NCBI RefSeq assembly: GCF_026210795.1
Contig: NC_089442.1
Coordinates: 1,798,001-1,862,000, forward strand
Length of the DNA stretch: 64,000 bases
Direction: 5' to 3'
Origin: Rhizophagus irregularis
Taxonomy: Eukaryota > Glomeromycota > Glomeromycetes > Glomerales > Glomeraceae
In this document: one piece after another, positions 1-64,000 of the stretch
Layout: each line of letters starts with the position of its first letter
Position numbering within the stretch: position 1 is the first letter of the stretch
Program-made: the position numbers and the translations under genes
The notes under the pieces: model-generated
Seen by the model: only the letters and a program-made list of their open reading frames with translations
Database searches by the model: none
Told to the model about the DNA's origin: nothing

Positions 1-44
1 ATTTAAGAACTAAGATTAATTTTAACATCATTGAATAATTCAAA

Positions 45-200
45 CGTACACAAGTAAAAATATCAAGTATTAGGTCATTTAATAAGAAGAATTTATAAAA
101 GATTTTGGTCACCGATCGTAAAAAAAAAGATTAGTTTTTTTATTTATATATGATATTTGATTTGTCTACCATAAAAGGATGTCAAGGATATTACGTAACG
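45..200. repeat. dispersed repeat, copy 1 of 2
   Basis: This stretch resembles 15430-15580. Both contain, in order, an ACACAARTAAAAATAT-like segment, a GTCATTTAATAAG/GCCATTTAATAAG segment, and TTTGATTTG followed by TACCATAAAAGGATG. The match is imperfect and has indels. No terminal structure was found, so the element type is unknown. Confidence 0.5.
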
Positions 201-1654
201 GAGATTTATATCCTTGAAAATGAAAAATTGGGATTAAATTATTATACCTAACCAAAATTCCCGATTTGGACGAAAAACTCTCGGATACTTTTAGTACTAA
301 CGCCTAAATTTTTTTTTTTTGTTAGAAAAGGAAACTACTTGCCATTTTTAATTTGTCCTTTTCTCTTTTTGTAATAAAAACAGCTGGCTCAAAATTCAAA
401 CCACTTCCCTATTTTATCATTTTCTCTTTTGTAGGAAAAAAAAAAATTTTATCAAAAAAAATTAATTTCTTGAAAATTTCTGATATTTCAATTAAGGTTA
501 TAATTATTTTAATTTTGAAAAAAAAATACAATCATCAAAAAATAGTAAAAAAGGAAGAAACAATATTAATAATTGTTTAAGTGTAAAGAAATAGTCTGAG
601 TTTTAGAAAAATATCAAATGGTTCCTATCAAAAAAAACTATTCCATCCATATTATTTAAAGATGAACTGTACATTTGTGAGCATTGGAATTTAGTGTCTG
701 TATTAAAAATAAACATTCATCATTTATTTATTTAAATTGAAACATAATCATGGTAACGTTCAAAAATTTTTCATAATTCGGAAGCGTAAATTAACGGTTA
801 AGAGTTTATTTTTAGTCTTAGAATTTCCATGTAGTATTATTAATTGTTATTAAGCCTGCGAAGATTATAAACATATTTAATTTGGTCTTTATTATCATAT
901 TGTTTTAACCTATTATTATATAATTATTCATTTATTATAGAATTTGGTCTAACTCAAATATTTAATGCAATTTTTAATTGTTATTAAACCTTTTTAAGAA
1001 TATGAACAAGTCTTGTTGTCTGATTTAAATAATTTCATAAGCTATCGTCTGTTCCACTTTGCATATTACAAAATAATATTAATTCAAATTCAATATAAAA
1101 GTTCATTTGTGACTATTAATTTTTTATGATTTTCACGCTTTTATTTTTCATTATTATTTCGCACAAAAACTTTTGTTAATTTTAGTCAGTATTTATTTCC
1201 TTTAAAAATCCTTACTTAATTTCCATATCTATATCCATTACCATTTTCAATTTCAGAATGTTAAGTTTTGATAAGTCAAGATTCAAAGAAAAGGGTATTT
1301 TTTGAGTATTCATGAATGATTATGCACAAATTGTGCAAGTTGATTTAAATGTATCTCAAAAATTCCTGTAGTAATACTTTCTTCATCAATAACATCATGA
1401 TCGTAATTAATGGATTTTGCGGTTATTTGTTTTTTTTGGAAATACGTTTAGATTTATACTTTTTAGTTGTTTAATCAAACATGAATTACAAGTTTTAGAA
1501 TGTCGATTTCTTAACTACTTATTGCATCTTCAGAAAAATATAATGAAAACGTGTTGGTCAAAGTAAAATTGCGTGGCTTTTAAGAATTTAGCAGCTTTTT
1601 ATTAACTAATCATATTTGCTGCGCCGCAGAGAAATTTGAAGGGTCTGTATAAAT

Positions 1655-1810
1655 AATTTTCAGTGAAATGACGAGTCAGATAATTTTCATGTCGATAAAC
1701 GTTAAAATGACATCTCGGTGAAATGAAGCTAGGTAATTTTTTCATATCGGTAAAATGGAAGTCAACAAAATGTAATCGGTTAATTACATGGCGGTGAAAT
1801 GGCTGGCTAT
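1655..1810. repeat. degenerate tandem repeat
   Basis: Four to five imperfect units are built around TCGGTGAAATG and GGTAATTTTCAT (for example CAGTGAAATG, TCGGTGAAATGAAG, TCGGTAAAATGGAAG and GCGGTGAAATGGC). Spacing is about 30-50 bases. The periodicity keeps a 101-codon minus-strand frame open by chance; I do not consider that frame a gene. Confidence 0.45.
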
Positions 1811-2124
1811 ATATTGTCATCATAACCCTTTTCTTTATAAAAATATAATACAAAACTAATTTACTAAGTTTACAATTTTTTTTATGGCAGTTAGAGAACT
1901 TGTGCATTGACTGTTAAATGATGATTCTTTTCATCTAAAGTTTGGGTTAAAGTCTGTAGGAAAATCATGGAGAAGTTATTTTATCGGCTTTGGATTCGGG
2001 TCAAAATATCTTTTGTGTAAAAAAACTCTGTTGTTTAACGAAGATCAAATAAATGATATGATTGCATCTTAATTACGTTAAAATTTATTTTTTATTAGGA
2101 AAAATTATTTTCATAACTAAAGTA

Positions 2125-2290
2125 TTACATGATTGATAAAAGCATTAAAAAAACTATATTACATTATAGATAAAATCATTAAAAAGCTACATATTACATG
2201 ATTGAGAATTATAGATAAAGCATTAAAAAGTACATATTATATATCTACATATTATATGTTTGAAATTATAGACATAGCATCATAAAAATA
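2125..2290. repeat. short direct repeats
   Basis: Repeated segments of the type TTACATGATTGA...AAAGCATTAAAAA...TACATATTA recur three to four times at roughly 40-base spacing. They lie just downstream of the stop codon of the minus-strand gene ending at 2334. Confidence 0.45.
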
Positions 2291-2333
2291 TAAATTTAAG
2301 AATTGATTCCAGTGAAATATACAAGAAAAAAAG

Positions 2334-3260
2334 CTAACGACTTTTTTCAATTTCACTAACACCACTATCGATTCTATATAAAGACGTCAACTTTGCTTTC
2401 TGATCCTACAGACAGCAAGTAAGCAAAAAAAAAAAGTTGGTACAATTGAGCCTAACTTAGGAAATGTGAAATGAAACAGTACTCACCTTATAGTCTGTGA
2501 GAAACTTTTCCACATCCCACCCAAATGTGTCCTCTAGCTCATTCAAAATGTCAAATTTGTAGGTTTCTAGGGTTACTGATGATATGTCCATCCGAGCAAG
2601 AATAGAAAATACAAAACAAGCACGAGCTTTGTGCTGAAGAAATTCTTCAAATGATGGATGATCCAGAGCAATCCACGTATGTATGTCATTAGCATAAAAA
2701 TGATCCGTATAATTCATACCATTAATACACAAGTTGAACATGAGCCAATATAGTTCGATAATCCTAAAATCTTTCACGCCTTCCAAATCCTCTTTAGCAC
2801 GAACTAATGGATCTGGATATACGGCAGCTTTAATATTGCATACTTGCCAATCCAGATCTTTCACTGCTCGTATATATTCATCCTTAGTCATTTGTTCTGT
2901 AGCCACAATAATAAAATGCCATCCTTTTTTATTCTTTTTTGGAAAACGGAGTTTCATTTCGTGAGTGTAAACTAGGGCTAGTTTACTAGGAAGATATGTT
3001 CCTTGGCTAAGATAATAACAGGGGGCTTCTTTACTAACTGGTGAATTGTGGTTAGGATCGCCTAAAGGTACGAAACAAGAAGCTCCAACTGCTCCTTCGA
3101 CGTTGTTAGATGGGTAATACTTTATGTAATCATCAGCCACAATTTCATAATCATGATAAAGTGTTAAATCTTCAAGTTTGGCATTAATACGATGCGTTGG
3201 CCAATAGACCTTTGAAAAACGTACACCTTTCTCTGGAGGAATAGAATAAATAGGTTCCAT
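2334..3260 (-). CDS. hypothetical protein, possible Tse2-like ADP-ribosyltransferase fold
   Basis: Two exons are predicted: 3260-2487 and 2405-2334, 281 residues. The donor GTGAGT lies at 2486-2481 directly after a TAAG, and the acceptor CTGTAG ends at 2406. Joining keeps phase 0 and adds 23 residues (DQKAKLTSLY to EKSR). I chose the start MEPIYS because the upstream in-frame methionine is preceded by a lysine run encoded by a poly-A tract. There is no signal peptide or membrane segment. The order SKVYW, YEIVADD, GASCF, YYLSQGT-LPSKLALV, WHFIIVATEQMT resembles what I remember of fungal proteins with the Tse2 ADP-ribosyltransferase toxin domain. That is a weak memory-based match without an identified catalytic triad. 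The gene itself is well supported; the function is speculative. Confidence 0.65.
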
Positions 3261-6200
3261 AGTCAGAAAGTAAATAAAAGAAATTTTTTTTTTTTTTTTT
3301 TTTGAAATGTTGTTATTTAAATAATTATTAAATGATATCATGACGTAAGATCAATAGTCCGCAGTAAACACAATTAATTATTAATAATGACTGATAATTG
3401 TCAGTCTGACTAAATGGCGTAGTAAAAATTATTAACATGATTAACATGATTAATAATTTGTTTAATTTATTTATACTTTATAGAGTTTGATATCCTTGAT
3501 ATCCTATGACGCATCTGCGCTTTGAGATGGCACCACAAAAGATACAAGAGATGACTCATGATGTTTATCATGTGACTACATGAGTACTTGAAAAAATACT
3601 AATTATATGTCACACATCAGTAAAAAAATCTATGGTCCATCAAGATGTTATTTTTATAAAAAAAAAAATTGACTTTAGCTGATGATGGGCTTATGATTGA
3701 TTATACAGCTGTGATTTGTAAATCTGCAAAGGTAACAGTCCTTGATTAAATATATTGATTATGAAAGATAATATACGTTAATCAAAGAAATAGTTTTTTA
3801 AAAAGTTTTTTTAAGAATAAAAGTCATATATTTATGTAAGAAAATTGATGCGATTTGTCGCTAGTCCCTGTTTGTCATGTGAACTACGTAATTTAATATG
3901 GTATACACGTGATATTTACTTCATTAAACTTTTTGATTTCCCACTTGAATTTTTTTATCTTTAATATTGAACGTAGAACCCATAAATAATTTCATTTACT
4001 TTTTTCCCTTTCACGTAAACCTACTTTATGGAAGAAAAAGAATTCAAAAATATTCATCTTTCAGAATTTGCTCAAGGTATGTAATTAGGTAAAATAATGT
4101 TGGCAGTATAATGTTGGTTTTAAAATAGTGTTGGCTTTAGAGTGGTAGTTGGTTTTGGAGCAGCTTAGGGTTATGGTAAGAAGAGCGCGAGGTAGGAATT
4201 GTCCATCGTCGTACATATGTCTGATTTTACTAAATGCACTACTGTGAAAAAGATTAGTTGTCCATTTATTATTAATATTTCATGTCCGAAGTCGAACAAT
4301 CCTGAAGGCTTTGTGATTATCAACAAAATTGTTGTTGAATTTGTTGTTTTACATATATTGTTGTTATTTATATTGAACTTATTAATTTAACTAAGAATAA
4401 TGTTTGGTTTGTTCGGTTTGGAATAGAATATATAAACAAAAAGAATGTATTAATGGAGTAAAGAAATGTATAAATATAAGGAATGTATTAATAGGATACA
4501 ATGATGTTAATAATTAATGTTAACAAATAATATTGCTATATTTTAACTAATAAATCACATGATTAATTCTCTAAACACGTGACAATCGTGACATTTGAGG
4601 CTTAACGATGTATCAGCCATAGCAATAAAAAACAAAACCATATCCAATATAATTTTTACGAATCTGTAAATATACATTTTTTTATGTGAATATAAAATTA
4701 TTATAGTGAAAGTATAGAACTATTTTAATATAAATTTATATCTAATGGATCTAATCCATAATCAAATAAATATTATGTAAATATTTTATATAAAAATTAT
4801 ATAAGTGTAAAACTATTTAAAATATAAATTTATATATAATCTATATCTAATTTATATACTAGTAATTATATATTCACAAAATTTCAATACATGTTTTTCA
4901 TGTAAACCTGTGTATAAAAATATTTATATATTTTATTTAATTTTTAAATAAGTTATCCTATATAATTTTAATTTAAAATACTTGGCGAGGTTTAATAAAG
5001 TTACGATAAATCTCATTTTTAAAAATTTTAGCTATCAATACTAAAACTTCGCCAACATAACACATCTTGTGATTTTGTAAAATATTTTGATTAGTAATTT
5101 AAAAAATTAACTAGATAGTTGAGTAGATGCAAAAAATAAAAGAATCCATTAAAATCTAAGATAAAAAAAATTAACGAAAATAGTTTTAACGATCCAATTT
5201 TTTTATTAATGAACTAAAATGCATTTTTTTTTAAATATAAAAAAACTATTTAGTTTTTTTGAAACGAAAATCGGTTGTTTATAAATTTTTCTTGTGTTTT
5301 TCATTTTTTTAAACAAATAATGCATGATATCTCGTAATATTTTCAATGATCAGCTGATTCAGTTCATGTGATGATCATTTAAACGCGAATCTGCAACTCA
5401 GCAATAAAAAACGTACATCAAAGTTTCTAAAATTTAATAATTATTAATAAATTGTCATTTAGAATAAATTTTACTTTAAACCTTATTTTCTTAATTTTAA
5501 ATTCATACGATAAATTTTCTTGATAATTGAAATTAATTATTTCATAAATCGATTTAAAGACGGTCGAATATTTTTACAAAATAAATTTTTGATGAATACA
5601 TAATTTTTGAATAAAATTATTCGTAATTTTTCAATTTGTTATGTGTGAATATCAACAAAGAATTTTCTATGAATTACGTGATAACCTAGTTTACAATTAA
5701 TAAAAATATATTATATTGGCTTATTAAATTGACTAGACTTACTGTTTTTTTAGCTAGCTATGCTCTGCCCGTTCTGTTCCATAAACTACTGCTCATGTAA
5801 AATATATTATTTTTCATCTGTTTTAATTAATTACTTAATTATGATGTAAATATTGATGTCATCTTTGTCTATTTTGTCTATTAACATGAAAAATAGATAT
5901 TAGTTATAACATATTGTAATGATTAATTGATCTAACTTTTTTATATGAAAAAATTATCATCTTCAGTTGATTTAAGCTGAAAACTTTTTCAAAAGCTACA
6001 GTACAATAAAAATAGTAATTTCTTTCGATACACTTTTTGCTGGAGTAAAGTCAATTCAAATTTGGGAAACCCCAAGAAAAAAAAAGAAGTAAATTCGAAA
6101 GACTAATGATGATAAAATCGAGGAATTAGTTGAAGAAAATCAAAGTTTAAGAAGATGTTGAATTGTATATGAGTAAAATATTAAATTATAGTTAATTTTA

Positions 6201-8286
6201 TATGTCAATTGTACCCGCAAAATAACAATGTTAGAAAATTGTAGAATAGTAAGTGGTAATGCTTTTTTGGGGAATCGGTTAAGGTTTTTTTGGAATATTG
6301 TTTCATTCTAATAGGAAAAATTAATAGAAAGTATTTTTATCACGTTGAGACATTATCGTACATTACATACTGGGTTTCATGGTCAGAATTCATGATCGAC
6401 ATCATTAGTTACATTAGCAGTTAGCTACACGTTGTACGTCATCTATTCTAAAATTCATAAGACATTAAATCTCTGTATTCGTGTCTTTTAGTCAACAGAA
6501 CTTGGTGTGAAATGACGGTGCCAATTTTATAGAGTAAATGATGTTATCTAACCAAAGTAGCATGTAAAATTTCATTATTAAATGTAATATTTCCACATTT
6601 ATCAGAAGAATCAAGAGATTATTTAAAGAATCAGGGAATTGATCTTTTTAATAGAAACATATCAACGTCCATCGTTTAAATATATTAATTTTTGGAAGCA
6701 TTTAAATTTATATTTCTAATATTTAATGGATGTTTTGTAATAAATTATGAAATATATAAGAACCTATTATAAAAAACGAAGTAATGAAATTGTTTATTAA
6801 TAATAATACGATATTTCAGAACTACTACAATATATTAATGTGAACATTACTTTTCAAAATTCAAATATTTTTATTGCAATGATAATATCATAGCTGTAAT
6901 AAACACACCAATTAAAAGATTAACCATTAATATCATGACGCATACCAATAATCCTGGAATTGTTAGATTAATAGAAGCTCAATAAAATCTAAAGTCAATT
7001 TCGGTGAAAATTTTGTAGATCATTAATGAAATTTATTTAATCGACATGGCATCACTGTGTCTAGTGTAACAAAATGAAAACGTTAACGCAATATTTTATA
7101 GCAGAAAAACCGAATGCATTATCTGTTATTAATTTCCCTTCTGATAAAAATTAAAAAAAATAACTCATCTTTGTAGCAACAGAAGATTCTTATTATCTAC
7201 GAATTTCACTGATCGACGAATTAAACCTGAAACTTTTTTTTTCAAATTTATTTTTTTTCGGTTTTTTTCTTTAAACAGATTATTTTACTTTTTTTTGGTT
7301 TTAATTTTTTTTCCCTTTATGGCCTATATCCGATATAGTAATTTTTTTTCTTAATTTTTTTTTCATTCTTTACATTTTAGGTTTGGATCAGGCCAGTCAC
7401 ATTCTTTTTTTTTATTCGAATAAATATATTTTTTTTTTAGTTAGAATAAATAAGATTTTAAAAAATATACAACCGAAAAAAAAGTAAAACTTATTTTAAT
7501 ATTGCTCATTTTTATTTTTTTTTATTATTAATATTATAATTTATTTTATTTAAGTAAAATTCATTAATCCTGTTGCAGCGCTACATTACAGTATATTAAA
7601 TAATAGTTTACTATTTGATCGAGCCAATAATGCTTGATCATTGATCGGTTTCGAATCAATAACGTAAGAATTAAATAAAAATGCTCGCCTATAGTATTTT
7701 CGATAATAAACAACATTTGGATCTCACTTATACCTTTTTATCTCAGAATTTTTATTCTGAAGCTTAAAAATAGTCAAGTCTCGATCAAAAAGGATATACA
7801 GTAAATATGTGATCTGAATAATCCTAGTTTTATCATCCTTTTGTAACTTAAAATATTTTTACGTTTACTTTGTTTCTATGTGTAGTTATTTGTAAAATCA
7901 CATTCTAAACAACTTTATTTGCATATTATTAAATACTCAAATTATATTAATCTTATCGTGTTTGATAAATTCATTGACAACTAACGATCATCGCTTCAAA
8001 TATTATGTCCGTTAAGCTACAAAATTGGTGACTTCAAAGAAAAAGTATTGGTACTCATTTATTTGTTCATATTATACAGTTACTTTAAATATATATAGTA
8101 TAAATAATAAACAAATTATTCGTTAATATGAACAATAGTAAGCACCATATAAATATTATATTTTTATATATGAAATAAAAAAATTACAAATTCGAGTATA
8201 ATGAGAAAGTCTAATAAAAATTATTAAATATTTCAGTTCTAATACTTTGCATTTGCAGAATAACGAAATATTTTACTTTTATAGTT
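3261..8286. other. AT-rich intergenic region, 5 kb
   Basis: No intact gene is seen. Short coding-like scraps occur, such as a glutamate/leucine-rich stretch near 6105-6160 (TNDDKIEELVEENQSLRR then a stop) and broken frames around 6590-6960, but I cannot assign a family. A T-rich tract with homopolymer runs occupies about 7225-7545. The frame at 4199-4390 is hydrophobic, has no domain and is judged fortuitous. Confidence 0.55.
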
Positions 8287-11200
8287 CTATGGATAATTGA
8301 AATTAGTTTTAATACGTTTTCCTATAATAATTTTATATTTGATTTAAATAAAAAAAATTAACTATTAATGTAAATATTAAAACAATAATAAAATAACATT
8401 GAGCCAGATAAATATTTAATTACCACTATCATCATGAGTTTCTAAATTTAAAAATTCTTCATTTCTTCTCTTTTTTAAATTTTGTGATCTGAAACTAAAT
8501 AAAAAAATTATACAAATGATTAGTTGTGCCATTTATAAACATTCTTTTTATCATTATTTTAAATACCTTTCAGTATTTATATCAAGCTCTAATTCTGTTG
8601 AGATATATCTAGAATAACTTAAATTTTGAGATGATAAACTAATTAAAAAATTAATAAATTTAAATAATTAGTTGTCATTTAAAGACATTTTTTTATCATT
8701 ATTTTAAATACCTTTCAGTGTTTATATCAAGATCTAATTCTGCTGAAATATATCTACTAGAATCTAAAGTGGTTGAATAATTTTGAATCGTAAAACTTAA
8801 ATTTTGAGATGATAAACTAATTAAAAAAATTTACAAATTCAAATAATTAGTTGTCATTTAAAACATTTTTTTTTTTTTTGTTATTTGAAATACCTTTCAT
8901 TTTCTAGTATATCAAACTCTAATTCTTCTGAGATATAATTAGAATTTAAAGAGGTTGAAGATTTTTGGATTGCAAAATTTAAATTTTGTGATGATAAACT
9001 AATAAATAAATTAACAAATACAAATAATTAGTTACGTTATTTAAAATAAATTTTTTTTTTCGTTATTTTAAATACCTTTCAGTGTCTTTATCATCCTGTA
9101 ATTCTGAGATATAATTGGAATCTTAAGATTATAACATATTTCTTATAAATTACAGTATATAGATAGTAAATATTTTTAAATTACAACCAATATTTTTTTT
9201 GTAATACCTTGTTTACCAAATGAAATTGTTGTTGATGAATAGATGGATGAACATTTAGAAATTAAAGCACTTAATGGCCTACTTGTATAAATGGCTCCTG
9301 GATGTCGTTTTTCAGCAAATACCGGCCCAATATTCTTTGATTCTATCAATTTTTTTCTATTTTCTTCAGCTTGAATAAACTCTGCTTTATTTTTAATTCT
9401 AAATATCCACTCACTAAAAGTTGAACGAATTTCTTTTATAATAGGTCTTTTTTTTGGATCAGGATTCCAACAACTTTTCATTAAGTTGGCATAACATTCT
9501 GGTGTATCTTCTGTAATTTTGGGTCGTTCTCCATCAAGAATTTTATAAATAAGACTGTGATCATGTTCAACATTATCAAAAGGTTTACATCCTGTTGTAA
9601 GTTCCCACATAATCATACCAAAACTATAAATATCAGCTTCTTTAGAAAATTCGGATCCTTTAAATATTTCCGGTGCAATATAAGGTATTACTCCGTATAT
9701 TTCGTTATTTGATGATTTATTATTTACAGCTTGTGATAATCCTAGATCTCCAATTCGCAAATCATCATGTTTATATTTACTACTAGTGCCATAATACCTA
9801 CTACTTGAATAACATAATATGTTCCCGCTATGGAAGTCTCGGTGCATAAATTTTTTATTATGAATAGTTTCAAGTCTAAAAATATTAAAAATTAATAACA
9901 AAATTTTAGAATATAATTAATAAATATAAATTATGCATACCCCTTTGAAATGTCATATAAAATAAAATATTAAAAATTAATAACAAAATTTCAAAATATA
10001 ATTAATAAATATGCATACCCCTTTGAAATGTCATATAAAATAAGTAATTTTTGTTTATTCCATGTAATATTTGTAAATTTTTTTTGTAAATACTTATGTA
10101 AATCTCCTCCTGACGCATATTCTATAACTAATATATAATCCTCTAATTCAGGATCTTTAGTAAAGCCATAAGTTTGAATGATATAACTATTAAAATTTTC
10201 AAAACAATGTTGACATGAATTTAACTATTTAAATTTAAAGGTTTAATTAAATTAAAATTAAGTTTATTTGAACAAGAATATTATATAAGAAATATTTAAA
10301 TATTTTACCTCATTTAAGAAATATTTGTCAATATTTTTAGAATTTTCAAATCTTTTTAAAATGACAGTTTTATTTTTACTTGACCAAGTTGCTTTATATA
10401 TAATACCATATCCTCCTTTTGCTATTTCTTTAACACTAGTAAATTGAGAATATGGTATCCACTTAATTGGGTTTAACCTTGATTGTTTATTAAGGAAACT
10501 ATTGAATATTTTCCTTGGGTTAAAATATTTATTTATCTTTTTTATACAATTTGCAGATTTAATTTGTATTTTTAGTTTGTCGAATTTATGTAATATAACA
10601 TTATAAAGAAGAAAATCATCGATATCACTTTTTAAACTACTGTTTATAATTAATGATATTCTTTTACATCTTTTACATTGAGATTGACCTGTAGGTCCAA
10701 AAATAATATTTGTTGTTAAACAGTAGCTGCATCCAATATAATATACAAGACAATCTGCACAATACTTTTGACAGTCTGATGTAAATGTTAACTCTGAATC
10801 ACATACATCACAATGAGAATTATTATGCCACCATGGTAAGTAAAGAATTGAAATTTGCTTTTTAACCAAGGTGGATTCTATCAATTCAGAAGAAATTATA
10901 TAACAATCAGAGCATAATTTAAATTGCTTCATGATCCATTTATCCGTTCCTTGATATAATGACATTCCACATAATTTACAATTTTTTTCACTTTCAATCA
11001 CCTTATTGTATAAAATGGAAATATTTTTATCCGTTCCACCATATACAATACCATAACTATCATATATTTGTTTAAAACATAAAATTCTCACACAATTTGC
11101 ACAGCATTCTTGAATACTTTGTGGTACTTTTGTACTACTTATTTCATGCTCACTACATTCTAAGTCCTCAGTGTAAATATATAAGTCCAAGTATATATTA

Positions 11201-11409
11201 TTATCAGTTATATCATTAATATAACGTGATAAACATTTTTTGCAATATTGTTGTAAATAACAAAAAAGCGTTCTAATATATTTTTCTCCACAATAAACAC
11301 AATTTTCATCCCTACAATTAAAAGGAATAAATTTAATTGGTATAGGACTAGATTTTAATCTTGGTGTTGGATCAAAAGAATTTTCATCATTTGCATTTAC
11401 AATTTCCAT
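8287..11409 (-). CDS. kinase A: cysteine-rich N-terminus plus tyrosine-kinase-like domain
   Basis: Nine exons (11409-10309, 10224-10019, 9875-9217, 9121-9076, 8998-8894, 8816-8712, 8638-8567, 8494-8424, 8321-8287) join in frame to 799 residues. All introns are short GT-AG. Residues 1-290 hold about ten CxxC-type pairs, starting with C37-x2-C40, which suggests several zinc knuckles. The kinase domain follows: glycine loop KGGYGIIYKATW, ATP-anchoring K352 in VILKRF, catalytic D449 in HRDFHSGN, a DLG (D479) in place of DFG, and IAPE before the C-lobe. All core catalytic residues are present, so it is probably an active TKL/Ser-Thr type kinase. The tail (last six exons) is made of repeats SLSSQNL...YISAEL-DI-TER. 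No signal peptide or membrane segment is seen. The substrate is unknown. It forms an inverted duplicate with the gene at 24616. Confidence 0.88.
9880..10041 (-). repeat. local tandem duplication over an exon 2 splice donor
   Basis: About 80 bases are repeated head to tail (near 9880-9960 and 9966-10041). Each copy holds the end of kinase A exon 2 (TCAAAGGG on the minus strand), the donor GTATGC and the AT-rich start of intron 2. Only the outer copy, with the donor at 10018, is preceded by the rest of exon 2. The inner copy is a ready-made second donor inside the intron. Confidence 0.7.
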
Positions 11410-12561
11410 TTTATTAAGTTAATTAATATTTGTTATAGACAAGTATCGATAAGATAATGAATTTGGAAAATTTGAATATACGTATTTTATTTATATCTGA
11501 ATTATCAGGAGTTTGAGCCTTTTGTTGGTGAAACGGAAAGTATTTCTAGATTTTCTCATGGAATCTTAAGAATTTAACATAGTACTACGGAAAAGTCCAT
11601 TTAAAAAATTTAGCATTTTATCGGAGTAAATGCATAGCGAAATGCAATTAATACATTTAACTTTATCATTTTTACTTAATTTAGTTGTAATTCATATAAT
11701 CAACTAGTGGAAATATCTAAGTATTTGGCGTAATAAAATAAACCTTTCAGCATAGAAAATAATTATGGAAAGTACAAATTAACGAAAAAGGGAACGGAAA
11801 AAAGCGAAGCAATAATTTGCACAAAAGCGGAAAATAAGAAAAAAATATTTCCTTCTTTTGTACATAAAATAAGGCCAAAAAAATAACTGTGTACGACAAA
11901 TTGAGATATATAATTACTTTTGTAATATAATGAATGATAATCCTAAAAAAGTTCATTACAATGAACACTGAATATTAAAATTTTTTTTTTTAGATTGATC
12001 TACTCAATACCTAAATATAAAAAAAGAGCTCATAGAATAATAACAATTCGGCTTTTTCCATTTTATTGTAATATTTTTTTTTTGTTCTTACGTGCAGTTA
12101 ATTGTAAAACTATTCTAAACAATTAGTATATTTGCATATTAAATACGCAAGAACAATAATCATTCTAGAACAAAATAATTTAATTCTATTAAAATCATAA
12201 GACTTCGGTTTGCTTCCTAGATATTATGCAAAAAATATTTGCATGTTCTAACGTTCTATGACGTTATTGGTTAAAGGCCTTATAAGTATTACATCGTAAA
12301 ACATGTTCAGCGTGTAGTAGTTTAACACTTGAAAATCATTTTGCATAAATGTAGTGTATAATGATTAAAAAATAATCTTTATTTTTTTTTTGTCTATTAT
12401 AAATGTTAATGAATTCATAATTTTGACTCAAATTCCTCATTAAAAAAAAACAATAATTATAATAATAATAGTGTTCTTTTAATCTAGCTAGATATAAGAT
12501 AAATAATATTATTATTATCTTGAACGTGAAAATAAAATTACGTGAACAAAAGTTAAGAATA
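11410..12561. other. intergenic region, duplicated kinase upstream flank
   Basis: About 11410-11970 is the inverted counterpart of 24180-24615 upstream of kinase B. This includes the TATA-like box, the CATGAGAAAATCTAGAAATA segment and a GGCCTTATTTTATG-like stretch, so the duplication includes the promoter. 11970-12561 is AT-rich, with no gene seen. Minus-strand frames here, such as 11747-11968, are hydrophobic and fortuitous. Confidence 0.6.
11485..11497 (-). promoter_or_regulatory. TATA-like element of kinase A
   Basis: On the minus strand GATATAAATAA lies about 80 bases upstream of the ATG. The same box at similar distance precedes the other kinase copies (24529, 38484, 62478), which supports a shared core promoter. 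No experimental evidence is available. Confidence 0.5.
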
Positions 12562-14430
<1,869 letters not shown>

Positions 14431-15429
14431 ATTTTAAATTTTTTAGTTAAAAAATCAATGAATTTTAAAAGGAAAAAAATGAATGAATCAAATGATGATC
14501 AAAATTTTCGAATAAATTTGATTTAAGGGTATTTATAAAAATCATGATATACCTTACCAATTTTGTATAATTTAGTCATTGGGATTGTCATGTGTAGAAT
14601 AGTAGTAATACTTTGTTTCTTAATTTAGATTTAATATAGACTGATTGTCGTAAATCATTAAAATAATAAGACGCCCTTACTTAGCAATGTGTTACGTAAT
14701 CAAAAGTCAATAAAAATAGGAAAACTATAACCGTGGAAAAAGTATGGATCAATCGAAATATATATTATGAATACTACCAATAAAAGAAAGTATTGAAAGA
14801 ATCAAAATTCGAATGATGATTATAAATTTGAAATTTAAAATAAACACCTTTACCTAAAATAACTTTAAGATTGCATTCCCAAATGAGAAGAAAGATTTTA
14901 TTAGAAAGAAATATTTTTTTGGAAATTAAAAACCAATTACGGTTCATAAACTAATTAGGGATATGAAATTTGCGGAAATCGTTATTTAACTCATTTAAAC
15001 TCGGTATAAAGTTATTGAAATATTCGAAACCTTAATTTTTTTATTGAATAAATAATAAAAATTTTAAATGAGTACATATATTAAGTTTAAGATACTTCAA
15101 GAGTCACTAATAAATATCTTAATAACTCGGAATAAAAATATTAAGAATGTTACGATAATACCGACGAATTAAATAAATTTTCATTAAATAATCATTGAAA
15201 ATTTTAACTGGTTAACGCAATATATTGATTACTGTAATAATATACGCCTTGCACAACGTAAATTTTCACAAAAAAAATAAAATAAAATAAAATAAACCGA
15301 AATTAAAAATCAATTCAAGTAAAAATCTTCTATATATACTATCTGCACTATTAATATTCACATATTGAATAATTATTCATTTGACAAATTTAGACAAAAG
15401 CGCAAAGATTAACACCATTAAATACTCCA

Positions 15430-15580
15430 AATAAATATACACAAATAAAAATATTATAAAGTAATAAAGTAATAGGCCATTTAATAAGGGGTCTTTAAAA
15501 GTAAAAAATAAAAAAGGTTTTTGTTTGCGGTTATATTTGATTTGTTTACCATAAAAGGATGACTTTGTTATGTAATTGTG
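15430..15580. repeat. dispersed repeat, copy 2 of 2
   Basis: Imperfect match to 45-200, sharing the order ACACAAATAAAAATAT, GGCCATTTAATAAG and TTGATTTGTTTACCATAAAA. Orientation is the same as copy 1. No terminal repeats or target duplication were recognised. Confidence 0.5.
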
Positions 15581-16369
15581 TTACATTTTTATCACTTATA
15601 AGGTAAGTTAATTTAGTAATCATCAACTTTTGTTTCTTTATTAGAATATTAATGACGAAATTGAAAACCGCAGTAATAAATTACGCAGTCAGTTACGCAG
15701 TCATTGTTGTATTATTATTAAGGATCAACAATTAAATTTTACAATATAATTGTTTACTCCTACTCCTTTTAATTGAAAATTTACATTGTGACGCCATTCA
15801 AATAACTTACAAAAGCAAATATTATTAATTGTATTAATTTGGAAATATTCATCAAAATTTACTATAAATCTAATCTTTCTTTTGTTTCCAAATAAAGAAT
15901 ATTAATATTCTCCTTATGATTAATTTTCATTATAAATAAAGGTTAATTCTCCCTTTCTCAAAAATATTAATTTTCAAAAAAGTTAAAAATCTATTACTAT
16001 CTAAAGACAAATTATTTAAACATGTTAATTAAAGATTCACTCTATACGAAAAAAATCGTGAAATCTTTTCATATTTATAATAACAATAATAGTGCTACTC
16101 TTTACGATTTAAAAAAAAGACATGTAGAAGAAAGAGTAGAAAAAGAAGAAAATCTTTTAAATTAAAGAAAAAGTTATAAATTTATAAATTTAAAATATTT
16201 AAAATATTTAAAATATTTGATAGGACATCAGACATCAGACATCTCCTCTCTCAACGTCTGGTGTCCTTACAAAGGATAATCTTTATAAATTATTATGTTA
16301 AAGAAACTCTAGAAATTCACTTTAAACAAATATTATCTTGTCACTTATTAAAGTTCCTAATCTTAGTTT

Positions 16370-16442
16370 ATGTTAGTTTATTTGTAGTTTATGTTAGTTT
16401 GTTTGCAGTTTACGTTAGTTTATTTGTAGTTTATGTTAGTTA
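16370..16442 (+). repeat. short tandem repeat (about 24 bases)
   Basis: Three to four imperfect units of TTTATTTGTAGTTTATGTTAG occur in a row, with variants TTTGTTTGCAGTTTACGTTAG. They are translated in one frame as repeated FVVYVSL, which explains the fortuitous open frame there. Confidence 0.65.
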
Positions 16443-16921
16443 ATTTTTATTCCTTACACTATTTCTTACACATTCTTCTTATTCGATCTTAATAAAATTT
16501 ATCCGTCAGGAATTTTTTTTTCTAAAAAAAAAATATTTTTAATTTGTTAATGGTTTTTTATTTGAAACTTGCTCGTGTGACTACAATATCGTGCATTTTA
16601 ACTTAATAATATTTACAGTTAATCCAAGTGACCTTAAAAGTTATAATAACGAATCTTGACTTTTAACGAATCCAATAATAAAACACGGCCAATTCTTTCC
16701 AACGCGTTATTCTACTAAATTAGCAATCCCAATATAACTTTTATCATTTAAAACATACTGTATAAGCGCAACTGGAACGTATTTATTAACGAAACGATTA
16801 TGCGTAAAAAAGAAAAAGAAAAAATCTTTTTTTTTTTTTATTGAAAAAAATTACAATCTATTACATACGCATATAAACGTATATTTAACCCATCCCAAAC
16901 CGTGAAATTTAAAAAAAAAGT

Positions 16922-18482
16922 TTATAATTTTAAAAGGTAAATTTCATAGACTACAGTGATTAAAAGTAAACATATTTGATAGAACGTGATTGACGATAAC
17001 GAATATAACGAATTTCCTAATGAATTTGATTCAGTGAAAGGTGGAAGTGGAGGGGGAATTGTTGGTTTATAATCTGCAATGGGCTTATCAATGGTAGAAT
17101 ATCTATTAAAAAAATAATTGATTAAATGAGTAAATAAACCAAAAAATCATGAGTACCACCAAAAAAAATCAAAATAACGTATTATTTAACTTACCCTATA
17201 GTTTCAAATACTCTCATTAATTTTGGACCAATAGATCCATATAAAATACTATCTGTACTATTTGTAGAATTATCATAATTTCCCCCATTAATAATTTCAT
17301 TTTGAAGAATTTCACCAAAAGGTAATCGATATCTCATTAAAAAATCACTCGTATTATAATATAATATATCATCAACAAATTTTAGATTAACATCATCATT
17401 AAAAGGTGATATATTTGTTAATAATACCAAAATATCTTTATAATCTATATCATTCCAAGAAAAAAATCCAATCGTACTATTTGTTGTTGATAATTCATAC
17501 ATTTCTTTTGCAATATTATATTGTGTTGATGTTTTAAATTCTTTCTCTAAATTTCTGATTCTACCTTTAATATTTTTTGTTTCAAAGAATTTATTTAAAT
17601 CCCTTGTTTTATCTGTTAACATTTCACCTGTATATAAATTCATTAAATATTTATCAAATATATATTCTCTAAATCCAATCCATTTTTTATGCACTTTTCT
17701 ACCCTTAATGCTACATTCTCCATTTCCATCATCACAAAGAGGTCTAGGAACTATAATTGTTTGATCTTTAAACCACGTTCCCCATGATGAATGAAATCCT
17801 AACGCTCGAACTATTTCACGTAATGCTAATTGTAAAAAATCTAAGTTTTGTGTAGAATTATAGATTGGTAAAGGATCTCCTTGAAACCAATAATTCGATC
17901 GTATAGGAAACCTAACTTTAATATCTACATCATCATATTCTGGAAGATTTGTATAAAATTGTTTCGCTAAAGGTTGTTGATAATATCTTTCAACTCCTTT
18001 TTCATCTGCCAATAAAACCATTGATCCGGGTCTTGCATTTCCTTTTTTTTTTAAAAAAAATAATAATAAAATTGGTTAATACTTTTTTTTTAACGTAAAA
18101 AATTTTTTATAAAATTTTTTAAAATTTTCTAACGAACGAAATAAATTTTACCTATAAGATTAATATCTTCTACACAATCAATTTCTCCAAGCATACAATC
18201 TTGTTCAACTGTTACATTTACCAATAAAGGTTCTTTAAATAATATTACTGATGAAAGTAATGTTCCGATTGTATTAAATGATTTTATTATTTTACCACAA
18301 TAAATTGTATCATTTGATACACATGTTACTGCGAATATCATTTTATTATCTCCTCTTTTAATAAGCTGATCATTTTTTTTTTCAATATTTGTTATCGGAT
18401 ATTTAACGCATTGTATCGTTGATATTTGTAAATTTATAATGATAATTATTATTACTATAATATTTATAAAACTTATTTTCAT
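16922..18482 (-). CDS. secreted protein with degenerate HExxH metallopeptidase-like motif
   Basis: Three exons (18482-18152, 18041-17195, 17102-16922) give 452 residues. The introns join phase 1 and phase 2 cleanly, reading INLIG-NARPGS and FETIG-YSTIDKP. The N-terminus is a clear signal peptide: MKIS, a long isoleucine-rich core, then C25. Residues 90-140 look like a protease-associated-type segment. At 185-196 the sequence REIVRALGFHSSW fits the family pattern HExxHGLGFxSxW, but both zinc-ligand histidines are arginine. This suggests a catalytically dead paralog of a secreted fungal metallopeptidase-like family. N-glycosylation sequons are frequent (NST, NTS, NSTNST). The C-terminus is proline-rich (PTIPPPLPPF) and ends in a hydrophobic stretch that may be a membrane anchor or GPI signal. 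Function is inferred. Confidence 0.78.
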
Positions 18483-19348
18483 ATTTAATTAAAAAGAAAA
18501 AAAAGAATAAAATAAAATAAATATATTTCGTTTCAGAAAAAAATATATAATGATTTTTCAGAAAAAAAAAATTATGATATTTAAAAATAAAAGAAAAAAA
18601 GAAAAAAGAAAAAAAAATATCAATCGAAAGAAAAAAAGAAATTCGGAATTTTCGGAGTAAACAGTTTTTATCTAAAATAAAACAATGAATTAACCAAATA
18701 AAACTTGGTGCATAATTGTTAATTTTATAACTATAGTCGTGTAACCTTAACGGGCTATAAGACTATAAATACTTTCAACCCTAAATATTTTTTTTTAGAA
18801 TTTTCTATTGGATTTTTCCTTATACAGAATATCCAATTTTTTGTATAAAAAAAATTTTTTTAATAGTAAAAAAAAATAATGGGACATGTTCGTTAAAAAC
18901 CGTACTCTGCAGTAAGCATGTCCGAAATTTTCCTGTATCACGGGTATCCTGCAAATTTCAAGGGTATATTACTATTACATGGGTGGATACTATACTAGTT
19001 ATTTTTTAACGGATTGGCGTTAATTAAGTCAATATGAGGTAAATCATGTATTAATTTAAAATCGATCTAATGTAAAAAAGTTTATTTAAAAAAAAAATGA
19101 TGTAGACACTCTCTGCATTTACCAAAAAAAGAAAAAAATTAATAGTGAATCCGATAAAAGATAAATGACAAACTTTAAGTTGATCTAGTTGATCTGTAAA
19201 TGAGTAAAGAATTTATGACCAAAAAATTTTTCGCCCTTACGGAATATATTTTGTCTTTCGCTGATGATTTACTTACTAGAAACGCTCTCCGCCGATGATT
19301 TAAACGCAACGGCATTTTTTCCTTTTTTTGTGTATCGTACAAGCTGAA

Positions 19349-19440
19349 GTTGAGTGGAGTACGGTAACATTTGGCGAGGTAAGACGAATAGTTGTGGAGT
19401 CCGGTGGAGATGTTGAGTGGTGTACGGTGACATTTAGCGG
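19349..19440. repeat. direct repeat, two copies 63 bases apart
   Basis: A segment GTTGAGTGGAGTACGGTAAC followed by ATTTGGCG at 19349 is repeated at 19412 as GTTGAGTGGTGTACGGTGAC followed by ATTTAGCG. The second copy is also part of the left arm of an inverted repeat. Confidence 0.7.
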
Positions 19441-19595
19441 TGTGTAACATAATAGATGTGAAGCGTACTCAGGTGATGAATAGTATCTCGGCCCACTCTG
19501 AATCACGTGTTTAGCCCGTCGTGTTATTTATCACTTGAGTAAACTGTCACATAGGGGACCGTACTCCACTCATCATCTCCACCGGACTCCACAAC
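19391..19595. repeat. 38-bp inverted repeat, 129-base spacer
   Basis: Arm 19391-19428 (begins GTTGTGGAGTCCGGTGGAGA) pairs with arm 19558-19595 (ends TCTCCACCGGACTCCACAAC). By eye 36 of 38 positions match. It lies 150-350 bases upstream of the BTB gene start, so it could be a small foldback element or part of the promoter. Confidence 0.8.
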
Positions 19596-19744
19596 TTTCC
19601 GTATCACTCGCTGATCCGGGTATTAATTACACAAAGCTCTCAAATTAGAATATAAATTCTCAATTAGTTTATTATTTCTCACAAAATACTTTTTTTTTTT
19701 TTATAAAAAAATTTATATATATATATAATTAGAATCCTTCTAAA

Positions 19745-21273
19745 ATGTCTTTTGAATTTTATCCTGGATTATCACAGAATTTTTCTCAATTACTTGAGGA
19801 TACAGATGAACATAATGTTATTATTAAAGTTGGAGAAGGTTCAAATACAAAAGAATTTCGTGCTCATTCTATTATATTGAAAGCTCGTTCTATTTATTTT
19901 AAAAAAGCTCTTTCACAGGATTGGGTTACTAAAGAAAATAACATGATTAATTTTACTAAACAGAATATTTCTCCTATTGTGTTTGAGATGATTATTAGGT
20001 AATTATTTCTTGTATTTCCGTCTACTGCTTTGCCGTCAAATGGCATTTTTTTTTTACTTTTAGAATAATTAAATTTTATAATTTTTTTTTTAGATATATA
20101 TATACTGGTATTCTTGATTTAAAAGACAAAGATGTTTCAGATATTTTAGATCTTCTTGTGGCATCTGATGAATTATTTATTGAGGAATTGGTTACTTTTA
20201 TACAAAAGTACTTGATTGAAAGTCAGACTGAGTGGGTAAGACAAAATAGTTTCAAAATTTTCCGTAAGGTGATTAAATTAGAAAGTTGTAAACAACTTCA
20301 AGAAGGTTGTTATGAAATTATTTATGAATATCCTGAACCTTTTTTAAATTCCCCTGAATTTCCAAGATTGGAAAAAAATATTCTTCTTAATTTAGTTAAG
20401 CAAGATAATTTAATCATTGAAGAAATTGAATTATGGAATTATCTTATTAAGTGGGGAATTGCTCAAACTTATGAATTAGATGATAAAAATATAAATGATT
20501 TAAATAAATGGAACAAAGAAGATTTCTTAGCTTTGAAGAAAACTTTAGAACCATTTATCTCGCATGTCAGATTTTTCGATATTTCTCCAAAAGATTTTCA
20601 TAATATTATCTTTCCTTTTAAAAAAGTGTTACCTGAAACACTTCGTAAAGAATTATTGTCTTTCTATATGACCGAGACTTTACCTGAAAATGTATTACTT
20701 CCTCGTAATGGAATTATTACTATTGATTCAGTTATTATTAGACCAAAACATGCCGCCATTCTTTCTAACTGGACTCAAAGAAATGAAGCTACTGCAAGAA
20801 TTCCAAAGAATAAATTTAATTTTAACCTTATTTACCGTGGGAGTAGAGATGGTTTTGATAAAGACATCATGCGTAGTAAATGTAATGGACAAAGAGCAAC
20901 TATTTTAGTTATCAAAATTAAAGAAAATGGAATTATAATTGGTGGTTATAACCCGTTAAGTTGGGGTTATTTTGACCATGTCAGATCTTTGAATTTATCA
21001 AATGCTTGGAAAAAAACTACGGAAAGTTTCATTTTTTCTTTAGGTAATAAGAAAGATTTTAAAAAAGTTATTAGTCGAGTTGTCAATAGCGATTGTGCAA
21101 TGTTTGATAGTAGTAATTATACAAATGTTGCTTTAAATTTCGGTAATAGCGATTTAGTGATTAATGGAACAAATGGTTCTTGCAATAGAAAATATTACGA
21201 AAGTAACATTTTGGATACAAATAAATTTTTAATTGAAGAAATGGAAATTTTTAAATTTTATCAAAGCGAGTGA
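19745..21273 (+). CDS. BTB-BACK-TLDc domain protein 1
   Basis: Two exons (19745-19998 and 20094-21273) give 477 residues. The donor AG-GTAATT and a TTTTTTTAG acceptor restore IIRYIYTGILDL, the conserved end of the BTB fold. Domains are BTB (about 20-125, DEHNVIIKVG...FRAHSIILKARSIYFKKAL), BACK-like helices (about 125-240, DILDLLVASDELFIEELV...EEIELWNYLIKWG) and a C-terminal TLDc domain (about 295-475, SVIIRPKHAAILSNW...FNLIYRGSRDGF...IIIGGYNPLSWG...SFIFSLG). BTB-BACK proteins usually serve as substrate adaptors of CUL3 ubiquitin ligases, and TLDc domains are linked to oxidative-stress responses and V-ATPase binding; both roles are family knowledge only. It is a close paralog of the gene at 29968, with duplicated downstream flank. 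Confidence 0.92.
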
Positions 21274-22745
21274 CTTAATAGTAATAATAATTACATAATT
21301 ATTTGTTTCTTCGTTATATTATTTTATATTTTATCCTTATAGTATTCAAAGTGTATGACATATTTAATACGAAGATTTTAATTATTATTACTTAATTTCA
21401 AATATTATTTAAATAAATGCGAAATATTATTTAAGATTTTGTGTTATTTTTTAAAATTTTACAATGAAGATATAGAAGATATAGATATATCAATTGTTTT
21501 AGTCAGGGTCTAGTCGTACATTATCAACAATTCGTGAATTTACCTGTTCACTAAAAGAAGCATACGGTCAACTAACCAAAACTATATTCGGTATCATATA
21601 GTAAAAATTTACTGACTGATGAATTTTTTTTAACGAAATTGATATTGAGATGATTTAATCTTTGAGCATCATCAGATAATTATTGAACTGTAATTATGAA
21701 TTTATTTCGTTGCCTGTCCACGTCGTTCACATATTGTCATTTCTCCGCTTTTAACTTTTAAGGCTTTGCGTTTCACGTTCTTTTTTCAATTGACGAGCAC
21801 GTCAAAACTTCTTCCGTTAAAAAATCTGAAATTAATGAAAAATTTGATAATTTTTATTTATAAAACTAACATTCAAATAATATAAAGATTTTAAATGAAT
21901 ACACAATGCAATAATCTAAAATTCAAACATCAATATAAATTTATTTTATTTTATTTTTTATAAAAATTATAGTAAAATATTAATATATTTTAAAGTTTTT
22001 TTATATATAACTAATAATTAATTTAATTAATTTGAAAAAACAAATAAAAAAATTGAAATATCTAAATCAAATATTCGAATCTTGTAACATATTTGAAATT
22101 CTAGAATATTTAACTTCATCTGATTTATATTCGATTATCCCAATTTGGATTTAATGTTAAATATGACGCAAATATTTATGGCAAGCGGACTTTGAATGGA
22201 TTGCCAACTTGCTATAAATATTCGAGCTAATGTTGTGGGCAAAACTTATTTTGTGATTGACGAAACTTTCCGTCTTTTAGGGTTAAATTCTGAAACTTCG
22301 CCCAAACCTCCGAAACTTTTGTGACCTCTGATACTTTAAGTCTGAATAATCACTCACTTATAGTGTCAACATATGCCTTATTGTTTTACAGTATTTAAAA
22401 ATAAAATTCATGCCTGTTGTTTCTTTTTAAAATAGTACATTACTATAAGATTTACTTTCAAATCTTCAATAATATCATGACACTTTTTACCATATAATGG
22501 TCTATCATGCGATCATGCGCGCGCATTACAAAACAACCAATATAACCAATCTATGTTTCATCACGGAAAAGAAACTAGTTCCGTCCATCCTCAGAAGTTT
22601 CGCCCATCAATAGATTTCTGTTTCGTCCGCAACATTAGCTATAGTCGCATTTACAACTTGCAAGGTAAGTATAATTTCTTTTTGTATGGTAAATTAATTT
22701 TTTCTTAGCAATTAATTAAGGGCTTTCTTATCTCGTTTTTTAGGG

Positions 22746-22886
22746 TGCATGAAACATCCTGCTTCAACAACACATTATTAATCGACGGATGAAGAATAAC
22801 TTGCTGCAAAGGTAAATAAAGATCTTTGTTGTCTACGAACATATCGACGTTTGAAAAAATTAAAGAAATCGAATAATATTCTTGAG
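22746..22886 (+). pseudogene. relic of MET17 last exon (copy 1)
   Basis: CATCCTGCTTCAACAACACAT, ACGGATGAAGAATAAC, GTAAATAAAGAT, GAACATATCGA and TTTGAAAAAATTAAAGAAATC occur in the same order as in exon 7 of the sulfhydrylase at 12562-12760, with indels and stops. The terminal FEKIKEI-stop is still readable. No upstream exons were seen. It is on the plus strand, downstream of BTB gene 1. Confidence 0.8.
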
Positions 22887-23204
22887 TTTTATTCACGTAA
22901 TTTTATTTCATATAGTATCAACAATTTTATATCTAGATTAAAAGAATGTGATTGTTATTTTTTTTTTACTGGAGAATGTGAGCCAAAAAAATGAATTCAT
23001 TATTTTATAATAAATTTAAAAATAACTTTGATGAGTAAAGATAACTTTTTGAATCATCATATACACATCATGCAAATGTTTTTCAAATGAAACTAATACT
23101 TTTTACGACGTAGTACCTTTAGAGAATATTAGAACACGCAGAGTTCTAATGTAAAGATAAAACGCTAAATTACTTCATTAGGAAATGATTGCTCTCGCAT
23201 AATT

Positions 23205-23456
23205 GTCCGGAGCGAAGCGAAGGACTATATATGTCTACGCACTATGATGATCTATGGAAATAACGTGTAAATTTTCAATCACGTGAGTTTCTCTGTCCAG
23301 GAATTCCAAGGCGTTATGCTGCTAATCAGCAGAAATTTACCGGAATTCCAAGTCGTTATGCTGCTAATCAGCAGAAAATTACCGGAATTCCAAGGCGTTA
23401 TGCTGCTAATTAGTAGAATATCGCTACATCTTTATTTATTATACCTCGCTCCGGAC
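23205..23456 (+). mobile_element. MITE-like element with 11-bp TIR (copy 1)
   Basis: It starts GTCCGGAGCGA and ends TCGCTCCGGAC, a perfect 11-bp terminal inverted repeat, 252 bases apart. Inside are three tandem 42-base subunits beginning GAATTCCAAGGCGTTATGCT, each with the foldback CTGCTAATCAGCAG. The same 3' flank (TTACAACGGTTCCCGTTTCC then TAGT) follows both copies. No coding capacity. The outer boundary is uncertain because that flank may belong to the element. Confidence 0.7.
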
Positions 23457-23460
23457 TTAC

Positions 23461-23479
23461 AACGGTTCCCGTTTCCTAG
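23461..23479 (+). repeat. terminal hairpin followed by CTAG (copy 1)
   Basis: AACGG-TTC-CCGTT forms a perfect 5-bp hairpin, then TC and CTAG, and the next base is T. This resembles a Helitron 3' end (hairpin, CTRR, T). Identical structure at 23716-23734 and, with AC in place of TC, at 38226-38244. Confidence 0.55.
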
Positions 23480-23501
23480 TTTACCTAATTTTTGAATTTT
23501 T

Positions 23502-23711
23502 GTCCGGAGCGAAGCGAAGGACTATATATGTCTACGCACTATGATGATCTATGGAAATAACGTGTAAATTTTCAATCACGTGAGTTTCTCTGTCCAGGAA
23601 TTCCAAGGCGTTATGCTGCTAATCAGCAGAAAATTACCGGAATTCCAAGGCGTTATGCTGCTAATTAGTAGAATATCGCTACATCTTTATTTATTATACC
23701 TCGCTCCGGAC
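23502..23711 (+). mobile_element. MITE-like element with 11-bp TIR (copy 2)
   Basis: Same termini as the copy at 23205, but 210 bases long: exactly one 42-base internal subunit shorter (two instead of three). Otherwise nearly identical, including AGGACTATATATGTCTACGC near the left end. The head-to-tail arrangement suggests recent tandem duplication or nested transposition. Confidence 0.7.
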
Positions 23712-23715
23712 TTAC

Positions 23716-23734
23716 AACGGTTCCCGTTTCCTAG
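23716..23734 (+). repeat. terminal hairpin followed by CTAG (copy 2)
   Basis: Same AACGG-TTC-CCGTT hairpin, TC, CTAG and following T as at 23461. It lies just outside the right TIR of the second MITE-like element. Confidence 0.55.
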
Positions 23735-23832
23735 TAGTAATATGCGAATAGAATAATTTTATAATTAAATGCAGGTAAAGACTTATTATTATTATTATTT
23801 AATAAACTACTTTTTTTTTGTATTACGTTGAG

Positions 23833-24126
23833 TATGTCCGAATATCCGGATTGAACGGATACAGAATTCTGGATATACGGATAATCCGACGGATATCCGG
23901 ATAATATCCGTTAAGAGTAACTTGGACAAATTTTATAATGCCGGCCAAATAATTTTTTGTGGAACGGCTATCGCTAAAAATGGAAATGATCATCTTACCA
24001 AGGCGTAATCCTGGTCGGAATTGTAAATTTGGCCTGAATTAGTCTTCGTAAATAATTGGATATCCGGATAATATCCGGGTAATATCCGGATAAATCACGC
24101 AAAAATCGGATATCCCGGATATAAAC
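23833..24126. repeat. GGATATCCGGATAAT-rich palindromic repeat
   Basis: Two clusters (23833-23916 and 24056-24126) contain many copies of GGATATCC, ATCCGGATAATATCCG and CCGAATATCCGGAT. Because GGATATCC is self-complementary the clusters can pair with each other or fold locally. The middle contains GGCCAAATAATTTTTTG and GGCCTGAATTAG. It may be a foldback element; no coding capacity. Confidence 0.65.
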
Positions 24127-24528
24127 TTTCATTGTAACAAGCTTTAGAATGTCTATACTATAAAAGTATTACACACTCTAATTTGTCGTACAAAATTATT
24201 TTTTGGCCTTTATTTATATGCAAAAGGAGAAATAATTTTTCTTATTTTCCGTTTTTGTACAAATTATTGCTTCACTTTTTTCCGTTTCCTTTCTCGTTAA
24301 TTTGTACTTTCCATCAATATCTTCTATGTTGAAAGGTTTATTTTATTACGCCAAATACTTAGATATTTCCACTAGTTGATAATGTGAATTACTAAATAAG
24401 TAAAAATGACAAAGTTAAATGTAAACGGACGTACTAGTCGTACTATGGTAAATTCTTAAGATTCCATGAGAAAATCTAGAAATATTTTCCGTATCACCAA
24501 CAAAAGGCTCAAACTCCCGATAATTCAG

Positions 24529-24537
24529 ATATAAATA
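24529..24537 (+). promoter_or_regulatory. TATA-like element of kinase B
   Basis: ATATAAATA lies 79-87 bases before the ATG. The sequence from here to the start codon is nearly identical to that of kinase A and recognisable in the copies at 38484 and 62478. Confidence 0.5.
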
Positions 24538-24615
24538 AAATACGTACTTTCAAATTTTCCAAATTCATTATCTTATCGATACTTGTTTATAACAAATATT
24601 AATTAACTTAATAAA

Positions 24616-27486
24616 ATGGAAATTGTAAATGCAAATGATGAAAATTCTTTTGATCCAACACCAAGATTAAAATCTAGTCCTATACCAATTAAATTTATTT
24701 CTTTTAATATGTGGGATGAAAATTGTATTTATTGTGGAGAAAAATATATTAGGACGCTTCTTTGTTCTTGGCAAAAATATTGCAAAAAATGTTTATCACG
24801 TTATATTAATGATATAACTGATAATAATATATACTTGGATGTACACTATATAATGGACTTGGAATGTAGTGAGCATGAAATAGTAAATAGAACACAAGTA
24901 CCACAAAGTATTCAAGAATGCTGTGGAAATTGTGTGAGCATTTTATATTTTAAACAAATAGATGGAAATCCTATTAGTAATGATGGAACCGATAAAAATA
25001 TTTCCACTTTATACAATAAAGTGATTGAAAGTGAAAGAAATTGTAAATTATGTGGAAAGTCATCATATCAAGGAACAGATGAATGGACCAAATTATGTTC
25101 ATTATGTTCAGATTGTTATCTAATTTCTTTTGAATTGATAGAATCAACCTTAGTTAAAAAGCAAATTTCAATTCTTTACTTACCATGGTGGCGTAATAAA
25201 AGTCGTGATTGTAATATTTGTCATTCAAAATTAACAGTTACATCGGACTGTCAAAAGTATTGTGTAAAATGTTTTGTATTTTATGTTGGATGCAGATATT
25301 GTTTAACAACAAACATTCTTTTTGGACCTACGGATCAATCTCAATGTAAAAAATGTAAACGAATATCACTTATCGTAAACAGCAGTGAATACAGTGGTCT
25401 TGATGATTTTATTATTAACAATATTATACATGATAATTTATATAATTTAGAGATGAAAAAGTTTAAAGATATTGTAAAAAACATTGATAAATACTTTATA
25501 TCATACGATATATTAAGATCTATATTTTCTATTAAATTTCAAAAAAGAAAAAGTAGGATAGGACCAATTTTCTGGATCTCTTTTTCTCAATTTACAGATG
25601 TTGAAGAAATAGCAAAAGGAGGATATGGTATTATATATAAAGCAACTTGGTCAAGTAAAAATGAAACTGTCATTTTAAAAAGATTTGAAAATTCTAAAAA
25701 TATTGGCAAATATTTCTTAAATGAGGTAAAATATTTAAACATTTCTTATATAATTTTCTTCAAATTTAATTTAATTAAACTTTTAAATTTTTAAAAATAG
25801 TTAAAATCATGTCAACATTGTTTTAAATTTTATGGAAGTTATATTATTGAAACTTATGGCGTTACTAAAGATCCTGAATCAGAGGATTATATATTAGTTA
25901 TGAAATATGCGCCAAATGGAGATTTACATAAATATTTACAAAAGAATTTTACAAATCTTACATGGAATAACAAAAAACTACTTATTTTATATGACATTTC
26001 GAAGGGGTAAGTATGATATTTATTAATTATACTCTAAAATTTATGTTATTAACTTTTTATATTTTTAGACTTGAAACTATTCATAATAAAAAATTTATGC
26101 ATCGAGACTTCCATAGTGGGAACATATTATGTGATTCAGGTAGTGGTTATAGTAAGAATAAATATAAACATGATCAATTGCGAATTGGAGATCTAGGATT
26201 ATCACAAGCTGTAAATAATAAATCATCAAATAATGAAATATATGGAGTAATACCTTATATTGCACCGGAAATATTTAAAGGATCCGAATTTTCTAAAGAA
26301 GCTGATATTTATAGTTTTGGTATGATTATGTGGGAACTTACAACAGGTTGTAAACCTTTTAATAATGTTAAACATGATCATCATCTTATTTATAAAATTC
26401 TTGATGGAGAACGACCTAAAATTACAGAAGATACACCAGAATGTTATGCTAATTTAATGAAAAGTTGTTGGGATGCCGATCCAAAAAAAAGACCTTCTAT
26501 AAAAGATATTCGTTTGACTTTTGGTAGGTGGACATTTAAAAATGTAAATGAAGAAGAATTTGAACAAGCTGAAGCAAAGAGAAAGAAAATGATAGAATCA
26601 AAGAAGATTGGGCCGGAATTTGCTGAAAAACGACATTCGGGGGCTATTTATACAAGTAGACCATTAAGTGCTTTAATTTCTAAATGTTCATCTATCTATT
26701 CATCTTCAATTTCATTTGGTAAGCGAGGTATTATAAAAAAATATTGTTTGAATATTATCTATATACTGTAATTTTAAGAAATATGTTATAATCTTTAGAT
26801 TCCAATTATATCTCAGAATTAAAGGATGATAAAGACACTGAAAGGTATTTAAAATAGCGAAAAAAAATTTTATTTTAAATGATATAACTAATTATTTGAA
26901 TTTGTTAATTTATTTACTAGTTTATCATCACAAAATTTAAATTTTGCAAATCAAAAATTTTCAACCTCTCTAAATTCTAATTATATCTCAGAAGAATTAA
27001 AGTTTGATATACTAGACGATGAAAGGTATTTCAAATAACAAAAAAAAAATGTTTCTAAATGACACAACTAATTATTTTGATTTATTAATTTTTTAATTAG
27101 TTTATCATCACAAGATTTAAATTCTACGATTCAAAATTTAGATTCTAAATATATCTCAGCAGAATTAGAGCTTGATATAAACACTGAAGGGTATTTAAAA
27201 TAATGATAAAAAAAATCTAAAATGTTTTTAAATGACACAACTAATTATATGAATTTATTATAGTTTATCATCACAAAATTCAAGTTCTACAATTCAAAAT
27301 TTTTCAACCTCCTCAAAAAAGAGAAGAAATAAAGTTGGAACTCATGACGAGAGTGGTAAATATTTATCTAGCTCGATATTATTTTATTTTAATATTTACG
27401 TTAATATTTAACTTTATTGTTTAAATTAAATTTAAAAAAAAAATATCATAATAGGTAAACGTATTAAAACTAGTTTTAATCTATAA
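24616..27486 (+). CDS. kinase B: cysteine-rich N-terminus plus tyrosine-kinase-like domain
   Basis: Eight exons (24616-25725, 25801-26006, 26069-26718, 26799-26844, 26921-27025, 27101-27190, 27264-27355, 27455-27486) join to 776 residues. Exon boundaries and phases match kinase A except that one tail repeat exon is missing. The N-terminal 290 residues hold repeated CxxC pairs (CIYCGEKY, YCKKC, CCGNC, CKLCG, CSDCY, CNICH, CVKCF, CKKCKR). The kinase core has KGGYGIIYKATW, K355, HRDFHSGN with D452, DLG with D480, and IAPE. It is likely catalytically competent. The tail repeats read SLSSQNLNF...NYISEELKFDI-DDER and variants, ending GKRIKTSFNL. The gene is the inverted-duplicate partner of kinase A, about 13 kb away, with duplicated promoter. 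Its role is unknown; such kinases are strongly expanded in this fungal group. Confidence 0.9.
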
Positions 27487-29967
27487 AAGTTAAAATATTT
27501 CGTTATCCGTGTAACCGATTTCCAATAAATTTCATAAAGAAATTAGAATCCAGGATACTTTATATTAGAACTTAAATTTGCAATCTTTTTAATCTTTTTC
27601 ATTTCGTATAGAGATTACAATTTGTTAATGAATTTATAATAAATATCTACTTTTATATTTAAAGGATATTATAAATCAAATAATGTTTTCCTGAGATTTG
27701 TTTCTAATGCTATTTTAAAAGTTACTTCTTTGGGTAGCAGAAATAGAGCAAAATCTTAGATTCGGGAAATGTCATTGTTGACCGAGTTTACGGTAAAATA
27801 ACATAATATACATAATTTTAGAATTTGATTGATACGCAAATAAAATTATCATTGACTTCACGCAGAACAAAATAGACGAAAAAACTTTTTGAAGCCACAT
27901 TAAGGATAACATAGGACCCAGAAATATATATAAAAGGGTCAGGTTTGAGTTTGCGTATTTTGAACTAAAAAAAATCATGAAAATCTTCCTATTATAGTAA
28001 CCGACTGACATTATCATAATTCTGGCCCTGAAAAAATGCGTACAGCTCATAGTAAAAAATTTTTTTCATCACCTGACCCCTATATATATATTTCTGGGCC
28101 CTGATAACATTAATTTTTAGAAACCACTTTTTGTATTTAAGTTAGTTTAAGATTGAGTAGACCTATATTATATGCGTTATATTTTTGTTTTACGAGATTT
28201 TACTATAACGAGCTTTTGAATGAAAATTCAAAATAATAAATGTAAATTTACTGTATATCAGCCAGCCGCCATTTAATTTTTGCGCTCACTTTTTCGTAAG
28301 AGTTGACGTCACTATATCGATAAGGAAATTTTAATTTATGCCGACATTTAAAGTCATTACGTAAGAAGTATATGAACTATTTTTTCATTCGGTAGTACAG
28401 TATGAGAAACGCTGCGGCATTATTTGTTTTACAAAGTTAAAAATACTCAAAAACTAGGAAACATTAAGCCTAGTTAAACTAGTTAACAGACTTCCAATCT
28501 TTACTTTTGAATAATTTATAGAATCAAAAACACGTTATTTGATAAAATAAATATTTTATAAATTTATATACGTAATTTGTTTCGTTATAGTAAATTAAAA
28601 ATTGTTTGAAATAAAAAAATAAGTTCTCAATGGATAAAAATTTTAGTTGTATAAAAAGAACAAAAAAAATAGTTAGGAGTTTTGAGGCGATAAGTATTGA
28701 ATTATTAAAGGATATCAGCTAACATTATACTTCTTAAAAGACTTAATTCAAAATAAATTAGGGCAGTAAGTCTTAACCCACCCCACATAATATATAAAAT
28801 CTTATGCGACCTTTCTTTACCCACCCCTAAAATATTACTAAAATATTACGTAATCCCTTATACAATCAGAGTATACTAGCGCAATAAAAATTATTAAGTA
28901 AAATTATGTCTATTAGACGGTACTTTAATTATTACGGATGATAATAGGAAAAATTATGGTAAAGCAATCAAAGCATAAAATATAGCGATTTTTTCTAATA
29001 AACTTCATTCGTGTGGAAAGTTTAATGAGATGTACTGTATAGCGATGGATTGTTAAAGTTTTAAATTCACCTTACTAAAGGTTATTACACAAAGAGCAAA
29101 GAACATGAATTGAAAATTCAAATACCAAAGAATTTATTTCTACTTTTATTATCTTGAGAATTTCGAACTTTGAAGCTTTAAAAGAGCTTTTCTCGGATTA
29201 AGTAAAACAATATATACTAATTAAATTTTTATATAGAACATTTGATATATTTTTTAATTCAGAATTGACTAATTGTAGGCGACGATAAAACTCAATAAGG
29301 AATACGACTATACGAATCAGAATTCAAATTGTTTGTTATCGCAATACCTTTTATGGCATTATACGAAAATTGTTTGGCTAATCGTATCATAATCGCTAAA
29401 AAAGCGCGTTTGTTTATCTAAGAAATGGATTATGATAGATTTTTTTCATGTAATACTTTTTATAAAGCTAAGTACAATCTTATTAATCTTTGATTATTAT
29501 TATTATTATTATTTGTTTTCAGTAGAAAATATTGTTATTCGTAGAATGATCTGAAAAATTGACCGCTACACCTCACATAATTGAAATGTTCGTATTGTAA
29601 ATGAGAGCATAACACAATAAATATCATTGAAAGGTTTATATGATACTTTCGATATTTCACAACTATCTAATGACTAAATTATGATAGGCTACAAAACATA
29701 TTTACACTAAATATGGTAAGTATATTGTAATTTGTGCAACTTAACTAAGTGGTGGCATTTTTATTATTTTCTCATTCTATCCGTTAATGGGATCCCTTGT
29801 GTTTTAAGTTGCACTAAATAAATTTGAGTTAGGTTACACCGATGATCACAATTTACACAATTTACACAAGGCGCTTGAATTAGAATACAAGTTTTTTTTT
29901 TAAAAAAATATTTCTCACGAATTCTTTTTTTCTTACGATAAAAAACACACTAAAAATTTATTTTAAA
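27487..29967. other. intergenic region with foldback element
   Basis: No gene is seen. An inverted repeat at 27913-28102 is listed separately and accounts for the frame at 27772-28050. 28255-28430 matches the DNA on both sides of the retroelement at 57734-60636 and represents its unoccupied counterpart. 29490-29515 is a short ATT run. The last 50 bases are A/T-rich, before the BTB start. Confidence 0.6.
27913..28102. repeat. 190-bp foldback with 32-bp arms
   Basis: Arm 27913-27944 (AGGACCCAGAAATATATATA then AAAGGGTCAGGT) pairs with arm 28071-28102 (ACCTGACCCCTATATATATA then TTTCTGGGCCCT). By eye 29 of 32 positions match. The 126-base spacer has no coding capacity. This resembles a MITE or a long hairpin; no target duplication was identified. 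Confidence 0.75.
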
Positions 29968-31466
29968 ATGACTTTTGAATTTTATACTAGATTATCTCAA
30001 AGTTTTTCTCAATTACTTGATGACGCAAATGACCATGATATTATTATCAAAGTTGGAGGAAATTCAAATACAAAAGAATTTCGTGCTCACTCATATATAT
30101 TAAAAGCTCGATCTCCTTATTTCAAAAGAGCTCTTTCACAGGACTGGGCTATAAAGAAAAACAATATGTATAATTTTACTAAACCGAATATCTCTCCCAT
30201 TACATTTGAGATTATTCTTAGGTAATTATATATTTTTGTTTTCTTATGTGATATTAAAATTTAACGTATTTAATGATTATTATTATTATCAGATATATGT
30301 ATACTGGTATTCTTGATTTAAAAGGTAGCGATTGCTCAGATATTCTAGATCTTCTCGTGGTATCTGATGAATTACTTATTGAAGAATTGGTTACGTTTAT
30401 ACAAGATTACTTTTATGAATATAAAATTGATTGGTTGAGACAAAATAGTTCCAAGGTTTTTCATACGGTAATTAAATTGGAAAGTTGTAAAAAACTTCAA
30501 GAATATTGTTATGAAATTATTTACGAATTTCCAAAACCTTTTTTAAATTCCCTTGAATTTCCAAGATTAGAAAAAAGTATTTTACTTGAATTAGTTAAAC
30601 AAGATTTAATAATTGAAGAAATTGAATTATGGAATTATCTTTTTAAATGGGGAATCGTTCATACTCCTGAATTAGAAGGAAAGAGTATAACTGATTTAAG
30701 TAAATGGGATGAAGAAGATTTCTTAGCTTTAAAAAATACTTTAAACCCATTTATCTCTCATGTTAGATTTTTCGATATTTCTTCAAGAGATTTTCATACT
30801 ATTATCTGGCCTTTTAAAAAAGTGTTACCCGAAATACTCTGTGAGGATGTATTGTCATTTCATATGGCTGGTAATATACCTGAAAATAAATTACCTTCTC
30901 GTAATGGAATTGTAACTAATGATTCAGTTATCATTAGATCAAAACATGCCGCAATCCTTGTTAACTGGGCTCTAAAAAAGGATGATGATACAAAAATACC
31001 AAAAAATAAATATAAATTTCAACTTATTCATCGTGGAAGTAATGATGGTTTTAGTGTTAAAACTATGCGTAGTGCATGTAGTAATAAAGGTCCAATTTTT
31101 TTAATCGTCAAAATTAAAGAAAATGGAACTATAATTGGTGGTTTTAATCCTCTCGGTTATAAGAATGATAATTATTATGGTAAAAATAGAGAATATTTTG
31201 GTACAACTAATGATAGTTTTATTTTTTCTTTGGGTAATAATAAAGATTGTAAAAAAATTATTAGTAGAGTTACCAATGAATTTTATGCGATATGTGAATC
31301 ACGCTACACAAATCTTGCTTTAAGTTTTGGTAATAGCGATTTAATTATTAAGGGTACATATGGTACGTGCAAAAAATGTTATTATCAATGTGAAATTTTA
31401 GATACTGATATTTTCTCAATTGAAGAAATTGAAATCTTTAAATTTTATGTTGAAAAAAACAAATAA
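29968..31466 (+). CDS. BTB-BACK-TLDc domain protein 2
   Basis: Two exons (29968-30221 and 30293-31466) give 475 residues. The intron falls at exactly the same codon as in the paralog at 19745 and restores ILRYMYTGILDL. BTB (NDHDIIIKVGGNSNTKEFRAH), BACK (DILDLLVVSDELLIEELV, EEIELWNYLFKWG) and TLDc (SVIIRSKHAAILVNW, FQLIHRGSNDGF, IIGGFNPLGY, SFIFSLGNN) are all intact. Differences from paralog 1 are mostly conservative substitutions, so both copies appear functional. It is a likely CUL3 adaptor or stress-response protein by family. It lies downstream of kinase B in the same orientation; no shared promoter is evident. Confidence 0.92.
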
Positions 31467-33795
31467 CTTACATTATTTTAAAAACTTTATTATTGAATAT
31501 TTTTTTGCATTATGTTTTAGTTAATTTGTTCTACAGTTTTAATAATTTTACTATAAAGATAGAGAGATATTACTAGTTACTATTTATTTCTTCGTTATCA
31601 TAACAATGGCATATTTAGTATAGATATTTTAATGATTATAAATTATAAATTTATTTAAGACGAAATAATATATAATTTCTTATATCCTTAAAAAAAAAAA
31701 TATATTTTTTTTTCAAAATTTACAATTTTCATAATGTACATATAATAAGTATTCGGGTACCATATTACTGATATTAGCTACTGCGACCTCTTCATCAAAT
31801 AACTTATAACTGTTGAACTAAAACTATTAATTATTTCATACCTCGTTTCTTATTGTTCCCGCGTTTAACTTATTGAGGCTTACGTTTCGCGTGCTTTTTT
31901 TTGGTTGATGAGCCCGCCTTAAATTTGAGACATTCTCATTAAAAAAATTCAGAAATGTTTTTAAAAATATAATATTTTTTTGAGTTAAAATCAACAAAAT
32001 TTAAATGAATATACGATGTGATAACTCGAAAATAGTAAAAAAAAATGTCTTTTCCTATATAGATGTATTTGAAAAATATTCATTATTATTTGTAACTGAA
32101 AACATAAATGATCATTTTCAAGAAAACACGGTGTTGCATGAAAAAGAATATTTTGTAGTAAATTTAGAACGTAAATATTGGGAAGAGTTCAAAGTTATGG
32201 AAATAATGAAAATACATCAATTTATCCGTTGCACGGCGATGGCCAGAAATACAATTATGTTAGCCGTCCATTATATTAAATATCTTTTATCTACTGGGAG
32301 ATTATCTTTTTATAATTCCAGTGAAAATATTGTTGCCGCACAAATCAGTTGAAGGGTGAGGGACAAACTCAAATAGTTTAAAGATACCTCAAACACCCCA
32401 TCATCATTGGACAATCTAAAGAAACAAAATAAAAATTGTAAGTATACATCATAATTATTAAGGTAAACATCCCGGGCTTAACACGGTAACATCTAAACAC
32501 ATATCCTATTCACCACAACCGGACTTAAACATGGTAGCTTTTCAGATAATTAAATGAAGAAGGACGTTCATTGACTGGTAACTATCGCAAACTGTGCCAC
32601 GTTGCGCTTCCAGTTCTTTATCAATTATCCTAGTGGCAGCGTAACTTCAGATATGTATAACTCAGCATTGCTTAGTGGCTCACCTATTCGATATTATAGC
32701 TTTTTAAATTTGTTGTATCTTATCTTCGTATAGAAAGGTTAATATCTATTTCGTAAAACTTGAGACTTGTAAGTCAGAAGGATGAATATTTATTGTTTAC
32801 AGAGAAGGTCAATATCTTTTTCGTAAAACTTGACTTGTAATTTAGGGTATTGTTTAGAGAAAGATTATTTTTTTCTTTTAGGCTATTTAAGCGGATGATC
32901 ATAATGGTCTTTTGTTACTTTCTTATTACGTTAAACCACTATAATTAGATATACTATTTTTCTGACACGTGCCTGTATCAGTATGTTTTGTTTTGATTAT
33001 TGCGTCAGGTTTTGCTTGTCATTTTCTTGTGTAACACGAATATCCGACCTTCTGACCATAAAATTTTAGGTTATATACTCATATATGGTTCGCCAATATT
33101 AAAATGATATTAATTTTGTTTTCCACCAATTTTTTTTATTATAAAGACTGAAGTAAATTATTAAATTAAAAGGTTTTTAAATATGACTAATTAACTACCC
33201 TTGAAGAACAATAATTCAAAGGTTCAAATTCGAAGATTCAAACATCAATTTCCGTATCATGCATCACATATTTTGAATGTTAAAATTTTAGAATATTAAC
33301 TTCACTTGGTTTAAATTCGAATAACCTAATTTGTATACTATGTTAAGGTGACGCAAATATTTATAGCAAGCGAACCATTTGACTTGAATGGCATATTGAG
33401 GGCGAAACTGTTTTGTGATTTATGAAACTTTTCTCAAACTCTGAAACATTGGTCCAAACTTTCAACCTGCTCAAACTTTCCTATCCTCCAAAACTTTTAA
33501 GTCTTGAATTACTTGGTCCAGACCTAATTTAACGTTGATTTTATATGTATCTTATTATTTTAAAATTAAAATATTAGTTGTTTCTTGTTTTCTTCGTAAA
33601 ATTGTACATAAATTTACATAGCATCAATTACTTCATCAGCTTCAAAAATAGTGAAACTTTTATTTTAGTTCATATAACATAATTTGCCATATAGTGGTTC
33701 GGTCTATTTTCGTCCTGTTTTGATCACAAATATTTTTTTTTATATGGAAAATTACCAATTTAGTTTAATTGAAATTTTTTATTTTTTTTTCTATT

Positions 33796-33934
33796 TTGGA
33801 GTGACACAAAAACTTGTGATACATCCTGCTTCAACAACACATTAACGGATAAAGAATAATTAGTTGTGAATGTGAATAAATAATACGTTTCTCTGTTGAC
33901 ATGAACACATAGATGATATCAAAGAATAAATAAG
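33796..33934 (+). pseudogene. relic of MET17 last exon (copy 2)
   Basis: GGAGTGACACAAAAACTTGT, CATCCTGCTTCAACAACACAT, AACGGATAAAGAATAAT, CTCTGTTGACATGAACACAT and GATGATATCAAAGAATAAAT follow the order of the functional exon at 12562-12760. Stops and indels are present throughout. It lies downstream of BTB gene 2, as copy 1 lies downstream of BTB gene 1. Confidence 0.75.
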
Positions 33935-33979
33935 ATTATGAGAATGCGCTTGGAAAAATAATATTATACTAGTCTTTGA

Positions 33980-34130
33980 CTAAGTACGGACTGATCCATC
34001 TTTAATATTTTATTAAAAAAACTCAATAGTGATATAGGCCAAAAGACTAGCCATGGACCGCTGGACCGGTCCTGACTGCCGAAAAAGTTGACCGGACCGG
34101 AACAGACTGATCCAACCCTAGGTCCATTGA
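33980..34130. repeat. GGACCGG-rich palindromic repeat
   Basis: The stretch contains CCATGGACCG, CTGGACCGGTCCTG, GACCGGACCGG and CCTAGGTCC, all overlapping palindromes built on GGACC/GGTCC. TACGGACTGATCCATC near the start is echoed by CAGACTGATCCAACC near the end. It looks like a small non-coding dispersed element. Confidence 0.55.
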
Positions 34131-34220
34131 TTTCATATTTATAAAATCGTCATGAATAAAAAAATTTCTCAATAATAAATAAATTTATTAAGCAACTTTT
34201 ATTAACACATATGCATGAAA

Positions 34221-35735
34221 CTAATCAATATTCATTGTAAAATCATCAAAATTAATGGATAAATCTCTATAACTTTGAATTCTAATATTATGTAACTTGA
34301 ATTCCTTTACTATATCTTTCAAATCAGATAATTCTCTACGTTTTTTAATATTCTCAATAGCTAAATATCTAACTCTTTTTTCCTTCATAATATATTTCTT
34401 TATATAAGGTAAAATATCATCACTACCACCTTGTCGAAATATTAATAATTTATTAATAAAAATATCTTGAGAATTTTCCAAGAAAACTTTAAAATCATTT
34501 TCTTTAATAACAAGAGACAAATTTATATATTCTAATTTATTAGGAAGAATTTGTCCTAAATTTTGTAATATTATTGAATTACCAATTGATAAATGACGAT
34601 TATCTTCCCATATATGAATTGAAAGATAATTAAGATTTTTTTTAATACTTTCAATTAAATCAAATATTTTATAAGTAATTTGAATTTCAAATTCAAATAA
34701 ATCAAGAAATTTAATATTTTTACAATATTTTATAAATAATTCTAATAATATTTTTCTTGGTATTGTATTACGATTAAAATCGAAACCGAAATTTTCTAAA
34801 GAATCACCAGATTTTTGTAATAATAAATGTAATGATTCAATTTGAAATAATTCATTTATAAATAAAGATTTCAATTTAAATGGTTTAGTTAAATTAATAA
34901 TTTGTTGAATAAAATCAGTATTTAAAAAAGAACAATAAAGAATATTAACAGATTCTAAAACATTTAATTGTTCAAATATTTTATAAAAATTGAATATATC
35001 ATTAAAATTAACATGATAAAAAGTGATTGTATTTAAAGTATTTGAACAATTATATTCTTTTAATAATAATAATGATTGATATGAAGGTAAATCATCATAA
35101 CCTATTAAAATTTTCTTAAGATTTTGTTGTAAATTAATTATTTCTGTTATACGATTTTTAATTAATTTAAATTCATCATAATCTCCGATAAAAAGTTTCA
35201 AATTTTTAATATTATGAATAAAATTTTTATTCTGTAAAATTAATTCAAGAATCTTATCAAGACATGTATTATAATAAGTACTTGAGACCTCAATTTCTAG
35301 GGTATGTAAATTTACTTCATTTTCAATAAATATTTTAAATAATGATATACACATATCATTTAACCCAGTTACTGAATATAATCCAATTTTAGGTTTTGAA
35401 GTTTCTAACCATTTCGCAATACAAAAAGTAAATTTATATGTATACAAATATTTTAAAAATTTAGGATAATTGAATAATGTATTTGAAGGTAATAATAATG
35501 AATCATTATTAATTTTAGATTCATTTAATTTCGTTTTAAAATAAGTTTCAATAAAATTAAAATTATTTGTAGGAATTGAAAATGGATTTTCCCATAATAA
35601 TGGAATCGTTAGGCGACACCATAATCTATTAATTAAAATGCATGAATGTAAAGTTGAATAATCATTCTGAAAATATTTTATAATTTTATATGTTAATTCA
35701 GGTAAATCTCCTGAAAATATTTTTGAACATGACAT
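34221..35735 (-). CDS. F-box and leucine-rich-repeat-like protein
   Basis: Single exon, 504 residues. I chose the methionine of MSCSKIFSGDLPELTYKIIK because that is where the F-box begins. The frame remains open for 40 more codons upstream, but those are hydrophobic and atypical. The F-box (about 1-50) reads SGDLPELTYKIIKYFQNDYSTLHSCILINRLWCRLTIPLLWENP. Residues 120-490 contain irregular leucine/isoleucine-rich units (LNTITFYHVNF, LESVNILYCSF, LKSLFINELF, IKFLDLFEF, LNYLSIHIW), consistent with a degenerate LRR solenoid. F-box proteins link substrates to SKP1-CUL1 ubiquitin ligases; the substrate is unknown. This is a strongly expanded family in these fungi. No frame break was seen. Confidence 0.9.
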   Translation of the reverse strand: MSCSKIFSGDLPELTYKIIKYFQNDYSTLHSCILINRLWCRLTIPLLWENPFSIPTNNFNFIETYFKTKLNESKINNDSLLLPSNTLFNYPKFLKYLYTYKFTFCIAKWLETSKPKIGLYSVTGLNDMCISLFKIFIENEVNLHTLEIEVSSTYYNTCLDKILELILQNKNFIHNIKNLKLFIGDYDEFKLIKNRITEIINLQQNLKKILIGYDDLPSYQSLLLLKEYNCSNTLNTITFYHVNFNDIFNFYKIFEQLNVLESVNILYCSFLNTDFIQQIINLTKPFKLKSLFINELFQIESLHLLLQKSGDSLENFGFDFNRNTIPRKILLELFIKYCKNIKFLDLFEFEIQITYKIFDLIESIKKNLNYLSIHIWEDNRHLSIGNSIILQNLGQILPNKLEYINLSLVIKENDFKVFLENSQDIFINKLLIFRQGGSDDILPYIKKYIMKEKRVRYLAIENIKKRRELSDLKDIVKEFKLHNIRIQSYRDLSINFDDFTMNID

Positions 35736-36139
35736 ATTGTAATTAAAAAAATTAAAAAGTGAAAAGGTGAAACATAAAAATGATAAAATTATTATTACGT
35801 CGGACTGAGTAAATTTATATTCATTTTCGTGATGATGATTTCGATATTGTCGCACAATTCGTCAATCTTAATGGTGGTCGATTAATTGATTATACTACTC
35901 AATTTACTATACATATTTAGTTATTTTATGGTATTATTTTAGCTAGAACAAGCCATTTTGAATCTATTTTCTGACATCCCGAAATAAATGAATATGAAAA
36001 AAAAAATACTATTAAATTCTTCAATTCTCAAATTTGCGGTTGTAACTTAATAGAGATAGGTCCAAAGCAATTTAAGTATAAACCGGGAATTTTTGAAATT
36101 TCTCTATGGAGCTACTCCTATGTTGATCCAAACCTTAAA

Positions 36140-36830
36140 TGGTGAAAAAATGAAAAAAAAAACTAACCCGAAAGAGTGAGAAAAAAATTTCAAGTTTGGA
36201 AAAAAAACCCAACCCGAAAAAAAAATAGGGGAAAAAATTGAAAATTTCAAAAAGAACAAGATTTGTTTGAAAAAAAAAAATCAAAAAATGAAAATTATAA
36301 AAAAATTTTGGGTTTAAAAGAAAAAAAAAACCGGTCACTATCAGGTTAGTACCTTTTCATTTTTTTATTTTAAAATGCCTTTTTTTTTTACCGTTCTAAT
36401 AGACTTGAAATTTTTTCTGAAATTTTAATTATCGGTTTTTTAGTTCATACCGAAAAATAAATTTTTTTAATCAGTTTTTTTATTTTCAGTTTTTTTTTTT
36501 AGTTCAATACCGAAAAATAAATTTTTTTTTTTTTACTAAAAAAAAAAATCTTTTTAATCAAATTTTTTTATTTTCGGTTTTTTTTAGTTCAATACCGAAT
36601 AATTTTTTGGTTTTTTTATTCTCGATCTTTTTTCAAAACAAAAAAAAAATTTTTTTAATTGTTTTTTTTTATTTTTAGTTTTTTATTTTGATTTTGGTAT
36701 TATTTTACATTTTGTTGAATTTTTGTTTATTGATTGATAATAATAATAATTAATGCCAATAAAAAGACTTTGTTTTTACTATTATTTTTTTTATTATTCA
36801 TTTTTTTGGTTTTCTCCAATTATAGTAAAT
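36140..36830. repeat. homopolymer-rich low-complexity tract
   Basis: Long A runs (36140-36330) switch to long T runs (36360-36700). In the T-rich half, TTCAATACCGAAAAATAAAT with flanking CGGTTTTTT recurs at least three times (around 36450, 36500 and 36590), so it is partly a degenerate tandem repeat. The strand switch A to T gives an overall imperfect inverted symmetry. A similar T-rich tract occurs near 7225-7545. Confidence 0.6.
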
Positions 36831-38225
36831 TTTTAATGATATAAAATCGGATATGTTTCCATGATACTAATGTTGCTGTCGTTAATGCTGTAATCCGAAT
36901 GGCTTCTCTTCAGAAAATATTTGAAGTTGAGGACTTGAGATTCCTGAACAAACGTAAAAAAGATTATGTAAAAAAGACAATCCTGTAACAGAAAAAGGAA
37001 AAGGTCATGGGTATAAATTTTATAGATGAGCGACATATTGGCATAAATTAATCCTGTTGAAGGTTTCTCGAAAATTAGCGGCTGAGGAGTCTCATTTACC
37101 ATTGTAGTACTTAAGCCCGTCATTAAATGACGTTGCCACCTTAAGTTACAAAATGATCCTTTATTAAATAATTCAAAATAACAACTGTTAATATATTCCG
37201 AGTTACGTCATAAATAAATATTTAAGGAAATTATTAAATTGCTTGGTTTCGAATCATTTTCTTCTAAATTATTTTCTAGAGCCAAACTTCGATAATTCTC
37301 CCTCCCTAACAATTTCTAATAAACCATCAATCAAAATAATTAATGTGGCTCTTTTTCATCATAAGAAAAAGGCAAAAAGAATCGAATATGGAAAAATGAT
37401 GGTTGATGTTAATTAATTAACGTCAAGCAACCCTTTTTATAAACTTTTGACATACGATCGTCCATATAAATCATGAAAATAAACATTACAAAATATAATT
37501 CTATCAATATTCAAATATAGTAATAAATATTTAACCAATAAAATTTCAACAATAGTTTTCAGAATAGTTTTACATCATTACGGATGGACTTCATTTAAAA
37601 CACTTCAAAAATTTTATACACCTAAATTAAATATTATACTGCGCCCCACAATTAATAAAGTTGTCTTTACACCACGTGAAGATTGTGGTTCTAATGAGCG
37701 TATTGCGATTACCAATCACATGAACCAATTAATTAAAGTATCTTTAATGGAAAAGATAAATTGGAAGAAACTTTAGGATCTGATGAATCAGAATTTCTAT
37801 TTTTTTTTATAGATATTAAGCTACAAATTAATCTTTTTTAAATTAATATGAGAGTATAATACAATTAATATGTTATATGTTATTACACTTGTATATTTAA
37901 TTTAAATATTTAGATTAACTTGTCTAGTTTATTAAAATAATTAATAATTCTACCTTATTTTTTGCTCTTTAGTATCAGCTAATATATGTATACGGTATAC
38001 CATCATGTTCATATGATTAGTGTGGATCTAATTCATGCGCCAATTAAATAAGAATCCTCTAATTATCGAAGGACTCTACAGACTCCATATCAAAGGTTTG
38101 TCTGTCACGCCGTGTAAACTACTATGTTACTATTTAAGAATTATTTGATGTTACATATTTTAGTAATACCTAAGGGTAGGTAATACATCTCTTTCGTGGT
38201 ACTGTATCAACGTATCGGACGCTCC

Positions 38226-38244
38226 AACGGTTCCCGTTACCTAG
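38226..38244 (+). repeat. terminal hairpin followed by CTAG (copy 3)
   Basis: AACGG-TTC-CCGTT hairpin, then AC, CTAG and T, as at 23461 and 23716. The preceding GGACGCTCC resembles the CGCTCCGGAC of the other copies, but the rest of that element is not recognisable here. It ends about 320 bases upstream of the split kinase gene. Confidence 0.5.
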
Positions 38245-38483
38245 TAAAATACTTCTAAGTTCTAAAAAGAACTCTCTGTTGTAATACAGAATGTTCCCGA
38301 ATATTTCATGCAGAACGTTTTTGTGAAAATGTATATATACCATGTTTGTATGACTGTGATGTTTGGGTACAAATAAAACCCCTTAATAATACAAAGAAAT
38401 AATCTATAGTATTAGAATTTTCCATGAGAAAATCTGAAAACACTCTGTATCACCAACGGAATTAAAACTAATATATAATTTAG

Positions 38484-38492
38484 ATATAAATA
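38484..38492 (+). promoter_or_regulatory. TATA-like element of the split kinase gene
   Basis: ATATAAATA is 70-78 bases before the ATG at 38562. Upstream CCATGAGAAAATCTG and downstream ATCGATACTTGTTTATAAC match the other kinase promoters, so the pseudogene kept its promoter. Confidence 0.45.
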
Positions 38493-38561
38493 CAGCACAG
38501 TCAAATTTTCAAATTCATTATCGTTATCGATACTTGTTTATAACTTATATCAATTAACAAA

Positions 38562-38766
38562 ATGAAAATTGTAAATATTACAAATTACAAAAAATCTTTT
38601 GATCCAACCCAAGATTAAAATCTAGTCCTATACCAATTAAATTTATTTCTTTTAGTTGGAATGATGAAAATTGTATTTATTGTGGAGAAGAATATACTAG
38701 GACGCTTCTCTGTGATCGCTTTGATACTCAAAAATATTGCAAAAAATGTTTATCACAGTACATTAA
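38562..38766 (+). pseudogene. kinase pseudogene, 5' fragment (before the Helitron)
   Basis: The start ATGAAAATTGTAAAT, the segment AAATCTAGTCCTATACCAAT and TATTGCAAAAAATGTTTATC match exon 1 of kinases A and B. One base is missing in GATCCAACCCAAG compared with GATCCAACACCAAG, which shifts the frame near codon 16. Homology ends abruptly after CAGTACATTAA at 38766, the left border of the Helitron. The next expected bases are at 53594 on the far side. Confidence 0.88.
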
Positions 38767-39106
38767 CTAGGGTAATTTGGTATTGTTAGTGAGTTATAAT
38801 ATAATTATTGCATTATTCAGTAATTATTTATATATATTTTAAGTAATATAATAGGGTTTATATTAAAAAGTTGATTTGTATTTTGTATTTTTATCAAATA
38901 ATAAATTTTATGGTTTATTTTGAGTTTATTAGTTTTATTAAAGAAATATTATATTTAATGATCAAAATGAATTGATCCTGTAACATGTTAAGTGGTAATA
39001 ATATAAAGATAAATATAAATATAATAGTTTGTATTAATTTTAGTAAAATATTAGATATGATGATAATGTTAAGTATAGTGATTTAAAAAAATTAGATTGG
39101 ATGCTA
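38767..39106. other. Helitron 3' terminal region
   Basis: AT-rich non-coding DNA between the CTAG terminus and the transposase stop codon. It presumably holds the transposase 3' UTR. No palindromic hairpin of the usual GC-rich type was found next to CTAG. Confidence 0.5.
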
Positions 39107-42100
39107 TTATGATAAATACATTGTATTGAACTTCTCCTGTAATCTATTTAATTCTGACAACATTGCATCATCTACTTTTATTGCATTTGGATCAAAAGAT
39201 TGGATTTCTAGATTTTCCCAAGATGTGGCACGACTAATTGATACATAAGATTGCCCATGAGCAAACATTTGTTCATCCAATGATACAGTTACATGGGGTA
39301 ATGTAAGGCCTTGTGTCTTGTGTACAGTTAGAGCAAATGCATTTTGAAGTGGAAATTGTGTTCGTTGTGCTGAAGCTCCATGTAAGTTAAAATAAGTTGT
39401 AATTTTTTCTACTATAACTTGATTTATCCCATTATTTATTGGAAATGCCACTTCTACTTGATTTTCATTTATTAATTTAGTTACCACACCAATTGATCCA
39501 TTACAAAGTTGTTCATTAAATAATTTGTTAGTTAGAAACATTACTCTTGCTCCTTCTCTTATTATTAATTCAGATGGTAAATTAGTATAATGTCTAAATT
39601 GTTTATCATATTCTTTTGGTATACATTCTTTTTCATTAACATAATCAATAGCTGTAGAAATTAAAAATCCAGAGGAGATATCTTTAAAAATAGGAAGATA
39701 ACCACAGATTAAATTATTAATTGAATCTGCACTATGACGAAATCCAAAAATATAGGTAGTATCAGTTGACATTTCATTGTTACTTTGATATGATTGCACT
39801 TTTTCATCAATTAATCTTCTTGTTTCTGAACTTATATTTCCTATTCGCATTTCTTCTAATATATTATAAAATGATCTATCTTGTTGGCGATGAGAAGTTG
39901 TAAGAAAAAGTGGGAAAAATTCTTGCCATTCTGGAGCATAAAAAACTTGTTTACCACTTACAGGTGGAAGTTGAGCAATATCTCCAATTAGTAAAGTTGG
40001 AATTCCACCAAAAGGTACTGGTGATTTGTTAATTTTTGCAAATAATGAACTAATAAAAGATAAAAGAATTGATGATACCATTGATACTTCTTCAATTATA
40101 ATAGCTTTAATCTGGCTAAGTTTTTCAAATTGTTGATTATTATAATGAGATAATGTTTCAAAATAGGTTTGAGTATTTCTAATATATAGTGCTGAATGTA
40201 TAGTTTTTCCATTTACATTTTGTGCAGCAACACCAGTAGGAGCCATCAATAAATATTCAGTTTTTTTATCAGCTAAAAAATTTTTAATTAGATGTATCAT
40301 AAAAGATTTACCAGTACCTGCTGAACCAGTTAGAAAAAAATAAGGATGTTTAGAATGTAATCTTTCTCCCCAACTATTTGTAAGTATATTCATTATTTTA
40401 TATTGATCTTCAGAAAGTAGCATAGATGAGAGATTTAAAGAGCGAATAGGTTGACGTAACAAATTATTTAACTGATTTCCAATAATTTCTTGTAAGTTTA
40501 CATGCAATGAAGATATCAAATTATTAACTAAATTTTGATAATTATTTGTATATCTTTGAATATTAGATTGCATTGAATTTTGTACAAAATTTAAAGTTAA
40601 TGAATATTCAGTAGGATATTTAGCTTCAAAATGAGCTTTATAAGTTTGATATAAGCTTTTTAAATCAGTTTCACTTCTAACAGGTAATCTAAGTAGTAAT
40701 TGTTGATAATAAAATGATTCTGATTGCTGAATTGTTAAATGTTGAAAACGTACAAGAATTTCTTTTTGTCTTTTTCTTACAAAGCGGTTTTTTTTATCTA
40801 TATAATATATTCCATTTTTTGGCTGACTTTTTTGTATAGTATAATTGCGATGATAAAAAGGATATGTCATACTATCAAATTCATTATCAGATGGACGATC
40901 AAAATATTTATCAATGGCATCATCCCAATAGGGAGATAATTGTTCTTCTTGTTGTAATAAATAAAGTGGTTTTATAGATTTAGTTCTTATTTCAGGAGGA
41001 ATAGAAGGAAGAAATTCAACAGCAATTGATGATCGACATATTGAATATCCAAGTAAAAGAATCATTAATTCCATTGATCCAAGACGTCTTGCTAAAATAT
41101 GTTTTCGAAATGCATCAGGTTCAGAAATATCAAAATATTCTGATGGTTCAGATTTTGTAACATACTTAGTCATATATTTTGCAAATTGATGTGTTGTTAC
41201 ATATTGAAAATTAATATGACCATTCCATAAAAATAATGTTGGTGCATGATATGGAATAACATATAAATCTTCTTCTTTAGTACGACGATAAATATATCTT
41301 AAGGAATTAGGATCTTCATGTGTAGTATCTGAATATGGTTGAGGAAAACCTTTTTTGCAACGTGAACCAGATGGAGCTGGACCTCCACAACGTGAATCAC
41401 AAGTATGAATTTGATGTTTTTTAACCAATTCATATAATTCTGGTTCAGAATTGGGATCTGGCATATCTGCTCTAATTACATTAGAATCAATTAATTCAGA
41501 AATTGATTTAGATAAATAAGCTATACCATGTGTATGAATTGCTCCACGATTTTGAAATTCATCACGTTCAAAATGATGTAACCAGTTACCCCAATCAGTT
41601 AAATTTGGATTTTTCCAAAGATATTGATGCATTGATGCTAAACGATGATGATAATGCAAGTAGGTATGAAATGGACGATTAGAAGGAAGGGGATCTTTGT
41701 TATCAGTTTTTAATAAAATATTTTTTAAATGTGACCAATGATTTTCAGCCATAGTCATAGTATAAAAAATTTGTGGTAAACCAAATCCTTGAACCATAGT
41801 ATTAATATGATGTTCTTTTTGGCGAAAATAAGAATCTCCTGTTCTAATATAAGAAGGTATAGTTGTTGTATTTTTTTCATTAATTATTGGACATCCAGTA
41901 TAAATACTATTGGTAATTAAATCTGCTGTTGTTAATTGATGTGATAGTGAAGTATTATATTGATTTAAAATTCGATTTCTATTTTGGTGATTTCTTAATT
42001 TTTCAATTGTTAAATAAATATAATGAGGCCAATACCAAGATAATCTCCATCTGGGATCAGGACAAAGTAGTAAAGATTTTGCATAATTACCTAAACTATC

Positions 42101-43210
42101 TGTAAATCGCCGATTTGTATTTTCATCATTTATATAAAATCCTTTTCCATATGGAAAAAGGTCAGGAAATAAAAGTGGTTCAATATTTTTATCATAAAAA
42201 GATATTGGTAATTTTTTATTATATGGATCAGTTAAAAATCCTGCCATTAATCGATTATAATGGTAATCTTCATTATGAATTTCTGCATCAAGTTCATAGG
42301 GAGGTAGTATTACAGCAGAAGGACGTGAATTAATGTTAAATAATGGTTGGTCTTGATTTTGAGAAGTATTACTAAGTGAGGCATTTGGAAAGATAATTGG
42401 TGCCCCATCCCATGTTCCATGATTAATTAAAGTTTGATATGGTTTAAAATAAGGATTATGATCTCGTAACCATCTTGCTGCATTATCAAGTGAAGAATGA
42501 TACCATGAATTTGATTGATTATTATTTAGTATAGCACCAATGGTACCAGAATATAATGCAAGTGCATTAATATTTTTTGAGTAGTTAAAGGTTCCAGTTA
42601 AGTGACGATAGTTTGTGTAAGCATTGCTATTTGGAACTCGGCCTAATGAACAACTAAGATGAATAGGTGAGAGATAAATTCGATGATATAAAGGCACACT
42701 TTGAATTTCATCAGGTATAGGATCAGGAATTGGTATTTTAAGATGATTATTAGAATTATAACAAGAAGAACATGTTGCTATACGTGCAGGTTGAGAATCA
42801 TCAGTATGAAAAACTAATGTGATTTGTGGATTATTTGAATAAGCTTCTTCTAAAGGATATTTAAATGTTCTATCATATAGTTCCCAATTTGCCTTTGTTG
42901 GATACTGTAAACGAGAACAATAACTACATGGAACACATGGATATTGAGTAAGAATAGTTGTATTAAACCGATCTTGTAAGTTACACAATTTTATAGAAGG
43001 TTGCCAGGATGGAAAATAAGCTCTAAAGGTGATGTTTGCAGAAGACAAAGATGGTTGAATTGGAATTCGAGAATGATCTGCATTAGCTTGTTGACGAACT
43101 GCATAACTTGAAAATAATGAACTATCAAAATTTTCATGTTCTGAGTTCAAATAAGATTCAGAATCATTATCTGATACTTCAACTCTCCAATGATTAACAG
43201 TAAAACTCAT
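39107..43210 (-). CDS. Helitron Rep-helicase transposase
   Basis: One uninterrupted frame of 1367 residues. An N-terminal zinc-finger candidate has C92-x2-C95-x2-C98 and C147-x2-C150. The Rep nuclease has the HUH motif H559-T-H561 in GAIHTHGIAYL and two tyrosines, Y679 and Y683, in AKYMTKYVTK, which nick DNA and hold the 5' end during rolling-circle transposition. The C-terminal PIF1/RecD-like helicase (about 940-1360) has Walker A GSAGTGKS (K968), EEVSM, LLIGDIAQLPPVSG, the TSHRQ motif, TVHKTQGLTLPHV and SYVSISRATSWENLEI. All catalytic motifs expected of an autonomous Helitron are present and there is no internal stop, so the protein may be functional. Length fits fungal Helitron transposases. 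It works in the nucleus on the element's own ends. Confidence 0.95.
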   Translation of the reverse strand: MSFTVNHWRVEVSDNDSESYLNSEHENFDSSLFSSYAVRQQANADHSRIPIQPSLSSANITFRAYFPSWQPSIKLCNLQDRFNTTILTQYPCVPCSYCSRLQYPTKANWELYDRTFKYPLEEAYSNNPQITLVFHTDDSQPARIATCSSCYNSNNHLKIPIPDPIPDEIQSVPLYHRIYLSPIHLSCSLGRVPNSNAYTNYRHLTGTFNYSKNINALALYSGTIGAILNNNQSNSWYHSSLDNAARWLRDHNPYFKPYQTLINHGTWDGAPIIFPNASLSNTSQNQDQPLFNINSRPSAVILPPYELDAEIHNEDYHYNRLMAGFLTDPYNKKLPISFYDKNIEPLLFPDLFPYGKGFYINDENTNRRFTDSLGNYAKSLLLCPDPRWRLSWYWPHYIYLTIEKLRNHQNRNRILNQYNTSLSHQLTTADLITNSIYTGCPIINEKNTTTIPSYIRTGDSYFRQKEHHINTMVQGFGLPQIFYTMTMAENHWSHLKNILLKTDNKDPLPSNRPFHTYLHYHHRLASMHQYLWKNPNLTDWGNWLHHFERDEFQNRGAIHTHGIAYLSKSISELIDSNVIRADMPDPNSEPELYELVKKHQIHTCDSRCGGPAPSGSRCKKGFPQPYSDTTHEDPNSLRYIYRRTKEEDLYVIPYHAPTLFLWNGHINFQYVTTHQFAKYMTKYVTKSEPSEYFDISEPDAFRKHILARRLGSMELMILLLGYSICRSSIAVEFLPSIPPEIRTKSIKPLYLLQQEEQLSPYWDDAIDKYFDRPSDNEFDSMTYPFYHRNYTIQKSQPKNGIYYIDKKNRFVRKRQKEILVRFQHLTIQQSESFYYQQLLLRLPVRSETDLKSLYQTYKAHFEAKYPTEYSLTLNFVQNSMQSNIQRYTNNYQNLVNNLISSLHVNLQEIIGNQLNNLLRQPIRSLNLSSMLLSEDQYKIMNILTNSWGERLHSKHPYFFLTGSAGTGKSFMIHLIKNFLADKKTEYLLMAPTGVAAQNVNGKTIHSALYIRNTQTYFETLSHYNNQQFEKLSQIKAIIIEEVSMVSSILLSFISSLFAKINKSPVPFGGIPTLLIGDIAQLPPVSGKQVFYAPEWQEFFPLFLTTSHRQQDRSFYNILEEMRIGNISSETRRLIDEKVQSYQSNNEMSTDTTYIFGFRHSADSINNLICGYLPIFKDISSGFLISTAIDYVNEKECIPKEYDKQFRHYTNLPSELIIREGARVMFLTNKLFNEQLCNGSIGVVTKLINENQVEVAFPINNGINQVIVEKITTYFNLHGASAQRTQFPLQNAFALTVHKTQGLTLPHVTVSLDEQMFAHGQSYVSISRATSWENLEIQSFDPNAIKVDDAMLSELNRLQEKFNTMYLS

Positions 43211-45388
43211 AGTTTTATATTATATGAAAAAATTAAAAATGTATTTATTAATGTAAGAATTTTAATTACATTTCAGTGTTAATATACCAAAATAAAGGGT
43301 CTTTTACTAAAACCCTATTTTTAAATTGTGAAAGGGTTTAACCAATAAAATTCCAGAAATCCAAAATTTTGGCTGAAATTTGTAATTTTGACTGAAACTT
43401 CAAAATTAGGCCGAATCTTAAGATAGGCCGAAACCTGCCAAAATATCCGATTCCCGAAGATCATATGTGTTATGTAATACATGGATTTTATTATCTTATT
43501 TTTCTTATTTGTAATTCTGGTAATTAATTACCAGTTTTTTCCTAAAAATAATGTAAAATACGTGATTATTCATTTTATTTATCATGTAATTAATGCAATT
43601 ATTATTCGCTATATATATGACTTAGCTGTTATATCTAAAATTATTTAATATATTGATAAATAATTAATATTATTTATTAACTATATATATATATTAAAAA
43701 CCACAGTTTTGGTATTGGCCATATAACTTACTGGCTGATCGATAATTGTATAAACTGAGTGAATTATTTAATATATTTAATAAATAAATTATAATTATGT
43801 GCAATATTTATTTATTATTAATATTAATTTAATATTATTTATTTACTATATATATATGCAGTTATGGTATCGGTTGTACAACTTACTGGCCGATTGATAG
43901 CTTTTTAAAAAATTGTGTAAACCGAGAAATATTCTGTCATACTGTCTGTATAAATAATTTGAATTATGTAACATGATCTGTCCATGTTATTTGATTAGCG
44001 GTCAGGTCATATGTTCATATGTACACAATTCTTTATTGCTAATATAATTTTTCCAGTTAATGAAATTTTAATCACTTTTTTTACAAAAAAACTCAGTTGT
44101 ATTAATAATAATTTTTCTATTCCCATCCTTTGGAATGAACGGTAACAAAAAAATTTGCTTATTCATCATATAAAATTTTTTATTAAGTCATATAGAATTT
44201 TGCGTATTTAGGGGTAAAATTTCCATAACGTCATATTTGTATTTGCGTAGCAAATAAATTAGAAATGAATAGTCATATATAGATTTGCGTAACAGGAGTA
44301 ATTTTTTATATATAAAAAATAAAATTAAATTTCACACGTTCAAAAATTTTTATAAAATAAATTTTTAAACTGATAATTTGTTTTCAAATACATTATTGAA
44401 CTTATTACATCTAATTCTCATAAAATTAGACATCATACTCATAAAAAAAATTGTATTTTTCACAATAATATTACTTTATTTTTTTATTTTTTTACTAACG
44501 TCGGTACGCTCGGAATGCATTTTAGTCAAATGTAATCGCCTTTTCAAGTTTAAGTAATGTTGTTCGGCGATGTCGAATCTACCTGCACGTAAATTTTCAT
44601 AGTAATCGGAGCAATACTTATGGAGTACTAATAATTTTCGCACTTTCAATTATTGCCGTATATTATCAAAATACAATGTTTCATTGATAATATATCCTGA
44701 TATATCCCGATATTTTACTGATTTTTATGTGTATTGTATATTATTATTTATTAATAAACATCATTTATTTATTTTATTTGCTTAAAACTAGATATTTATT
44801 ATATGTGTTACATTAATATTTTATCTTTCTAAACTATAAATGTTGTTAATGGTTTGGAACATTTTTCCAGTTGGTTCGATTCCAACAAACAACTTCTAAT
44901 ACGTCTCAGATGTCTTTGATATCTCATCGCGTCTAATGTCATTTGCGTTTCCTATCCAAAAAACGCTACAAAAATAAGAAGGCATTATTAGTTTTGTTTA
45001 ATAGCACCATTATCACCCAATTTAATAAAAAACCTACGTACCATAATAAAATCCTAGAAAACAAAGTAAATAATGGGGTTAGTACTACCATTAAAACCAT
45101 CACATAATTATCCAAAAAATTTATTGACACCATCCAAAAATCTAAAAAAAATAAAAAAAGGCATTAATATTATTAAACAATACACCATTAAACACCATGC
45201 AAAGGATCTACCATGAAGAATGTTGTTTAAATTTATCTGGGAATCTAAAAATAAAAAAAGGGATGTTAATGTAGTTTAATAACGTCACCATTAACACCCA
45301 CACAAATAAACCTACCATGAATAATTGTCCAAGAATCATCCATAAACCTAAAAAAAGAAGAAATAAAAGCCTTTCCAAAATACAGAAA
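43211..45388. other. Helitron non-coding region
   Basis: No gene is seen. 43665-43930 holds a degenerate direct repeat listed separately. 44140-44300 has repeated TCATATA...ATTTTGCGTA segments. The minus-strand frame at 45208-45399 overlaps the end of the coiled-coil gene in another frame. A small foldback ACCCTATTTTTAAATTG...AAAGGGTTT occurs at 43312-43340. Confidence 0.55.
43665..43930 (+). repeat. degenerate direct repeat (two units)
   Basis: Each unit contains ATTATTTATTAACTATATAT, a GGTATTGGCC or GGTATCGGTT segment, AACTTACTGGCYGATYGATA and TGTATAAACTGAG or TGTGTAAACCGAG. The two copies start near 43668 and 43832, so spacing is about 165 bases. Confidence 0.6.
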
Positions 45389-46245
45389 TCAAGTGGCAAA
45401 TTTTACTTTCTTTTTAGATTTACTTTTAGTCAGTTGTGATGGTATAGGAGTAGCGGGAGTAGTAGAATGAGAACGAAGTTGACGAGTTTTAATAGTATAA
45501 TTCTCTTCTAATAAAATTTCTAATTAAAGAAATAATATATAATAACAGTTGAAAGATATAATATTGAAATATACCTTTTAGTTCCATATACTTTTTACCC
45601 AACATTCTATGTTCTTTTCGCCACTTCGTTAAATCATCTTCAAGGTCTAATATTTTTGATCGTGCAATAGTCAGATCATCTTCCAGCTGAGACCTTAGTT
45701 GAATACTGTCATGAAGGGAGTCTTGTGCCTCATTAAGTTGTTTCTGAATATGGTTAAGATGACGACAACAACTTTCAAGTTCCTCTGAATTAAATTAAAA
45801 AAAAAAATATATGTATATATGTGTATATGATAATAATTGGATAGTTAGTTCGAGAACTAAGTGGATAAAGTCGATAGTTTAGAAAAGATCTGCAGAAGGT
45901 AAAATCCTTTTAAGAACTGGACACTGGGAATATGAATACTCCGTCTACAGGTAATGAACCGTCAAGAACCATGCCCTGAGAATACGAATATACTGTCTGC
46001 AGGCAACCTCTTTTAAGATCATTTAGTAAACCTTGCGTACAATACCCACCTTCAAGAAGTTGAACCTTTGGTTTTCTGGCAGCTTTCAAAGCCTTCAAGC
46101 GATTTTTAGATTTTCGGTTAGAGGTGGCAGAACGTCGACAGCGTTTCTTATTTGATGTAGCAGCAGTAGTAGAAGGACGAGCAGCAGTAGAAGGATGAGC
46201 AGCAATTAAAGCAGAAGTGGTGGTAAATTTCCTAGTGGCAACCAT
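45389..46245 (-). CDS. Helitron cargo: basic coiled-coil protein
   Basis: Three exons (46245-46050, 45784-45575, 45519-45389) give 178 residues. Donor GTGGGT and acceptor TTCAG join in phase 1, and the second intron (55 bases, donor GTATAT) also in phase 1. Residues 1-65 are alanine/threonine/serine-rich with basic clusters (NKKRCRRSATSNRKSKNRLK), a likely nuclear signal or DNA contact. Residues 66-140 form a predicted coiled coil (ELESCCRHLNHIQKQLNEAQ, then SQLEDDLTIARSKILDLEDD). The C-terminus is basic (TKSKSKKKVKFAT). The family is not recognised. It is transcribed in the same direction as the transposase. A role in dimerisation or regulation inside the element is only inferred. Confidence 0.72.
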
Positions 46246-47722
46246 TTTGAGAAGGAACAAATAGATGTGTAGTAAAGGTGTAGTGAAGGAAAATTTTGAA
46301 AAATATTAAGTAAAAACAAGAAAGGAAGGAAAAATGAAGATACTTATATAATGAAGAGATGTGACGCGTAAACATGTAAAAATTAGCAAAACAAAATATT
46401 ATGAAAAAGATTGATAATAAAAGGATAAATGTTACATGAGGGAAAATTCTGGAAAAGGAAAATCATATCAGAAAAATTATTTTCAGAACAAAGGAAAATA
46501 GTCTAAAAATAGTAATACTCGATAAGTTAATTTAAGGAGTTAAAATAATAAAATTAATAAGTCGCGACCATTAATTTATTTTTAGAAATAATTAGGATTA
46601 TTTAATTTTAAAAATTAAGATACTGATTTCAATAATTTAACCTATAATTGTAAATTATGTAAAATAATGAAAGGAACTTTTAAAGCCCCAATAATAGAAA
46701 TCTATCAAATGAATTTATAAGGAGAGATTTGTAAGAACACAAAATTTAAGCGCGAGGGATGTCTGTAGTATCACAAATTAGTAGTAGGTAGATCACTTAT
46801 AATTGGCGAGATAGAATCCAAAATCATTTGCTTATTGATCATAGTAAAAAATTTTGATTTTAATGTGACCTTTATATGTATTGTTCGGGGTCCTGATGCA
46901 GCTATCCAGTTATTTTCAGTTTTTGTAATTACAAATTTTTTTTAAATGAATATTATTCCTTTTTCAGTCAGTCATTTTTTTTCCATCATTGTAATTCTTT
47001 TATTTATTTAGTATTTTTAATAATTTTTTTATCACTATAAAAATTTGTTTTTAAATTTTCTATTAATAAAAGTGTTAATGACGATAATTATGATGATAGT
47101 GAGGAATAATAATAATGAGAAATAATTACAATAGTTAATCCAATGAGAATTAATTCTAATATCATGTGATTTAAATAATGATACTATTTAGGAAATAAAT
47201 GATGTAATTATGCAGGGCAAAATATTCGCGATCAAAGTCCAGTTAACATATAATTATGCAGGCAATGCAGGCAATTGTAATTTTATATTATATTTTAAAA
47301 CATTGCAATTTAATTAAGGAATAAGGATAAGCATATTATATTTTAAAAATAGTGCAATTTAATTAAGGAATAAGGATAAGCATATTATATTAGAATCAAT
47401 AAGTTTTAAGGACTTCGTTAATTAAATTTATTACATTAGATCAATAAATTTTAAGAACTGCATTACAAAAAAAATTTAGAACTGCGTTAATTAAATTTAT
47501 TACATTAGAATCAAAACTGTGTTTATTTTGTTACAAATACTTTAATTATGTAGAATGTTATTATGTTCATCAGTTCATGTTTTAAACATTATAACGAATT
47601 TTAAAATTATTATAAATATTATGAAATTTGAATTTTTTTTTCGCAATTCAAACCCAAATTGTATTTTAATTTTCAAATTGTATTTAATTTTCAAGTTACA
47701 AAAAAATCATAAAAAATAAAAA
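46246..47722. other. Helitron non-coding region
   Basis: AT-rich spacer between the divergently transcribed coiled-coil and Myb/SANT genes. It presumably holds both promoters. A short direct repeat with TGCAATTTAATTAAGGAATA then AGGATAAGCATATTATATT occurs twice (about 47305 and 47351). No gene is seen. Confidence 0.5.
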
Positions 47723-48385
47723 ATGGCAGCATTAGTACCTTTTGTTCCACCGCCACCACCAGTATTCCAATGGTCGATTAATGCTGCTAGGCAGTTAATT
47801 GCGGAGCGAAGAAACTTACATCAGCAATTTGAAAGAATTGCAAATCGCTACCATGTTAATGTATGGACAATAATAGCAAATAGGGTGTTCACTGCAACGG
47901 GATTTGCAGCGACACCCAGGCAGTGCTATACAAAATGGAATGCCCTCAAACAAGGTTATGAAAACCTCAGTAGAATAATAAATAATAATGATGATGGCAT
48001 TCCTATTACAAGCCCAAATAGTTTCGATAGAGCGTGTTTTGCCGATATGAACGATGAATTCTGGTTACAAACTGGTAATTATTATTAATTATTATTTTAA
48101 ATTAATTTTATTTAGGCAATTCATTCAATTCATTAATATTTTTATTGGATTTTAGATCTGTTTAGACGAGAGTATCGACGGCGGCATGCTGCGCATGATC
48201 GACGTCAATATGAATATAGATTGCAAAGGGAAAGAAGGAGGTCGCGATCTAGGTCTCGATCAAGGTCTCGATCAAGAAGTAGATCAAGAAATAGAGATAG
48301 AAGACGAGATAGAAGTAGAGATAGAAGACGGGACAGAAGTAGAGATAGAAGAAGAGGTAGAAGCAGGTCCCCACATAGAAGATAA
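47723..48385 (+). CDS. Helitron cargo: Myb/SANT-like protein with arginine-rich RS/RD tail
   Basis: Two exons (47723-48074 and 48156-48385) give 193 residues. Donor CTG-GTAATT and acceptor TTTTAG join in phase 1. After a proline patch (VPFVPPPPPVFQW), residues 16-85 have the trihelix/Myb pattern: W17, IAERRNLHQQFERIANRY, VWTIIANRV, and ATPRQCYTKWNALKQGYENL. This is a DNA-binding fold common in transposon-associated proteins. Exon 2 switches to a basic tail of about 75 residues, made of RSRSRS and RDRRRDRSRDRRR repeats ending RSPHRR, similar to RS domains of splicing factors. Frame-shifted reading of this exon would give an acidic tail instead. The gene runs opposite to the transposase. Target sites and function are unknown. 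Confidence 0.75.
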
Positions 48386-50972
48386 TTTTAATTTTTATTA
48401 TATTTTTAATCGTATATTTTATTAGTTTAATATTAAATATTATAAAATAAATATTTACATACAAAAAATCATATTGTCTTTATTCTTATAAATTGTTTAA
48501 ATGCCAAAACTCTAATTAAATCATATAGAAAGTATTGCCGAAACCCTCTAGTTTTGGCAAGCAACCTTATTTATTAAGTAATCTTAAATAAAAATTTAAA
48601 TTTTAAAAATACATTAAAGAATGTAAATTTATTTGCAATTCAGTATAGTATGATCATAAAAAATATAAATTACTCCACTGCATTTTCATGAAAATTGGAT
48701 TTTGACTGCTAAACAACTTTTAATTAATAAAAGAAGTCGATTTCCTTTGACCAAAATGTTCAAAATACGTTCTGAAGTGACAAAACAGAAAAAATAAAAT
48801 TCATGAATGAGTACCGTTGTGAAAAACGTGAATAACTCTTCAAGTATTAACTGTACCTTCATGAAAATTAATATCCAAGCAGATTATGACCCACTGAAAA
48901 ACTTTCAATTAATATAAGAAGTCAATTTACTTTGACTAAAATGCTCAAAATACGCTCTGAAGTGACAAAACGGAAAAAATAAAATTCGTGAATGAGTATC
49001 GTTGTGAAAAACGTGAATAACCCTTCAAGTATTAACTGTAACTTCATGAAAATTATTATCCAAGCAGATTATGACCCACTGAAAAACCTTCAATTAATAT
49101 AAGAAGTCAATTTACTTTGACTAAAATGCTCAAAATACGCTCTGAAGTGACAAAACAGAAAAAATAAAATTCGTGAATGAGTATCGTTGTGAAAAACGTG
49201 AATAACCCTTCAAGTATCAACTGTACCTTCATGAAAATTATTATCCAAGCAGATTATGACCCACTGAAAAACTTTCAATTAATATAAGAAGTCAATTTAC
49301 TTTGACTAAAATGCTCAAAATACGCTCTAAAATGACAAAACGGAAAAAATAAAATTCGTGAATGAGTATCATTGTGAAAAACGTGAATAACCCTTCAAGT
49401 ATTAACTGTACCTTCATGAAAATTATTATCCAAGCAGATTATGACCCACTGAAAAACTTTCAATTAATATAAGAAGTCAATTTACTTTGACTAAAATGCT
49501 CAAAATACGCTCTGAAGTGACAAAACAGAAAAAATAAAATTCGTGTTGTGAAAAACGTGAATAATTCTTCAAGTATTAACTGTACCTTCGTGAAAATTAA
49601 TATCCAAGTAGATTATCACCTGCTGAACAACATTCAATTAATATAAGAAGTCAATTTACTTTGTCTAAAGTGCTCAAAATACGCTCTGAAGTGATAAAAC
49701 GGAAAAAATAAAATTCGTGAATGAGTACCGTTGTGAAAAACGTGAATAACTCTTCAAGTATTAACTGTACCTTCATGAAAACCAATATTCGAACTGATTA
49801 TTACTCGCTGAACAACATTCAATTAATATAAGAAGTCGATTTACTTTGACTAAAGTGCCGAAAATACGCTCTAAAGTGATAAAATAGAAAAAATAAAATT
49901 CCATTGTGAAAAACGTGAATAACTCTTCAAGTATTAACTATACCTTCATGAAAATTAATATCCAAGCAGATTTTGACCCGCCAAAAAACTTTCAATTAAT
50001 ATAAGAAGTCGATTTACTTTGACTAAACTGCCCAAAATACGCTCTGAAGGTAAAAAAAAATTTGTAACTTAGTACTATTATGTAAAAATGTAAATAACTC
50101 CAAAAATATTAACTGTGCTTTCATGTAGATTAATATCTTAACAGCTTCAAACTTGCTGAACTACTTTCAATTAAAGAGCAAGATTTACTTTGGCCAAAAT
50201 GCTCAAACCATAATTTGAAATATGTGTAAACAAACTATAATATTTGTTTATATTTAAATTCTGAGTTATTTAATTTAAATGTGTTTGTTTATATTTAAGG
50301 AAAAAAAATAAAATTTTACTTCTATTTTATTAGGTTTTTGTAAACGAAAAGACAAAAAAATAATCAGCTGAAAAAATAAAAAAATTCTTTGTTAATAACC
50401 GTAATACGTGATCACATGTTGCAATATTAAAATCGGAAATCCTATATTTAAATTGGTAATACGTATTACATATATGACCAATAGGCCAAATTATATCTCC
50501 TGCTATTACAATTGTAAAATTGTAAAATAATATTAAAATTATGAATAAATTAAAAGTAAATTGGCAAAAATTCTAACCTGTATTAAGCAGTATTAAGAAA
50601 ATTTTTTGATAAATTTAGATTAGATTTATGTGTAGCATAAATAATTATGTTAACGTGTACATTAATTAGTTACGAAATCACTCGTTATAAAAAGATTTAT
50701 TTTTTTTAATAAAATTAAACCATTATATCATAATTTCAGATCATAAATTTTATGTTTTTATTATATATAAGAAAATATATGTATATTCTTTTTTTAAAAG
50801 AAGTGAAACAAATTATTATAGAAAAAAAATATTTTTTTAACAAAAAAATGTGGATCCTTGTGAATAATACTAAATTTTCTGTTACTAATTTCTTTAAGAT
50901 TTAATTTCTATAATTTATGGAAATGATTTTTGATATATTTTCTTATTATTTGTATAATACGCAAAATAATTT
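48386..50972. other. Helitron non-coding region with satellite
   Basis: Mainly the 185-bp satellite (about 48650-50240), listed separately. 50240-50972 is AT-rich DNA without a gene, apart from the untranslated tail region of the OB-fold-like gene at its right end. Confidence 0.6.
48650..50240 (+). repeat. 185-bp tandem satellite, about nine copies
   Basis: The marker AATAAC(T/C)CTTCAAGTATYAACTG starts units at 48831, 49016, 49201, 49386, 49560, 49745 and 49918, with a diverged one near 50093 and partial units outside. Spacing is 185 bases except where units have lost 11-12 bases (174 and 173). The central units are almost identical and the outer ones more diverged, as expected from unequal exchange. 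Each unit contains AAGTCAATTTACTTTGACTA and TGAAGTGACAAAACRGAAAA. No open frame crosses units. Confidence 0.92.
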
Positions 50973-51035
50973 TTATTTCTTTCCGCGTCCTCCACGACCT
51001 CCTTTTTTATTATAACTTCTTTTCGGTTTAATAGG
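50973..51035 (-). other. in-frame RGG-type tail after the stop codon
   Basis: Directly downstream of the TAA of the OB-fold-like gene and in the same frame, 20 codons encode PIKPKRSYNKKGGRGGRGKK before the next stop. Such glycine/arginine tails bind nucleic acid. One C-to-T change (CAA to TAA) would explain the separation. Readthrough is the alternative. Confidence 0.65.
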
Positions 51036-52162
51036 TTAATCAATTTCACCATCACACAAATCAGATAATTGGCGTTTTTTAGTTTTATTAGCATTAATAG
51101 GCGTATTATCATCTATCATAACCAGGTCTATAGAAGATTGATTTGTTCCTACTGTATCTTCTTTGTCTGAATCATTATCACTTTCTTCTTCATATGCATT
51201 TTCTATTTCTGTGGTATTTGAATCCGATTTTGGGGTAATATGTGTTTTTACTGGTGAATTAGGAGTTGATTTATTCCTCCTTTGAGCAAATGCATTGGTG
51301 GTTGATCTTTGTGGTGAGGGTTGGTAATTGTTACTTGAAGTTGAAGTACGAAATCGAACATCATAATCGATCAACTTTGCATCTATCTGTACGTATGTTG
51401 TTGATCCGTCTGTATAAATTGCCTCAAGAAATCCAGCGATGAAAAAATTGGCAAATTCACTCCATTTATCAGAAAGATATTCAAGCCATTTTGATTCGCT
51501 TGAATATCCAATCTCAAAATTAATGTAACGTGCAGCAGAATGAAATGGTGAATAGATCAACGATTTGGTTTTAACAAAATTCATATTATTTGATGTTGAC
51601 AATGGTTCACAAGCAGAAGTAGTGATATGAACGAACGGCTTTGTTGATGGAATTTTTTCAGGTTCCCATTTCAAACGTTCTCCATTACGTCCTAATTGAG
51701 ATTCTAGCACACATGCCGCTTCAACTAAGAGCTGTTTATATGAAAAAGACAAATGAAAATATTATATTTGTAATTAATATTAAAAAAATTATTTAAATTA
51801 TTATCATTTTTATAAATTTTTATAATTATTATTATTAGATTATTATCATTTTTATAATTATTATTATTAAGTAAATTATAAAATTATTATTAAAATTATT
51901 ATATGTCATTATTCCTTAGATACATACAAAAATTACTTACCATTAATTTATTGTCATCAATAGTGAACTTTCCACCAAAATGGACTAAGTCCCCTTCTTT
52001 AAACGCCTCATTATAATCGTGCAGCGCGTTTGAAAACTGTTTGAATCCAAAAACAGGATTTTCATTGGAAACTTTCTCACGATAGATAGCGTCCCCAAAT
52101 GCTGTGTGAGAGGATTCTCTTAAACGTACTACAAGTGCGATAACTGACAGAGTAGCGGTCAT
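51036..52162 (-). CDS. Helitron cargo: OB-fold-like, possibly ssDNA-binding protein
   Basis: Two exons (52162-51941 and 51731-51036) give 305 residues. Donor ATG-GTAAGT and acceptor AACAG join in phase 0, reading DDNKLM-LLVEAACVLES. Residues 1-90 show the beta-rich pattern TLSVIALVVRLRES...FKEGDLVHFGGKFTIDDNKL, which resembles an OB fold. OB-fold (RPA-like) proteins accompany Helitrons in plants and would protect the single strand during rolling-circle transfer; here that is inference. The second half (200-305) is low-complexity: serine/threonine/asparagine-rich, then acidic (EEESDNDSDKED), then basic (NKTKKRQLSDL). After the TAA at 51036-51038 the frame stays open for 20 more codons, coding a basic KKGGRGGRGKK tail. 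Confidence 0.7.
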
Positions 52163-53593
52163 TTTTTTTAATTTTTTTGATAAAAAAAAATTGAAAGATT
52201 TTATATTATTTTGAGTGTAGAGAAAAAAACACCTGCAAACTATCTATAAATGTGAATAAAGCATTACAGATTTTTATATAATTGGTAAAGTACAAGATGA
52301 AAAAACTTGATTATCATAATTAATTGTATCACTTCAAGAAAGGGGGCCAGCGTAAAATCTACTCAATTTTGCCAGATTTTCTAAAAGGTTTTTGAAAAAT
52401 CTGGTAAATTTTTTAAATCTTGAATAATTTTGGACATTTTACTGCAGATTGTAGTATTTTTCAGAAGATTTTCAAAATTTTTCTAAAACTTTTTGTACAC
52501 TGAAGGGAACTCATCCATTAAAATTCCAATGGTGCATTATCCTCATAATCAAATTCTATAATCCCAAAAGTGTTAAATATCAAAATTTTATAATCCATAA
52601 GACAAATTATTGTCAAAATTTAATTAACACAAGGATCTTATTAGCAGGATTAACTGGTTAAAACTGTTTTGACCATAAATATATCAGTAATTCTGATCAG
52701 ATTTACTTAATGCTGCCCAGAGACCTAGTAATTCAGTTATATGTTTCCAAACTCAAAATTTAATACCAAATTTTTTCCTATTTATTAATAATGGTAGTGA
52801 TTCAAATAGTCTTTTTTCAACTAAATGTATTAGCGTTAGTAAAATCAAAAATTGGTACAATTTTAAGTAAAAAAAAATTTTAAATATTTTTCATATTAAC
52901 TGGTTAAGGTTTTTTTGGATGGTTCTAACCTCTACTTATTATTTATTTTATTTATTTTATTTTTTTTATAGAGAGAAATTGTCATAATACATGTATTATT
53001 TTGAAATTAACATTTTAAAAATTAAATTGAAAAACTATAATTTATTAATTAACGATAAAACGTTTTTTGTTAAAATTATTTAAAAATTTTTTAAATTATA
53101 GCGAAAATGCTACAACAGTAAATAATATTATAATAGCGAAATTGATCAGCAAACAAATGAAAATATGCAAATATTAAATGATGTCTCAATTTAACAGGTA
53201 TTTTCAGTGGCACAGGAAGAGTTTTTGCGAAAAGTTGGCATTAGAAGTTTTTTTCATTGTCATTGACATTGACATTGTCATTGACATTGACATTGACATT
53301 GACATTGACATTGTCATTGTCATTGTCATTGTCATTTACATATTAATAAAGTTATATAAGATTAATTTGAGAGTTTTTTACCAAAAAGGAAATTTTTTTA
53401 TAAAAAGAGAAATGATTTTCAATTTCGAGGCAATTCAGCAGGTGTTTTAATAACAAATTGAGAAATGATTTCCATAGAAAATCTCGTGACAAAATTTATA
53501 ATAAATTTAAAAATAAATGATCAACAAATGATCAACAAAATCATTACTAGTTTTATAAAAAACGCCCAATAATATCTTTTTATTGTTTTAAAA
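52163..53593. other. Helitron 5' terminal region
   Basis: AT-rich, no gene seen. It contains a hexanucleotide microsatellite (53258-53340), and the frame at 53178-53450 is its translation. The last bases before the host sequence, ATCTTTTTATTGTTTTAAA, form the putative 5' end of the Helitron (on the minus strand). Confidence 0.5.
53258..53340 (+). repeat. (ATTGAC/ATTGTC)n microsatellite
   Basis: About 13 hexamers alternate between ATTGAC and ATTGTC without interruption, ending at CATTTACAT. It lies about 250 bases inside the Helitron's right border. Confidence 0.9.
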
Positions 53594-53606
53594 TGACATA
53601 ACTGAT
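53594..53606 (+). repeat. target-site duplication, left copy
   Basis: TGACATAACTGAT (with preceding AAA up to 16 bases) is repeated at 54654-54666. The left copy adjoins the Helitron border and is the first kinase sequence after it. Confidence 0.85.
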
Positions 53607-54650
53607 GAACTCTCTCTCCTTTCTCTCACTTTTCATCATGGAAATAATATTTCGCTCATTTTTTCATACATGTATTTAAAGAAGTTTGCCCTAAATACTC
53701 GGTTAAACACCAACTTGGTTTCCGCTACTTGTCTCTATTGGGTCCAGTGGCACTTATTCATATAGTTTGAATGACTTTGGTTATAAGGTTGAAGATTCCA
53801 AGCTGGAAGGAAGAAATTTCCATTTCGCTCAGTGGTGAAAGTTCGTTTTCTTAATAATAAGGTGTTGTTCCTGGTGATAGTTTGGTGAAGTTTCCCTCTT
53901 TACCTAGGTTTTTACTCCTTCGGGTTGGTTTTCCTAGGGTTATGAATTTTTCTTATTTTTTTTGGTGAATTTTTCTCGTCTTTCTTTTTTGCCTTCTACT
54001 TTTTGGAGTTTTTCTGGGGAGTAGGGGGGTATCCCAAAATTGATCGACATCAGGTGGTTTGTAGATCTTTTCTTTTGAGAGAGTTGGGTGTAATTTAAGG
54101 GGGGTGCAGATCTTGGTGATCAGTTTTTGGTCAGGTGAGATCAAGGTGGCACATGTTTGGACTATCATGGGTTTTTTACTTAGGCTCAAAGTTTCGCAGT
54201 TCGTCTATTAGTTTAGGCTTCCTTTGATGGTGGAATTGTGTTATGATATCTATTAATTTAGGTTTGCATAGTTTATTAACTCTGGTAATATAGTCACTTG
54301 GAGAATTTATTTTTACATCGACCAGTGTGGGGGATTTTTATCAACCAAGGGCTGGCGGTTTTAGTTCTGATAATCTGCAGGGTACGGGCTTCAACTTACC
54401 AAAACTTAGGCTTGCTTAAGCGAGAGTATGGGAGGCAGTGGCGTTATCTGGGCTTTGTGTAATGGGGTGGATTTTTCCTTATACTTCATATAGTACCTTT
54501 TTCCGGGTAAATGCCCACCGGTTTGAGTAGATTATTTTTGCGTGTAGTTTGTTAGTATTTTTGTCAATTTTGGCTTATATGTGATTTTCTACTTATAATC
54601 ACGTCCATGTTAGATTTCTAACTGGAACCCATTAATAAAAATAAAAATAA
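53607..54650 (+). mobile_element. LINE-type retroposed insertion, 1.04 kb
   Basis: Inserted into the kinase fragment, with a 13-16 base target duplication (53591-53606 and 54651-54666) and a 3' end of repeated AAAAAT units (ATTAATAAAAATAAAAATAA). These are hallmarks of target-primed reverse transcription. The body is richer in G+C than its surroundings and holds the foldback CCGGGTAAATGCCCACCGG near 54504. No reverse transcriptase is present, so it is a 5'-truncated or non-autonomous copy. The minus-strand frame at 53953-54189 has no recognised domain. It starts GAACTCT, like the retroelement at 57734. Confidence 0.8.
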
Positions 54651-54653
54651 AAA

Positions 54654-54666
54654 TGACATAACTGAT
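54654..54666 (+). repeat. target-site duplication, right copy
   Basis: Second copy of TGACATAACTGAT, after the A-rich tail of the LINE-type insertion. Kinase coding sequence continues from here as AATAATATGTATTTAGAC. Confidence 0.85.
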
Positions 54667-56981
54667 AATAATATGTATTTAGACGTATATATTTATACAA
54701 TGGATTTAGAATGTAAAGAGCATGAAATAAGTAGGACAAAAGTACCACAAAGTATTCAAGATTGCTGTGGAAATTGTGTGAGAATTTTATGTTTTAAACA
54801 AATAAATGGAGATATTAGTAATAATAGACTTGATGAAAAAAATCTCACTTTATACAATAAGGTAATTAAAAGTGAAAGAAATTGCAAATTATGTGGAAAG
54901 TTATTATATCAAGGAACAGGTAAATGGAATAGTATATCATTTAAATTATGTTCAGTTTGTTATCGAATTTCTTCGGAATTGATAGAATCAACCTTGGTTA
55001 AAAAACAAATTTCAATTCTTTACTTACCATGGTGGCATAATTGTTTTAGGTGTAATATTTGTCATTCAGAGTTAACATTTACATCAGACTGTCAAAAATA
55101 TTGTGCAAGTTGTTATATGTTTTATGTTGGATGCAGGTACTGTTTAACAACAAATATTATTTTTGGACCTATAGTTCAATCTCAATGTAAAAAATGTAAA
55201 AGAATATCAGTTATCATAAACAGCAGTGTAAAAAGTGATATTGATGATTTTCTTTTTTATAATGTTATACTTGATAATTTAGATAAATTAAAAATAAAAG
55301 TTAAGTCCGCAAATATTCCTAAATATTTTATACAAGACAGTATATTGGGTTATATTTTTAGAGAAAATTATGGTGAAATTAAATGGATATCATATTCTCA
55401 ATTTACGGATTTTAAAGAAATAGCAAAAGGAGGATATGGTATTATATATAAAGCAACTTGGTTGAGTAACAATGAAACTATCATTCTAAAAAGATTTAAT
55501 AATTCTAAAAATATTGGTAAATATTTTTTAAATAAGGTAAATAATTTAAATATCAATAATTTCTTATTAAATAAATTTAATTTAATTAATTTAATCTAAA
55601 TTTAATAGTTAAAATCATTACAACATTGTATGATAAATAATTACAAATTAATTCGAACTTATGGCTTTACAAAGGATCCTAAATTAGAAGATTATATATT
55701 AGTTATGAAATATGCGTCAGAAGGAGATTTACATAAGTATTTACAAAAGAATTTTACATACATTAAATGGAATGAAGTATTAAGTTTTTTAGTGAAAATT
55801 TCAAAGGGGTATTTATGTTTTATATTTTATATATCTTATATTCTTTAAATTTAGGTTATTAATTATTTTTTACTTTTAGACTTGAAAACATTCACAATGC
55901 AGATTTTATACATCGAGACTTCCATAGCGGAAACATATTATTTCTTGTCGATAGTATAAGTATGGCCAGATGGCAATCAAAAAAATGTAGTATAGATGTT
56001 AAGATTGGAGATCTAGGGTTATCTCAAGCTGTAAATAGCAAAACATCAAATAATGAAATATATGGAGTAATACCTTATATTGCGCCTGAAATATTTAAAG
56101 GATCAGAATTTTCTAAAGAAGCTGATATTTATAGTTTGGGCATGATTATGTGGGAATTTACAACGGGCTGTAAACCTTTTGATAATGTTAAACATGATCA
56201 TAATCTTATTTATAAAATTCTTGATGGAGAATGACCTAATATTACAGAGATACACCGGAATGTTACGCTAATTTAATGAAAAGTTGTTGGGATCCCGATC
56301 CCAAAAAGAGTCCTTCTATAGGAACAATTAATTTAACTCTTAGAGATTGGGTGTTTGGGATAAAATTACTAAAGCAGAACTTAATCAAGCAAATGCAAAA
56401 AGAATGGAACTTATAAAATCAAAAAAAATTGGTCCCGAATTCGCTGAAAGACGACATTCGGGAGCCATTTATGCAAGTAGGCCATTAAGCGCTTTAATTT
56501 CTAAATATTCATCCACTTATTCATCTTCAGCAATTTCGTTTGGTAAGTTATCACGAAAAAAATTATTGTAAATTAAATATTTTATATGAAATTTATATGC
56601 AATTTATAAGAAAAACGTTATACGTTTTAGATTCCAATTATATCTCAGCAGAATTGGAGCTTGATATTGACACTGAAAGGTATTTAAACTTATATGAAAA
56701 GAGACTTTCAAATTAATACTACTACGATTTGAATTTATTAATTTTTTATTTCATCATCACAAAATTTTAAGTTCTAGTGCAGTCCAAAATTTTTCAACTT
56801 CTTTAAAACAGAGAAAACATGAAGTACTTACAAACTTTGAAACTCATGACAAAGGCGGTAAATATTACTTATGTTTAATATTTGTTTTAATATTTATTCT
56901 TATTCTATTTTTATCTTTTTAATCAAATTTAAAATGTACAAAATAGGAAAACATATTAAAACTAGTTCTAGTTATCCATAG
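54654..56981 (+). pseudogene. kinase pseudogene, 3' fragment (after Helitron and LINE)
   Basis: It begins at codons DITDNN, exactly where the 5' fragment at 38562-38766 stops. Exons 54654-55536, 55609-55808 and 55880 onward match the paralogs, with KGGYGIIYKATW, HRDFHSGN and IAPE. Inactivating changes: TGA at 56232-56234 in DGE-R-P (CGA in paralogs), a one-base loss in ACAGAGATACACC near 56247, and loss of the AG acceptor before the tail repeat exon near 56750. The last exon of exon 1 also has AAG instead of GAG at the donor. The tail end GKHIKTSSSYP-stop is still present. It is non-functional. Confidence 0.9.
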
Positions 56982-57717
56982 AACTATAAAAGAATAAATA
57001 TTTCTTTATTCTGCAGATGTAGAATATGAAGGAACTTATTGATAAAGGATTTCCATTATAAAAGAAAATAATATAAAGAAATTAGAATCCAACTATTTAG
57101 TTGCAATTTTTTCATTTCATATTAAGATCACAATTAATAATATGATGTATATTATCATTAATGTATTTATATAAATAAATCAACTTTTTTATATTTTAAA
57201 GGAATTACAAAATTAATATCATTTGTTTCTGGCGCTATTTTGAAAGTCACTAGACGATGGAATTTAAGATGAAGCGTCAAATCTTAATGAATACGAGAGA
57301 GCATCATATCAATAAATTTATGAAATCCTTCAAAGTTTACTATAAAATAAAAATTAGTCATACATTATTTACGTAATTTCAGACTTTTATTATATGTGAA
57401 TATGTTGTTTAAAATAGTTTTTACAGTTAATTGCACATAAAACAACTTACGAGATTTATTGAAGCATCAAAATTTATTATATTTTATGTTCACTATAGCG
57501 AGCTTTTGATGAAAATTCTAAATTCTAGATGGTAGATAAGCAAGTGTAACATAGATTGGCTAAGCGTGCAATGACTGCAACGTCGTAACGAGAAAAATAG
57601 GGATAAAGGTATAATAACTAGGGAACGGCTATTGCGATTTCAATGAATGACGTCACGTGGGACAGAGGAATTCACGTGATCGATCATTTTTCATAGGACG
57701 TATCAGTCGCTCCGGTC
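56982..57717. other. intergenic region downstream of the kinase pseudogene
   Basis: No gene is seen. Parts correspond to the flank downstream of kinase B (27487-28260), supporting duplication of the whole locus. CGTCACGTGGGACAG and TTCACGTGATCGATC near 57650-57682 are G+C-richer and contain two CACGTG boxes, which could bind bHLH factors; this is speculative. Confidence 0.5.
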
Positions 57718-57733
57718 AATTATATCAGCCACA
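57718..57733 (+). repeat. target-site duplication, left copy
   Basis: AATTATATCAGCCACA, identical to 60637-60652, immediately before the single-ORF retroelement. Confidence 0.88.
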
Positions 57734-57904
57734 AGAACTCTTTCCCCTTTTTTTATTTTTGTTAGTTTTCTGCAGTAATTCTGCACAAGTTAGTTTAGTT
57801 TTTTTAGTTTCTATTTGAAACACCAAAGGGGGAGAGGCCCAGACGGGCGCCTCTATCTTTTACGAGGTTTTTAGTCCTTTTTATATCCTATATTATAAAG
57901 GAAT

Positions 57905-60109
57905 ATGTCTTCTATACCTTATATTGAAATAGACTGGTCTTCCACTCCACGACAACCTTATGTTCAACTCGGTGACCCTACACCACCTGAAAATGACTCA
58001 GCTAACATATTACATAATACTGAGCTTACAACTGTACTTTCCTCTGAGGATATTTTTTTCCTTGATATTGATGATATCTATCCTTATACGTACTCAACTC
58101 TTCATCTTGATGACAATGAAATGGAAGAAACCTATGATGACGAAGACTACTTCGAACAGTTACTAAACGCTGAAATAGAAGAAATTAGCTGTATTAAACA
58201 TGATACACCCTCGATTTCTAGTACTCCTTTAACTCCTATCCAGGACAATATTCCCTTACCGCCTCCGAATACTGCGCCTATCTCAGATAATTTACTCAAA
58301 GTCAGGAAAAATACTACCCTTCAGGTCTCCCCGGAAAAATTCCATGTGACTACGCCAAAACGATCAGGTTATAATGAGATTTATGAAATCCGCAGATCTA
58401 AGATGACCGTTCTTGATAAGGACAGTTACAACAAGAAATCTTTACACAAAATACGTAATATTTTTGCTTATTCATTTCAAACTCACAAGCTTAATCCATA
58501 CATAGTTATGGATACACGAGGTAGTGGTACCTTGTATAACATCAAAAAAAGTAGATACTTCCTTATGGAGTTACACCCAAATGCTGATCTTTGTTTAACT
58601 AAGAAAAATTCTTTCAACGTTTACACCAATGATATTGATATGCCTAATGATCATCAGAGGATCTTCAACTCAACTAGTAAAAAAGTCAATCTTAATTACT
58701 TAATAGGGACATATCTCACTTTTATATTTTCTATCAACAGACAATTTTCACCTGAAATTGTGCAAAAGTATTTTAAACGTTTACGCCAACTATTAATAGA
58801 TAAATTAGTAGCGATTAAAAATAGACTTTCTTATTTGGCTAAAAATAGACAAACCAAAACTTATATCCGGTTCAGTTCTGGAACTCACGTGATCTATCTT
58901 GGATTTTATTTTCGCTGTAGTCATACTTGCACCCAACCAGCGGCCTTTGTACTTCCAAATAATCAATGGCAATGCAATAAACATTTTACTCCTATACCGG
59001 AGTTAAGAAAAAAAACCACACATCGGAAAGGAAAAGATCACAATACTGTTAATTTTAATCCATGGAAAGAAGTTCACTCAACACGTTTAGGTTTAAAATA
59101 TAACGTAATCGTTAAACGTTATAATAAATGGAAAGGAAAGAATAATTCTGATCTAAAAGAGGTGATGGAACCTATTACAACTAATAGAAAAGGTAAATCT
59201 ACAACTAGACCCTTTTATAAAGAATATAAAGATCTTGAGTTTTACGATAATAGAACACCACAACAAGTCAAAAGATGGAATCGTTTAAAAGAGTCGACTA
59301 TCAAACATGAAAAACACTTATCTCATTGTAAACCCTTTTTATTAAAAGAAAATTCTACGGTATTTAAAAAAGTATCTCATCTTGTGAAACGGGATCCCTC
59401 ATATGAGAAATCTGAGGAGGATAAATTATTGGATCAACTTACCCGAAAACGTGCCAAGAATTGGCGACGGCGTGTTAATAATTGTAATAAACTCAAGAAA
59501 AAGTTACCTGAACTACCTGTTGATTTTAGTGGTGATGCTCAGAATTATTATTTTCAAACATATAACATCAATTTATTCGCTTATAAAGTTAGAAGGCGAT
59601 ATGATTTGTCCAACATTCCTCAATGTCAATATGGCTATTTGAAGGCCAAGAGGCTTTATAATAATCATATGGATCGCAAAAATTTACGTCCTCCTATTAT
59701 TAGACAATCATCTCCTCCTCAAATTATTAGTCAACCCATACAACCTGAAATTGATTTTGTTGTGGATTACGCTTTGAAAGTTGTTCAATATGAAAATGCA
59801 CGAGCTAAGTTAGCTCTTCATGAAAATCCTACTGATTTTAAGACACTTGCTCCGTTACTTGTTAAACCTACATTACCGTCAATGGTTTATCCTAGCGCAA
59901 AAGAAAAAGCTCGTTTAAATGCTTTAGCTAATGATGAGACATCCTCACCTAATTCTAATCAATCTATTAATGATTTACTCCCGAGACAAATAGCACGACC
60001 TCGGTCTAAAAAGAAAATCCTTTCTACGGATACCGTTGATAATTGTAATACACCTCCACCTGGTCCTAGTCGAACTACTACTGATTCACCCCCGAGACTT
60101 ATTGCGTGA
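57905..60109 (+). CDS. retroelement protein of unknown function
   Basis: 734 residues, single exon, ATG 171 bases inside the element. The N-terminal 150 residues are acidic and proline-rich (ENDSANILH, YDDEDYFEQLL, IPLPPPNTAPIS). The middle contains a possible zinc site, CSHTCTQPAAF...WQCNKHF (about 340-367). From 380 on the protein is strongly basic (KKTTHRKGKDH, TRKRAKNWRRRVNNCNKLKK), as in nucleic-acid-binding ORF1 proteins. The C-terminus repeats the signature PRQIARPRSKKK and PRLIA. I recognise no family. After the TGA the frame continues for 20 codons (PRRRKYDLPPTPESDIYPFK), and by comparison with IARPRSKK the stop appears to replace a CGA arginine codon. It is probably translated from its own leader promoter, if at all. 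Confidence 0.75.
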   Translation: MSSIPYIEIDWSSTPRQPYVQLGDPTPPENDSANILHNTELTTVLSSEDIFFLDIDDIYPYTYSTLHLDDNEMEETYDDEDYFEQLLNAEIEEISCIKHDTPSISSTPLTPIQDNIPLPPPNTAPISDNLLKVRKNTTLQVSPEKFHVTTPKRSGYNEIYEIRRSKMTVLDKDSYNKKSLHKIRNIFAYSFQTHKLNPYIVMDTRGSGTLYNIKKSRYFLMELHPNADLCLTKKNSFNVYTNDIDMPNDHQRIFNSTSKKVNLNYLIGTYLTFIFSINRQFSPEIVQKYFKRLRQLLIDKLVAIKNRLSYLAKNRQTKTYIRFSSGTHVIYLGFYFRCSHTCTQPAAFVLPNNQWQCNKHFTPIPELRKKTTHRKGKDHNTVNFNPWKEVHSTRLGLKYNVIVKRYNKWKGKNNSDLKEVMEPITTNRKGKSTTRPFYKEYKDLEFYDNRTPQQVKRWNRLKESTIKHEKHLSHCKPFLLKENSTVFKKVSHLVKRDPSYEKSEEDKLLDQLTRKRAKNWRRRVNNCNKLKKKLPELPVDFSGDAQNYYFQTYNINLFAYKVRRRYDLSNIPQCQYGYLKAKRLYNNHMDRKNLRPPIIRQSSPPQIISQPIQPEIDFVVDYALKVVQYENARAKLALHENPTDFKTLAPLLVKPTLPSMVYPSAKEKARLNALANDETSSPNSNQSINDLLPRQIARPRSKKKILSTDTVDNCNTPPPGPSRTTTDSPPRLIA

Positions 60110-60172
60110 CCTCGGAGAAGGAAATATGATTTACCACCTACGCCTGAGTCAGACATTTACCCTTTTAAATAA
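60110..60172 (+). other. in-frame continuation after the stop codon
   Basis: Twenty further codons (PRRRKYDLPPTPESDIYPFK) and then TAA follow the TGA of the retroelement ORF. The internal similarity GCACGACCTCGG (59995) versus GCGTGACCTCGG (60103) shows CGA-to-TGA at the stop. Confidence 0.7.
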
Positions 60173-60192
60173 TAGTACGCTCAAATTTGAAT

Positions 60193-60298
60193 AGATATCT
60201 AAATCTTAATTGACACAAAAATTTTAATAGAAACCCAAATTTTAAAAGACACCCAAATTTTAATAGATACCCTAATTTTAATAGACACCCAAAAATTA
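60193..60298 (+). repeat. 18-bp tandem repeat in retroelement 3' UTR
   Basis: Five to six units of ATTTTAATAGACACCCAA with variants (AGAAACCCAA, AGATACCCTA, AAAGACACCC). Confidence 0.8.
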
Positions 60299-60636
60299 TA
60301 TACACTGACATAAAAAACAATTATGGACCTTTTTATAATACATCATTTTGTATATGACAGTATTTACATACAATAGCTAGTAATAGTTAAAAGAAAAATA
60401 CGCATGATAGATTAGAACTCTTTTTTTAGTTTTGTTCGTCCTCGATTTCATGGTCTCTTTTTTTTTGACCCTACCTGCTCCTTCATCGGTCGTGTTGTTG
60501 GAGTAGTCTATGGTATATAATAATTAGTTTGGGTCTGCCACACAGGTAGATGATGGACTAAATGTTGGACGCAATTCTTGTAATTAATGCTCTCTTAGAA
60601 TAGTCCTTCCGACTTTACATAAAATAAAATAAAATA

Positions 60637-60652
60637 AATTATATCAGCCACA
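60637..60652 (+). repeat. target-site duplication, right copy
   Basis: AATTATATCAGCCACA following the TAAAA tail; identical to 57718-57733. Confidence 0.88.
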
Positions 60653-61454
60653 GCTCAGCTTAGCCAGCTAAGCCATTTAATTTTTATGCTTAAAACATTC
60701 ATAACTGTTTGCACAACTATATCTGATATCCATAAGAGTACAGTATGAGAAACGCTGCGGCATTTATTTGGTGTACATAATTAAAAATCTACCACATTAA
60801 CCGGTTACATTTGTTGATCAATAATTACACGGGCGCTTTTAAATGTTGAATTGTTTCGAAATGAATTAACATTTGTTATTAAGTTATTAGTAAACTAGGA
60901 GAAATTCAAATTTAGTGTGTTCACTCATATGCACGTTTAGAAATTATATGTAATGTCAAATTCTTTATATTGTTACAATGAAGGTCTTGAACCTTTAAGA
61001 GTTCAGACAATTTGGAAACAAATAATGTCTTATAGTTTTATATCCAAAAAATTGAATCATATTCTTATTAAAAAAAAAATGTTAAAAATGTATGAAGAAT
61101 GGTTTGGACGTATCGGTCGTATCATTGATTCGGATTTTCAGTTAAGGATAACGCAAATAATGCCCCGTAAAAAAGTCGATCCGTTTCTTTTTTCCGTAAA
61201 AGGCTCATATTTCCGGAATTAATAACCTTATACAGTATCAGGAATTTATCCATTTTCCGTGAATGAATCCAATAACGGATAAAATTTTTTATAGAGATGG
61301 AGTCACATTTATTTACGATTTATTTACAATCTAAACTAATTTGATTGAATTTTTTTTCTGTTTAGAACATAAATTATTTATTAGTTGAATTGAAATGTTT
61401 TCTATTATGACATACTATTTGTTTATTCACTTGATTGATTTATTTTTTGTCAAT

Positions 61455-61566
61455 TTGCTTGGTGACGCGAAAACTTTTGTGATACATTCTGCTTTAACAA
61501 TTAACGGATAAAGAACAATTTTCTGCAGGAGTAGATGCATCTGAAAGAATTAAAGAAGTCAAATAA
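61455..61566 (+). pseudogene. relic of MET17 last exon (copy 3)
   Basis: CAATTTGCTTGGTGACGCGA, GTGATACATTCTGCTTTAAC, TTAACGGATAAAGAACAATT, TCTGCAGGAGTAGATG and GAAAGAATTAAAGAAGTCAA then ATAA match exon 7 of the sulfhydrylase in order, including the 3' end (ERIKEVK-stop for EKIKEIN-stop). An internal deletion removes the IRVSVGYEH part. It is the best-preserved of the three relics at its 5' side. Confidence 0.8.
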
Positions 61567-62477
61567 AATTGTGAGATATAATATATAAATAAATAAGTTG
61601 TGTCTCAGATATATAAGGCACAACATATACATACATTTAGAATGAGTAAAGTTCGTTTTAATCATTATTATTACACATTCATTCAAAATCATTTTATAGA
61701 TATGTTTGGCGTATCTTAAACTAATAGTATCACGAATTCATTGGTTGTACGAAATTTTTTTCGACTTTAAATGTAAAAAAAAAGGGAATAAACATTTTTT
61801 TCCTATTATCATTCAAATAATGAACTTTCCATTTTCAATATTTATATACTTGCCGATCATTTATCCGAAATTTTGCTTATTCCTAATTAGCCAGGATAAA
61901 ATTGATTTATCTCCTGCCATTTACACAATAGTAAGTGTTTTATAATATACTGTATTATTGTTGAATCCTATTTTCTTTCACTTGGTTTTTTTTCACTTTA
62001 AAAGATATTACACTTGAAAAATATTATTAAGATTACGAATAAAATAAAAGAAAGTTTTTCCCATTTTGAAAATGCAAATCTTTCTGAATTACTTAAATTT
62101 TCAAATCCGTCTATTATAGTATAACCAATAGTTAATTTTTACTGCAAGAAACGGATAAATACATATAAAATTTGCTTACCCCAGTAGGTCCTATAACTAC
62201 ATTGTGTAAATGGTGCCGATCAGGGGATAATTATTTATAAATCTGTGTATTGTGTCACAACGTAATGTTTGTTGTGATAATGATATGATTACAATTGTAT
62301 CATATGCCACAAAAAATACATTTAAATGTTTTTCTTTCATTTATGCATTTGTCCTTCGTTAAAGTTACTTCGAGATGGACTTTCTGTAGTACTAATTAAA
62401 TTCCATGAGGAAATCTAGAAAAACTTTCCATAACGCCAACAGAAAGTTCTATCATTTCAAACTCTTATTACATTTAG

Positions 62478-62486
62478 CTATAAATA
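62478..62486 (+). promoter_or_regulatory. TATA-like element of kinase D
   Basis: CTATAAATA lies 58-66 bases before the ATG. The surrounding CATGAGGAAATCTAGAAAAA (62405) and AATTGATTATCTTTATC match the other kinase promoters with more divergence. Confidence 0.45.
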
Positions 62487-62543
62487 CAGTATGTCAAAAA
62501 TTCCAAATTGATTATCTTTATCATAACTAACATTTATAATAAA

Positions 62544-64000
62544 ATGGAATTTACAAACATAAACAATGAAAATTCCTTTGATCCAACACCAAAATTGAAA
62601 TCTAGTCCTATACCAATTAAATTTGTTTCTTTTAATCATGAAGATATAAAATGTATTAATTGTGGAGAAAATTATATAAAGGCACATTTTTATTGGCAAT
62701 ATTATTGCAAAAAATGCTTAATAAGTTATCTTAACGAAGTAACTGATAATAATTTATACTTAGACGTATATTACACAATGAAAGTAAAATGTGATGAACA
62801 TGAAATAAGTCAGATAAAAGTACCAAAAACTAATCAAGAATGTTGTGGTAATTGTTTGATAATTTCATATTTTAGACAAATATCTACTTATAACTATCAA
62901 ATGATCGAAAGTGAAAAAGATTGTGTATTGTGTGGGAAATCATTATATCAAGGAAATGACAAAAAGATTACTCGTCAGTGTAAATTATGTTCAGATTGTT
63001 ATTTAATTTCTTCTGAATATATAGAATCAACCTTGGTTAAAAAGAAGATTTTCATTCTTTATTTACCATGGTGGCATGTTGATTTTTGGTGTAAAAATTG
63101 TCTATCAGAATTAATATTTACATCAGATTGTCAGAAATATTGTGAACATTGTCTCATATTTTATGTTGGATGCAGATACTGTCTAACAACAAATATTGTT
63201 TTTGGACTTACGGGTCAAACACAATGTAAAAAATGTAAAAGAATATCACTCGTCAAAAATGGCGATAGAGAACTTGATGATTTTCTTCTTAATAGTAATA
63301 TATATGATAATTTAAAGTTATCTGAATTCATGAATACCGTAAAGAGTATAGACAAATATTTTGATCCATTAAGTTTATTTAACTCTATCTTTGAAAAAAA
63401 AAGTATTATAGAACCAATTAAATGGATACCATATTCTCAATTTACAAATGTAAAAGAAATGACAAGAGGGGGATTTGGCATTATATACCAAGCAACTTGG
63501 TTAAGTAATAATGAAACCGTTATTTTAAAAAGATTTGAAGATTCTAAAAATATTGATAAATATTTTTTAAATGAGGTAAATGTTTTTAAATACTTTCTTG
63601 AATAATATTAAAAAAAAACAAATTTAATTCTTAATTTTTAATTTGGTAGTTAAAATCATTTCAATATTGTTTTGGATTAGACAACGAACATATTATCAAG
63701 CCTTATGGCTTTACAAAAGATGCTGAATTAGAGGATTACATATTAGTTATGAAATATGCAGCAGAAGGAGATTTACACAAGTATTTGCAAAATAATTTTG
63801 CGAAAATTACATGGGATAAACAAAAACTAGATATTTTATGGCAAATTTCAAAGGGGTATTTATATTTTAAATTTATTTATTATATTCTTTATGTTTAGGT
63901 AATTAATTATTTTTTTTTTTATTTATTTATTTAGTCTTGAAACAATTCATAATAAAGATTTTATGCATCGAGATTTTCATAGTGGAAACATATTATTTGA
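62544..64000 (+). CDS. kinase D, 3' end outside the window
   Basis: Three exons visible: 62544-63575, 63650-63855 and 63935 to the window edge. Start MEFTNINNENSFDPTPKLKS aligns with MEIVNANDENSFDPTPRLKS of the paralogs, so the twelve upstream codons of the open frame are leader. Exon 1 ends KYFLNE-GTAAAT; exon 2 is 206 bases, as in kinases A and B. The CxxC array is kept (CINCGENY, YCKKC, CCGNC, CVLCG, CSDCY, CKNCLSE, CKKCKR). The glycine loop is RGGFGIIYQATW, and the HRDFHSGN catalytic loop ends the window. It is the most diverged of the four kinase copies, with no breaks in the visible part, so it is probably functional. Confidence 0.9.

What the first reader, a model, noticed from the sequence alone, without database searches (positions are those of the whole stretch)
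38767..53593. 14.8-kb multi-gene Helitron with a base-exact readable empty site in a kinase exon
Seen: kinase exon 1 homology stops after ATTAA at 38766 and resumes with TGACATAACTGAT at 53594, with no missing or duplicated codon relative to paralogs at 10309-11409 and 24616-25725. The insertion point is A^T, there is no target duplication, and the end near the transposase stop is CTAG on the transposase strand. Known: Helitrons insert between A and T and end in CTRR. The whole interval therefore behaves as one element, including genes not usually carried. The non-TC 5' end (TTTAAAACAATAAA) is unusual and could mark a distinct lineage.
Basis: partly seen in the sequence, partly recalled or inferred. 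Interest (0 to 1): 0.9.

Follow-up and report, generated by a model that had tools for sequence, protein, structure and literature searches.

The report
Fungal Helitron carrying own ssDNA-binding gene
A 14.8-kb jumping gene of the rolling-circle (Helitron) type sits inside a kinase gene of what looks like the symbiotic fungus Rhizophagus irregularis; it has nearly identical full-length copies elsewhere in the genome and carries, beside its transposase, a gene that may make its own single-stranded-DNA-binding protein.

Summary
Confirmed and corrected. 38767-53591 is one mobile element: six other copies in the same genome follow it over all 14.8 kb, mostly at 97-100%, and at least 26 shorter copies share its left end. 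In the 27 copies read at both ends the termini are identical, 5'-TTAAAACAATAAA...CCAAATTACCCTAG-3' on the transposase strand, and host TT follows (27 of 27). Four of eight other insertions searched have paralogous empty sites, one letter for letter, without target duplication. The nearest published anatomy is the ~14-kb proto-Helentron of Phytophthora infestans. The Myb/SANT-RS module (47076-48569) is debris of another high-copy repeat; the coiled-coil gene is private to this family. The gene at 51036-52162 is an old partner of the transposase: it lies upstream in the same orientation in four related elements, and a low-confidence model of it resembles bacterial and mitochondrial SSB and PriB. 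The kinase exon really resumes at 54654, because a ~1.05-kb retroposon-like insert was overlooked.

The parts
38767..53591 (-). whole rolling-circle element (14,825 bp core), read on the strand of its transposase
   Evidence: 27 of 27 copies read have identical termini; six other full copies follow it throughout
38767..38780 (-). 3' terminus CCAAATTACCCTAG, followed by host TT
   Evidence: invariant in 27 of 27 copies; a relative on contig C16 has CTAGGGTAAT after AA in the window's orientation, near its transposase end
53579..53591 (-). 5' terminus TTAAAACAATAAA
   Evidence: invariant in 27 of 27 copies
53592..53593 (.). two extra T (transposase strand) at the 5' junction of this copy
   Evidence: compare empty site of the two paralogs
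39107..43210 (-). Rep (HUH, two-tyrosine) + PIF1 helicase transposase, 1367 aa, intact
   Evidence: Pfam Helitron_like_N 4.1e-16, PIF1 2.1e-26; HTHG and KYMTKYVTK motifs; full frame in 3 of 7 full copies; dN/dS 0.24 and 0.27 against two relatives
45389..46245 (-). coiled-coil protein gene, three exons (178 aa), matched only in the 7 full-length copies
   Evidence: 48 of 48 candidates scored; only sub-threshold Pfam coiled-coil matches
47076..48569 (+). fragment of another repeat family with a Myb/SANT-RS gene (47723-48385); passenger
   Evidence: 31 of 40 scored genome matches start at exactly 47076; elsewhere it follows the tail of another gene; right edge read by eye from the alignment
48715..50049 (.). 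tandem array, 185-bp unit, 7.3 copies; also in the one gene-less copy read
51036..52162 (-). two-exon gene for a protein with a predicted SSB/PriB-like OB fold; the window copy stops 21 codons before the other six full copies
53255..53341 (.). CATTGA microsatellite in the 5' subterminal region
38609..38766 (+). target: first part of kinase-gene exon 1 (decayed copy)
   Evidence: tblastn with the paralog at 24616
53607..54653 (+). second, retroposon-like insert with A-rich tail, between 13-base direct repeats 53594-53606 and 54654-54666
54654..55596 (+). target: rest of kinase-gene exon 1

Best explanation
A recently active, potentially autonomous rolling-circle transposon of the Helitron superfamily, in a Glomeromycotina lineage with proto-Helentron-like ends (5'TT, 3'CTAG, inserted N^TT). 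Shown: one unit, fixed ends, TT target, no visible target duplication, several near-identical copies, shorter relatives with the same ends. From established knowledge of Helitrons: the Rep (HUH/Y2) domain nicks at the ends, the PIF1 helicase peels off one strand, and a copy is joined into the target in front of TT. Inferred: the partner gene at 51036-52162 makes an OB-fold protein that coats the displaced strand and may help the helicase, doing the job that RPA-like proteins are thought to do for plant Helitrons and Helentrons. The Myb/SANT-RS piece and probably the coiled-coil gene are passengers; the short copies are deletion derivatives moved in trans.
For: Identical termini and host TT in 27 of 27 copies; TT is 17.5% of flank dinucleotides. 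Empty sites for 4 of 8 other insertions searched, one identical across the joint, three with small differences near it, plus two kinase paralogs. Six copies follow the window over 14.8 kb; five copies differ by 0.02-0.32% in the 4.4-kb transposase end. Rep-Hel domains and motifs. The partner gene lies upstream in the same orientation, 2.1-3.7 kb from a transposase match, in 4 of 4 related elements compared, and as neighbouring locus tags in R. clarus. SSB/PriB-like fold. A gene-less 3,866-bp copy keeps both ends.
Against: The SSB-like fold rests on a model of mean pLDDT 51.7 (68-89 per ten-residue block over residues 81-200); no Foldseek match reaches E 0.001 (best 1.9e-3), and no Pfam or PDB sequence match supports it; a second model from 13 rows was worse (43.7). 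No transposition or expression was observed. The transposase frame is broken or interrupted in 4 of 7 full copies. Three of seven further loci of the partner gene could not be checked for a transposase next door.
Confidence: 0.82

Rival explanations
1. A canonical Helitron1 (TC...CTRR, A^T) that captured host genes.
For: CTAG followed by T in 27 of 27 copies; the window's own site is A^T by its paralogs.
Against: 5' TT, not TC, in 27 of 27; base before the element T 13, A 10, G 4 as read (the window counts as T because of its two extra T); an empty site G^TT identical on both sides; no 3' hairpin; only the helicase part matches Helraiser, whereas a plant protein matches it end to end with 587 bits.
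Confidence: 0.04
2. A Helentron/Helitron2 element whose true polarity is reversed: CTAG is its 5' end and the TTTTAA side its 3' end with a hairpin and asymmetric inverted repeats.
For: TT target as in Helentrons (PMC5148889, passages); a 6-bp-stem hairpin CAATAA/TTATTG close to the TTAA end; reversed frames are reported for such elements (PMC5148889, passages); HINE copies with differing numbers of terminal T are reported (PMC4067079, passage), as in this copy.
Against: Fold of that end no better than shuffles (38 of 300 reach it on one strand, 25 of 300 on the other); subterminal inverted repeat no better than chance (453 of 500 shuffles); no endonuclease.
Confidence: 0.13
3. Two elements side by side, a Helitron ending near 43.3 kb and a separate 10-kb element.
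For: The middle holds a piece with its own boundaries (47076-48569). A C4 relative at 99% stops matching at 43199, and four diverged relatives (77-81%) stop at 43215-43216, next to the transposase start.
Against: Six other copies carry both halves in the same order at the same identity; the four diverged relatives share only the transposase at DNA level but carry the partner gene a few kb further on; the C4 stretch fetched (19.3 kb) shows no other right end of this family.
Confidence: 0.01

Closest known systems
proto-Helentron-Pi of Phytophthora infestans (PMC4067079, section 11 read)
   Same: About 14 kb, several genes besides Rep/Helicase, 5'TT and 3'CTAG, no target duplication, no C-terminal endonuclease.
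   Different: Reported to insert A^T, here N^TT; transposase 1,783 aa there, 1,367 here; its SET-domain gene was not among the Pfam hits of the ORFs scanned here; an SSB-like gene is not mentioned in that section. The sequences were not compared.
Helentrons and their HINE/DINE derivatives (PMC4067079, section 5 read and passages)
   Same: TT target, no target modification, non-coding derivatives with tandem repeats and microsatellites, an ssDNA-binding companion gene.
   Different: Endonuclease domain, subTIRs and an RPA70-type companion there; here no endonuclease, no subTIR above chance, and a companion without RPA match.
Helitron2 / FoHeli of Fusarium oxysporum (PMC5148889, passages)
   Same: Fungal, non-canonical ends, recent activity, non-autonomous copies.
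   Different: Ends TCAG/ATTTT or TGCCT/CTCCTGT, ATIRs, target TNAT^T for two subgroups; no RPA-like gene found there.
Plant Helitrons with RPA-like genes (Mothra and kin, PMC4683698, abstract and passages)
   Same: Rolling-circle element with its own ssDNA-binding gene; that paper argues for at least three independent acquisitions.
   Different: Companion there is RPA-related; here no RPA match and a weakly supported SSB/PriB-like fold, so possibly a further acquisition.

Membership tests
Helitron superfamily | Rep (HUH, two-Tyr) plus PIF1/RecD helicase in one protein | tested here: met
Helitron superfamily | no target-site duplication | tested here: met
   empty sites, (a 2-bp TT duplication with an element starting AAAAC would be letter-identical and cannot be told apart)
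Canonical Helitron1 | 3' CTRR | tested here: met
   CTAG in 27 of 27
Canonical Helitron1 | 5' TC | tested here: not met
   TTAAAAC in 27 of 27
Canonical Helitron1 | insertion between A and T | tested here: not met
   preceding base T 13, A 10, G 4 of 27 as read; G^TT empty site
Canonical Helitron1 | hairpin 10-12 nt before the 3' end | tested here: not met
   no structure predicted in the last 40 nt; z 0.13 for the last 60
Helentron | TT dinucleotide target | tested here: met
   27 of 27
Helentron | endonuclease domain fused to Rep/Helicase | tested here: not met
   no such Pfam domain among 16 families listed for the 1367-aa protein at E up to 1
Helentron | subterminal inverted repeats | tested here: inconclusive
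   best candidate reached by 453 of 500 shuffles
proto-Helentron | 5' TT and 3' CTAG, multi-gene, no endonuclease | tested here: met
proto-Helentron | insertion between A and T | tested here: not met
   N^TT
proto-Helentron | Rep/Helicase groups with Helentrons | tested here: inconclusive
   own clade (100*), apart from both; one Helitron1 row on a long branch, midpoint root, P. infestans protein not available
SSB/PriB OB-fold proteins (partner gene) | OB fold closest to SSB/PriB | tested here: inconclusive
SSB/PriB OB-fold proteins (partner gene) | binds single-stranded DNA | not testable with these tools
   needs a binding assay
RPA (partner gene) | RPA OB domains by sequence | tested here: inconclusive
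   no RPA family among Pfam hits of 36 homologues at E up to 0.1 and no PDB sequence match at E up to 1; absence of a match does not exclude distant kinship

The most novel reading that the evidence does not exclude
The Helitrons of arbuscular mycorrhizal fungi acquired, once and long ago, an SSB-type (bacterial/mitochondrial-like) single-strand-binding protein in place of the RPA-type partners of plant Helitrons and Helentrons. Its variable tail holds a conserved LSDLC motif that, like the tail of bacterial SSB (recalled, not tested), could recruit the element's own helicase. That would be a further independent acquisition of this function by rolling-circle transposons and a self-contained Rep-helicase-SSB replicon inside a eukaryotic genome.
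Probability: 0.4. Interest if true: 0.72.

Novelty: new variant of a known kind. Interest (0 to 1): 0.5.

Why it matters
Search tools built on TC/CTRR and A^T miss non-canonical Helitrons (so PMC5148889, passages); here both ends and the target rule are read from 27 copies and empty sites from four more insertions besides the window's, which gives a firm handle for annotating R. irregularis and its relatives. Near-identical copies, three of them with an intact transposase frame, make live transposition in an obligate symbiont testable. A lineage-wide SSB-like partner gene, if confirmed, would show again that rolling-circle transposons gain from their own ssDNA-binding protein, and that it can come from another source than RPA.

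Tried and rejected
Rejected: canonical Helitron1 membership (ends, target, hairpin, Helraiser match); two-element composite; the idea, from a first BLAST pass, that the middle is more diverged than the ends: most of that difference came from mis-paired tandem units and is small, where single windows still dip to 76-96%. Subterminal inverted repeats that I saw by eye did not beat shuffles. The second structure model of the partner protein (13 rows) was worse than the first and was not searched. No RPA chain stands among the 50 rows shown by Foldseek or the 50 by VIA-align; this excludes nothing. A profile search found, among records that name an organism, only Rhizophagus and Glomus cerebriforme, and many records without organism name (only the 8000 candidates sharing most words were scored).
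Full report
Where it is. Its contig C6 (5,728,094 bases) has the length of the contig that bears a named Rhizophagus irregularis protein, P0121, so I take the organism to be R. irregularis, an arbuscular mycorrhizal fungus (inference).

One element with fixed ends. The left 734 bases match 8 places, the window included, at 99-100% (one from base 5 on), and bases 1 to 301-311 match 26 more (40 of 47 candidates scored, so lower bounds). Of 42 matches listed for the right 700 bases, 35 end at bases 698-700 (40 of 180 candidates scored). I read both ends of 27 copies: 7 full-length ones, the window included, and 20 shorter ones; the others were left out for want of letters. In all 27 the transposase strand begins TTAAAACAATAAA, ends CCAAATTACCCTAG, and is followed by host TT. 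TT is 17.5% of dinucleotides in the flanks. The base before the element is T 13, A 10, G 4 as read; the window counts as T because of its two extra T, and by its paralogs it would be A. The element proper is therefore 38767-53591 and the target rule N^TT.

It is one unit. Seven places, the window included, run through 43.0-43.8 kb at 100%. The six other full copies follow the window across all 14.8 kb, mostly at 97-100% per 250 bp, with some windows of 76-96% at indels and repeats, and with nested inserts in three of them. Five copies differ in the 4.4-kb transposase end by 0.02-0.32% in ten pairings, so the family moved recently. The transposase frame is whole in 3 of the 7 full copies, the window's among them. 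A C4 relative at over 99% stops matching at 43199, and four diverged relatives (77-81%) stop next to the transposase start; the C4 stretch fetched shows no right end of this family.

Empty sites. I searched eight flank pairs (of 26 printed) against the genome; four found places that span the joint, and I read six of those places. For the C18 copy the empty site is identical across the joint, G^TTTATAAA. The C7b site gives A^TT with a 3-base gap a few bases away, the C9 sites T^TT with single-base differences next to the joint, and for C10 the paralogs read A^CT where the filled site has A^TT. No target duplication is seen; a TT duplication with an element starting AAAAC would look the same. 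In the window, the kinase paralogs give CA^TTAAT while the filled site has two extra T at the 5' joint; variation of terminal T number between copies of a family is reported for HINE elements (PMC4067079, passage).

The target. Homology to the paralog at 24616 stops at 38767 and goes on in the same codon at 54652-54654. The TGACATAACTGAT at 53594 is the first of two direct repeats around a 1,047-base insert with an A-rich tail; the second begins at 54654. Which insertion came first cannot be told. The paralogs' next exons score as protein kinase; the interrupted copy's own kinase pieces lie in shifting frames, so it is a decayed gene.

Short copies. C10 keeps the left 300 bases, most of the 185-bp tandem array and 52905-53591, with scraps of the middle, and lacks all four genes. 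Only this one was read through; others were judged by spacing.

Kinship. The query matches Helraiser (7lcc) only in the helicase, whereas a plant protein, P0117, matches it end to end with 587 bits, which is why I label P0117 Helitron1. Two quick trees (39 of the 120 proteins listed plus the query; 28 of them plus the query) put the query and its fungal relatives, some named as Glomeromycotina and some unnamed, in one clade (100*) on a long stem, apart from the endonuclease-bearing Helentrons and from P0117. With one Helitron1 row on a long branch the deep order is unsure. The nearest anatomy in print is proto-Helentron-Pi: about 14 kb, several genes, 5'TT, 3'CTAG, no endonuclease, but A^T (PMC4067079, section 11 read). 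I therefore say proto-Helentron-like and do not file it as a member.

What is in print. In two R. irregularis papers the word Helitron stands twice each, as a class in TE lists or filters (PMC11075540, PMC8647823; passages). Searches for Helitron with Rhizophagus irregularis, with Glomeromyco-, with OB-fold, with ssDNA-binding protein and RPA, with HELIANO, for Helentron (25 of 44 listed), Helentron with Helitron2, and proto-Helentron, seen as titles and beginnings of abstracts, showed none that describes this element or an SSB-like Helitron gene. That library lacks most subscription papers. [quoted passage not shown]

How it works, by steps. Shown: unit, ends, target, recent copies, shorter copies with the same ends. 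From known Helitron biology: Rep nicking, helicase unwinding, strand transfer. Inferred: the partner protein coats the freed strand; short copies use the proteins of full ones. Unknown: polarity proof, current activity, role of the coiled-coil gene.

Noticed in passing
L034-L037 (C6:1403853-1449217, element position ~9697): A ~30.9-kb Maverick/Polinton-like element with ~490-bp inverted ends (99.4%), Pox_D5-like helicase and chromo-integrase genes sits inside another full copy of this Helitron.
   Followed up: partly
53607-54653: Retroposon-like insert with (TAAAAA)n tail and 13-base direct repeats; by eye its sequence recurs in the flanks of the C20 and C25 Helitron copies.
   Followed up: partly
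47076-48569: Myb/SANT-RS gene module of a high-copy family (210 first-look candidates); in three copies read elsewhere it follows the tail of another gene, as in a two-gene DNA transposon.
   Followed up: partly
51036-51041: The window copy of the SSB-like gene stops 21 codons earlier than the six other full copies.
   Followed up: yes
C4:4444047-4450492 (L041): A relative over 99% identical that holds the left end and transposase, with an insert, but neither the cargo nor the right end within the 19.3 kb fetched.
   Followed up: no
2457-3341: ORF with a weak match to the Tse2 ADP-ribosyltransferase family, just below Pfam's cut-off (25.7 against 26.6 bits).
   Followed up: no
62544-63995: A further relative of the kinase-family first exon (59% to the copy at 24616), so at least four copies lie in this window.
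   Followed up: no
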